From IMG/VR virus record IMGVR_UViG_3300010883_000165, positions 1 through 35,334 of that record: a DNA stretch of 35,334 nt; one strand, given 5' to 3'. Each line of letters begins with the position of its first letter. Within the stretch, counting starts at the first letter, position 1. A program made the position numbers and the translations under genes. This DNA is from a virus. Shown here piece by piece: positions 1-35,334 of the stretch. Below the pieces are notes generated by a model. It did no database searches. It was given only the letters and a program-made list of their open reading frames with translations, and was not told where the DNA came from.

Positions 1-86
1 CAGCATCTAACGGAATGGTTATTTACAACAGCACACTCAACAAATTTCAAGGATACGAGAACGGAGCTTGGGTCAATTTAGTCTAA
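1..86 (+). CDS. C-terminal end of the tail-fibre protein (continues from the right end of the window)
   Basis: Reading in phase from base 3, 27 residues end at TAA 84-86. They contain GMVIYNSTLNKFQGYENG, a terminal motif widespread in phage tail fibres and in proteins with tail-fibre-like ends. Bases 1-2 complete the codon opened by base 35334, so this is the same gene as the one starting at 34290. Its stop overlaps the next start (TAATG), indicating translational coupling. The phase match is directly visible; calling the molecule circular is inference. Confidence 0.8.
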   Translation, partial: ASNGMVIYNSTLNKFQGYENGAWVNLV

Positions 87-253
87 TGGAAGATATTATA
101 TACAAATCAATTATCGGAACAGGCGGAACTCTAGCGACTGTTGAACTAACTCCACTTAATGAATTGCTTGGGCTAGTGGTTGGGCTTGCAACCTTTATCT
201 ATATGACTGCATCTGCAATCAAAGTAATCAAAGAGCTCAGAAAGAGAAAATGA
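86..253 (+). CDS. Small single-span membrane protein, holin-like candidate
   Basis: A 55-residue protein starting at the ATG that overlaps the fibre stop (TAATG). An upstream in-frame TTG at 68 would extend into the fibre gene and is less likely. One hydrophobic segment (about residues 24-46) is followed by a short basic tail (ELRKRK), the layout of many small phage holins. It overlaps the next membrane gene by 4 bp. The pair probably forms a membrane/lysis cassette, although the cell-wall hydrolase lies far away at 24800-25186. Function is inferred from topology and position only. Confidence 0.6.
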   Translation: MEDIIYKSIIGTGGTLATVELTPLNELLGLVVGLATFIYMTASAIKVIKELRKRK

Positions 254-648
254 CACCAGAACTACTAGCAATGCTTGGAGGAGGGATCAGTGGCTTTGTC
301 ATGAAGCTTATCGGCACACAGATGGAGAGCCAAGCTCGTCAGTTTGAACGCATGATCGGATCTCAGAAAGCTGCAGATGCTTCGGCTGATGCTGCAGCAA
401 AACGTGATGGTGGGGTGCTGGTTCGCAGATTCTTAGTAGTGTCCACTGTATTTGCCATTGTAATAGCCCCATTTGTCTTTGCTTGGACAGATGTGGGAGT
501 GAGTGTAGCCAGAGAAACAAATGGCTTCTTAGGTCTATTTAAAGCTGTTAAGTGGGACACCATACAAGGCTTTGTTATACTTCCAGAAATTAGGCAGACT
601 GCCTTAGCCATTGTAGGATTCTACTTTGGTTCATCTCAAATCAAATAA
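250..648 (+). CDS. Phage membrane protein, putative holin or lysis accessory
   Basis: 132 residues. An amphipathic start is followed by a charged, Ala-rich stretch with coiled-coil propensity (about residues 22-52), a strong transmembrane segment near residues 58-82, and a second hydrophobic segment close to the C-terminus (about 115-128). This architecture recurs in small membrane proteins of marine podo- and siphophages that are often labelled holin-like; no catalytic motif is seen. It overlaps the preceding 55-residue membrane gene by ATGA. A structural membrane protein is an alternative. Confidence 0.6.
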   Translation: MTPELLAMLGGGISGFVMKLIGTQMESQARQFERMIGSQKAADASADAAAKRDGGVLVRRFLVVSTVFAIVIAPFVFAWTDVGVSVARETNGFLGLFKAVKWDTIQGFVILPEIRQTALAIVGFYFGSSQIK

Positions 649-652
649 GATT

Positions 653-760
653 ATGAAGTGCTGCATTTGCAAAACAAAAGACAAATTTATCACTAAGGTA
701 AAAGTCAAAGCTAACAGTATCTTGAATTGGCTATCTTTAATTATAGACAAGGTGAGATAG
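653..760 (+). CDS. Very small Cys-rich ORF (35 aa), unknown
   Basis: ATG at 653, four bases after the previous stop; TAG at 758-760. The peptide starts with a Cys cluster (MKCCICKTKDKF), is basic, then has a short hydrophobic run (ILNWLSLII). A CxxC-like pair near the N-terminus could bind metal or suggest a tiny lipoprotein, but a proper lipobox is not evident. It fills the gap between the membrane pair and the head-closure gene, which is the best argument that it is real. Function unknown. Confidence 0.35.
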   Translation: MKCCICKTKDKFITKVKVKANSILNWLSLIIDKVR

Positions 761-777
761 AAGAGTAGTTGTTTTAT

Positions 778-1128
778 ATGCCTGATTACATTTCCAGATT
801 AGATGATTTTATAAAAATCCAGATTCCTACAAAGACAGAAGGGGAATATGGAGAGTGCATCATCAGCTATGGAACTGACAAGTCTGTTTGGTCAAATGTT
901 TCTGCAATCTCAGGCGATGCAGGATATGAAGAAACAAAAGATGGGAAAAGGACTGCTTACAAGAAGCTGACATTTGAAGTTCGCTATGACAAGGAACTGC
1001 TAGCCTCTGGACACTTCGGAGTAAACTGTGTTCTGAATTATGAGTCTGTTGATTATCATGCTTATGCTATTGAGGAAAAAGGCAGGAATGACAGGCTTGT
1101 GATATTTGGAAAGGCACAGGTGAACTAG
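778..1128 (+). CDS. Head closure / head-tail joining protein
   Basis: 116 residues from the ATG at 778; an in-frame TTG at 769 would add three residues. The arrangement KLTFEVRYDKEL ... VNCVLNYESVDYHAYAI ... RNDRLVIFGKA matches the pattern of the phage head-tail joining family (SPP1 gp16-like stopper, Phage_H_T_join), where a beta-barrel protein seals the filled capsid below the connector. Order supports this: connector (33696-34286), fibre and membrane genes, then this gene, the gp10-like protein and the tail terminator. It abuts the next ATG with no gap. Identification rests on pattern and synteny. Confidence 0.7.
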   Translation: MPDYISRLDDFIKIQIPTKTEGEYGECIISYGTDKSVWSNVSAISGDAGYEETKDGKRTAYKKLTFEVRYDKELLASGHFGVNCVLNYESVDYHAYAIEEKGRNDRLVIFGKAQVN

Positions 1129-1572
1129 ATGATTGTGAAAACAGAGCTAAAGAAAAAGACTATGGATGATATGATCAATAGGCTAAGAAAGCTTGGGACA
1201 AAGAAAGCTTTAAGAGCACCTGCTGCAGCAGTTCGTGCAGGATCCTCTGTCATCATTAAAGCAACACGACCAGCAGTGCCAGTTGATACAGGAACTCTGA
1301 AGAAAGCCATTGGTCAAAAGGTTAAGTCAAAAAGAGTTTATGCCACTTCTATTTTCGGTGTTAGGAATAAGAAAGTAACAACAGGCTCTGGCAAAATTAA
1401 AAATGCAGTTCGTTATGCACACCTTGTTGAGTTTGGCAAGCGAGGAGAGACAGCAAGACCATTCATGAGGACATCATATGATGCTTCAGCTATTGCAGCA
1501 AGGAGAGCCGTCATAGCCAAGATGATAAGCATTTTTAGAACAGAAGCAAATACAGTTAGGAAGATTGGTTAG
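1129..1572 (+). CDS. HK97 gp10-like neck / tail-completion protein
   Basis: 147 residues with hallmarks of the HK97 gp10 family: a basic N-terminal helix (MDDMINRLRKLG), the segment PVDTGTLKKAIG, the segment RYAHLVEFGKRGETARPFM, and a C-terminal helix rich in Ala and Arg. The family acts at the head-tail interface. The start follows the previous stop directly, and the gene is followed without a gap by the tail terminator, as in HK97-type genomes. Confidence 0.85.
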   Translation: MIVKTELKKKTMDDMINRLRKLGTKKALRAPAAAVRAGSSVIIKATRPAVPVDTGTLKKAIGQKVKSKRVYATSIFGVRNKKVTTGSGKIKNAVRYAHLVEFGKRGETARPFMRTSYDASAIAARRAVIAKMISIFRTEANTVRKIG

Positions 1573-1986
1573 ATGAAAGATTTCTATTCACAGCTTTGCA
1601 GATTTCAAGCATCTTCCTTTTTTCAGCAGGAAGTCAATTCAGTCATTTACAGTCCTGAAAATTTTTCATGCTCTAAAGATCCAAACTATGCTACGTTCCA
1701 AATAATTTACGATGACCATGTATTGTCTCATGGAGGAGTTTCAAATGTTGGAGAGTGCAATATACAATACAGCATTTACTCAACCAAGGTTGCAGATGTT
1801 TTATCTCAAGTTGAAGAGCTGATTGGATTCTATGAAGGCAACACCTATGACATTGGGGGTGGCTTTACTATCAATTATGCAAAGCTAAGAAATTTGTTGT
1901 CTACTGATGACAATGAAACAACAATAACTGACTACGGAAGGGTAGTTGAATTTACATTCAGATACACATACTCTGAATATCATTAA
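1573..1986 (+). CDS. Probable tail terminator / tail-completion protein
   Basis: 137 residues, not recognisable by a single motif. Size, position (between gp10-like and tail-tube genes) and an alternating beta/alpha pattern fit the tail terminator group (lambda gpU / HK97 gp10-neighbour class), which caps the tail tube and docks it to the head. The C-terminal stretch VVEFTFRYTYSEY is a plausible terminal beta-strand as in such proteins. Assignment is mainly by synteny. Confidence 0.6.
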   Translation: MKDFYSQLCRFQASSFFQQEVNSVIYSPENFSCSKDPNYATFQIIYDDHVLSHGGVSNVGECNIQYSIYSTKVADVLSQVEELIGFYEGNTYDIGGGFTINYAKLRNLLSTDDNETTITDYGRVVEFTFRYTYSEYH

Positions 1987-2006
1987 CAATAAAATAAAAT
2001 AATATT

Positions 2007-2420
2007 ATGGCAACACAAGGATTCGGAATACAACTGGCTTATGAAACTGGAGGATCTTATACAACAGTAGGTGAAATCACTGATGTGACACCACCATCAT
2101 TCTCTAAAGACACAATTGAAACAACGCACCACGCAAGCACAGCTGGCATCCGCACATTTGTGGGCGGTCTCGTTGACACAGGTGAAGCTTCTATGGAAGT
2201 AAACTATGGTGTCGCTGACACTGGGCACGTGTTTCTTAGAGATGCAGCACTTGCAGCAAATGATGCTCCTACTAACTTCAAAATCACATACTCAGACTCT
2301 GCAGATACTACAGAAACATTTGCAGCTATTGTTACAGGATTTGAAGCAACATCTCCTATGGATGATCGCATGACTGCAACAATTACTCTTAAGGTAAGTG
2401 GTGGTATCACTTACGCATAA
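2007..2420 (+). CDS. Major tail tube protein
   Basis: 137 residues. Features match lambda gpV-like / TP901 tail-tube proteins: an N-terminal strand (GFGIQLAYETGG), GEITDVTPPSFSKDTIETTHH (the typical 'I..I..P..s.d.ie.T.h' region of this group), a GEASMEVNYG strand, and a C-terminal FEATSPMDDRMTATITLKVSG strand. It would polymerise around the tape measure. The leader is A/T-rich with no Shine-Dalgarno. The tail assembly chaperone pair follows 26 bp downstream. Confidence 0.85.
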   Translation: MATQGFGIQLAYETGGSYTTVGEITDVTPPSFSKDTIETTHHASTAGIRTFVGGLVDTGEASMEVNYGVADTGHVFLRDAALAANDAPTNFKITYSDSADTTETFAAIVTGFEATSPMDDRMTATITLKVSGGITYA

Positions 2421-2446
2421 AGCAATAAACATAAACTCAAAAACAC

Positions 2447-2722
2447 ATGGCTAAGATTACACACAAAGGTAAAGATGTTGATTTAATTATCACAAACAAA
2501 ACAATGATGAAGTTCGAGCTGAGTGGAGGCAGTTTTCAAGATTTTGAAAAAGCTCCAATCTCTCAATCAATTCAATTTGTTTGTTGTGCTCTTGGATTGG
2601 AAGGTGATCCAATTGAGCATGCAGATGACTTCGGAAGTCTGAATAAAATAGCAGAATCAATAAAAGATGCTTTGAGTGAATCTGGCTTCGCTGAAGAAAC
2701 ATTGGGAAAAACAGATGGCTGA
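2447..2722 (+). CDS. Tail assembly chaperone, short form (gpG analogue)
   Basis: 91 residues, lying between the tail-tube and tape-measure genes, where lambda-like phages encode gpG. Its frame ends at TGA 2720-2722, only ten bases after a canonical slippery heptamer (2704-2710), so most ribosomes should make this form and a minority the extended form. The chaperone is thought to coat the tape measure before tube polymerisation. Start ATG 2447 follows an A-rich leader. Confidence 0.8.
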   Translation: MAKITHKGKDVDLIITNKTMMKFELSGGSFQDFEKAPISQSIQFVCCALGLEGDPIEHADDFGSLNKIAESIKDALSESGFAEETLGKTDG

Positions 2723-3003
2723 GTGCAGCAGCCAGAGCTCGAATCCTCTATGGTCTGTCAAGACAAGAGTGGGAGAGTCTGTCCAATGCAGACATAGCAG
2801 AACTGCACCATGTCTGGGAACTTCAGCAAGAAAAAGAGGACAGCAGATTTGCTCTGTTGTGTTCAGTAATTGCAAATTGCAACAGAGACTCTAAGAAGAA
2901 AAAGTCTCCTTACAGTATCGATGATTTTATGCCAGATAAAAAACCAAAAACAAAAGAAGAGGTGGTTAAGAAAGTTAAGCAATTCATGCAACATGTAAAA
3001 TAA
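2447..3003 (+). CDS. Tail assembly chaperone, -1 frameshift form (gpGT analogue)
   Basis: After slipping -1 at 2704-2710 the frame continues from base 2710 to TAA 3001-3003, adding 97 residues (total 185). The extension has no good start of its own, so it makes sense only as a frameshift product. It reads RILYGLSRQEWESL early, then RFALLCSVIANCNRDSKKKK and YSIDDFMP, the pattern of the C-terminal tail assembly chaperone domain in HK97/lambda-type phages. The stop lies one base before the tape-measure ATG at 3005. The heptamer and open frame are directly visible; frameshift efficiency is unknown. Confidence 0.8.
2704..2710 (+). other. Programmed -1 ribosomal frameshift slippery site
   Basis: GGGAAAA, read in the zero frame as G GGA AAA, fits X XXY YYZ and differs from lambda's GGGAAAG by only the last base. 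It sits just before the short-form stop at 2720-2722. I did not find a clear downstream pseudoknot by eye; lambda does not need a strong one. Confidence 0.85.
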
Positions 3004-3004
3004 A

Positions 3005-4786
3005 ATGGCTGTTAAAATCGGAGCTCTATTTGGCACAGTGTCCTTGGACACAAAGCAACTTGACAAGGACATTAAGAGAGTCAGTGCCAAGTTGAAGAGC
3101 TTGGGTGCAGGCATGAAGAGTGTTGGGTCGGCAATGACAAGATCTATAACAGCTCCAGCTATTGCTGTTGGTGCTGTATCGCTGAAAGTGTTCTCAGACT
3201 TTGAGCATGAGATGAACAAGGTCAAAGCTGTCAGTGGAGCTACTGAGAGTGATTTTAACAAGCTTACAGATTCTGCAAAAGCGTTGGGTGCATCTACAAT
3301 CTTTACATCTCGTGAAGTTGCTGGACTGCAGTTGAACTTGTCAAAGTTGGGTTTTACTCCTAATGAGATTCTAAATTCAACTGAATCAATATTAGGTCTT
3401 GCACAAGCTACTGATTCAGAGCTTGGAGAAGCTGCAAGAGTTGTTGCAGGAACAATGCGAGGATTCGGGGTAGACACTCAAGAGGTTGGAAGAATTACAG
3501 ATGTTATGGCAAAGGCATTCTCAAGCTCTGCTCTAGACATTGACAAGTTTGATGTTAGCATGCGGACAATTGCACCACTCGCAAAAGAGTTTGGACTGAG
3601 CTTTGAAGAGACAGTTGCAATGATAGGAATCCTTGCGAACAATAGTGTGGATGCTTCTACTGCTGGCACATCTTTAAGAAATATCCTTTTAAAGTTAGCC
3701 AAAAAAGGAATGACCTTTTCAGAAGCAATGAACATGATTGCAGAGTCTACAAACAAACTGGTCACTGCACAAGATTTGTTTCAAGCAAGAGGATCATTGA
3801 CTGGCACAGTTCTTGCAACGCAAGCTGAACATGTGAAGACTCTTCAGGAAGGACTGGAAGGTTCAAATGGTGCTCTTGAAAGAATGGTGCAAATAATGAG
3901 TGGCGATACATTTACTGCAATGAAAATTTTCGGATCAAGAATCGAAGCAGTTGCTTTGATCATTGGAGAGATATTAGCTCCACACTTTGAAAAGCTTCTT
4001 GATTTTGTAGCTACCTTGGCAGAAAAGTTTTCTCTTCTAGATCCAAAGCTTCAAGCGAATATACTGATGTGGGTCGGCATAGTCGCTGTTGTTGGTCCAG
4101 TGCTTGTAGCCTTGGGAACATTCATTAGTATTATAGCACTTGCACTTCCTGCAGTTGCAAGCTTGGTTACAGCAATTGGATCTCTGATTGCTGCTTATGG
4201 AGGAATTGTCATAGGAGTCGCAGCACTCGCTGCAGGATTTGCCCTGCTCTTGCAGGATTGCATTGAGCTGGGAGAGTATCTTGGAGAAGAATTTTATAAT
4301 ATTTGGATAAAAGTTAAAGACTTTTTTGCAGATGGGTTTCCTGCTGCACTGAGAAAAACTTTTGATTTCATAAAATACTCCATGATTAGTGCCATTGATT
4401 CTTTGAGCAGAAAGCTTAATAGTCTTTGGAGTTGGTTCCAAACAGTATCAAGCAAGGTTACTTCCTTTGTTTCAAACTCAGCTGCAGGTATGGCAACATC
4501 AATGTTCGGTGGATTCAGAGCAGAAGGTGGTCCAGTCTCAGGAGGTTCAAGTTACATTGTTGGAGAGAATGGTCCAGAATTATTTAGCCCAAGTAGGTCT
4601 GGTCACATCACTTCCAATAATGAAATGTCAGGAGGTCAAAACATAACAATGAACTTTGCTGCAGGCACAGACATGAGCACAGTTGCAATGCTAAAGAATA
4701 TGAAAGGTCACATTGCTAAGATAGCAGTGGATGCAGTCAGTGATGATTACCTCAGAGGAGGACTAACTTATAAATCAATTTCCTAA
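3005..4786 (+). CDS. Tape measure protein
   Basis: 593 residues. The N-terminal helical region and residues ~60-260 match the TP901-type minor tail core (KAVSGATESDFNKLTDSAKA, then TTVA-like GFGVDTQEVGRITDVMAKAF and NNSVDASTAGTSLRNILLKL). Hydrophobic segments lie at about 350-415. Near 500-540 comes the tape-measure C-terminal signature GGPVSGGSSYIVGENGPELF. The protein sets tail length; at ~0.15 nm per residue this suggests a tail of roughly 90 nm, which supports siphovirus morphology. No peptidase or lysozyme domain seen. Start ATG is one base after the frameshift product's stop. Confidence 0.9.
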   Translation: MAVKIGALFGTVSLDTKQLDKDIKRVSAKLKSLGAGMKSVGSAMTRSITAPAIAVGAVSLKVFSDFEHEMNKVKAVSGATESDFNKLTDSAKALGASTIFTSREVAGLQLNLSKLGFTPNEILNSTESILGLAQATDSELGEAARVVAGTMRGFGVDTQEVGRITDVMAKAFSSSALDIDKFDVSMRTIAPLAKEFGLSFEETVAMIGILANNSVDASTAGTSLRNILLKLAKKGMTFSEAMNMIAESTNKLVTAQDLFQARGSLTGTVLATQAEHVKTLQEGLEGSNGALERMVQIMSGDTFTAMKIFGSRIEAVALIIGEILAPHFEKLLDFVATLAEKFSLLDPKLQANILMWVGIVAVVGPVLVALGTFISIIALALPAVASLVTAIGSLIAAYGGIVIGVAALAAGFALLLQDCIELGEYLGEEFYNIWIKVKDFFADGFPAALRKTFDFIKYSMISAIDSLSRKLNSLWSWFQTVSSKVTSFVSNSAAGMATSMFGGFRAEGGPVSGGSSYIVGENGPELFSPSRSGHITSNNEMSGGQNITMNFAAGTDMSTVAMLKNMKGHIAKIAVDAVSDDYLRGGLTYKSIS

Positions 4787-5376
4787 TGCCAACATACCCA
4801 TTAAATTTACCAACAGATCCTAGCCCAAAAAATGTTGATTGGGAGCAAGTCAGTCGTGTTTCATATTCTCGATCTCCACTGACAGGAAAGCAGAAAGCTT
4901 ATGCACACAGCGGTCAATGGTGGAGAGTGTCTTTTGATCTTCCACAAATGCAAGAGGCTAAGACTGCTGAGTGGACAGCCATGTTGCTAAGGTTGAATGG
5001 CAAGGAAGGGTATTTTAATTTCATCCCAACCGAAGACACTCCACAAGGAAATGTGGGTGGTACTGGTTCTGCTATTATCAGTGCAGTGTCAGGATATGAG
5101 GTTACTTTGAATACAGTTTTAAGCGGTGGGGGTCTTACTGCAGGAGATTGGGTTCAAATAGGAACAGGTCTTTATAGAGTTACAGCAAGGACATCGATAG
5201 CTACAGAGACCTATGAACTTTGGCCAAAGCCACGAGCTGGAATTGTGCTTGAAACTACTACTCTGAATTATGGCAATCCTAAAGGGATGTTCAGATTGGC
5301 TGAGGGATTTAGATGGGATGTCAATCTTGCTAAGACCACAGGCATTTCATTAGTTGCAGAAGAAGTTCTAATATAA
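4786..5376 (+). CDS. Distal tail / minor tail protein
   Basis: 196 residues directly after the tape measure, start overlapping its stop (TAATG). The segment SPLTGKQKAYAHSGQWW followed by a 'W...L..L.G..G.F' region (EWTAMLLRLNGKEGYFNF) is a recurrent pattern in marine siphophages for the protein between tape measure and tip. In that position Dit-like proteins join tail tube to tip. A central Gly-rich stretch resembles a short inserted beta domain. Function inferred from order and pattern; no enzymatic residues. Confidence 0.65.
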   Translation: MPTYPLNLPTDPSPKNVDWEQVSRVSYSRSPLTGKQKAYAHSGQWWRVSFDLPQMQEAKTAEWTAMLLRLNGKEGYFNFIPTEDTPQGNVGGTGSAIISAVSGYEVTLNTVLSGGGLTAGDWVQIGTGLYRVTARTSIATETYELWPKPRAGIVLETTTLNYGNPKGMFRLAEGFRWDVNLAKTTGISLVAEEVLI

Positions 5377-8192
5377 TGTCAAGAAACTTAAGCACAGAAA
5401 TCCAAGCGAAATTAGCAGAGCCTACATGCAGACCTGTTTACATGGTTTGTTTTGATTTCGTTGGCTGGAGCTTAAAAGAGTGCACAGGCAATCATTCTCA
5501 CTCTTACTATGGAGACACTTATGAGGCTGCAAGCTATACTCTAGAATTTCCAACAGTAACAGAGTCCATTGAGCTTTCTGCTGATTCAGTCACTTTCAGT
5601 TTGTCTGGATCTACTGAGTTGCCAATTAACCTTTCAGATGTATACAACTATCGAAACAGAGAGGTTGATATGTATATTGGATTTGAGGCTGCAGATGGAA
5701 CTATGCCAGACGCAAATGTATACAAATTGTTCTCAGGTCTGATGTCTGAAGTTGAGTTTGTTGAAGATGGAGAGAGTGACACATGGCAGGTTAAAGCTGA
5801 ATCAAAATTAGTTGATCTGCAAAATGAAAAGGTGGCAAGGTATACTCACCAGTCTCAGCTAAATCTACATGCAGGTGACAAAGGATTAGAGTTCGCAAGC
5901 ACTGCACAAGCAGGATTATTTTTAAGTAGGAATGAGACTCCAGACGAGCCATACACTAAAAAAATTATATATGGAACTGCTAAGGTTGAAGGATCAGTTG
6001 TCTTCATGGCAACAAGTGGATCAGGATCTAGGTATTTAAATCTTGTGGTTGCATTTGCAGGGCATGAGTGTGAATCGATCCAGCAAGTTTATTTAGATGA
6101 CAGACCTTTGCTTTCTTCTGGATCAGTGTCAGGAGAATTTTCGAACATAGTTGCTTACCAAGAAAGGCTTGGGACATCTACGCAGGCTTATGTGTCTCAG
6201 CTCGCCACAGAAGTTGGTACAAGTGTTTGGACTTCGGATCATCAACTTAAAGGAATCTGTTATTGCTATTTAAGAATTCTTTACAGTGAGGATCTGTTCG
6301 GCTCAAGTGCTCCAAAGATCTCTGCATTAATTGAAGGAAAAAAGCTTTATGATCCTAGGACTGGTGGAGAATATTTTAATGACAATCCTGCACTTGCAGC
6401 TAGAGACTATTTGTTGAATACTGTGTATGGATTCAGCAGTGGGTCGGCAAGAGTTGATGATACACTAATTACAGTCGCTGCAAATGATTGTGATTTGCTT
6501 GTTGATAAAAAAGATGGAACTCAAGAGAAGAGATACAGGATCAATGGATTCTTGTCTACAGATTCAAAAATTGGAGACAACTTAAAATTACTTTTAGCAT
6601 GTATGGCAGGGAAGGTTAGTTACCTTGGAGGAGAGTTCGCTGTCTATGCAGGGACATATGCACTATCATCTTTTGTTATAACTGAAGATGAAATGACAGC
6701 TCCACTAAACTTGACTAGCAACTCAGTCCGAAGTTCATACAATGGAGCAAGAGGCATTCACACATCACAAGATTTAGAGTGGAAGGAAGATGAGTTTCCA
6801 CCATATCAAGATTCTGCTGATCTAACTGAAGATGGGGTATCAAGATTCATAGATCTTCCTTTGCCTTTTACAAAGTCTGCTTCAGCTTGCCAACGCATTT
6901 CTAAGATAAAGGTTAAGAGAACTAGGTGTTCAAGAAAACTTTCCTTGCAAACAAGTCTTGCAGATCTTAACATTAGGGCAGGAGATGTTATCAGCATAAC
7001 ATCTGAGAAGACAGAAATTGATGGGGGTGTTTACGAAGTTCAAAGCATGTCAATTGCAAATGGTCTTGAGCCATACATAAGCATGGAACTATTTGAAACC
7101 AAAAGCAGTGTATATGATTGGGATGCTTCAACAGAGGAAACAGAGGTTGGCACAGCTCCATCAGTTTCAAACTCTGTGCTTGCTTGGTCATTGGCAAGGC
7201 TTGGATCTCCTACTGCATCTCCAGGAACTAGATCATATACAGTTGGATTCACTGTAACAGTTAGTCACAATGAATCTGGAGTCACCTGTCGTTACTCAAC
7301 TGATGGGAGTGAGCCTGATGAAGCAGATTCTTCAGTAGCAAATGGAGGCACAATTAACATCAGTGGTGCAACAATCAGTTTGAAGCTGAAATCATTTCAG
7401 AACTCAGGATCTCTTACTTCTGAAGTTGTGACTTACGAGTACACATACAATGCTCCAACAAATCTTGTGCCTTCACCTTTGCACAGATTTACTTTTTACT
7501 CTGGCTCTAGTCAGAGCGACTCTCATCCTTATGTTCAGTTTGCAGTTCCTACTCTTGGGGGCACAAATCTTTACAACACAAGGAATGGAGGATCTACTTA
7601 TTCTCTTTTGAAAAGCAACACTGCTGCAGGAACTTATTATACAGACACTACTCTGCTCACCACAAGCTGGACTCCATCAGAGTATAGAGCTTATGCAACT
7701 AAGGCAGGATACCTAGACTCCAATCCACGACAAGTTCCTAATCAATGCATTCCTCCACTGATGATGGGAGTGTACGAATATCAAAACAGCAGTGTAGCTT
7801 ATTTAGTGTGCTTGGTATTTGGTAGCAGTGCGACACTCTATATGAGATATAGATACAGAACAACTAATGGTCCAGGTGCTTGGAACAGTTGGAGTAACTA
7901 CTTCACTAATGGCACTGGCTGGAGTTGGGGCAGTGGGGTATACAACCAAGGTCAAGCTTGGCAAGGTACGCTAGCAAAATTGCTACACTCTAACTCTCGG
8001 TCTTATCAGTATGAAGCTTACATAGCACAATCTGGATTTAGCAACAGCATAGTTTCAGGGATTCAGAATGGCTCTAGTCCAACCAGTGGTAATGTTTACT
8101 ATGGCACAGATACTGGCACAAGCGTTTACAGCACTACTGGAACACAACCTTATCCGATTTCATATACAATCAAACCTTCTAACTGGAGATAG
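5376..8192 (+). CDS. Tail tip / hub protein with CHB_HEX_C-like C-terminal domain
   Basis: 938 residues, start overlapping the previous stop (TAATG). The N-terminus (about 1-160) resembles DUF2163-type tail-hub domains of siphophages and gene-transfer agents. The middle (to ~600) is the long beta-rich hub region seen in tip-attachment proteins. Around residues 608-690 lies a pattern like the chitobiase/hexosaminidase C-terminal or Fn3-associated domain, with CRYSTDGSEPDEADSS and a following SLKLKSF strand. The rest is Ser/Gly/Tyr/Trp-rich with repeated WNSWSNYF / TGWSWGSG-like segments, suggesting carbohydrate contact. It probably carries host recognition together with the fibre; receptor unknown. 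Confidence 0.75.
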   Translation: MSRNLSTEIQAKLAEPTCRPVYMVCFDFVGWSLKECTGNHSHSYYGDTYEAASYTLEFPTVTESIELSADSVTFSLSGSTELPINLSDVYNYRNREVDMYIGFEAADGTMPDANVYKLFSGLMSEVEFVEDGESDTWQVKAESKLVDLQNEKVARYTHQSQLNLHAGDKGLEFASTAQAGLFLSRNETPDEPYTKKIIYGTAKVEGSVVFMATSGSGSRYLNLVVAFAGHECESIQQVYLDDRPLLSSGSVSGEFSNIVAYQERLGTSTQAYVSQLATEVGTSVWTSDHQLKGICYCYLRILYSEDLFGSSAPKISALIEGKKLYDPRTGGEYFNDNPALAARDYLLNTVYGFSSGSARVDDTLITVAANDCDLLVDKKDGTQEKRYRINGFLSTDSKIGDNLKLLLACMAGKVSYLGGEFAVYAGTYALSSFVITEDEMTAPLNLTSNSVRSSYNGARGIHTSQDLEWKEDEFPPYQDSADLTEDGVSRFIDLPLPFTKSASACQRISKIKVKRTRCSRKLSLQTSLADLNIRAGDVISITSEKTEIDGGVYEVQSMSIANGLEPYISMELFETKSSVYDWDASTEETEVGTAPSVSNSVLAWSLARLGSPTASPGTRSYTVGFTVTVSHNESGVTCRYSTDGSEPDEADSSVANGGTINISGATISLKLKSFQNSGSLTSEVVTYEYTYNAPTNLVPSPLHRFTFYSGSSQSDSHPYVQFAVPTLGGTNLYNTRNGGSTYSLLKSNTAAGTYYTDTTLLTTSWTPSEYRAYATKAGYLDSNPRQVPNQCIPPLMMGVYEYQNSSVAYLVCLVFGSSATLYMRYRYRTTNGPGAWNSWSNYFTNGTGWSWGSGVYNQGQAWQGTLAKLLHSNSRSYQYEAYIAQSGFSNSIVSGIQNGSSPTSGNVYYGTDTGTSVYSTTGTQPYPISYTIKPSNWR

Positions 8193-8207
8193 ATCTTAAA
8201 CAAAACA

Positions 8208-8229
8208 ACCCCACCATCTCTGGCAGGGT
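8208..8229. terminator. Convergent-arm hairpin, probable bidirectional terminator
   Basis: ACCC-CA-CCA-TCTC-TGG-CA-GGGT folds as 4 bp, a 2x2 internal mismatch, 3 bp and a tetraloop. It sits 15 bp after the tail-tip stop and 23 bp before the end of the last minus-strand gene, where the two arms converge. No long T tract on either side, so the call is moderate. Confidence 0.4.
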
Positions 8230-8252
8230 CATTTGAAAGTTGATCTGGATCT

Positions 8253-8510
8253 TTAGAAGGACAGCCAGTTGTCTGTGGCTCGTGATTCAGGCTGAACAAA
8301 GGTCTTCTCTTCTGAAGACTCCTCCTCTGATTCATCTTCAACAAAGTCATCAACAATGATCTCTTTTCTTTCAGTCAAGTCACCAAATTCAAAGTCACTC
8401 TTTTCAAGTGCTATAATAGTTCTGTCAACCATGTGGTCATTGAACTCTCTGAACTCATTTGACTGTGTCCACTTTTTTAGCATTGCTGCAACTTCTTTAG
8501 AGCTGTTCAT
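8253..8510 (-). CDS. Small acidic protein, unknown
   Basis: 85 residues from the ATG that overlaps the end of the upstream gene (that gene's last codons are read in another frame through this ATG). An N-terminal basic helix is followed by a long acidic run (VEDESEEESSEE) and an aromatic C-terminus (DNWLSF). An acidic C-terminal half ending in hydrophobic residues is seen in phage proteins that mimic DNA or dock to partner proteins, but nothing specific can be assigned. Last gene of the leftward arm. Confidence 0.55.
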   Translation of the reverse strand: MNSSKEVAAMLKKWTQSNEFREFNDHMVDRTIIALEKSDFEFGDLTERKEIIVDDFVEDESEEESSEEKTFVQPESRATDNWLSF

Positions 8511-8745
8511 ATTTATATTCCTCCAGTTGTTTGTCGGCATCAACGAGGCATTTGTTGCCCCACTCAGTAGGTCGCAATGTTCCTGCCAAGCCATCTTGCT
8601 TAGCAACGCTTGATCTGATTACTGCCTCGACAAGCTCATTGATCTGTTGAACATATCCTAGGGATACTTGATAATGGTCTCCGTGGATCTGCTTGGCATA
8701 TCCTTTAGAGAGCATTCTTACTATTTTTGCATTTATTAGTTTCAT
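8497..8745 (-). CDS. Small hypothetical protein (82 aa)
   Basis: Start chosen at the ATG (8743-8745) that follows the A/C-rich leader shared by many minus-strand genes (AACCATAATATCATAACC); a longer frame exists but would run through that leader. The peptide begins MKLINAKIVRMLSKGY and is mixed helical, with no recognised domain. Its end overlaps the start of the next small gene by 14 bp, suggesting coupling. Function unknown. Confidence 0.55.
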   Translation of the reverse strand: MKLINAKIVRMLSKGYAKQIHGDHYQVSLGYVQQINELVEAVIRSSVAKQDGLAGTLRPTEWGNKCLVDADKQLEEYKYEQL

Positions 8746-8768
8746 GGTTATGATATTATGGTTGGTTG

Positions 8769-9128
8769 TTATGGTTGGTTGCACTTCCACTGTGGGTGCA
8801 CAGCGGCAAGTTTCCAGTAAAGTTTATCGAGCCACCTGCCTCCTGCGACAGCATCAGGATCATCTTCACAATGACCTTCTCTGTAGTCGAGGCAAGCTCG
8901 TGAATCGCAATCGCAGATAAAGTTTTTGAGGATGTCATCGTCAACCATTAACTCTTTGTCATTGATCTTGCGATCTGTTAGCTGATCAACAAATGCTTGA
9001 TACCTGTCACGGAACTCTTCGCCAAAGCAGTCAATTGAATTTTCTACCATCTCGTTAAAACGAGTGTGGGCATAGTCAGAAAGTTTTCTGCTAGTTGTTT
9101 TGGTGGATACTTGAAGTTTGTTTTTCAT
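8769..9128 (-). CDS. Hypothetical protein with Cys-containing C-terminal half (119 aa)
   Basis: Start at ATG 9126-9128 directly after the leader AACCATAAAATCATAACT. The N-terminal half is helical and charged; the segment FICDCDSRACLDYREGHCED has four Cys and a His and might bind metal, but the spacing fits no zinc finger I know. It ends about 23 bp before the next start. Function unknown; part of a run of small early genes behind a promoter-like element (9436-9465). Confidence 0.55.
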   Translation of the reverse strand: MKNKLQVSTKTTSRKLSDYAHTRFNEMVENSIDCFGEEFRDRYQAFVDQLTDRKINDKELMVDDDILKNFICDCDSRACLDYREGHCEDDPDAVAGGRWLDKLYWKLAAVHPQWKCNQP

Positions 9129-9154
9129 AGTTATGATTTTATGGTTGGTTGTTA

Positions 9155-9376
9155 TTAGAGTTGAGCAGAAAGTCTGCAATGTAGCTTTTCCTTAACTAGC
9201 TCAAGAACAGAATAGTATTCTACATTGTCTTTTACATAGCCAAGATTATCAACCACTCGCTCTGAGAAGTAAGCTAGGTCAGAGTCACTCAAGACTTCTT
9301 GTGAATCGCTCATCCAGTCTTTTACTTGTTCAGCTTCGGAGTCACAGAATTGATTTAATTTTTGTAGGTCTAACAT
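9155..9376 (-). CDS. Small acidic hypothetical protein (73 aa)
   Basis: Starts MLDLQKLNQFCDSEAEQV after an A/C-rich leader with repeated ACCATAA. Acidic, helical and without recognised motifs. It is the first gene after the promoter-like element at 9436-9465, so it probably heads the short operon 9376 to 8253. Function unknown. Confidence 0.55.
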   Translation of the reverse strand: MLDLQKLNQFCDSEAEQVKDWMSDSQEVLSDSDLAYFSERVVDNLGYVKDNVEYYSVLELVKEKLHCRLSAQL

Positions 9377-9409
9377 GATTGGTATTGGTTATGGTTTTTA
9401 TGATTTTTA

Positions 9410-9466
9410 ATTTAGCTTAGACTTAAGCTTGCCCTCTAGTTTGCACAGAGATTTGAACAAGGCAAG
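9410..9466 (-). promoter_or_regulatory. Promoter-like repeat element, copy 1
   Basis: On the minus strand TTGCCT (9465-9460), a 16-bp spacer and CAAACTAG (from 9443), with a flanking AGCTTA-type hairpin nearer the gene. It shares long identity with the copy at 13551-13605. CUUGUUC and GGGCAAG around the core can also pair. It lies ~60 bp upstream of the 9376 start. Whether it acts as promoter, operator or RNA element is not settled. Confidence 0.55.
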
Positions 9467-9480
9467 CACATAAACGCACT

Positions 9481-9606
9481 TTATTGATCTTTTTTTTGGT
9501 CTCTTATTTCGACCACAATCCCAGCTATATAGCAGGCAAGAAGCCCAATCCAGATATTTGTCAGAGCAATGCTGATAAAAATAATTAATTTTAATGTCTC
9601 AATCAT
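9481..9606 (-). CDS. 41-residue single-span membrane protein
   Basis: ATG at 9604-9606, two bases beyond the stop of the upstream nuclease gene; TAA at 9483-9481. The peptide has a very hydrophobic core (LIIFISIALTNIWIGLLACY, then IAGIVV) and a charged tail (EIRDQKKDQ). The tight spacing and clear membrane segment argue that it is real. It could be a holin, a superinfection factor or a small inner-membrane regulator; nothing decides. Confidence 0.5.
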   Translation of the reverse strand: MIETLKLIIFISIALTNIWIGLLACYIAGIVVEIRDQKKDQ

Positions 9607-9608
9607 GG

Positions 9609-10061
9609 CTAGTTTAAGTTGTTTAAATACATGCGTCTATTAATAAGGGATTCTAAGAATCCTTGAAGAGTTTCCTTCCATTGAACATCTTGCATTCCAC
9701 AAATGACATCTGCTTGTTTATTTAAAAGAGCAGTCACAATCTTGGATTTGCTTCTGTGAATTTCTACTGTGTGTTCTGGATACACCCACACCATTAAATC
9801 TTCGCTGACAATGTAAACTAAAGTGCCGACAACTGTTCCAACTTTATTTAAATCATGTATGGCTGATGGCTGTGCTTTTTCATATCTTATCTTGCAATTT
9901 ATTGAGTCCACTGTTTTCAATTCTACCATCATGCTCATGCTAGGAATTTTGTGACTAAATAATAAAAGGTCTGGGCAACCTTGAATGGGCAGTCTCTCTA
10001 AACTGACCATGCTAAATCCTTGGATGGATTGAACTTTCTTGCTAAATGTTATTTCATTCAT
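9609..10061 (-). CDS. PD-(D/E)XK nuclease, VRR-NUC / resolvase-like
   Basis: 150 residues. The core reads GCPDLLLFSH (P30, D31), then VELKTVDS (E47, K49), then Q64 in a helix (EKAQPSAIHDLNKVG) and a closing strand, i.e. the PD-ExK order with the conserved Gln of the VRR-NUC / phage Holliday-junction-nuclease type. Likely cleaves branched or replicating DNA. It overlaps the SNF2-like helicase gene by 8 bp, so the two are probably coexpressed and may cooperate in recombination or replication-fork processing. Confidence 0.75.
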   Translation of the reverse strand: MNEITFSKKVQSIQGFSMVSLERLPIQGCPDLLLFSHKIPSMSMMVELKTVDSINCKIRYEKAQPSAIHDLNKVGTVVGTLVYIVSEDLMVWVYPEHTVEIHRSKSKIVTALLNKQADVICGMQDVQWKETLQGFLESLINRRMYLNNLN

Positions 10062-11784
10062 AAGACATAAAAAATGATTTGGGGTCTTGTAGGATTTGCT
10101 CTGACAAGAGTTTCTTTTCTCTCAGAGATTTTATGATTTTAGAATCTTGGGTGTTGCCAGCAACCAAATCCCAAATGTGAAGTTTATGTTTGAGACCTTT
10201 TCTGTGAGCACGCTTTTCACATTCTTCACGCAAACGCAAAGACGGATCATTGGCATAAAAAACAACATGCTGTGCGGCAGTAAGAGTATGACCAATGCCT
10301 GCTGTCTGTGGCTGTCCAATAAAGTAAAGCACGCTGTCATCATTCATAAACTTTCGCTTTGCTTCATCTCTATCGTCTTGGTCTATTCCTCCATGGAAAC
10401 TTACTGCTTTGTCTCCAAGCACTTCTTGTATCAATTCTAAGTCTGCTCTGAATCTTGCAAAGATTAAATGCTTCTGTCCTGCATTCTGTTCAATCAATGC
10501 TTTGAGTGCTTCCATTCTGCTAGGAGATTCCTTGTTGATTTTCAACAGCTCATCTTCGTTCTTAAACCACCCAGAACTTATTTGCTGTAGCCTCATGTTC
10601 TTGACCATGGCTAATGTCTCCTCCATGGTTGCTGGCATAGACTCTTCATCAGACTCTTCATCAGACTCTTTTTCAAAGAATGCAAAGTCTTGGACTTTCA
10701 ATTGATCAAATACTTTCCTCTCTTCATTCGACAAATCAAAATGCCACATCTTGTAAATCCTGTCTGGCAGGTCTAGGCAATCATCTGCCAACACACGATA
10801 GCAATGCCCATCTATTCGCTTGTGTAAAGTTTCCAAGTTCCTGTAGCCAACAATTTCATTGAAGTATCCAATCTGGCAGAACTCACTTTTAAATCCTGTC
10901 CATGTATTGTGTCCAATGATCCAAGAGTCCAAGAACTTGAATTGGCTGTAAAGCTCTCCAGCACCTTCTGCGACTGGCTGTCCATCTAAGATTCTCCTGT
11001 ATGGAGCGAGCTTGGAAACCTTGGTCAAATACTTGGTGCGATTTGCTTGTGGATTCTTGATGCTCGCAGACTGATCAACGACCAGCATATATTTGCCACT
11101 GTTCAAGTATAGCTCCATCCACTTGCGAGCTGCATCACTGGTGAATGCTTCTGCATTAAATGCAATCACTCTAAACTTGTCACTTGTTCGCACACGTTCA
11201 AGCTCCTCACGCTTTCTCTTTGTCTTGTGCTGAGGAGTCCAAGTGACAGCATCATAAGGAATACTCATGTCTACAGGCAACTCATACTCAATCCAATTGC
11301 GGTGAACTCCGTTTGGCCAAGCGACAATAATCATCCCATCAATCTGTCCTTTGTTCGCTAAGTAACAAGCACTGTCAATTGTGACCTTTGTCTTGCCTGT
11401 GCCTTGCTGCATTAGCAATGCGAACACCGCTCTGTCTCGACTCAATGCAAATGCTTTGCGTTGGTGATCCATTGGCTGGCGAGCATACTGATAATCTGAA
11501 TCATCTGGGATGACAGCTCCAGAGTTTTTGATTGTCCTCATGTCCTCAGATATGCCAAGCATGTGCTCATGAGATTTCAATGTCTCTGCACTGCCTCCTA
11601 GCCACTCTGCCTCTGGCCAATTATTAATTGCATGCTGAACATTGAGACGAGTTATTTTGACAGCAAGACTTCTGCCGATCCATCTTGTGTGGGCAGGGAA
11701 CTTTCCCATAGCAATGAATACATCTGGATCTGAAATGTCAGCAATCAGAAGCAAATTGTTATTTTTGTATGGTGTTATCTGCAC
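10054..11784 (-). CDS. SNF2-type superfamily 2 helicase with altered motifs II and III
   Basis: 576 residues with two RecA-like lobes: Q-motif region MDHQRKAF (105-112), Walker A QQGTGKTK (126-133), motif II at 236-240, motif III at 266-270, the inserted acidic stretch SDEESDEES (~375), then motif V/VI region GIGHTLTAAQHVVFY and EECEKRAHRKG. Motif II reads VVDQSASIKNP where the family normally has DE (D237, Q238), and motif III reads LDGQP where TGTP is usual. Such phage proteins are commonly replication or recombination helicases or translocases. The Glu to Gln change is confirmed in the nucleotides (GAT CAG) and could reduce ATP hydrolysis. Confidence 0.85.
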   Translation of the reverse strand: MQITPYKNNNLLLIADISDPDVFIAMGKFPAHTRWIGRSLAVKITRLNVQHAINNWPEAEWLGGSAETLKSHEHMLGISEDMRTIKNSGAVIPDDSDYQYARQPMDHQRKAFALSRDRAVFALLMQQGTGKTKVTIDSACYLANKGQIDGMIIVAWPNGVHRNWIEYELPVDMSIPYDAVTWTPQHKTKRKREELERVRTSDKFRVIAFNAEAFTSDAARKWMELYLNSGKYMLVVDQSASIKNPQANRTKYLTKVSKLAPYRRILDGQPVAEGAGELYSQFKFLDSWIIGHNTWTGFKSEFCQIGYFNEIVGYRNLETLHKRIDGHCYRVLADDCLDLPDRIYKMWHFDLSNEERKVFDQLKVQDFAFFEKESDEESDEESMPATMEETLAMVKNMRLQQISSGWFKNEDELLKINKESPSRMEALKALIEQNAGQKHLIFARFRADLELIQEVLGDKAVSFHGGIDQDDRDEAKRKFMNDDSVLYFIGQPQTAGIGHTLTAAQHVVFYANDPSLRLREECEKRAHRKGLKHKLHIWDLVAGNTQDSKIIKSLREKKLLSEQILQDPKSFFMSYE

Positions 11785-11806
11785 AATATTTATATACAGC
11801 GAAAGC

Positions 11807-11827
11807 CACCTAGGATGTCCCTAGGTG
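11807..11827 (-). terminator. Perfect 8-bp hairpin between DUF932 and helicase genes
   Basis: CACCTAGG and CCTAGGTG flank a 5-base loop (ATGTC), 23 bp after the DUF932 stop in the direction of transcription and 22 bp before the helicase ATG. A weak T-containing tract follows. It also contains TAGGATG, the core of the loop of the four intercistronic hairpins. Terminator, attenuator or protein-binding site are all possible. Confidence 0.45.
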
Positions 11828-11850
11828 ACCAGTTGCTTATTGATTGGTAG

Positions 11851-12624
11851 CTATGCTGCAATTGTTTCTGTGTGGCCATCTAGGACACTTAGGAGGGATT
11901 GCGAGCGACGAGGAAGGCGAAGTGTGCCTCCACGATATACATTGGTGAATGCATTCTGTAGCGACCATAGGTCACGACTGCCAAACTCTTCGTGCTCTGG
12001 ATTGTGCCATTGGGTAATCACATCAGCCATTTGAGACTTGGTGCAAGCACCTGCACGGAATGATCTGACAATCAAGTCATGAGCAGTCTTGTCATCAAGA
12101 TCAAGAGCCTTGTAAGCTGTGATGCGATTGTCAGTAGTCTGCCAAGTGTCTTTGAGGAGCCCAATTGCTTGGCTCATGATTGTAGGAAGGTCACGCAGGA
12201 TATTAGTTGTGTGGCGTCGACCTAAAACAATCTCATTGTCAAAGATCAGATTGCTGCAAACGAATGGAGCATCACCAGCAGCAATGCCTGCACGAAACGC
12301 TTTGTCGTGTGAATTACGTAAGCACATCACTGTGCCAACTTCAGAGTCATGCTTGCGGCTAAGATTGTTACCACGCACTTGGAACATTCCGAAGTAGTGA
12401 TTGTCTTCACGAGCAAGAGCATGGTGCTCATTAACGATCTGCAGGTCTGAGTTTTTTACAGACTCACGGAAGTTTTCAACAAGGCAATCATGAGCAATTG
12501 GATGCCAGCGATTACTAGCCTCTGGAGTTGCTACATTTTTGATTACGTCGAAGTCAACTTCGTTCTCTCCACATATAGAAAGGTTGAGAGTTTTGTTAAC
12601 AGGATTGGATGTATTTATGTTCAT
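11851..12624 (-). CDS. DUF932 (phage/plasmid-like) protein
   Basis: 257 residues. The stretch MCLRNSHDKAFRAGIAAGDA followed by PFVCSNLIFDNEIVLGRRHT is the signature of the DUF932 / TIGR03299 family, widespread in phages and plasmids and of unknown biochemical role (anti-restriction links have been suggested for relatives). The segment between (HYFGMFQVRGN) also fits. It is preceded by promoter-like copy 4 and followed by a hairpin, so it probably forms a transcription unit of its own. Start at the ATG after an A/C-rich leader. Confidence 0.8.
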   Translation of the reverse strand: MNINTSNPVNKTLNLSICGENEVDFDVIKNVATPEASNRWHPIAHDCLVENFRESVKNSDLQIVNEHHALAREDNHYFGMFQVRGNNLSRKHDSEVGTVMCLRNSHDKAFRAGIAAGDAPFVCSNLIFDNEIVLGRRHTTNILRDLPTIMSQAIGLLKDTWQTTDNRITAYKALDLDDKTAHDLIVRSFRAGACTKSQMADVITQWHNPEHEEFGSRDLWSLQNAFTNVYRGGTLRLPRRSQSLLSVLDGHTETIAA

Positions 12625-12679
12625 TGTATTTATTGTATTTGTTATGGTTTTATTAGTATAACTGAATGTTATGGTTCCT

Positions 12680-12707
12680 AGCTTGCACGTATATCTGGAC
12701 TGGGCAA
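12680..12707 (-). promoter_or_regulatory. Promoter-like repeat element, copy 4
   Basis: Minus strand: TTGCCC (12707-12702), 16-bp spacer containing CCAGAT, then CAAGCTAG. It lies 56 bp upstream of the DUF932 start. CUUGC/GCAAG can pair across it. Same spacing as the other three copies. Confidence 0.55.
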
Positions 12708-12741
12708 GTATTATTATTGTTTATTTTTGATTTGATAAAAG

Positions 12742-12763
12742 GCAGTGTAGGATGCTGCACCCC
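12742..12763 (-). promoter_or_regulatory. Conserved intercistronic hairpin, copy with covarying stem
   Basis: On the minus strand GGGGT then GCAG-CATCCTACA-CTGC, a 4-bp stem with a 9-base loop, followed by TTTTAT. The loop is identical to the copies near 25649, 26128 and 26423, whose stem is GAAG/CTTC. Here both arms changed together. It begins 8 bp beyond the stop of the 12772-13272 gene. Confidence 0.6.
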
Positions 12764-12771
12764 ATAAGAGA

Positions 12772-13272
12772 TTAACTATATTGCGTCTCGAACACTGCTC
12801 TGGCTTCCTCTTCTGAGTTGGCTTGCATATCATTGTCGAACTGATAGAAGACTTTGTAGTCAATTGGCTCGCCAGTCATGTGGTCTTTTGCGTTTGCATA
12901 AACATGGGTGTAAGTGTAAACAGTCAGACCTCTGCGTAGACCTTGATTGTCTGAGTTGCTGGTAGAGGTCTTTGTGAATGTGCCGTCTGGATTCTTGCCA
13001 ATGGTCACTACATTTTCCCATGGCTCGAAATATTTCTCATTGGCATCTTCTAGTGTGTCAACTTTTAGATATCCACCGATACTTGTTTGTGAGTAATCAC
13101 TGCTGTGTGTGAACAGTTGTCTGATGTCATTGTCGTCGCAGTTGCTAAGGACGATGTATGTGTCACCACCTTTGTTCTTCCAGTATTCTGGGCATTCGCC
13201 TTCGCCATCCCAGTTGTGTGCTCCGTAGTTTTCGCGGTATTGAGTTGTTACGATTGTGTGCTTTGTATTCAT
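12772..13272 (-). CDS. Conserved phage protein (YRENYGAH type), unknown function
   Basis: 166 residues. The N-terminus TQYRENYGAHNWDGEGECP followed by WKNKGGDTYIV is a conserved signature I associate with phage proteins often encoded beside DUF932, as here. The rest is acidic with a C-terminal helix (SEEEARAVFETQYS). No catalytic residues assigned. It starts after an A-rich leader with two copies of AAAATCATAA and is followed by the covarying hairpin. Confidence 0.7.
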   Translation of the reverse strand: MNTKHTIVTTQYRENYGAHNWDGEGECPEYWKNKGGDTYIVLSNCDDNDIRQLFTHSSDYSQTSIGGYLKVDTLEDANEKYFEPWENVVTIGKNPDGTFTKTSTSNSDNQGLRRGLTVYTYTHVYANAKDHMTGEPIDYKVFYQFDNDMQANSEEEARAVFETQYS

Positions 13273-13306
13273 TGTATTTTTAGTTATGATTTTATGATTT
13301 TATAAA

Positions 13307-13519
13307 TTAGCTATTGTCTTTAAGAAGCTTGCGAGCTTTGCAAAGAGTCTCAATCTGTTCGTCGAGTAAGCAGTAAGCAGTTCGCAGTCTGTTGTCTTCA
13401 GAAGTTCCAACTACAGAAGGAGTGTTGATGATTTTGTTTTGCTCGATTGCTAGTTGCTTGATGACTTGCTTGATCTGGCGGTAGGTGGCTTGTTGCTCGT
13501 TGTAGGATTGAATGTTCAT
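13307..13519 (-). CDS. Small helical hypothetical protein (70 aa)
   Basis: Starts MNIQSYNEQQATYRQIKQVI and is probably all-helical, with heptad-like spacing (IKQVIKQLAIEQNKII) that suggests a short coiled coil. First gene behind promoter-like copy 2 (13551-13605), with the DUF932-neighbour gene 35 bp downstream. Could be a small dimeric regulator; no family recognised. Confidence 0.55.
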   Translation of the reverse strand: MNIQSYNEQQATYRQIKQVIKQLAIEQNKIINTPSVVGTSEDNRLRTAYCLLDEQIETLCKARKLLKDNS

Positions 13520-13550
13520 GATATTTAGTATTTTTATGGTTTTATTTAAT

Positions 13551-13605
13551 TTAGCTTAGAGTTAAGCTTGTCCTCTAGTTTGCACAGAGATCTGGACAAG
13601 TCAAG
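13551..13605 (-). promoter_or_regulatory. Promoter-like repeat element, copy 2
   Basis: Minus strand: TTGACT (13604-13599), 16-bp spacer with CCAGAT, CAAACTAG (from 13582). Flanking CUUGUCC and GGACAAG can form a 7-bp stem, and AGCUUA-ACUC-UAAGCU a second hairpin downstream. It fills most of the 135-bp gap between dnaE and the 13519 start. Confidence 0.6.
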
Positions 13606-13654
13606 TAAATATGCAAAAGTAATGAAAATACTTTTATGACCATCTATCCCAATG

Positions 13655-16495
13655 CTAAACACACTTGAAGCGATCATTGTCAGTCAGCTTCAAAATTTTA
13701 TTCACAAATAATTGAGTCCAACCTTCTTTTTTGCTGGCTTTTACAAGATACCAATCTCCTGTTTTTCCTGTCTCAACTATTGGCTTGGCAAGAGTCATAT
13801 ACTTGTGTCTGTCTATTGAGGCTAAACTATTTCCTGTGTCGTCTTGCAATGACATGCCGAAGAACAATGTCTGACCATGCATAACTTTTCCTCCTCTTCG
13901 CTCTAGCAATACTGGCTCATTGTGATCACGCAAATTCTTATCCATCAACTTTCCTATGACTACAAATTCTCCTGAGTTAGTAATTGTTATGTCTGCAATC
14001 TCTGTTATCTTAGATGTGATATTATATTTGTGTGGCTCTGCTTTTATGTGTCCCCAAAGTTCTTTGCATTCCCAGATTGAATCCCAAGGAGTTGTTCCAG
14101 AAGTAAGCAGAGTTGTTTGTCTTTTGCTCATTGGCTCTCCAGTGCTACGTTTATCCATTATGCTTCTCGCCATCTTTTCACCAACACCTTTTATTCCTAT
14201 AAGACCACCAACAAGATTTCCATCTTGGACAGACCAGTTGGATAAACTTTTGTCAGCATCATACGGCTTGTAATTATATCCTTCTTTGCTCAACTCTCTT
14301 AATATTCTTATGCTCTGGTCTTCATCTTTTGCATTACGCAAACATGCTGCAGCAAACTCAAGTGGGTAGTGTGCTTTTAAAACCATGCACCAATAAGAGA
14401 TCAGTCCATAAGCAACTGCATGCGATCGATTGAATGCCCAAGATCCCATTGTATTAATCTTGTCCCATATCATTCTTGATGTGTCTTTGTCCAGTCCATT
14501 TTCAATTGCACCCAATTCAAACTTTTCATAGAAGTTGTCGAAGAATTCTTTGCCTAAACTCTTGCTCATTGCTTTACGCAATTTGCTTACATCACCCCAG
14601 CTTAATTTTCCTACACTTCGTGCCACTTGCATGACTTGCTCTTGATAAACAATGATCCCATAAGTTTTGTCTGTGTATTCTTTTACAAGAGGGTGCATTG
14701 GATTTGCTGGAGCACCATTCTTGCGTTTAATGTATTCTGTTGTGCCTCCAGAGATCAGTGGTCCAGGTCTGCCCAAAGCTGTGATGGCAGTAATGTCCTC
14801 AAATGATTCCACTTCTATCTGCTGGCAGATGTTCTGAAGAGCAGTTCCTTCAAATTGGAAGATGCCTGCAAAATACTTCTTATTGATAATGCTGAATGCT
14901 TCCTTATCATCTAGCTTCCAATTCTTTATCTGATCCCTTGTCATTCCTACTTGGTCTAAGACATCTTGTAGAACGCTCAGAGTCCTCAGCCCCAAAACAT
15001 CAATCTTCAGCATTCCTATGGCTTCTGAATTGTGCTTGTCAATCATAGCACAACCACTCTTTTCATCAACCGCACAGTAAAGATTTGTTGGCTTGGCAGT
15101 GACAATGATTCCTGCAGCATGAACACCTGTGTGTCTTGCGTGGTGCTCAATATCCGCTACCACCTTGAGTTCTGGATACTTATTAAGAGTTTCTTTGCCC
15201 ACATCAAGTTGTTGAAAAGTATCAAGCAAGCAGAATGCAGCTCGAGAGTCACCACCAGACCTTTCAATGATGGCTTCTTTAAGGTCAGAAACCTCCCACA
15301 TAGGGATGCTCAAAGCTTTGCTCACATCTGTGATTGCTGACTTGGCTTTGAACACACTTATAGTTCCTAGCTTACTCACACAATCAGAGCCATACTTCTT
15401 GCAGAGATATTTGTAAACCATTTCTCTCTTGGTGTCTTCAAAGTCAATATCAATATCAGGATAGTCCATTCGGTTGATGTCAATGAAGCGTTCGAACAAC
15501 AGGTCATATGGAATTGGATCAACATCGGTGATGCCTATCAAGTAGCAAACCAAGCTACCACAAGAACTGCCACGAGCTGGACCAACAAACATCTTTGTCT
15601 TTGCATACTTGATCAGATCTGCAACGACATAAAAGTAGTCTTCAAACTTCTTTTCCTCAATCAAATCCAATTCTCGTTTAAGTCTTGCTGCATAGACTTC
15701 ATCCTCCAAGTTCACACCTAATTCAATTGCACCTTGTTGGCACATTTGTGCAAGGGTTTGCCATGTTTCTGGCTTAACCATCTCAGCCACTGGGAATTCA
15801 AATCTGCACTCTTCAAAAACAGCTCTGGTTCTGTCTGGTATGTCAGCTAACTCATCACCAAAGAATTCAATCCAGTCTTCTGTGTTCATGATTGTAGCAG
15901 GGCTAGTTATCATGTTGTAATTGTTCATGCCAATAGTGACTTGGTGTGCTGGCAGATCTTTAATAGTAGGATAGTAGTTGTTTGAACATGCCAACAGCTT
16001 TGGTCTGTATAGCTCTACCATTCTATTCTTGTGCCAAGTATTGTTCTGAGTATCTAAAGCCACATAGAAGTTGTCTCTCGCCATGAAATCATCCGCATAG
16101 CTTTCATCCCAATAAGCTCCAAGCACCACAATCAAATTACTGCTAACAGATGACAATATGGAATAGTCAATTCTAGGAACATAATAAAACTTTTCAGTAG
16201 ACAAAGTTGTCAGCTCATAAAGCTCTCTGAGTCCTTCTTGATTCTTGGCAAAAAATCGAGTGTATGAAATTGGTTGCTTTGCTCTGTCATCACAGTTGGC
16301 TACAGTTGGCAACTCAACTCCCAACAGAGGGATCTTGTCATGCTCCTTGCAGGCTTTGATAAAGTCAAGGTGTCCCCAAGTGCTTGCTCTGTCACAGATC
16401 CCCACAATGTCTTCTTGGTTGGTTTTTAAGACATCCTCTAGCTTGCCAGTTGCAAGTCTGAATGAGTATTGAGTTCTGTTTGCAAAGTTTATCAT
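13655..16495 (-). CDS. dnaE: DNA polymerase III alpha subunit (DnaE-type)
   Basis: 946 residues, shorter than the ~1,160 of bacterial DnaE. C-family landmarks in order: GPARGSSCGSLVCY (305-318), PDIDIDFED (346-354, catalytic Asp pair), then ALGRPGPL, IIVYQEQVMQ, LRKAMSKS, WAFNRSHAVAYGLISYWC, and a helix-hairpin-helix GIKGVGEKM, followed by an OB-like C-terminal region. The N-terminal PHP region lacks the usual HxH metal motif (NRTQYSFRL in its place), so PHP nuclease activity is probably lost. A separate DEDDh exonuclease is encoded upstream, overlapping by 4 bp, and could supply proofreading. The polymerase likely replicates the phage genome, presumably with the host sliding clamp. Confidence 0.95.
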   Translation of the reverse strand: MINFANRTQYSFRLATGKLEDVLKTNQEDIVGICDRASTWGHLDFIKACKEHDKIPLLGVELPTVANCDDRAKQPISYTRFFAKNQEGLRELYELTTLSTEKFYYVPRIDYSILSSVSSNLIVVLGAYWDESYADDFMARDNFYVALDTQNNTWHKNRMVELYRPKLLACSNNYYPTIKDLPAHQVTIGMNNYNMITSPATIMNTEDWIEFFGDELADIPDRTRAVFEECRFEFPVAEMVKPETWQTLAQMCQQGAIELGVNLEDEVYAARLKRELDLIEEKKFEDYFYVVADLIKYAKTKMFVGPARGSSCGSLVCYLIGITDVDPIPYDLLFERFIDINRMDYPDIDIDFEDTKREMVYKYLCKKYGSDCVSKLGTISVFKAKSAITDVSKALSIPMWEVSDLKEAIIERSGGDSRAAFCLLDTFQQLDVGKETLNKYPELKVVADIEHHARHTGVHAAGIIVTAKPTNLYCAVDEKSGCAMIDKHNSEAIGMLKIDVLGLRTLSVLQDVLDQVGMTRDQIKNWKLDDKEAFSIINKKYFAGIFQFEGTALQNICQQIEVESFEDITAITALGRPGPLISGGTTEYIKRKNGAPANPMHPLVKEYTDKTYGIIVYQEQVMQVARSVGKLSWGDVSKLRKAMSKSLGKEFFDNFYEKFELGAIENGLDKDTSRMIWDKINTMGSWAFNRSHAVAYGLISYWCMVLKAHYPLEFAAACLRNAKDEDQSIRILRELSKEGYNYKPYDADKSLSNWSVQDGNLVGGLIGIKGVGEKMARSIMDKRSTGEPMSKRQTTLLTSGTTPWDSIWECKELWGHIKAEPHKYNITSKITEIADITITNSGEFVVIGKLMDKNLRDHNEPVLLERRGGKVMHGQTLFFGMSLQDDTGNSLASIDRHKYMTLAKPIVETGKTGDWYLVKASKKEGWTQLFVNKILKLTDNDRFKCV

Positions 16496-17037
16496 TTTAT
16501 ATCTATGTAATTATTTTCTATCATCCACACAGCACACTTTGTCAGTGCTTCAACATCATTGATCGCTCTGTGTGCACCTTCAAATTTCATACCACCAGTT
16601 GCGATCTCGTATAATCGTCCTTGGTTGAGTCTAACTCCTCTTAGGTGAAAGCTTTGCTCAATGGTGCAGATCAAATTCTTAGGCATTGGAAAGTCTTCCA
16701 CTTGGTTACGCTTCATCTCAATTTCAATCATGCTCTTATCAAATGACAAGTTGTGTGCAATGAGATTGGTTTCACCTTCAAAGAATGACTTGAGTTCGCC
16801 AATGCGTTCTGAAAATTTCTTTTCATCCTCAATCATCTTGTCTGTGATCTTTGTTATTTTAATTATCTCTGGTGCCAAAGGTCTGCTTGGATTAACTAAA
16901 AAGTGCAACCTATCAAGCTCTGCAAGTGTTTCATCACAAAGCTTGATGGCTGCAAATTCTATTACCTTTGGCTGATGCTTGATGTCAGAGGCAATTGCCT
17001 TAACAAGTCCAGTTGTCTCTGTATCAAATATAATCAT
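16492..17037 (-). CDS. DEDDh 3'-5' exonuclease (epsilon-like proofreading)
   Basis: 181 residues with all four DEDDh motifs: FDTETTG (D5, E7), HNLSFDKSMI (D100), and GAHRAINDVEAL (H156, D161). The family is the DnaQ/epsilon group of proofreading exonucleases. Its stop overlaps the dnaE start (ATGA-type), which strongly suggests polymerase and exonuclease are made together as a split replicase. Its own start touches the upstream gene's stop. A role in host DNA degradation or RNA turnover is less likely given this pairing. Confidence 0.9.
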   Translation of the reverse strand: MIIFDTETTGLVKAIASDIKHQPKVIEFAAIKLCDETLAELDRLHFLVNPSRPLAPEIIKITKITDKMIEDEKKFSERIGELKSFFEGETNLIAHNLSFDKSMIEIEMKRNQVEDFPMPKNLICTIEQSFHLRGVRLNQGRLYEIATGGMKFEGAHRAINDVEALTKCAVWMIENNYIDIK

Positions 17038-17336
17038 CAGTCTTTTTTTCTGAATGAATCTGTATACTCAACCATTGCACAGTAAACTCCTGCATCATGA
17101 ATTGAATCTTGGTGACCACCTTCTGGGAAGTTAGATGCATACCTAGTGATTTTAACAATCAGCAATTCAAACAAGTGCCAAGAATTAAAGTCCTCTTTGG
17201 TTTGCAGCTTTATACCATCTGGAAAAAGAGTGTTCATGATTACTCCAACTTTCATATAGTTGTCTTTGTAAACTGAATTCCTTTCCACATAAGTCTCTGC
17301 AGACTCTTTGAGTATTTCTTCAACGCTCTTACGCAT
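17037..17336 (-). CDS. DUF6378 family protein
   Basis: 99 residues with the layout of the phage DUF6378 family: an N-terminal helix with ERNSVYKDNYMKVG, a middle segment ending LLIVKITRYASN, and a closing HQDSIHDAGVYCAMVE helix. The conserved charged residues recall small phage proteins related to all-alpha NTP pyrophosphatase-like folds, but a catalytic role has not been established to my knowledge. It overlaps the VOC-like gene by 8 bp and abuts the exonuclease gene, within the nucleotide/replication operon. Confidence 0.7.
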   Translation of the reverse strand: MRKSVEEILKESAETYVERNSVYKDNYMKVGVIMNTLFPDGIKLQTKEDFNSWHLFELLIVKITRYASNFPEGGHQDSIHDAGVYCAMVEYTDSFRKKD

Positions 17337-17829
17337 CTTTCTCCAATCGTTGGATTAGCTTCAAGTCCCAACCAAGGTCATCAAGAGTATCAAACACACA
17401 GTAGTGATATTTGCGTCCATTGTTCTTGAGGAACTCATTTGTGTGATCAGTTGTAAACAGTTCCTGTGCAACTTTGATCTTATAAGTATCATACAAGAAC
17501 TTTTTCTCGCTGTCTATTTCTTCAACATGGAATCCTTTGTGAGATAAGAATGTCTTACTCAGATCTCTTCCTCTGACTCCATGCCAGTTGTCTCCTTGTT
17601 GATAGTTTAACAGCTCGAACTCATAGCCCATTTCATAATTGAATGCTAGGTTTCCTATTGATCCTCCAACAATCTCTTTGCCGAAGCACTCTCCTGTTGC
17701 AGTAACTTGATCACGCACCCACTCTTTAGTTCCTAGGATTGTGTTGTGGTTCTCTATTGCCAGACCAATGTTAGGGCAGTAGATTGCCACTTGATCTATT
17801 TTTCCGTATCTTACTTCTATGCTATTCAT
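17329..17829 (-). CDS. VOC-superfamily (glyoxalase/dioxygenase-like) protein
   Basis: 166 residues with the paired beta-alpha-beta-beta-beta layout of vicinal oxygen chelate proteins: IDQVAIYCPNIGLAIENH, then FNYEMGYEFELLNYQ, a second module starting FLSHKGFHVEEID, and a closing strand DDLGWDLKLIQRL. Candidate metal ligands by pattern are Q13, E72, H97 or H101, and D155. VOC enzymes open, isomerise or oxidise small molecules using a divalent metal; the substrate here is unknown. It sits between an SDR dehydrogenase (gap 4 bp) and DUF6378 (8-bp overlap). An inactive binding protein is an alternative. Confidence 0.6.
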   Translation of the reverse strand: MNSIEVRYGKIDQVAIYCPNIGLAIENHNTILGTKEWVRDQVTATGECFGKEIVGGSIGNLAFNYEMGYEFELLNYQQGDNWHGVRGRDLSKTFLSHKGFHVEEIDSEKKFLYDTYKIKVAQELFTTDHTNEFLKNNGRKYHYCVFDTLDDLGWDLKLIQRLEKDA

Positions 17830-17833
17830 TTTA

Positions 17834-18523
17834 TTATGCTCCGTATGGGATTATTGTTCCAGTTAAGTATTTGTGTCTCTGTTTAGTTGATAGCAGGAAT
17901 GCTAAGAACTCTGCCAAGCTGTCAGGATCAGTTTCTTCACCTGCCAGAAGTGCATTGAGCTGATATTCTTTTGCTTGCTCTGGTGTCCAGCCACGCACAG
18001 AAGGAACTCTGCTGTCAATGTAATCAGACATTCCAGTTCCAGATAGCTTGTTGGGTGAAATGCCGAACACTGTAATGCCATGTGCCTTTGATAATTCTCT
18101 GGCGAGCTGGAGTGTCATTATGTGAGCTGCACCTTTACTTGCATTGTAGGCAAGTGAGTTAGTCATTGGCATGTGAGAAGCATTAGAGACAATGTTCACA
18201 ATGAATCCTTTTGTGTCTTTAAGCTTCTGCAAGAAGTGCTTGGACATATTAAATATAGACTTCGCATTTGTGTCCATAACTAAATCCCAATCTTCTTCAG
18301 TAAACTTGTCCAAGTAATCAATGCGATTAACACCTGCGCAGTTTATGATGCCATGGACTTCTACTTTTACATCTAAAGAGAATTCATGAACAGATGTATA
18401 GTCAGTCAGATCGACTTCCCACTTGTCTGCTTTAATTACATTTGTATTCTCGTCCTTCCTTAAGTGTTCGCAAATGCTTTCACCTAATCCAGAATTCGAT
18501 CCTGTTACTATTATATTATTCAT
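17834..18523 (-). CDS. Short-chain dehydrogenase/reductase (SDR)
   Basis: 229 residues, a complete classical SDR: cofactor motif TGSNSGLG (7-14), an acidic residue after the second strand, NCAG (61-64), the catalytic Ser region IVSNASH (S113), YNASK (Y126, K130), and the post-Lys segment GISPNKLSGTGM. It reduces or oxidises a small alcohol/carbonyl with NAD(P); the substrate cannot be read from sequence. Overlaps the HAD phosphatase gene by 8 bp and is 4 bp from the VOC gene. SDRs are rare in small siphophages, so recruitment as an auxiliary metabolic gene is likely. Confidence 0.9.
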   Translation of the reverse strand: MNNIIVTGSNSGLGESICEHLRKDENTNVIKADKWEVDLTDYTSVHEFSLDVKVEVHGIINCAGVNRIDYLDKFTEEDWDLVMDTNAKSIFNMSKHFLQKLKDTKGFIVNIVSNASHMPMTNSLAYNASKGAAHIMTLQLARELSKAHGITVFGISPNKLSGTGMSDYIDSRVPSVRGWTPEQAKEYQLNALLAGEETDPDSLAEFLAFLLSTKQRHKYLTGTIIPYGA

Positions 18524-18923
18524 TTATTTTTCCTTTGTTTACGTTGATTGCTATGTCGTCATATATCTTTACACACCTTGTGTCCTTGACATTTGTTACC
18601 TCTAGTTTGACTCCAAACTTGATCCAGCTCCATGCAGTGATGTAATCAATAGACATGATTGAATTTAACCCTGTCTCATCTGAACACCTTGCTGTGAATA
18701 TTTTGACTCGTTTGCCGTCTAGCAAATCTCTTGCCATGCGTTCACAAACTAATGACTGGTCATCTCCTATGTGGTCAGCACCTAGCCAACCATCATAAGC
18801 AACAAGAGTTCTGTCTAGGTCGTAACCAACCCAACTGGTGTCCTCGTTGCCCATGTAACCTGTGATGTCATAGAGATCATTTGTGTGCTTTGCTATATAT
18901 ATTCTTGTTGTTGGCTTGCTCAC
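18516..18923 (-). CDS. HAD-superfamily phosphatase (phage nucleotide/polynucleotide type)
   Basis: 135 residues. Motif I is GYDLDRTL (D35, D37, T39), motif II VKIFTAR (T77), motif III VKDTRC (K113), motif IV KIYDDIAI (D122, D123). The block 'DLDRTLVAYDGWLGADHIG' matches the compact HAD phosphatases common in phages, related to polynucleotide-kinase 3'-phosphatases and nucleotidases. Likely dephosphorylates a nucleotide or an end. It overlaps ThyX by 4 bp and SDR by 8 bp, consistent with a nucleotide-metabolism role. Confidence 0.85.
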   Translation of the reverse strand: MSKPTTRIYIAKHTNDLYDITGYMGNEDTSWVGYDLDRTLVAYDGWLGADHIGDDQSLVCERMARDLLDGKRVKIFTARCSDETGLNSIMSIDYITAWSWIKFGVKLEVTNVKDTRCVKIYDDIAINVNKGKINE

Positions 18924-19648
18924 TTTTCACCCTTCCTAATTTTATCAATCGCTTTCCATCCACAGTAACGCTCTTCAGTTGAAAGCTTTCTTTTTTCACC
19001 TGTCTCGATTAGTTGCTCTAAAAGCTTTAGCCGATCCTGTCCTTTGGGTTGAATAAAATCTTCAGCCCATGGGTGAATCTTTATTACCTCTTCAAACATC
19101 CCTTCAAATACATCTCTGTATTCGTTCTGAGTCCTCTTGCCAGTTCTAGATCTGCCCATCTCAGCAATCGTTCTTAAGTTGAACTGAGCAATAATGTTGG
19201 TGCATATATTTGTTGGCAGAACTCCTCTGGCATCTTCTACTGCACAGCCCATGTCAATAAGATCATCATAGGTCTTCTGTATGGTGTCCATGCACTTGTC
19301 GTATGCTTCCTTGCAATTGACATTGTCCTCAATAGTTGGACCAGTTACATATTCAAACTTCTCCATGTTGAGAAGACGCATTGTCTGCTGGGCATAACTG
19401 CCTGTCCTAGTCCTAACAAACTGGTGAGTGAATGCTCTGCTAACTCCAGAGATCTCGAATGTGTAATTCACAAACTCCCAACTGCTTGGAATTGTGTTAG
19501 CCATGTAAGAAAGCTCTTCTTGCTTTTCTTCAATGGACATCTTCTTGATCTTGTCTCTAGTCTCATCTCCTTGAGTGAGCCTAGTGCTCTTAGTATAGAT
19601 CAGCTTATCAACTGCTCCATATGTATAATCTATTAATTTTACTTTCAT
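18920..19648 (-). CDS. thyX: Flavin-dependent thymidylate synthase-like protein (ThyX), variant motif
   Basis: 242 residues. ThyX landmarks: ISGVSRAFTHQFVRTRTGSY (68-87) and EDARGVLPTNICTNI ... QFNLRTIAEM (138-164), then a TQNEYRDV segment that corresponds to the usual AQ-EIR. The signature RHR-x7-S reads R79-T80-R81-x7-T89, so the central His and final Ser are both replaced by Thr. A C-terminal ~40-residue tail (KLSTEERYCGWKAIDKIRKG) is extra. The family methylates dUMP using FAD, NADPH and methylene-folate; whether this variant does the same is open. Overlaps the FAD oxidoreductase and HAD genes by 4 bp each. Confidence 0.85.
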   Translation of the reverse strand: MKVKLIDYTYGAVDKLIYTKSTRLTQGDETRDKIKKMSIEEKQEELSYMANTIPSSWEFVNYTFEISGVSRAFTHQFVRTRTGSYAQQTMRLLNMEKFEYVTGPTIEDNVNCKEAYDKCMDTIQKTYDDLIDMGCAVEDARGVLPTNICTNIIAQFNLRTIAEMGRSRTGKRTQNEYRDVFEGMFEEVIKIHPWAEDFIQPKGQDRLKLLEQLIETGEKRKLSTEERYCGWKAIDKIRKGEK

Positions 19649-20598
19649 TTTATTTTGGTTTTATGGTTGTGGTTGTAATGGCTAGTGCCAGAAAGCTTTT
19701 CTATCTTACGAACGTCATCAACTACTGCATCCATAAGCAGTGGTCTCCACGTTGCGAATCTCCCTAATGAGTAAACATTGTATTGCTGAGTCAAGTAATA
19801 AATAAACTCCTGCCTCTCATGCTCATCAATGCTGAGTATTTTCCCAAGTGGCTGTGTGTGAACTGTCTCCTCTTCTATTTCAATGTCTGTTGAATTTAGA
19901 CTGCAAATTGTGCTGAGGAAATTGTAGACCACTTGCCTAGATTTTTCAGTAACATCTACATCACACTCTATAATCAAGTCATCTCCGTGAATGCTTCCTC
20001 TGTACCAATGTGTATACAAAGAAGAATTGTAAATTGTCTGGTGCACTCTGCTCTTTGGCTTCTTCAGCTTACACCTAATAACAAAGATCGGCTTGGCACA
20101 TTCTCTAAATTTTATATCTGTCTTCCAGCCAACGATCTTCATCATCACAGGCATGGGCAATGTGCTTATAGTAAGATCACCATCATGCTTGCATCCTTCA
20201 ATGTTAGCCTTGCCAATGGTGACTCCATACTCCACTTCAATGCTGTTAGCCATCTGCTCAACAAAGTTGTTAGGTGCTAAATACCTTACGCAAGGATCCA
20301 GATTCCAAACACTCCTGTCTTCAATTGCACCAGTAGCTTTTAAACTATAATTATTTGCATCTTGAACTGATGGTTTTTCCTTGTAGCCATTGTGTGTATA
20401 CAATGACTTGTTCACCTTAATTTTTTGGAATGGTATGCCAGTGGCTTCACTAACACTTTGATTGCGGAATCTCAATACAGCTTTGTGCAAGTCTGGAAGC
20501 TCGTCTTTGGCTTCAAAAACTGTTGGGCATCTTCTCCGCATCATGTTTGCAGCAAGCAGACCTGCCATGCCTGCTCCTAATATATTTGTCTTTTGCAT
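19645..20598 (-). CDS. FAD-dependent oxidoreductase
   Basis: 317 residues. The N-terminus NILGAGMAGLLAANMM is a GxGxxG dinucleotide-binding fold (G8, G10, G13) followed by an acidic residue (FEAKDELP). The middle has DLTISTLPMPVM, the usual 'return to FAD' strand, and near the end GRFATWRPLLMDAVVDD, a typical C-terminal FAD contact. The overall layout resembles UDP-galactopyranose mutase-like or small flavoprotein oxidases rather than a two-domain disulfide reductase. First gene of the overlapping block that runs through thyX to dnaE, overlapping thyX by 4 bp. Substrate unknown; a role with ThyX (flavin or base chemistry) is inference. Confidence 0.75.
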   Translation of the reverse strand: MQKTNILGAGMAGLLAANMMRRRCPTVFEAKDELPDLHKAVLRFRNQSVSEATGIPFQKIKVNKSLYTHNGYKEKPSVQDANNYSLKATGAIEDRSVWNLDPCVRYLAPNNFVEQMANSIEVEYGVTIGKANIEGCKHDGDLTISTLPMPVMMKIVGWKTDIKFRECAKPIFVIRCKLKKPKSRVHQTIYNSSLYTHWYRGSIHGDDLIIECDVDVTEKSRQVVYNFLSTICSLNSTDIEIEEETVHTQPLGKILSIDEHERQEFIYYLTQQYNVYSLGRFATWRPLLMDAVVDDVRKIEKLSGTSHYNHNHKTKIK

Positions 20599-20641
20599 TT
20601 TAATAATAGTGTGAATTGTTAATGATATTTATAAGAGATAA

Positions 20642-20679
20642 ATTGCCACACGCTAACAACCCCATTAACGTGTGGCAAT
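20642..20679 (-). terminator. 11-bp perfect inverted repeat, probable terminator or attenuator
   Basis: ATTGCCACACG pairs with CGTGTGGCAAT around a 16-base loop. It lies just after the SSB-like gene's stop and 44 bp before the FAD-oxidoreductase start, so it separates the primase/SSB block from the thyX-dnaE block. A T-rich stretch (TTTATCTCTTAT) follows on the minus strand. Partial read-through would be needed unless an unseen promoter follows. Confidence 0.6.
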
Positions 20680-20693
20680 GATCTGTTCAGCTT

Positions 20694-21482
20694 TTAGAAC
20701 GGAACTTCTTCTGTGCTTTCTGGTGCCTTAGTTTCTGGCATCCCTTCGTGTGCAGAAGTCTTTACATCGCCTGCAATGATCTGTTCACGGAATGCTTTTG
20801 CATCGTTATACAATTGCATTCCATTTTCAATCTCTGTGACGTTGTTGTCGCCAGCAATCTTCCAACCAAACCAAGAGCCTTGGTCATTTGATTCTGGTGA
20901 TGTAGTAAGCTTGTATGTCCGATAAAACATTGCAGGATTGAATGATCCTTCTCCTTCTGATCGTGCTACTCTCAACTGGTTGATCATAGTGTTCCACTTT
21001 TTGGACTTCTTGATTTGACTGCCATGCATTGATAATGCGTATGGACTGTAAGAGCCATCTTCATTCAACACGTAGATGTAATACTCTGCACAAGGCATAA
21101 TCACGTTGCCATCATTGTTGATGTATTGACCACGATCATCACGCTTGCAATTGTTAAGAGGATAATCACCTTTGTGGACATTGACCAATCCTCCACCTTG
21201 TTTGCGAGGCTCCCACTCAAGATATGACTTTGAATATGTGATAGGTAATACTGTCACACCTTCTCCACCATCAATAAGCTTCTCTTCAGCATTGTCAATA
21301 ATCATTCCTGCCTTAGCACCATCAACAGATTGCACCTGTTCACTTAATGCTTGCAGAATCTTAAGACGAGGAATGATGTAATCATCCTTGCCCATTTCTT
21401 CTTGTCCTGCTCCACCATCTTCTTCAAATGATGTAACTGATAGTTCATTCTTACTTGCTTTTGTTATTTGTTTCTTAGCCAT
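20694..21482 (-). CDS. Putative ssDNA-binding protein
   Basis: 262 residues, of a phage type recognised by KDDYIIPRLKILQALSEQV near the N-terminus, a Gly/Trp segment (SYLEWEPRKQGGG), and an acidic C-terminus ending STEEVPF. That end mimics the SSB acidic tip (DDDIPF), which recruits replication proteins. The central region would be the OB-like or binding core but I cannot place an OB fold with certainty. Located beside primase-helicase and recombination-type genes. A RecT-like annealing function is an alternative. Confidence 0.6.
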   Translation of the reverse strand: MAKKQITKASKNELSVTSFEEDGGAGQEEMGKDDYIIPRLKILQALSEQVQSVDGAKAGMIIDNAEEKLIDGGEGVTVLPITYSKSYLEWEPRKQGGGLVNVHKGDYPLNNCKRDDRGQYINNDGNVIMPCAEYYIYVLNEDGSYSPYALSMHGSQIKKSKKWNTMINQLRVARSEGEGSFNPAMFYRTYKLTTSPESNDQGSWFGWKIAGDNNVTEIENGMQLYNDAKAFREQIIAGDVKTSAHEGMPETKAPESTEEVPF

Positions 21483-21518
21483 ATATTATGCTTTCCTTTA
21501 TTGTTATTAGTTTAGAGC

Positions 21519-22124
21519 TTAGAGCTTTTTTCTGCCCATTTTTAACTCTGCGATACTGCCTGTGTAAACATTAAATGCATCCAAGTCCACATCTGTGCCT
21601 TGTGACATTTGTTCTTTCACCCAAGCGGTAAGTTGTCCTGTGTGAACTGTATCATTCACCTCTACATTCAGTCCTAAGCTTTGCAGCTCACGGATAGCAC
21701 TGTCTTTGCGTTCAATGTCACCTTTTTCAAATTGGACATCTAGCTTAGACTTGATCAGTGATCCTCCTCCACCAAGAGTTAGGGATGCTAATGCCATCTC
21801 TCTTTTCTCGATTAGTTGCTCTCTGCGATACTGATCCTTTTCTCTTGCGATAGATGTAGCTGTTGGAATTGATGCTTTAACAAAGCTCTTAACAGAAACT
21901 TTTATACCATCACTTGTTTCAAAGCTTTCAAGTCCTAACTCTGCCATAGCTTCTGGAAGGTGAAGTGTGTCTACTTCTTCTGCATACTTCATCAACTCTT
22001 TCAAGACAATCTTCTTGTCTTCAATCTCATTGGAAAGTTGTCTGCGATTCTTTAAAAGACTTTGCAATGTAGTTGTGTCTTCTGAGGGTAATGCTTTGTC
22101 ATGTTCTATATTTTCGTTATTCAT
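21519..22124 (-). CDS. Conserved phage protein near primase/SSB, unknown function
   Basis: 201 residues. The pattern LPEAMAELGLESFETSDG, then VHTGQLTAWVKEQMSQG and a closing LDAFNVYTGSIAELK, matches a widely conserved phage family in which VH-x-x-x-L-x-x-x-V/F-R/K-E-Q is the signature. It usually sits next to SSB or primase genes; biochemical role unknown to me. The N-terminal half is a long helix (coiled-coil-like). Overlaps the next upstream gene by 4 bp. Confidence 0.65.
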   Translation of the reverse strand: MNNENIEHDKALPSEDTTTLQSLLKNRRQLSNEIEDKKIVLKELMKYAEEVDTLHLPEAMAELGLESFETSDGIKVSVKSFVKASIPTATSIAREKDQYRREQLIEKREMALASLTLGGGGSLIKSKLDVQFEKGDIERKDSAIRELQSLGLNVEVNDTVHTGQLTAWVKEQMSQGTDVDLDAFNVYTGSIAELKMGRKKL

Positions 22125-22468
22125 AATTTTATTTTTATTGGGTAGTAATAACCACCATTAGCACTGCTTGGTCTTTTTGACCAGAACAGATAGTTTATCT
22201 CTTTGAATCCCATGTCGACTAGCACCATAGGCACCAACCATTGAACGGATGGATCTGCGAATCCAACCCACAACAGGAAGTCTTCCTTGGGATCAAAATC
22301 TTTCAAACGCAGTCTAGCTTTTTCAACTGCTGCATCTGTGTCTATATAAACTCTGTCACCTTTATCAAAGATTGCTTTTATTGCTCCATGGTCTGCAGCA
22401 CTGCTCAGATCTGGCGTCCAACCATCGCTCTTAGGCAACGGCTCTTGCATTAAATATACTTTACTCAT
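22121..22468 (-). CDS. Conserved small phage protein, unknown function
   Basis: 115 residues with a recognisable pattern: TPDLSSAADHGAIKAIFDKG, then RLKDFDPKEDFLLWVGFADP and a YYYPIKIKL ending. Similar proteins occur in replication modules of marine and other siphophages beside the previous family; no catalytic motif known. It overlaps the 21519 gene by ATGA and follows the 22470 gene with a 1-bp gap. Confidence 0.6.
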   Translation of the reverse strand: MSKVYLMQEPLPKSDGWTPDLSSAADHGAIKAIFDKGDRVYIDTDAAVEKARLRLKDFDPKEDFLLWVGFADPSVQWLVPMVLVDMGFKEINYLFWSKRPSSANGGYYYPIKIKL

Positions 22469-22469
22469 T

Positions 22470-22694
22470 TTATTGTTTTTTGTTGTTTTGGTTTATGTCT
22501 TTGCAGGTCTTGATTGATTCTGAATAGCCTCTCTTTACCCAGAAGTGTCTCCAGCCTTTTTCTATTTCTTCTATTAAAAATTTGTCACAGGGAAATACAT
22601 ATTTTGTGTGCTTGATAATCCAATACTTTTTCCTCTCATGGTGCTCAGCAATTTTACTGCCACGCAATGTCTGTTTGTGGTTAGTATGGCTCAT
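22470..22694 (-). CDS. Small basic protein (74 aa), unknown
   Basis: Start chosen at the second Met (MSHTNHKQTLRG), whose ATG overlaps the end of the primase-helicase frame; two residues upstream another Met (22700) is possible. Highly basic, with aromatic residues (KYWIIKHTKYVFPCDK). It may bind nucleic acid, but no known domain is seen. Reality rests on precise packing between the primase-helicase stop and the next start. Confidence 0.5.
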   Translation of the reverse strand: MSHTNHKQTLRGSKIAEHHERKKYWIIKHTKYVFPCDKFLIEEIEKGWRHFWVKRGYSESIKTCKDINQNNKKQ

Positions 22695-24807
22695 TCTCAA
22701 ATAGTTGATTTGTTTGCTCTACATCTTCATTTCCTAATCCGTCCTCATATGCAGTTGCGATTCTTTTCTTATCATCCTCATAGCTTTTCATCCAAGATTC
22801 TATGTTGCGTAATGCCCACAGTCTTTTGACACAGCCTGTTGATAGTGATATCTGTGCTGGGAACTGTATTGCTCCTAGGTCTTTAAGCTTCCTGCCTAGC
22901 CAATGATTTGTGACAGTCTTATTAAACCTTTTCTTAATGACTTCAGACAGATCGGTAACACTTATGATGTCGCACTTGAATGGCCAATCACCATGTTCAA
23001 ATCTGTCCTCGATGAATTCATCAATGGGCAATTTTGTAGCTGAGATAGCTATCTTTTTTCCTTGGGTCATTGGAGCATGACTTTGTGGATTAAACTTTTT
23101 CAAATCTCTATTAAGAAACCAATGCAAGATAGCAGAATAATTATTGCGAGTCCAATCCCAGAGCTTTTTATAATACATTGATGACTTTGGCTTAACATCT
23201 GAATAGATCATGCAATATCTTCGGTCATCTTTGTCCAATATAATGCTGTCGTCATAATTTGTGAATGCTATTAAGTTTGCCACATTCCTCATCTTATAAG
23301 TTGGCTTGTGCATCTCCCTAATTTGAACAATGCTTTGCGTGATTATAGGCTTCAGCTTATTCATCAATTCTAATCTGCCTCTTGCCATAAGCTCTTCAAT
23401 AATAATTAGGTGTGAAGACTTTAACCAACCAGTATAGATCTCGTGTATCTCATCATTGCTTGGCATTGATACGTTAGTCTCACCCAGCATGTTCATCAAG
23501 ATGTCTCCAATGTATGATTTGCCTGTGCCTTGGTGACCACGGATGATTAGCATCCATAGAATTTTGTGTCCTTTATTCTGCACATTGTATGCCAGATAAT
23601 CATAAACGATATTGCACTCAATTTCATTGGTGAACATGTATTCAAAATGATCTGTCAATGGTGTGACATCTCCTGCCAATGGCTTGATCTTGCTTGGTCT
23701 GTAAAGATTATAAGTCTCGTGCTCAGTTTGCTTATCTACATAAACAATTGGTTCTCTTGGGTCATAAGTTATTGATGGAAACTTTTTGAATTGTGGATTG
23801 CTGATTGCATCCTTAGCTGCAGTTCCACGCTCAACCAAGTGTGCATATTCATCGCTGTATTGCTCCTTGTCATATTCAAGCATGGACTCAACGTGATGGA
23901 ATCGCTTTGTGCTAATTGTATACACCCATCCTGTTGGTTGATTGGGCATTAACATCTCGTTACAAAAGGTCTCAGCTTCGGTGTCTGTAAGCTGTGTTAT
24001 TATGTCCTCATTGCCATCTGTTATTACATCATCAATGCCTTTGCCTGCAGCCATTGGCCAATGCTCAATAACTGGCACTGCTAATTGGTTGTCTCGAATG
24101 GCACAATACAGTTTTGCTAATGCTACCCCAACCTTGGACAGATCTTCTTCTGTTGGGTCACTAGCACCATCCTTGTTGATGTATGGGTTGGCTTTGTCCT
24201 TGTCTGCATCGAAGCACAGCAGAACTTTCTTTGGCTTCAATTCTTTGATTGCATCGATTGCCATACGCCAGCTTGAAACGCCAGAAATGCTAACTGTGTA
24301 TACTCCTGTGTATTGGGTAGCAATCTCTGCCTTAAATTCACCTTCGGTTATGCGTAAGGTGTCCGCTATGGCATTTTCAGCACCCCATGTGGGAAAGTGG
24401 TTGCAGATTGTTGCAGCTGTCCCATTAGGGTAATTTATATTCCCATCTTTGTTAGCCTTGGGATTGCTACTCAGCATTAGATACTTTGACTGTGGAGTGG
24501 TTGGTCGATCACTTCTAATTTTAAGACCTGCCAAGGTCTTGTCTAAATTACGAATCGGTATAATTATTCCTGCACAACCTGCCAGTGCCCACTTGTCATT
24601 GTTGCGATAGAATCCAGCAGTCATAGCGAGCTCAGAGACAGAGACTTTCTCCAGCAACTGCTCGACAATCACCTTGCGTCTAAAAGGCATCGTCTTGAAG
24701 CCAATCTGTTCTATTCCTTCTGCAGTAAATCCTCTGTGCATTAAGCTCGTCCTATGCTGGTCAGATAGCTCCAGCAATGATAACAATTCTTGGTAAACTT
24801 TATGCAT
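22681..24807 (-). CDS. TOPRIM primase fused to SF3-type helicase (DUF3854 / DUF5906 layout)
   Basis: 708 residues. The N-terminal half has a TOPRIM pattern: RITEGEFKAEIATQ (E155), KKVLLCFDADKDK (D200, D202), and AAGKGIDDVI (255-262), matching DUF3854 primases. The C-terminal half has Walker A RGHQGTGKS (423-431), Walker B LIIIEE (467-472), the asparagine sensor AFTNYDD and an arginine-finger-like DKDDRRYCM, as in DUF5906/D5-type helicases. No zinc finger is evident at the N-terminus. It probably primes and unwinds at the origin; such fusions can serve as the sole replicative helicase of small phages. Overlaps the lytic transglycosylase gene by 8 bp. Confidence 0.9.
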   Translation of the reverse strand: MHKVYQELLSLLELSDQHRTSLMHRGFTAEGIEQIGFKTMPFRRKVIVEQLLEKVSVSELAMTAGFYRNNDKWALAGCAGIIIPIRNLDKTLAGLKIRSDRPTTPQSKYLMLSSNPKANKDGNINYPNGTAATICNHFPTWGAENAIADTLRITEGEFKAEIATQYTGVYTVSISGVSSWRMAIDAIKELKPKKVLLCFDADKDKANPYINKDGASDPTEEDLSKVGVALAKLYCAIRDNQLAVPVIEHWPMAAGKGIDDVITDGNEDIITQLTDTEAETFCNEMLMPNQPTGWVYTISTKRFHHVESMLEYDKEQYSDEYAHLVERGTAAKDAISNPQFKKFPSITYDPREPIVYVDKQTEHETYNLYRPSKIKPLAGDVTPLTDHFEYMFTNEIECNIVYDYLAYNVQNKGHKILWMLIIRGHQGTGKSYIGDILMNMLGETNVSMPSNDEIHEIYTGWLKSSHLIIIEELMARGRLELMNKLKPIITQSIVQIREMHKPTYKMRNVANLIAFTNYDDSIILDKDDRRYCMIYSDVKPKSSMYYKKLWDWTRNNYSAILHWFLNRDLKKFNPQSHAPMTQGKKIAISATKLPIDEFIEDRFEHGDWPFKCDIISVTDLSEVIKKRFNKTVTNHWLGRKLKDLGAIQFPAQISLSTGCVKRLWALRNIESWMKSYEDDKKRIATAYEDGLGNEDVEQTNQLFENEPY

Positions 24808-25186
24808 CGTCAGACAGTGAGTTGATTAGGATTTCTTTGCGAACTTTTACCCAGTAAGATTCGGTTGCTGTCTTCTTGTAACCAATTGGTCCACCATTCC
24901 AGATCCGTGCATAAATTTCAGCATTAGGCTTATTGCCTGTTTCCTTTTCATATTGTCCACCCCAGAATTTCAAATACTTTTTGGCAATGTCGAATGACTT
25001 CTTTGTGACCAGTCTGTCTTGCGATCTGTAACTGGTTTTATAGATCCTATTTACGTCATCAATAACGCACATGTGAATTTGCATACAGCCCAATGCTGAA
25101 CCATTGTCTCCAATTGCATTTTCGTTTCCGTGAGACTCGACCATCATGATCGAAAAAAGAAGGGTGTAGAATTTTACAGTTATCAT
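24800..25186 (-). CDS. Lytic transglycosylase-like endolysin (SLT fold)
   Basis: 128 residues covering little more than the catalytic core: IMMVESHGNENAIGDNGSAL (E17, with the ES-x-GN and A-x-G-x-x-G-x-A-x-G pattern of SLT/goose-lysozyme-like transglycosylases), followed by GCMQIHMC, DIAKKYLKFWGG and IYARIWNGGPIGY. No signal peptide; a hydrophobic start (FYTLLFSIMM) is the first helix of the fold. It should cleave peptidoglycan for release or, less likely, entry. Unusually it lies in the early/replication arm, overlapping the primase-helicase gene by 8 bp, far from the membrane genes at 86-648. Confidence 0.8.
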   Translation of the reverse strand: MITVKFYTLLFSIMMVESHGNENAIGDNGSALGCMQIHMCVIDDVNRIYKTSYRSQDRLVTKKSFDIAKKYLKFWGGQYEKETGNKPNAEIYARIWNGGPIGYKKTATESYWVKVRKEILINSLSDDA

Positions 25187-25207
25187 AGTTATATAGTTTT
25201 TGGTTTA

Positions 25208-25411
25208 TTATAAGGTGCTATCAATCCATCCCATTGGAGCTTTTCCAATGTCAAGTCCAAGCTCATCAATCCTCTGCTCAAGATCGTATTTCATTTTGTG
25301 CAGATGCTGTCTCCTTTCAAGACCACGAGCCACACACAGAGTCATGTAACAGTTCGCCCACACTTGTAAAAGAGTGTAAGGACGATTGTATTTTGCTAAG
25401 TGCTGGTTCAT
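25208..25411 (-). CDS. Small hypothetical protein (67 aa)
   Basis: Starts MNQHLAKYNRPYTLLQVWAN after an A/C-rich leader containing TCATAAAATC. The central helix CVARGLERRQHLHKMKYDLE is strongly charged and may form a coiled coil. No family recognised. It lies 21 bp before the transglycosylase gene. Confidence 0.5.
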   Translation of the reverse strand: MNQHLAKYNRPYTLLQVWANCYMTLCVARGLERRQHLHKMKYDLEQRIDELGLDIGKAPMGWIDSTL

Positions 25412-25510
25412 GATTTTATGAAGTTATGATGGTTGTCGCTTGCAGCGTGATTTGTGATATATTAATAGGCAATATCTTTTTTTGCAATATGTGAAAATAA
25501 GATTATCGGA

Positions 25511-25639
25511 TCAAAGATGTTCAATGATTATTGATACAATGAGCAGAACAGTTGCGATTAGAATGCAAGCGAATACAGCGAATGCACTCTCAGCTTGTTT
25601 CTGCGTTTTGACTAGTTTGGTTTTGTTTTTTGGATTCAT
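25511..25639 (-). CDS. 42-residue single-span membrane protein
   Basis: ATG at 25637-25639 preceded by an A/T-rich leader and by the conserved hairpin at 25649-25670; TGA at 25513-25511. Basic N-terminus (MNPKNKTKLVKTQKQ) then a hydrophobic span (FAVFACILIATVLLIVSIII) and a short end. Positive-inside N-terminus plus one helix fits a small regulator or a holin/antiholin partner of the adjacent transglycosylase. A forward-strand frame overlaps it but has no leader. Confidence 0.5.
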   Translation of the reverse strand: MNPKNKTKLVKTQKQAESAFAVFACILIATVLLIVSIIIEHL

Positions 25640-25648
25640 AATAAAATT

Positions 25649-25670
25649 GAAGTGTAGGATGCTTCTCCCC
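25649..25670 (-). promoter_or_regulatory. Conserved intercistronic hairpin
   Basis: Minus strand: GGGGA then GAAG-CATCCTACA-CTTC, stem 4 bp, loop 9 bases identical to three other copies. It lies 7 bp after the 25678 gene's stop and 9 bp before the ATG of the membrane peptide, so it could gate that start. Confidence 0.6.
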
Positions 25671-25677
25671 AAATTGG

Positions 25678-26088
25678 TTATCTGATTTCGTGGTAGAGAA
25701 CACCTGTTGATGGAGACTTTGCTTTTGTCCAGCCAACAGGATCACAGCGGAAACTATTGAGAGAGAAACCATTCTCGTCACTGCGTATTTCTACGAAGTC
25801 ACCAACAGACATTGAGAAGAAATTGATGTCTTTGTTCTCGCAGTTTGCAAGTTCTTTTGTATACAGCTCACGAAGATATTTTTGCGTATAATTAAGTAAC
25901 TCCTCTGGTGCATTTGTGGCAGCAAATAATTCTTCGCACATTTGCTCTGGAGTTAGATCAAGCATGTCTTTTAAGAAAAGACTGCAGAACACTGTATTGA
26001 TTTCGAAGTGCATCAACTCTGCATATGGAGATTCTTCTGGCTCGACTCTGCGGTTGGTTGGGCGATTGATTGTGATTGTAATGCTCAT
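25678..26088 (-). CDS. Hypothetical protein with SVGD-type C-terminal domain (136 aa)
   Basis: Start chosen at MSITITIN (ATG 26086-26088) after the A-rich leader; a longer frame would read through the conserved hairpin. The N-terminal half is acidic. The C-terminal segment NFFSMSVGDFVEIRSDENGF followed by CDPVGWTKA resembles the 'SxSVGDvv' ending found in several phage and plasmid accessory proteins (YodL/antirestriction neighbourhood), function unknown. Preceded by hairpin 26128-26149. Confidence 0.55.
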   Translation of the reverse strand: MSITITINRPTNRRVEPEESPYAELMHFEINTVFCSLFLKDMLDLTPEQMCEELFAATNAPEELLNYTQKYLRELYTKELANCENKDINFFSMSVGDFVEIRSDENGFSLNSFRCDPVGWTKAKSPSTGVLYHEIR

Positions 26089-26127
26089 GATATTTTTTTG
26101 GTTTTGGTTTTTTGGTTTTATAAAAGT

Positions 26128-26149
26128 GAAGTGTAGGATGCTTCGCCCC
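26128..26149 (-). promoter_or_regulatory. Conserved intercistronic hairpin
   Basis: Minus strand: GGGGC then GAAG-CATCCTACA-CTTC, identical to the copy at 26423-26444. It starts 8 bp after the stop of the 26158 gene and ends 39 bp before the 26088 start; a TTTTAT follows the stem. Confidence 0.6.
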
Positions 26150-26157
26150 ATTTAGAT

Positions 26158-26385
26158 TTATGAGATTAACTTTTGAGGAACTGAGCGAAGAGCTACATCT
26201 GCTTTGGCTGAGAAGAATGTGTCTACTTGGATATTGTTGTCTGTGCGAAACTGATTGTCGGTGACATAGTCCATTGCCTCTTCACGCAAGAGATTTGTAA
26301 GCTCTCCTGATCGTGTATTGATTAAGTCGAACCACATTCCATAGCCTTTGTAGTCGATGATGAATTTGATAGTATTTTTGCTCAT
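26158..26385 (-). CDS. Small hypothetical protein (75 aa)
   Basis: Begins MSKNTIKFIIDYKGYGMWFD after an A/C-rich leader (AAAACCATAAAATC). Mixed alpha/beta with a C-terminal segment DTFFSAKADVALRSVP. No recognised family. Second gene from the origin on the leftward arm, so probably expressed very early. Confidence 0.55.
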   Translation of the reverse strand: MSKNTIKFIIDYKGYGMWFDLINTRSGELTNLLREEAMDYVTDNQFRTDNNIQVDTFFSAKADVALRSVPQKLIS

Positions 26386-26422
26386 GATATTTTTGATTTT
26401 GATTTTATGGTTTTATGAAATT

Positions 26423-26444
26423 GAAGTGTAGGATGCTTCGCCCC
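26423..26444 (-). promoter_or_regulatory. Conserved intercistronic hairpin
   Basis: Minus strand: GGGGC then GAAG-CATCCTACA-CTTC, between the 26455 gene's stop (10 bp away) and the 26385 start (~38 bp). Loop identical in all copies. Confidence 0.6.
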
Positions 26445-26454
26445 ATGGTTAGAA

Positions 26455-26823
26455 TTATTTTACGTAAGGGTGATTTGCGAAAGGAACGAGCTGGATGCCG
26501 TCTGAGTAAGCTTCGTGGTTAGGAAGAATCTTAACTGTGTATTTTCTTCCTTCAACAAGAACGTGCTGACCTTCGGTAAGCTCGATTGCATTTTCGTATG
26601 CTTGGCGTTCGTTAGCCATGTCTTGTGCTTTGCCTTCGTAGTCGGCACAGATTGTAGCACCAGAAGCATTGATCCAAGCTAGTGGGTGGCGAAGTGAGAT
26701 AGAACGTTGAACTTGTTCTTCGTCGCAACGAGCTTCTACTGAGCCAACTTTGAATACTGTTTCGTATTTGTCTTGGTTAGTTTTAACTTGGTTGCCAGAG
26801 TGGAGGAGGATTGTTGTGTTCAT
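26455..26823 (-). CDS. First leftward early gene, hypothetical (122 aa)
   Basis: Starts MNTTILLHSGNQVKTNQDKY after a leader with two ACCATAA units and the promoter-like copy 3. The C-terminal third (GQHVLVEGRKYTVKILPNHE) resembles a small beta-barrel (SH3/KOW-like) but no family can be named. Being the first gene beside the putative origin, it may encode an early host-takeover or regulatory protein; this is position only. Confidence 0.55.
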   Translation of the reverse strand: MNTTILLHSGNQVKTNQDKYETVFKVGSVEARCDEEQVQRSISLRHPLAWINASGATICADYEGKAQDMANERQAYENAIELTEGQHVLVEGRKYTVKILPNHEAYSDGIQLVPFANHPYVK

Positions 26824-26854
26824 GATAGTTATGGTTTTTATGGTTTTATTTAAT

Positions 26855-26908
26855 TAAGCTAAGAGTTAAGCTTACACACTAGCCTGTTCACATATCTGGT
26901 TAAGTCAA
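26855..26908 (-). promoter_or_regulatory. Promoter-like repeat element, copy 3
   Basis: Minus strand: TTGACT (26908-26903), 16-bp spacer containing CCAGAT, CAGGCTAG (from 26886), then TAAGCTTAACTCTTAGCTTA as in copies 1 and 2. Located 58 bp upstream of the first leftward gene and therefore the likely main early promoter. Confidence 0.6.
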
Positions 26909-26929
26909 GCACTTTTCTTGAAATAGATG

Positions 26930-27215
26930 ATATAAAGCGAATATAATCTGTCATCCCACTGTTAGCCACACATAGATGGGCAAAGTTTTATTGTTATTTG
27001 CCAGTTATCATTCGCTTCTCGCTTCTTTTTGAGCATTCTCTTTATATATTATATATATATATATCTAAATAAGAGAACTAATCGATGAAGCGAATAAGGA
27101 ATGGTCTGTGTCGCTTGTATGCTGACAGCTTCGCTTATCGCTTTGTGTTAGGAGAGAAGCGAATGATGTGTGCCTAAAGCGAATGGCTGTGTCTACATTA
27201 GGTTACATTAGGTTA
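26930..27215. other. Putative replication origin with AAGCGAAT iterons
   Basis: The 505-bp gene-free interval between the diverging arms. Exact AAGCGAAT at 26935 (+), 27010 (-), 27088 (+), 27157 (+) and 27177 (+); near copies at 27018-27024, 27109-27116, 27129-27136 and 27137-27144 (all minus). A 24-bp A/T tract lies at 27041-27064. A hairpin GGCAAA...TTTGCC spans 26979-27002, and ACATTAGGTT is repeated directly at 27195-27204 and 27205-27214. Iterons next to an A/T unwinding tract at the divergence point fit an initiator-bound origin; no initiator protein is identified. Confidence 0.6.
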
Positions 27216-27219
27216 GTTG

Positions 27220-27263
27220 TTGACAGGTCAATGTTATGCTGTCAAACTTCTGCAAACTATAAT
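27220..27263 (+). promoter_or_regulatory. Candidate rightward promoter/operator
   Basis: TTGACA at 27220-27225 and an inverted TGTCAA at 27240-27245 form a palindrome with a 14-bp spacer. TATAAT occurs at 27258-27263, within TGCAAACTATAAT, which shares TGCAAACTA with the leftward elements. TTGACA is followed after 17 bp by CAAACT. Which hexamers are used is uncertain, but this is the only good signal upstream of the HNH gene at 27329. Confidence 0.5.
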
Positions 27264-27328
27264 GCTTGGGGTGTCTTCTCTGCAGGCAGTAATGTATAAA
27301 AACCATACCCGTTTATTCTACGAACACA

Positions 27329-27814
27329 ATGTCAAAAATGCTATGCCCAAATTCTCCTCGAGAGATAAGAAAGAAAGCTAGGTGGGTCAAGCTGTCCAAG
27401 GCTCATAGGAAAAATAATCCTTTGTGCTTTGATCCGTTCAACATTCATCAAGCAGAGCTAGCCAAAGATGCTCACCATATAATATCCATAAGGTCTGAGC
27501 CAGCACTAGCATACGAGCCAAAGAATATTGTGTCACTGTGTCGTTGGTGTCACAACTGCGTAACTAATTTAGAAAATAAAAATATGCCAACCTCATGGCT
27601 TTTCACCGCCAAAAATGGGGGGTCTTTTTCATCGCTACGTCCTGCTTCTATGAAAACCGATCAGTCAGTTAAAAAAAATACGCATCCTTTTTTGGGGGGT
27701 GGGGGTCAATTTGAGTGCAGGAGAATTGAAGAAGCAGACAACAAAGTCTTCTGTTTTAGATCAATAAAATATCAATCATCACACTGTGGAATCTGTCCAC
27801 AAAATAAATTATGA
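27329..27814 (+). CDS. HNH endonuclease, terminase-associated
   Basis: 161 residues. The core reads KAHRKNNPLC (C33), AHHIISI (H49, H50), PKNIVSLCRWCHN (N66, C71, C74, H75), the order of HK97 gp74-like HNH nucleases. The first half of the usual zinc knuckle lacks its second Cys. Such nucleases next to small and large terminase are associated with cos-type packaging and specific cleavage. First gene of the rightward arm; overlaps the small terminase by 4 bp. The C-terminal half carries further Cys but no second domain I recognise. Confidence 0.85.
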   Translation: MSKMLCPNSPREIRKKARWVKLSKAHRKNNPLCFDPFNIHQAELAKDAHHIISIRSEPALAYEPKNIVSLCRWCHNCVTNLENKNMPTSWLFTAKNGGSFSSLRPASMKTDQSVKKNTHPFLGGGGQFECRRIEEADNKVFCFRSIKYQSSHCGICPQNKL

Positions 27815-28140
27815 GCACAAGACAAACTCCTCCTTCTTGGTTAAACCAAAAAGAGAAAATAGAATTCAGAAGACTTCTGAAATTTAGAAACTACACACCA
27901 GAGGAACTAGACAGGCTTGCAGAATACTCACACACAATTGTGGCTGTTTACAAGTTTAGGAAAGTTGTTGATGACGAGGGTGAAGTGTTAATAAGCCCAA
28001 GGACAGGTGCAGCTTATACCAATCCTGCATATAACATTCTTGCAAATTTACAAAACCGAATGGACAAGCTAAGAGATAAATTGTATCCACCGCCAAAACA
28101 ACACACCAAAAAGAAGGAAACGCTACGTGATATACTCTGA
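27811..28140 (+). CDS. Terminase small subunit (P27 family)
   Basis: 109 residues: PPSWLNQKEKIEFRRLLKF and the helical DRLAEYSHTIVAVYKFRKVV, followed by YTNPAYNILANLQNRMDKL, match the P27-type (Terminase_4) small subunit, which recognises the packaging site on DNA. It overlaps HNH upstream by 4 bp and the large subunit downstream by 14 bp, the standard HNH-TerS-TerL order. Confidence 0.85.
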   Translation: MSTRQTPPSWLNQKEKIEFRRLLKFRNYTPEELDRLAEYSHTIVAVYKFRKVVDDEGEVLISPRTGAAYTNPAYNILANLQNRMDKLRDKLYPPPKQHTKKKETLRDIL

Positions 28141-29821
28141 TAAAGTTTCTGCTTACGCTCAGTCAGTTGTAGATGGCAAGGTTGATTCTTGCAGATATGT
28201 AAACTTGGCTTGTCAAAGACACTTGCGAGACATGGCTCGTGTTGGCAAGAAAGGATTCCCATATCATTTTTGTGAAGATTCTGCAGAGAGATTCTTTAAG
28301 TTCTGCACATTCTTAAAGCATTACAAAGGTGAGAAAGCAGGACAGGCATTTACCCTTGAGCCATGGCAACAATTTGTTTTCGGAAACATCTATGGCTGGC
28401 TAGACGAGGAAGACAATTGGAGATACAAGTCTGCCTATTTGGAAGTGCCACGCAAGAATGGCAAGACAACTATGTGTGCGGCAGGTGCAGCGTATGATTG
28501 TGCAATGGTTGAAGACACAGGTGCAGAAGTTTATTGTGTGGCTACAAAAGAAGATCAAGCCAAGCTTCTATACAATGATTGCTCTGCTTACATAAATCAG
28601 AGTGACGAGCTGCAGCAGATGTTTGAAGTTCTGTCAGGACGAAGCACATTGTTTGCAAGAGAAACTGGGAGGACAAGTTTTATCAAGCCACTAGGAGCTG
28701 ATTCAAAAAGGCATGATGGTTTAAATCCAATTAGTGTTTATGCAGACGAACTTCATGCTTGGCCAAAAAGAGAACTGTGGGATGTGATGGAAGATGCATT
28801 CGGAGCAAGAAAACAATATCACATGATTGCAATTACAACGGCTGGTCATGACAAGAATGGAGTCTGTTACCAAGAGAGAAAGCACCTTACAGAGTTGTTG
28901 GAGGGAAACATAATAGCGGATGATAAGTTTGGAATCATATACACAGTGGATCTAGAGGAGCAAGACAACTGGCACGATGAAAAAGTTTGGAAGATTTCGA
29001 ATCCCAATCTTGGAGTTGGCAAGCACACATCATACATGCAAAGCCAAGTCACAAAAGTAAAGCAGATGCCTTCAAAGATGAACACATTTTTAAACAAGCA
29101 GTTGAACATCTGGACAGACACAGAGCAGGCTTGGTTGCGTTCTGAAGACTGGATGAAAGGCAGTGCATCTTATCAGCCCAAAGATCTAATTGGCAAGATC
29201 TGTTATGCAGGGATTGACTTGGCAAGAGTAAATGACTTGTCTGCAGTTGGTTATTATTTTCCAATACAGAAAGGTCTAACAAAGCCAAGAGTCTGGGTAG
29301 ACTTTTTCTTGCCATTAGATAACATTGATGCCAAGGCAGTTGCTGACAGAGTTCCATACAGATTGTGGAATCAAGAAGGTCACATAACGCTGACAACTGG
29401 CAATACAACTGACTGGGATTTCATCAAGCATTCTGTTGTTGAAAAGAATGGAATGTTTGCAGTTCAACAGATTGGTTACGACAGACACTTTGCAGGAGAG
29501 TTAGTTTCTGCACTGTCAAAAGAGAAGATAGAGATGATGCCTTTTGGCATGGGGTATCTGTCTATGGCAACTCCAACGTCTGAGTTAGAACGCTTGGTTG
29601 TTGCAGGAGGAATTGAGCACCCAAACAATCCTATTTTAAATTGGAACAGCAATAACATAATCGTCACTCAAGATCCTGCAGGAAATATCAAGCCAGACAA
29701 GATGAAGTCTGAGCAGAAGATTGATGGCATTGTCGCACTGATTATAGCTATTGGCATCGCAATCGCAGACAACAAAGAAACAGACAATCCATACAAGCAG
29801 AGAGGACTAAGAGTAATATGA
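28127..29821 (+). CDS. terL: Terminase large subunit
   Basis: 564 residues from a GTG start with AAGGA seven bases upstream. ATPase: VPRKNGKTT (Walker A, 107-115), ISVYADELHAW (Walker B, 202-212), ITTAG coupling motif (236-240). Nuclease: AGIDLARVND (D364), IGYDRHFAGE (D452) and KIDGIVALI (D533), the three metal ligands of the RNase H-like domain. It is of the HK97-type (Terminase_1) group and packages DNA into the prohead. Overlaps the next gene by 4 bp. Confidence 0.95.
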   Translation: MIYSDKVSAYAQSVVDGKVDSCRYVNLACQRHLRDMARVGKKGFPYHFCEDSAERFFKFCTFLKHYKGEKAGQAFTLEPWQQFVFGNIYGWLDEEDNWRYKSAYLEVPRKNGKTTMCAAGAAYDCAMVEDTGAEVYCVATKEDQAKLLYNDCSAYINQSDELQQMFEVLSGRSTLFARETGRTSFIKPLGADSKRHDGLNPISVYADELHAWPKRELWDVMEDAFGARKQYHMIAITTAGHDKNGVCYQERKHLTELLEGNIIADDKFGIIYTVDLEEQDNWHDEKVWKISNPNLGVGKHTSYMQSQVTKVKQMPSKMNTFLNKQLNIWTDTEQAWLRSEDWMKGSASYQPKDLIGKICYAGIDLARVNDLSAVGYYFPIQKGLTKPRVWVDFFLPLDNIDAKAVADRVPYRLWNQEGHITLTTGNTTDWDFIKHSVVEKNGMFAVQQIGYDRHFAGELVSALSKEKIEMMPFGMGYLSMATPTSELERLVVAGGIEHPNNPILNWNSNNIIVTQDPAGNIKPDKMKSEQKIDGIVALIIAIGIAIADNKETDNPYKQRGLRVI

Positions 29822-30045
29822 GTGATTGGTTAGTAGGCAGACAAGAGATAGCAGACTATGCTAGGACAAGCAAGTGGACAGTTACAGCCATGATACATGC
29901 AGGGCTAAAGTGCAGTGGAGGAAGAATCAAAGGCAGTGAACCAAGAACAAAAGTCGATTGGGTAGACAGCTTCTTTGAGAACAATCCAAACTTCATCGCA
30001 AGTCATTATCATCGCAAGTCAGAAAAAAGACTTAGAATAGTTTAA
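29818..30045 (+). CDS. Small helix-turn-helix protein between terminase and portal
   Basis: 75 residues. GRQEIADYARTSKWTVTAMIHAGLKC fits a winged HTH of the excisionase/MerR type, as in proteins that bind DNA at packaging sites or act as small regulators. It overlaps terL by ATGA, so expression is coupled to packaging. The basic C-terminus (YHRKSEKRLRIV) supports DNA contact. Could be an accessory small-terminase-like factor; unproven. Confidence 0.6.
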   Translation: MSDWLVGRQEIADYARTSKWTVTAMIHAGLKCSGGRIKGSEPRTKVDWVDSFFENNPNFIASHYHRKSEKRLRIV

Positions 30046-30075
30046 GCATCTTTCTGCATCTTTCTGCAAACTTCT
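30046..30075 (+). repeat. 10-bp tandem repeat upstream of portal
   Basis: GCATCTTTCT occurs twice in tandem (30046-30055, 30056-30065), followed by a related GCAAACTTCT (30066-30075). CAAACTTCT also occurs at 27243-27251 in the rightward control region. It lies in the 71-bp gap before the portal start and could be a late regulatory site. Confidence 0.4.
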
Positions 30076-30116
30076 AACAGCTTGCCATTGGCTAATAAGC
30101 ACACAACAATAGTCTT

Positions 30117-31334
30117 GTGGGTTTCGTAGACGCAGCAAAGAAGGCAATTTTCGGTAGCACCAAGAGGACATCAAGTTTGATGTTTAATCGTGGTGGTTCT
30201 AAAACAGTCACACAAGACAATGCTCTAGAGCTTAGTGATGTTCTTACTTGTGTGCGGGTGCTCGCAGAGAGTGTAGCATCTTTACCGCTTTGTGTTTATG
30301 AAAAAACAGAAGTTGGAGGCAAGAAAGCATATGACCTAGAATTGTATGACTTGCTGCGTTACGAACCCAACCCAGAAATGACAAGTTATGATCTGCGTTT
30401 GTGGATGATGATTGATGCACTCTTGCGAGGCAATGGTTGTGCACAATTGATTAGAGATGGTGCAGGAAAGGTTGTTCAGATTTGGCCATTGTATTCTTCT
30501 AAGTTAAAAGCAGAACGATCTTCAAGTGGAGAGATTGTTTACAATTATCCAGACAAAGATAAAAAAGACGGAGTTGTTTATTTGCAAAGCAATGAAGTGT
30601 TGCTGATTAGAACATTCAGTAGCAATGAACTATTCAGCCCATCCTTGATTACAGAAGCTGCACACATGCTTTCTTCTACCAAGGGTGCAGATGATTACAC
30701 TTTAGAGTTCTTCCAAAATGGAACTACTCTCAGCGGTGTCATTGAGTTTCCAACTGAGATGGATGAGGAAACTTTCCAAAGGCTAAAGTCAGACTGGACA
30801 AGCACCTACACAGGAGATGGCAATCGACACAAGACTCCAATCCTAGAAGGTGGTGCAAAGTTTAGCCCACTGGTAATGAATCACACAGAGACTCAATTGC
30901 TTGAGGCTAGGAAATACAATCGCTCTCAGATTGCAGGATTGTTTAGAGTTCCTGCTCACTTGATCAATGATTTAGAGAAAGCTACATTCAGCAATATCGA
31001 GCATCAAGACTTAGGATTCGTAAAGCACACCTTGCGTCCTTGGATGTGTAACTGGGAGCAGAAGCTTAGGCAGAGTTTGCTGACAGACGAAGAAAAGAAA
31101 AAGTATTACTTTAAGCACAACACCAATGATTTGTTGCGTGGGGATTTAGAAAGCAGATTCAAGGCTTATAGCTCTGGCGTGCAGAATGGATTCCTGTCAC
31201 CAAATGACATTCGGAGAAAAGAAGACGAGCCTACTTATGAAGCAGGAGACACATACATTGCCAACTCAACACTCCGATCGGTTGAAGTCTTGAGCAAAGC
31301 TGGCACCAATGAATTAGAATCAACAGAGGATTAA
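30117..31334 (+). CDS. Portal protein (HK97 family)
   Basis: 405 residues, GTG start chosen because the first ATG in frame comes only at residue 22. Landmarks of the HK97 portal family: LSDVLTCVRVLAESVASLPL, YDLLRYEPNPEMTSYDLR, GNGCAQLIRDGAGKVVQIWP, the FSNIEHQDLGFVKHTLRPWM helix and the LLTDEEKKKYYFKHNTNDLL end. Forms the dodecameric vertex channel for DNA. Length is close to the family's ~400-430. Directly abuts the protease gene. Confidence 0.92.
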   Translation: MGFVDAAKKAIFGSTKRTSSLMFNRGGSKTVTQDNALELSDVLTCVRVLAESVASLPLCVYEKTEVGGKKAYDLELYDLLRYEPNPEMTSYDLRLWMMIDALLRGNGCAQLIRDGAGKVVQIWPLYSSKLKAERSSSGEIVYNYPDKDKKDGVVYLQSNEVLLIRTFSSNELFSPSLITEAAHMLSSTKGADDYTLEFFQNGTTLSGVIEFPTEMDEETFQRLKSDWTSTYTGDGNRHKTPILEGGAKFSPLVMNHTETQLLEARKYNRSQIAGLFRVPAHLINDLEKATFSNIEHQDLGFVKHTLRPWMCNWEQKLRQSLLTDEEKKKYYFKHNTNDLLRGDLESRFKAYSSGVQNGFLSPNDIRRKEDEPTYEAGDTYIANSTLRSVEVLSKAGTNELESTED

Positions 31335-32432
31335 ATGAAATTTTATACAATCAACAAGACAAAAGCTCAAGCTGTAGATGGTGCGACAAGCATTTATATA
31401 CATGGAGAGATCGGAGGATATGGATCTACATCCAAAGAGTTTGTTCAAGATCTCAATGAGATTACATCAGACAAGATCAATCTGCACATCGACAGTGTTG
31501 GAGGAAGCATCACAGATGGAACAGTAATGTATAACGCTTTGCGTTCACACCCTGCAAAGGTTGATGTTTACATTGATGGGATTGCTGCATCCATTGCATC
31601 TATCGTTATGCTGGCAGGGGATAATATTTACATCCCTGACAATGCTGCAGTCATGGTTCACTTGCCAATGATTTCTTACATGGAATATGCAAATGTAAAT
31701 GAGCTCAATGATGCTGCGGAGTTGTTGGAGAAATATGAAAACGTATTAACAACAATATACGAACGACACACAAATCAATCTGTCGAAGCAATCAAGAAGT
31801 GGTATGAAAAAGACACATGGTTCTTCGGTCAAGAAGCTGTGGACGCAGGTCTTGCTACAGAGGTAATTGATTCAGTTGCAATTGCAGCGAAGGCAGATGT
31901 CATAAAAACATTTTCGGATTCACAGTATTCTTCTGTGAACAAAACACAAAACACAACCCAATCCTCTAATATGGAAACTGAAGTAGAAGAAGTAGAAGAA
32001 GTAGAAGAAACAAATGAAGATTTGTCGGTGCTTGTGGACTCTGTTAATGCCAAAGAAGAAGAAATTGTTGCACTAAAGCAACAAATTGAATCTATGAGTG
32101 CAGAAGCAGTTGCCCAGAAAGAAGCACAAGACGAACTTGCAGAAATAGAAGCCAAACGCAAAAGTGACATCAATGCTCTCAATGAGAAGTTTGATGTTGA
32201 AGGTGACTTGGCTACAGTAACAAATGAAGCACTCAGTGCTGAATGCTCTGTTGAAGAGTTTAAAGAGATCCTTCTGGAAAAGATTTCTGAACGTCCAACT
32301 GCAAAAGCAGTAAAGCAAGAAGTGCAAAGCCAAGAGCCTAGCACAATTGAAGGACTTCGTTCTCAACTAAGTGAAACTAACAATCCTGTAGAAAAGAACT
32401 TGCTCGCTCGCAAGCTTCGTGAACTACGCTAA
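31335..32432 (+). CDS. ClpP-type prohead protease with C-terminal scaffold region
   Basis: 365 residues, start preceded by AGAGGA (a clear Shine-Dalgarno). The N-terminal ~195 residues are a ClpP-like serine protease: HIDSVGGSITDG (51-62), GIAASIAS (S86 nucleophile), MVHLPM (H109). After a linker come acidic repeats (EVEEVEEVEE, 217 on) and a long coiled coil to the C-terminus, as expected for a scaffold. Protease cuts scaffold and perhaps capsid during head maturation; the capsid gene follows. An internal ATG at 31971 (Met213) could give scaffold alone. Confidence 0.9.
   Translation: MKFYTINKTKAQAVDGATSIYIHGEIGGYGSTSKEFVQDLNEITSDKINLHIDSVGGSITDGTVMYNALRSHPAKVDVYIDGIAASIASIVMLAGDNIYIPDNAAVMVHLPMISYMEYANVNELNDAAELLEKYENVLTTIYERHTNQSVEAIKKWYEKDTWFFGQEAVDAGLATEVIDSVAIAAKADVIKTFSDSQYSSVNKTQNTTQSSNMETEVEEVEEVEETNEDLSVLVDSVNAKEEEIVALKQQIESMSAEAVAQKEAQDELAEIEAKRKSDINALNEKFDVEGDLATVTNEALSAECSVEEFKEILLEKISERPTAKAVKQEVQSQEPSTIEGLRSQLSETNNPVEKNLLARKLRELR
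31971..32432 (+). CDS. Possible nested scaffold protein from an internal start
   Basis: In-frame ATG at residue 213 of the protease, preceded by an A/C-rich stretch (ACAAAACACAAAACACAACC) like the leaders used elsewhere in this genome, and placed exactly at the protease/scaffold boundary. It would give 153 residues: acidic repeats plus coiled coil, analogous to lambda Nu3 inside gpC. Only the position and leader support it. Confidence 0.35.
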   Translation: METEVEEVEEVEETNEDLSVLVDSVNAKEEEIVALKQQIESMSAEAVAQKEAQDELAEIEAKRKSDINALNEKFDVEGDLATVTNEALSAECSVEEFKEILLEKISERPTAKAVKQEVQSQEPSTIEGLRSQLSETNNPVEKNLLARKLRELR

Positions 32433-32451
32433 ATCAAAATAAATAAACAAT

Positions 32452-33396
32452 ATGTCAACACTACAAACTGAAGAGTTACTTACTGATGTAATGGATGCAT
32501 TCAAAGTGCGTTTCCCATTGCTCAACAATATCTCAACTGATTTTGATGGGAGTTCCGCAAAGCTTGGTCAGACGATCACTGCTCGTGTTTCTTCCTTGCC
32601 ATCAGTTCAAAACTATGATCCCACATCTGGCTACGAAGCTAATGCAGCAGATGCAAATGGCTTAACTACTGATGTGTCGGTTACTCTTAACAAGCACAAG
32701 CACGTTCCTGTAAAGATTGATTACATTGATCAGATCAGCACCAAGCGTGATCTCTACAATGAGACAATTGGCAACCTTGCTTACTCACTAGGCAAGGAAG
32801 CATTTGATCATGCTATGAGTCTTGTTGTTGATGCAGGTTTCTCTCACAAGGTGACAGAAGCTCTTGCTGATACTGACAAGGACACTCTAAGTTCTGTCTC
32901 TGCTGAGTTGAATCTTAATGGTGCAGCTCCAGTTGGTCGCTATGGCATTGTCAATAGTGCTACATACAACAAGCTTGAAGCTGATGCTCGTATCTCTTCT
33001 GGAGATTACTATGGTCAGTCTCGTACAGGGAATGGCTATGGTCAACTAAGCAACGTTGCTGGTTTCGAAAACATCTACGAATATCCAGACATGCCTGCTA
33101 ACTCAATCAACCTTTCAGGATTCTTCGGAACACGTGAGGCGATTGTTATGGCTGCACGTATCCCTAATGATGTTGAGCAACTTGCTAATCGTGTTGGAAT
33201 TCCAAGCATCAGCAAAGTAGATACTGTCACAGATGCTGACACAGGTCTTAGCCTCATGGGTATCACATGGCAGAAGTCTGGCTTGTTCGATGTTTACACA
33301 ACACTTGTTTGGATCTACGGAATGTCTGCAGGTCGCTTAGGTGGAGCTGCTGACACAGGTCTCGACAAAGCTGGAGTCAAGCTTGTAACTGCATAA
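32452..33396 (+). CDS. Major capsid protein
   Basis: 314 residues directly after protease/scaffold and followed by a small protein and the connector. N-terminal helical arm (ELLTDVMDAFKVRFPLLN), SLPSVQNYDPTSGY, an E-loop-like stretch with LNKHKHVPVKIDYIDQ, and a C-terminal P-domain-like segment with AAGAG-like GFFGTREAIVMAARIP. Consistent with an HK97-fold shell protein, though sequence similarity to lambda or HK97 gp5 is not visible by eye. No Shine-Dalgarno; leader AAAATAAATAAACAAT. Confidence 0.8.
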   Translation: MSTLQTEELLTDVMDAFKVRFPLLNNISTDFDGSSAKLGQTITARVSSLPSVQNYDPTSGYEANAADANGLTTDVSVTLNKHKHVPVKIDYIDQISTKRDLYNETIGNLAYSLGKEAFDHAMSLVVDAGFSHKVTEALADTDKDTLSSVSAELNLNGAAPVGRYGIVNSATYNKLEADARISSGDYYGQSRTGNGYGQLSNVAGFENIYEYPDMPANSINLSGFFGTREAIVMAARIPNDVEQLANRVGIPSISKVDTVTDADTGLSLMGITWQKSGLFDVYTTLVWIYGMSAGRLGGAADTGLDKAGVKLVTA

Positions 33397-33414
33397 CGCA
33401 AACCAATATATAAA

Positions 33415-33633
33415 ATGATTAAACTAGTAATTGAATTCGCTTCTGAAAAACAGAAAACAGATCCATCTTTTGTTTACATTGGAGACAGTGGGACAGATGC
33501 TGAATCAGCAATGCAAACTGCACTCAACAAGTCAAATGGGGGTCGTGTAGAACTGCACAACTTGTCTCTCCCCATTAAACAGAGATGTGCAGCAGTTCAG
33601 GTTAAGAAGACAGCGAAGAAGAAAGCCAAGTAA
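33415..33633 (+). CDS. Small head-associated protein, decoration candidate (72 aa)
   Basis: Beginning MIKLVIEFASEKQKTDPSFV with an alpha/beta middle and a very basic end (KKTAKKKAK). Its slot right after the capsid gene is the one used by decoration or head-stabilising proteins. The basic tail could contact DNA. No family identified. Confidence 0.55.
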   Translation: MIKLVIEFASEKQKTDPSFVYIGDSGTDAESAMQTALNKSNGGRVELHNLSLPIKQRCAAVQVKKTAKKKAK

Positions 33634-33643
33634 TCAATGAATC

Positions 33644-33685
33644 GGTTGCCTGCACCTTTGCGATTGTGAGGGTGCAGGCTTAACC
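33644..33685 (+). terminator. Hairpin after the capsid block
   Basis: GCCTGCACC (33648-33656) pairs perfectly with GGTGCAGGC (33671-33679), loop 14 bases; outer GGTT/AACC can extend the stem with a two-base bulge. Followed by TAATTTTATAAT, weakly T-rich. Partial terminator or mRNA-stabilising hairpin downstream of the capsid, keeping connector levels lower, is plausible. Confidence 0.55.
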
Positions 33686-33695
33686 TAATTTTATA

Positions 33696-34286
33696 ATGTA
33701 TCCAATAACTGTAAAAAGAAATGTAGCATCTCCTGCTGAGCCAGTAACTCTTACTGAAGCAAAGCATTACTTGCGTGTGACTAGTTCTGCAGATAATAAT
33801 TATATAAATCAGATCATTGGTGCATCCAGAGAAAGCATTGAGATATCAACAAGTCGAGCGATCGTTGCTCAGACTATTGATTTTGGATTTAAAAGTTTCC
33901 CACAGTCTTATCGGCAGTTCCGTCTGCCAGTCGGAGGAGTTGGACAGACAATCACACATATAAAATACAAAGCAGACGGAGTGTCTGTGACATTGGACAG
34001 CACAATGTATTCCTTGCATGATAATGCAGAAGGAGTTACAAATGTTATTTTCAATGATAAATTTGAGTATCCGACTTTGGATGCAGACTATGAGACTCCT
34101 GTTGAGGTGAAGGTGTCTTACGATCCAGCTGGAGTTTACAAGTTGGGAATAGTGCAAGCGGTATATCTCATGATCGCTAATTTTTATGAAATGAGAGTTC
34201 CAATCAGTCTTGGTGCTGCTCCATTCAAAGTTCCACTAGGGATAGAGCATTTGATTTCCCAATACAGAGTTCGGAGAAAAATTTAA
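33696..34286 (+). CDS. Head-tail connector (HK97 gp6-like)
   Basis: 196 residues. PVTLTEAKHYLRVTSSADNN followed by YINQIIGASRESIEISTSRA is the characteristic start of gp6-like (phiE125 gp8 group) connectors. A long beta region ends in VKVSYDPAGV, and the C-terminal helix (IVQAVYLMIANFYEMR) and LISQYRVRR close the family pattern. It attaches below the portal. Preceded by the hairpin and followed four bases later by the fibre gene. Confidence 0.85.
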   Translation: MYPITVKRNVASPAEPVTLTEAKHYLRVTSSADNNYINQIIGASRESIEISTSRAIVAQTIDFGFKSFPQSYRQFRLPVGGVGQTITHIKYKADGVSVTLDSTMYSLHDNAEGVTNVIFNDKFEYPTLDADYETPVEVKVSYDPAGVYKLGIVQAVYLMIANFYEMRVPISLGAAPFKVPLGIEHLISQYRVRRKI

Positions 34287-34289
34287 TAC

Positions 34290-35334
34290 ATGGACATTTA
34301 TATAAATTTAGATGCACTTGATTTAAAAACTGCAGCAGTTGTTTCTAAAGATGACTTGAGATCTAAGCCATTAAAAGAATTGGTTGCTGGTGAAAACCAA
34401 GTTATAAATCTTTACACAACTGCCAAGACAGGATCTCCAAACATACAAGACTACTCAACAGTTAGAGTCGGAATTGGAAATATAAATGCAGTTCCAACTT
34501 CTGGATCTTACACAGTCACGTATGGCACCAAAACTGAATTCATTAGTTTCAATGAACTTTCATCTAGCATCGCCGCAAAGTTTTATAATTTAACAGATGC
34601 TCAAATTGGTGGAGTTACTACAATTGCTCCTCAGACTTATAAAATAGACTTTCAATATACTGGTTCAGTTGCTGTTCCTTCAATAACAGGTGACACAGAT
34701 CTTTATCCAGCTAGCACTGTAACCATTTCAGAGCTATCAGTAGGGTCTGCAACCACAAAAGCAAGTTGGTTGTTAAAAACAAATCAAGATGCATTAGCAC
34801 TTACCAGCACATTTACAAATATCTCTCCTCAAGGAATATCAGGAGTTCTAAATACAGCCACAACTGGCATATATGAAAAGCTGCAGTCTTCTAAGTTTTT
34901 TAAGACAACCTTAGAAGTTGAAGTAGTTGATTCAGCATCTAGGCTTAGCACAATTCTACAAGTTCCTATTTCAGTAAAAGGTGAAGTCATAGGTCTTTCA
35001 GTAGAGCCTCCTCATGCAACTCCTAGTCCTTATGCTTTGGTCACATATGTTGATTCAAAAACTGCAGCCAATGCTTCCAGCATAACTACTAATACAACTG
35101 CTATATCTGGCCACACAACTGACATCAATTCGCTTAACGATGGAGAGCAGATAAATAGTGCAGGCATTTCAGCCAACACCACTAACATAACTGCTAATAC
35201 AACTACTATATCTGGCCACACAACTGACATCAATGCGCTTTACGATGGAGAGCAGATTAATGGCGAAAATATTGCTACCAACTTAGCTTCTATATCTAGT
35301 TTGGATTCATTAAAAGCACCAAAGGCATCACCTA
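34290..35334 (+). CDS. Tail fibre / receptor-binding-type protein, N-terminal 348 residues (runs off right end)
   Basis: Open frame from an ATG four bases after the connector gene's stop, with no stop before the window ends. It probably encodes a tail-fibre or baseplate-periphery protein. The first ~230 residues are Thr/Ser-rich and look beta-structured. After them comes a stretch with two 35-residue repeats (5 x 7, heptad-compatible, hence a trimeric coiled neck). The last base of the window plus bases 1-2 form an ACA codon, and the frame continues into 1-86, giving a complete 376-residue protein ending in a motif common at the C-termini of phage fibres (GMVIYNSTLNKFQGYENG). No enzymatic motif seen. 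It follows the head-tail connector and precedes the membrane genes. The fibre role is inferred from composition, repeats and C-terminus; the receptor is unknown. Confidence 0.7.
   Translation, partial: MDIYINLDALDLKTAAVVSKDDLRSKPLKELVAGENQVINLYTTAKTGSPNIQDYSTVRVGIGNINAVPTSGSYTVTYGTKTEFISFNELSSSIAAKFYNLTDAQIGGVTTIAPQTYKIDFQYTGSVAVPSITGDTDLYPASTVTISELSVGSATTKASWLLKTNQDALALTSTFTNISPQGISGVLNTATTGIYEKLQSSKFFKTTLEVEVVDSASRLSTILQVPISVKGEVIGLSVEPPHATPSPYALVTYVDSKTAANASSITTNTTAISGHTTDINSLNDGEQINSAGISANTTNITANTTTISGHTTDINALYDGEQINGENIATNLASISSLDSLKAPKASP
35079..35288 (+). repeat. Two 105-bp tandem repeats in the fibre gene
   Basis: Units 35079-35183 and 35184-35288; the first ~75 bases are nearly identical (both carry ATATCTGGCCACACAACTGA). 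Each unit encodes 35 residues with ISGHTTDIN-LNDGEQIN, i.e. five heptads, so repeat number can change without loss of coiled-coil register. Confidence 0.8.

Follow-up and report, generated by a model that had tools for sequence, protein, structure and literature searches.

A predicted compact RNA pseudoknot behind the first gene of transcription units in many unrelated uncultivated phages

The sequence CATCCTACA occurs four times in a stretch of 35,334 bases from an IMG/VR virus record (the window), and these copies together with their relatives define an element that is almost certainly a genuine cis-acting RNA of transcription units, whatever its reader. The predicted structure is a compact H-type RNA pseudoknot of 22-24 nt, in which a 3-bp helix between G1G2G3 and the loop bases UCC is enclosed by a 4-bp stem. 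The element probably controls the making or use of operon mRNA. It was previously uncatalogued: as a structure it constitutes a new family, and as a kind it belongs to the cis-acting RNAs of phages.

All four copies are located on the minus strand of the window (0.29 expected; four reached in none of 100 shuffles). A preliminary description had reported hairpins at these sites, three with GAAG/CTTC and one with GCAG/CTGC stems. Both sites and stems were confirmed, and each full element including the GGGG comprises 22 nt. All copies had been said to lie within about 10 bp of the preceding stop, and the distances from stop to first G are indeed 8, 7, 8 and 10 nt in order of coordinate. The intercistronic placing stood in so far as all four copies follow a stop, but the copy at 12742 is not near the next start codon (117 nt). 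Selection for pairing had been deduced from the one stem that differs; a single changed pair among four copies is weak evidence, and it was the relatives described below that substantiated the covariation. No fifth copy was found in the window, where the next best match to a 30-nt consensus scored 17/28 as compared with 22-28 for the four, and a covariance model run on the window likewise recovered these four copies only. Copies 1-3 lie in the gaps between the first four small genes of a minus-strand operon, and copy 4 sits between a gene for a 166-aa protein and a DUF932 gene. Copies 2-4 share a 3' flank, ANTTT[TC]AT, beyond the element proper. Four copies in one genome are exceptional, as most records have one and one or two are the rule.

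Coordinates of the pseudoknot copies and neighbouring features in the window
Feature	Position	Strand	Description
Possible operon promoter	26880..26908	-	TTGACT-N17-AGGCTA; read from the sequence only, not confirmed by a consensus scan
Possible mRNA 5'-end hairpin	26855..26874	-	TAAGCTTAACTCTTAGCTTA; likewise read from the sequence
First gene of minus-strand operon	26455..26823	-	122 aa, no known function
Pseudoknot copy 1	26423..26444	-	GGGGC GAAG CATCCTACA CTTC; 10 nt past stop of operon gene 1
Second gene, between copies 1 and 2	26158..26385	-	75 aa
Pseudoknot copy 2	26128..26149	-	GGGGC GAAG CATCCTACA CTTC; 8 nt past stop of second gene
Third gene, between copies 2 and 3	25678..26088	-	About 136 aa from ATG at 26088; frame in ORF list longer, to 26151
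Pseudoknot copy 3	25649..25670	-	GGGGA GAAG CATCCTACA CTTC; 7 nt past stop of third gene; next ATG 9 nt on
Gene before copy 4	12772..13272	-	166 aa, without Pfam match
Pseudoknot copy 4	12742..12763	-	GGGGT GCAG CATCCTACA CTGC; 8 nt past a stop; DUF932 gene 117 nt on
DUF932 gene downstream of copy 4	11851..12624	-	PF06067, E 1.6e-9

Elsewhere the window encodes a terminase, a portal protein, a ClpP-like protease, a tape-measure-like minor tail protein and a polymerase of the PolIII-alpha type. The 117-nt untranslated stretch between copy 4 and the DUF932 gene (12625-12741, minus strand) contains an inverted repeat, CTTGC...GCAAG, which is conserved in locus L122. Upstream of the early operon (26970-27330, minus strand), a divergent intergenic region carries the AT repeat ATATATATATATAATATATAAAG and several TTCGCTT-like words; these are possible origin or regulator sites.

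The consensus of the element reads 5'-A N GGG(G) N GNNG CA UCC (UACA or NANCAA) CNNC A-3'. When 115 sites that differ in their flanks were scanned blindly for mutual information (numbering from 0 at the first G), the pairs 6-20, 0-13, 7-19 and 5-21 ranked highest, all of them Watson-Crick. They correspond to the three variable stem pairs and to the pseudoknot pair, 0-13, which joins the first G (G1) to the fifth loop base (loop C5). Among 138 sites in the fetched loci that match every unpaired consensus position, all four stem pairs are formed in 135, and the stem types, at least seven, include GCAG, GAGG, GAAG, GGAG, AGAG, CGCG, GACG and GTAG. Pairing holds for 99.0% of cells across 44 distinct sequences, and the covariation score is 0.480 versus 0.124 in shuffles. 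Pairing of the GGGG with UCC in the loop, proposed in the preliminary description, was supported by compensatory changes at the pseudoknot pair: scans of IMG/VR found both sides changed in 47 stretches, whereas a change on one side was found in 2 stretches (of one lineage) and in none, respectively, for the two sides. Distinct full-stem sites with a double change comprised 34 A/T, one C/G and one T/T in a fetched set that was partly picked by double change, a choice that did not favour Watson-Crick combinations. Replacement of G-C by A-U at this pair was counted at 25 sites, and C-G and U-A also occur. We infer pairing of 1-12, which is nearly invariant, and of 2-11, an invariant G-U. A covariance check on relatives had been proposed for the hairpin, and it revealed compensated pairs in the stem and in the pseudoknot. 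In the second copy of L025 (locus position 2284) both pseudoknot cytosines are replaced by G (CATGGTACA) and C occupies positions -1 and 0; pairing would be restored in a register shifted by one.

Conservation extends from -2 to +22 in type I elements and to +24 in type II elements, and the adjoining 10 nt or so on either side avoid G. The hairpin alone is weak, with folding energies of -3.9 and -3.6 kcal/mol that are no better than those of shuffles. Because the stems covary, the wobble pairs are of the sense-strand type and the orientation is always that of transcription, we strongly infer that the functional form is sense-strand RNA.

A scan of IMG/VR in which the stem was left free returned at least 120 stretches, and nearly all sites had a fully complementary 4-bp stem. 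The same scan of 84,980 bacterial and archaeal species gave 22 matches, about the chance level; stems were complementary in two of these, one of which (L148) is on a phage-like contig. Of 395 Bacteroidota genomes scanned, two matches were obtained, both with non-pairing stems. Since cellular matches are at about chance level and nearly all have unpaired stems, the signal is confined to virus contigs, and the idea of a host regulon was rejected on the basis of these two scans. A covariance model run on the carrier genomes uncovered longer relatives, the type II subclass with a 6-nt third loop, NANCAA. It is present in at least 120 stretches and is as abundant as type I; third loops of 5 or 7-14 nt were absent from the fetched loci. 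The only two type II full-stem sites with a double change have T-A and A-T as pseudoknot pair. Rfam 15 contained no family that reached the gathering threshold in the window or in six carrier loci, and with the threshold relaxed to E values up to 10 nothing overlapped an element on its strand. Searches of cultured phages and plasmids gave no real match, and a literature search found no paper recording GCATCCTACACTGC. The carriers are diverse: the window and 30 whole or nearly whole records were sorted into 21 groups that have little in common and range in GC content from 0.27 to 0.55.

Since most carriers lack Shine-Dalgarno signals and have TAnnTTTG promoters, their hosts are presumably Bacteroidota, which likewise lack Shine-Dalgarno sites (PMC6847099) and whose -7 box is TAnnTTTG (PMC9723704, PMC6847099). 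The window and some marine groups have TTGAC-type sequences and make partial use of Shine-Dalgarno sites, which renders the hosts uncertain there, and the reader of the element may be conserved beyond one phylum. No tRNA genes were found that could serve as a host clue, and assignment from the closest cultured phages was abandoned because these relatives are too distant.

Type I sites are mostly located 6-12 nt past a same-strand stop, never less than 6, with a peak at 7-8 nt; the corresponding distance for type II sites peaks at 7 nt. The preceding stop is UAA in 158 of 169 sites (about 94%), compared with 832 of 1415 background genes. Spacing to the downstream ATG is looser (7-47 nt). At uncensored sites with a called upstream gene, this gene is the first of its unit in 58% (type I) and 62% (type II) of cases versus 23% of other junctions, while placing in a leader before the first gene is seen at about 2 of 115 sites. 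TAnnTTTG precedes the upstream gene at 42% (type I) and 64% (type II) of sites as opposed to 8% of other genes, and in whole records 16 of 17 units driven by TAnnTTTG have the element exactly after gene 1. The median distance from promoter to element is 262 nt, and the promoters are often of the Bacteroidota type TTTG/TAnnTTTG. In genomes G006, G009, G017 and G035, two units each carry one element. Altogether, 17 units with and 76 units without the element were counted in the same genomes. Element-bearing units are no longer in bases than others but are divided into more, smaller genes. Their first genes are short, at a median of about 80 aa versus 147 aa in other units (p = 0.0015 in the comparison with other multi-gene units). 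Strong sense terminators are rare inside element-bearing units, with one close case in G001. Taken together, the unit-bound placing on the sense strand and the covariation argue for a sense-strand cis-acting RNA of transcription units.

Leaders of several carriers contain another hairpin, just before the first ATG (L013, L018, L029, L031, L086 and L103, at about -250 to -190 from the element; also L067 and L112). It reads ACCG...CGGT in one of these sets, ATCGTT...AACGAT in the other, and seems to covary; it is probably a separate 5'-end RNA structure. The marine group L034, L036, L094 and L110 has TTGAC promoters ahead of the first gene, together with a leader hairpin resembling ATCGAAGCGATTAACGCTTCGA close to the likely transcription start.

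The genes flanking the element are mostly short, unrelated, hypervariable and without known function. No gene family was found to be preferred next to it, and no protein family common to all carriers was detected at the BLAST or profile level, at which small divergent proteins could escape. Homology was one-sided in 0.74 of comparisons at element junctions versus 0.40-0.44 at other junctions. Members of the L013 group differ by exchange of just the first gene, from ATG to stop, with promoter, element and second gene kept; in other groups the second gene is swapped while the element stays. The element thus belongs to the transcription unit and not to a gene. Single-gene hypervariable slots, in which only the coding sequence is exchanged, are occupied by the first gene in the L013 group and by second genes in L156/L183, L168/L172/L180 and L005/L109, and are candidates for anti-defence genes.

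With respect to function, we tentatively favour an action on the elongating host polymerase similar to that of put or nut RNAs. The pseudoknot would fold in the ribosome-free gap as RNA polymerase leaves the first gene and would act on the elongating enzyme, directly or via a conserved host factor, such that pausing or termination in the downstream operon would be suppressed, as by HK022 put RNA and lambda nutR. As the element is found near the start of the unit whatever the genes, a factor that reads the nascent or mature RNA is needed. A host-encoded reader, for instance core RNA polymerase, would agree with the finding that carriers have no phage protein in common; a common reader encoded by the phages was discarded as none was found across carriers. 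A put- or nut-like action might account for the promoter-proximal place, the single copy per unit, the strict sequence, the separate copies in separate units and the lack of a common phage protein. Against it are the near absence of leader positions, whereas putL and nutL sit in leaders, the scarcity of downstream terminators, which leaves little visible to read through, the size of 22-24 nt, far below that of put (about 70 nt), and the unit length in bases, which is not increased. Antitermination through visible terminators was rejected because these are mostly absent within units. A more far-reaching proposal, which we consider unlikely, is that a 22-24 nt pseudoknot with two loop subclasses acts alone on the RNA polymerase of Bacteroidota, and perhaps of others; it would be the smallest known intrinsic antitermination element, used once per early unit in many unrelated uncultivated phages.

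The preliminary description had listed an operator for a phage RNA-binding protein, an RNase processing site and an attenuator as roles; the list was narrowed only, the operator being weakened by the lack of a protein family common to carriers. Processing or stability of mRNA is a possible, if doubtful, function. The pseudoknot would cap the message of the first gene at its 3' end or, once cleavage has occurred, the downstream message at its 5' end, and the short first gene might then be expressed differently from the rest, as with the RNase III sites behind T7 gene 0.3. The tight spacing to the stop and looser spacing to the ATG, the short hypervariable first genes and the G-poor, single-stranded flanks agree with such a boundary, whereas the loops are stricter than a generic nuclease barrier requires and the 76 units that do without the element outnumber those that have it. 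It is rather unlikely that the pseudoknot controls translation of the second gene by obstructing or attracting ribosomes that initiate or reinitiate, in which case it might serve an RNA-binding protein of phage or host as operator: the start-codon spacing is loose, the second gene is replaceable while the element stays, and neither a preferred gene family nor a common phage protein was found, even though about one fifth to one third of type I sites end 7-11 nt before the AUG, within the ribosome footprint, and most carriers resemble Bacteroidota in lacking Shine-Dalgarno sites (PMC6847099). An attenuator that halts some polymerases, transiently or for good, once the first gene has been transcribed would suit the location and the A/T-rich region after the stem with almost no G, but is improbable given the lack of a consistent U-tract and the weakness of the hairpin alone.

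That the element acts in trans, as a decoy released from early mRNA to titrate a host defence or regulatory protein, is very improbable; it is gene-agnostic, strongly conserved and preceded by promoters of the type that the host's main sigma factor uses, yet it is locked to one operon position and spans phages with different promoter types. The increased exchange of neighbouring genes might suggest a function at the DNA level, with a single-strand hairpin serving as attC-like cassette exchange site, origin or hairpin promoter. This is hardly credible, as exchange ends at the ATG and stop of the gene with no second copy at the far boundary, the element is always co-directional with transcription, and neither upstream promoter conservation nor a shared recombinase or virion polymerase was found. 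The following candidates were rejected: (i) a promoter, as no -10/-35 is conserved upstream; (ii) an N4-type hairpin promoter, as no giant virion polymerase is among the shared families; (iii) a readthrough or frameshift pseudoknot, as the frames are distributed 38/32/28, the downstream frame does not continue the upstream one and the stop is UAA in 102 of 110 cases; (iv) a gene-specific riboswitch or operator, as the neighbours are unrelated; (v) an integron-like attC or cassette recombination site, as exchange boundaries lie at ATG and stop and not at the element; (vi) an intrinsic terminator, in view of the 4-bp stem and the lack of a consistent U-tract.

Several known phage RNAs resemble the element in part. 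Lambda nutR lies just behind cro, the first gene of an early operon, and is thus placed like the element; lambda nut consists of boxA and boxB and depends on phage N and host Nus factors, whereas the element shows no boxA-like conservation and its carriers share no N-like protein. The early RNase III sites of T7 (R0.3 and others) are structured intercistronic RNAs behind a variable first early gene, but they are larger duplexes that RNase III recognises and lack invariant loops. A compact H-type pseudoknot is present in the gene 32 mRNA of T4 and T2, where it serves a single gene from the leader as target of an autogenous repressor, while the element is gene-agnostic and intercistronic. HK022 put RNA (putL/putR) is likewise a cis-acting structured phage RNA in a promoter-proximal position, one per early unit, although early timing is putative for the element. 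PutR is situated some 270 nt from its start site and put needs no dedicated phage protein (PMC9378689); the median of 262 nt between promoter and element is similar. HK022 put, which binds the polymerase of E. coli, forms two stem-loops in about 70 nt, whereas the element is a 22-24 nt pseudoknot without sequence relation to it, for which action on polymerase is putative. Two long stem-loops, as in put of the HK022 type, do not fit within its conserved region from -2 to +22/+24.

The element represents a new RNA family that Rfam lacks and whose covariation, seen across unrelated phages of widely varied GC content, is unusually clean. Its sequence offers a way into early gene control in phages of Bacteroidota, a field of which we found little description, and it flags a hypervariable slot at the first gene in which a search for anti-defence genes may be worthwhile.

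Follow-up and report, generated by a model that had tools for sequence, protein, structure and literature searches.

Phages known to hypermodify thymidine use a ThyA-type dUMP hydroxymethylase, an hmdU DNA kinase and PLP/alpha-glutamyl enzymes. To our knowledge, all known phage pyrimidine-modifying synthases are relatives of ThyA. A pairing of a thymidylate synthase with a carbamoyltransferase has been validated as a DNA-modification system by MetaGPA; in the accessible part of that report, the synthase belongs to PF00303 (ThyA-type) and is directed at dCMP, and the carbamoyltransferase uses hydroxymethyl-dC, not hydroxymethyl-dU, so this parallel does not point to uracil (PMC8670742).

Here we describe a locus in a viral DNA stretch of 35,334 nucleotides (the window) that resembles thymidine hypermodification in its presumed purpose and in its clustered tailoring enzymes. 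None of the enzymes of thymidine hypermodification was found among the window proteins scanned, in keeping with the original prediction of a route unlike the known ones. As in the MetaGPA pairing, a C5-modifying nucleotide synthase would occur with a carbamoyltransferase at some loci of this type; the synthase, however, is ThyX-type and has an FAD partner, and the window carries SDR and VOC genes with no carbamoyltransferase there. We recognized no description of the module in the literature, which does not prove that none exists, and a preprint by Yee et al. may report a modified base in Pbunavirus. In the reading that we consider probable, the operon makes a modified pyrimidine deoxynucleotide via a ThyX-derived enzyme and supplies it to the co-transcribed polymerase and proofreader, with swappable tailoring enzymes.

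Organization of the Locus

ORF analysis of the window revealed a nearly gap-free run of genes, all on the minus strand, listed here in the order of transcription:

19645..20598, minus strand: FAD protein, core; phrog_4828 family, GR2-type predicted fold
18920..19648, minus strand: ThyX-family enzyme, core; PF02511, TIGR02170; 4-bp overlap with the FAD gene
18516..18923, minus strand: HAD-type phosphatase, core function; DxDxT and IFTAR; GTG start; 4-bp overlap with thyX
17834..18523, minus strand: SDR oxidoreductase, optional tailoring; PF00106; 8-bp overlap with the HAD gene
17329..17829, minus strand: VOC-fold protein (predicted fold), optional, always with SDR; 4-bp gap to SDR
17037..17336, minus strand: DUF6378-like small protein, core domain; phrog_4889 C-terminal part; 8-bp overlap with VOC
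16492..17037, minus strand: DnaQ-type proofreading exonuclease; PF00929, phrog_192; 1-bp overlap with the DUF6378-like gene
13655..16495, minus strand: DnaE-type DNA polymerase III alpha; PF07733, PF17657, PHP; 4-bp overlap with DnaQ

These coordinates confirm that five enzyme genes are packed together and lead into the DUF6378-like, exonuclease and polymerase genes. Their proposed fusion to the replication operon stands in the sense of a single operon but not of a gene fusion. The replication proteins were assigned by profile matches: the exonuclease by PF00929 (2.1e-26) along with phrog_192, and the polymerase by PF07733 (7.7e-67), PF17657 (8e-39) and PHP (3.6e-10). A megablast search of the region against phage records gave no match. 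The arrangement is far beyond chance, because the same order recurs in unrelated phages.

A Conserved Core and an Exchangeable Pair

The FAD protein has 513 relatives on viral contigs, and conservation was surveyed at the 80 loci that scored best, a set chosen by that protein and including near-copies. DnaQ was present in 69 and DnaE in 62 of these 80 loci. This tight linkage, together with the broad restriction resistance of Wifcevirus (see below), argues against a product other than a DNA base, namely a nucleotide-derived small molecule or nucleotide-pool weapon such as a signal quencher or defense decoy. We regard such a product as very improbable, even though the predicted UDP-galactopyranose mutase (UGM)-like fold of the FAD protein could suit nucleotide-diphosphate substrates.

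The 11 loci with no visible DnaQ, at least some of which are short or end early, were left out, and the remaining 69 span the genes from FAD to DnaQ. ThyX was found in all 69 and the DUF6378-like domain in 64, while HAD was found in at least 59, a lower bound because at least one HAD of the PNKP type (L078) escaped our profiles. SDR was present in 26 of the 69 and VOC in 20, every one of them with SDR and none with VOC only. On a tree of the FAD protein (a quick tree with several long branches; of its 67 rows, the 60 extending to DnaQ entered the label test), the SDR+VOC pair underwent at least nine gains or losses. The cassette is carried by L028 and L029 and is missing from their close kin L023, L024 and L027, in which the same genes flank the site. 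The FAD protein, ThyX, HAD and the DUF6378-like domain are thus a recurring core, and SDR+VOC is an exchangeable pair. Of the five enzymes originally proposed as one set, the core members hold together and SDR and VOC do not; it is these two, and not the FAD gene, that vary independently of thyX and dnaE. The suggested search for co-occurrence in other phages showed that the gene order recurs widely, with SDR+VOC optional. A scan of bacterial genomes for the FAD protein yielded only two loci, both in MAG contigs; since both carry the module, they are probably phage contigs.

The E. coli Wifcevirus phages Bas98-101 are of the SDR+VOC type, and the Pbunavirus phage LBL3 has the core only. The module extends to actinophages. 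Microbacterium phage Ajin carries FAD, phosphatase, SDR, VOC, DUF6378 and DnaE genes in this order together with a glycosyltransferase, and its ThyX (gp71) is encoded away from the other module genes; in Troll4, ParvusTarda and the Microbacterium phage AnnaSerena, the module functions likewise lie beside DnaE. The FAD families were joined by hhalign (94.4%, E 9.3e-8). Other tailoring genes were also found at the module: a carbamoyltransferase at L043, L053 and L055, a methyltransferase at L042, L043, L063 and L070 that actinophages share, and a glycosyltransferase (GT)-like protein, with no match in Pfam or PHROG, at L037, L042, L071 and L072. None of these three gene types was found in the sampled SDR+VOC loci. 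A putative nucleotide-modifying enzyme and variable decorators adjoin replication genes, as in phage base-modification systems, and the core linkage and gene order support the predicted nucleotide-modification system tied to replication.

The optional nature of SDR+VOC also allows another interpretation, in which the core makes a modified nucleotide and the pair is a separate parked cassette serving small-molecule, cofactor or detoxification metabolism. Its presence in 20 of 69 loci (from the best 80 of 513) with at least nine changes, and the breadth of the SDR superfamily, which includes pteridine reductases, are consistent with this. We nevertheless consider it quite unlikely, given that the pair sits between the core and the polymerase genes, keeps the same partners in an actinophage, and does not occur together with other decorators in this sample.

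An Altered ThyX

The window ThyX matches PF02511 (1.1e-38; 133.4 bits, cut-off 24.8) and reaches 95.8 bits against TIGR02170, above the NCBI thymidylate-synthase cut-off of 87.9, which counts against the modification reading. Its motif (RTRTGSYAQQTMRL) is altered, with canonical His79 replaced by Thr and Tyr91 by Leu. In the accessible parts of the ThyX literature, Arg78, Arg80 and Arg90 contact dUMP (PMC3498832), and residue roles include that of Tyr91 as the proposed general acid (PMC3498832, PMC8316439). We aligned 71 module ThyX rows after removing exact copies and pieces shorter than 200 residues. The three dUMP-binding arginines are kept in 71/71 rows and position 88 is Ser or Thr in 66/71, whereas the RHR-motif His79 is absent in 64, including the window (kept in 7), and Tyr91 is absent in all 71.

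Matches were obtained in 33/200 bacterial genomes, and the 30 best of these matches together with three further genes served as the 33 bacterial controls; the motif was located in 31, with L106/L108 and L107 (two genes) showing no motif and left uncounted, and L103 and L104 were set aside because they lie within the two module-bearing contigs. His79 and Tyr91 are both present in 31/31, which bears out the view of the module ThyX as unusual. Four phage ThyX proteins with no FAD neighbor in the stretch read keep RHR (4/4) and mostly Tyr (3/4). Tyr91 is not universal among ordinary ThyX, position 91 being Phe in the ThyX of phage C3PO and in the solved chains 3ge9 and 3fnn, and this counts against the modification reading. 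Six of the seven loci that keep His79 have tailoring genes (L003, L068, L043, L053, L042 and L071), and loss of this residue is therefore not required for the system.

A simpler explanation would be ordinary dTMP supply by a divergent normal ThyX, with HAD and DUF6378 tuning the dNTP pool, the FAD protein as a helper (e.g., providing reduced flavin) and SDR/VOC as unrelated cargo. The family cut-offs passed by ThyX, the retained arginines and the abundance of phage thymidylate synthases (531 records with a match) fit this explanation, yet we judge it unlikely: FAD-linked ThyX always loses Tyr91 and mostly loses His, unlike the 31 bacterial genes and the RHR-keeping phage enzymes with no FAD neighbor in the stretch read, and carbamoyltransferase and other tailoring genes occupy the same slot. 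A phosphatase acting on dNMPs would, moreover, work against a neighboring dTMP-forming enzyme if its target were not a different nucleotide. The module ThyX further differs from the family in being linked to a polymerase and to an FAD protein with a predicted UGM-like fold.

Partner Enzymes

The FAD protein belongs to phrog_4828 ("unknown function", 4.9e-66), and its sole Pfam match is PF13450 (0.035); GxGxxG is present in 67/67 rows. Structure prediction, as originally proposed, gave an AlphaFold model (pLDDT 89.9) with a predicted GR2-type fold nearest to UDP-galactopyranose mutase (Z 22.4, rmsd 3.3, 301 aligned). Identity to the mutase is 12–14% and the protein has only 317 residues; it matched no UDP-galactopyranose mutase family profile, and a sequence search of its profile against solved structures gave nothing credible.

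The window HAD protein has no Pfam match. It carries a DxDxT motif, DLDRT (DLDGT or DFDGT in relatives), as well as IFTAR, and has homologues in seven records besides the window and its near-copies; a homologue in L004 matches HAD-SF-IIIA at 3.3e-5, below the model cut-off. Relatives mostly have a PNKP-phosphatase-like HAD at this place, and HAD relatives match the deoxypyrimidine nucleotidase NT5C or PNKP phosphatase. The HAD_PNKP phosphatase cut-off is passed by L006, L007 and L010; the match of L003 falls below it, and the "polynucleotide kinase" of L002 has only a weak acid-phosphatase HAD match. Comparison of the window HAD and the L006 phosphatase fusion with solved structures found nothing. 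The DUF6378-like protein (phrog_4889, C-terminal part, 3.4e-21) corresponds to the C-terminal domain of the relatives' phosphatase fusion, with PF19905 appearing weakly in L007 (0.14).

The relatives' "polynucleotide kinase/phosphorylase" was considered as a kinase and rejected: all five scanned consist of a phosphatase and a DUF6378-type region, with no kinase profile among them. The absence of a kinase noted originally thus persists, and finding none for an unusual dNMP counts against the modification reading.

The SDR (PF00106, 3.7e-31) retains the classical catalytic Ser, Tyr and Lys in 27/27 rows; in TGxxxGxG, the first and last Gly are kept in 27/27 and the middle one in 22/27. By sequence, VOC gave a weak match that falls below cut-off (PF13669, 0.015), but the structure predicted for it, as originally proposed, shows a clear VOC fold (AlphaFold, pLDDT 92.3) that matches 3gm5 (Z 16.6, rmsd 2.2, 138 aligned), the closest predicted fold being methylmalonyl-CoA epimerase. 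The original classification as an oxidoreductase or metal enzyme fits only in part, since the predicted fold is epimerase-like and not evidently that of an oxidoreductase. Q13, E72, H97, H101 and K157 are invariant in the VOC alignments. Identity to the epimerase is 20%, and by inspection, Gln and Lys occupy the positions of the first-strand His and last-strand Glu, which we take to be metal ligands in VOC epimerases.

Proposed Pathway and Implications

The substrate, the individual reactions, the occurrence of the base in virion DNA and an anti-restriction role are all inferred. The ThyX-derived enzyme would still bind dUMP (or dCMP) and flavin/folate and, because Tyr91 and usually the motif His are lost, may install a functionalized one-carbon group at C5 (e.g., hydroxymethyl) instead of a finished methyl. 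The UGM-like FAD enzyme would next act on that nucleotide by oxidation or flavin-adduct rearrangement, the HAD phosphatase could clear the competing canonical monophosphate, DUF6378 may assist the pathway, and DnaE/DnaQ would incorporate the modified product. SDR and VOC might add a further step, alcohol/carbonyl interconversion followed by epimerization or rearrangement; in other phages, a carbamoyltransferase, a methyltransferase or a glycosyltransferase-like protein would take their place.

The modified base would probably shield the phage genome from bacterial defenses. E. coli Wifcevirus phages, which carry the module, are reported to resist nearly all restriction systems tested by a mechanism that is not known, although they are highly sensitive to EcoP1_I, which counts against the modification reading; Pbunavirus phages belong to those P. 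aeruginosa phages that personalized therapy employs most often (PMC11990801). More tentatively, with a little under even confidence, we propose a phage hypermodification class derived from repurposed ThyX rather than ThyA, combining a functionalized-C1 synthase, a compact UGM-like flavoenzyme and swappable cassettes. Such a class would span several hundred phages with sequenced genomes, Pbunavirus and Wifcevirus among them, and would explain the restriction resistance of the latter.

If true, a route that builds on ThyX and has a second flavoenzyme of its own would be new DNA chemistry. For the Wifcevirus phages of the BASEL collection, whose restriction resistance has no explanation so far, the module is a named candidate, and in Pbunavirus phages the model leads one to expect a modified base.

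Gene organization and core of the module

The window, a virus record of 35,334 bases, contains the following features, which identify its virus or make up the module and its surroundings:

3005-4786: tape-measure gene
5376-8192: J-like tail fibre
11851-12624, minus strand: DUF932 protein (PF06067, 1.6e-9), between helicase and DnaE
20598 to 13655, minus strand: eight-gene operon
24800-25186, minus strand: small ORF within the replication cluster, upstream of primase

Given the tape-measure gene and the J-like fibre, the virus is a tailed phage, probably a siphovirus. The operon genes overlap by 1-8 bases or are separated by gaps of 4, and run in the order FAD protein (a flavoenzyme of the phrog_4828 family), ThyX, HAD, SDR, VOC, DUF6378-like, DnaQ and DnaE. 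Coordinates and labels originally predicted for the module genes were borne out by window ORFs and profile matches, and the proposed system of enzyme genes leading into the replication operon proved real and larger than first seen. The best explanation is a modified-nucleotide pathway that derives from ThyX and feeds the phage DnaE polymerase, in which SDR and VOC make up one among several exchangeable tailoring cassettes. The small ORF at 24800-25186 resembles a lysozyme or transglycosylase by inspection and had no PHROG match.

The FAD protein has 513 relatives on viral contigs, and the loci of the 80 best were scanned with profiles made from phages with annotated module neighbourhoods. ThyX was present in 78 of the 80, the two others being 2.3 and 2.0 kb long. 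Of this best-80 sample, 69 loci reach DnaQ: all 69 have ThyX, 64 have the DUF6378-like domain, at least 59 have a HAD, 26 have SDR and 20 have VOC; VOC without SDR was never seen among these 69. Three loci (L059, L046, L062) carry FAD, ThyX, DnaQ and DnaE with another small protein in the place of HAD and DUF6378, neither of which was detected there. HAD and DUF6378 form a single protein in several relatives. The name "polynucleotide kinase/phosphorylase" given to this fusion (phrog_4889; NC_011165, NC_048195, NC_047962) is a misnomer, as just a phosphatase and a DUF6378-type end were seen.

Exchangeable genes with a proposed tailoring role

On a quick FAD-protein tree, the SDR-VOC pair underwent at least nine changes, seven of them forced by well-supported branches. 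The pair sits between DUF6378 and DnaQ in loci L028 and L029, whereas in L023, L024 and L027, whose flanking DNA is ~75-84% identical to that of L028, DUF6378 directly adjoins DnaQ; this contrast is a near-natural experiment.

Other enzymes occur between FAD and DnaQ: a carbamoyltransferase in L043 (PF02543, 1.4e-53; PF16861, 1.3e-42), whose cluster also includes genes of L053 and L055; a methyltransferase in L042, L043, L063 and L070, homologous to that of actinophages Troll4 and ParvusTarda (blastp E-values as low as 4e-27); and, recognized by an Asp-rich motif, a GT-A glycosyltransferase-like protein in L037, L042, L071 and L072. None of the three was found in the SDR+VOC loci of the sample. 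The one glycosyltransferase-like copy scanned (L037) matched nothing in Pfam or PHROG. A gene resembling pyrimidine-dimer glycosylases (PF03013, 2.1e-9 in L057) lies inside the module and forms a cluster of 15 viral loci; gp54 of phage Ajin, beside the Ajin module, matches PF03013 weakly (0.0058). The protein may recognize or repair the modified base.

L037:13250-14218, L042:12317-13243 and L071:3858-4754: glycosyltransferase-like protein with Asp-rich motif, adjoining DnaQ
L057:10804-11352: PF03013 pyrimidine-dimer DNA glycosylase-like gene

DNA hypermodification loci typically consist of a core and exchangeable decorators, and the module resembles them in this respect. In PMC8670742, a thymidylate-synthase homologue and a carbamoyltransferase were shown experimentally to make 5-carbamoyloxymethyl-dC, and the carbamoyltransferase did not act on hydroxymethyl-dUTP. 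Because of this inactivity, by analogy, either cytosine or uracil could be the base that the module modifies.

Altered ThyX and predicted folds of its partners

Thermotoga ThyX contacts dUMP through Arg78, Arg80, Ser88 and Arg90, according to PMC3498832. All 71 module ThyX proteins share these arginines, and 66 of them have Ser/Thr at position 88. Position 79 is His in 7/71 and Thr in 54/71; position 91 is Thr (31), Val (17), Ala (9), Met (6), Leu (4), Phe (3) or Ile (1), and Tyr in none of the 71. His79 and Tyr91 are both invariant in 31 bacterial ThyX genes. Four phage ThyX proteins with no FAD gene in the stretch read all keep the RHR motif that includes His79, and three keep Tyr91, Corynebacterium phage C3PO having Phe. 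Since Phe also occurs in solved chains 3ge9 and 3fnn, the canonical residue at 91 is aromatic and not strictly Tyr. Tailoring genes occur in 6/7 module loci whose ThyX keeps His79, so loss of His79 is a tendency and loss of Tyr91 the constant feature. Module ThyX thus keeps the residues for substrate binding but has lost one important for methylene transfer, which suggests that its chemistry is changed. The case for thymidylate synthase function is weakened by the failure of both motif tests (His79, Tyr91), whereas the proposal of a pyrimidine nucleotide as the substrate holds.

The FAD protein model (pLDDT 89.9), also compared by Foldseek, is a GR2-type flavoenzyme. UDP-galactopyranose mutases fill the top 17 places among its structural alignments (top Z 22.4, 3.3 A, 301 residues), and protoporphyrinogen oxidases come next, near Z 20. 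A dNMP substrate would fit such a nucleotide-binding flavoenzyme, although a shared fold does not establish function. For VOC, the model (pLDDT 92.3) matches methylmalonyl-CoA epimerase 3gm5 (Z 16.6, 2.2 A, 138 residues), ahead of a second-best Z of 12.3. Ser, Tyr and Lys of SDR are conserved in 27/27 rows, so the enzyme is probably catalytically active.

Distribution, actinophage counterparts and restriction phenotype

Across 50,697 phage records searched by tblastn, the FAD protein matched 359 (354 with 80% or more of the protein covered), ThyX 531, SDR 166 and VOC 54. Annotated neighbourhoods show identical gene order in Myosmarvirus TropicalSun, Aeromonas Gekk3-15, Xanthomonas Carpasina, Wifcevirus WFC and Pantoea Kyle; Pbunavirus LBL3, Vibrio VA-RY-3 and Rhizobium TM30 have the FAD protein and ThyX with neither SDR nor VOC nearby. 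Public records mostly name the FAD family "hypothetical protein", at times galactopyranose mutase or polysaccharide deacetylase (the latter in NC_070966). Bacillota and Rhodanobacteraceae MAG contigs (L097, L098) bear FAD, ThyX, HAD, DUF6378 and DnaQ, the second also SDR and VOC; both are probably phage contigs binned with bacteria.

In Microbacterium phage Ajin, a FAD oxidoreductase, an NT5C-like phosphatase (0.0021, below cut-off), SDR, VOC and a DUF6378 gene lie ahead of DnaE, a glycosyltransferase follows it, and ThyX (gp71) is elsewhere in the genome. Mycobacterium phage Troll4 has FAD, an NT5C nucleotidase (1.5e-7, above cut-off), methyltransferase, SDR, DnaE and ThyX. Comparison of profiles links the FAD proteins of actinophages to the other FAD family (94.4% probability, E 9.3e-8); two very distant phage groups have thus kept the same gene set beside the polymerase. 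In Microbacterium phage AnnaSerena, related to Ajin, FAD is followed by ThyX at the spot where Ajin has phosphatase-SDR-VOC-DUF6378, which makes the two a natural pair for nucleoside comparison.

The E. coli Wifcevirus phages of the BASEL collection (Bas98-101; PMC11990801) withstand nearly every restriction system tried, by no known protection mechanism, but are very sensitive to EcoP1_I. All four carry the FAD and SDR genes; ThyX was matched in Bas98 and VOC in Bas99, and the module is complete in Wifcevirus WFC. For Pbunavirus, PMC12390725 points to a preprint on nucleases targeting hypermodified phage genomes. A modified base would explain the restriction resistance of the Wifcevirus phages; their EcoP1_I exception speaks against a blanket shield.
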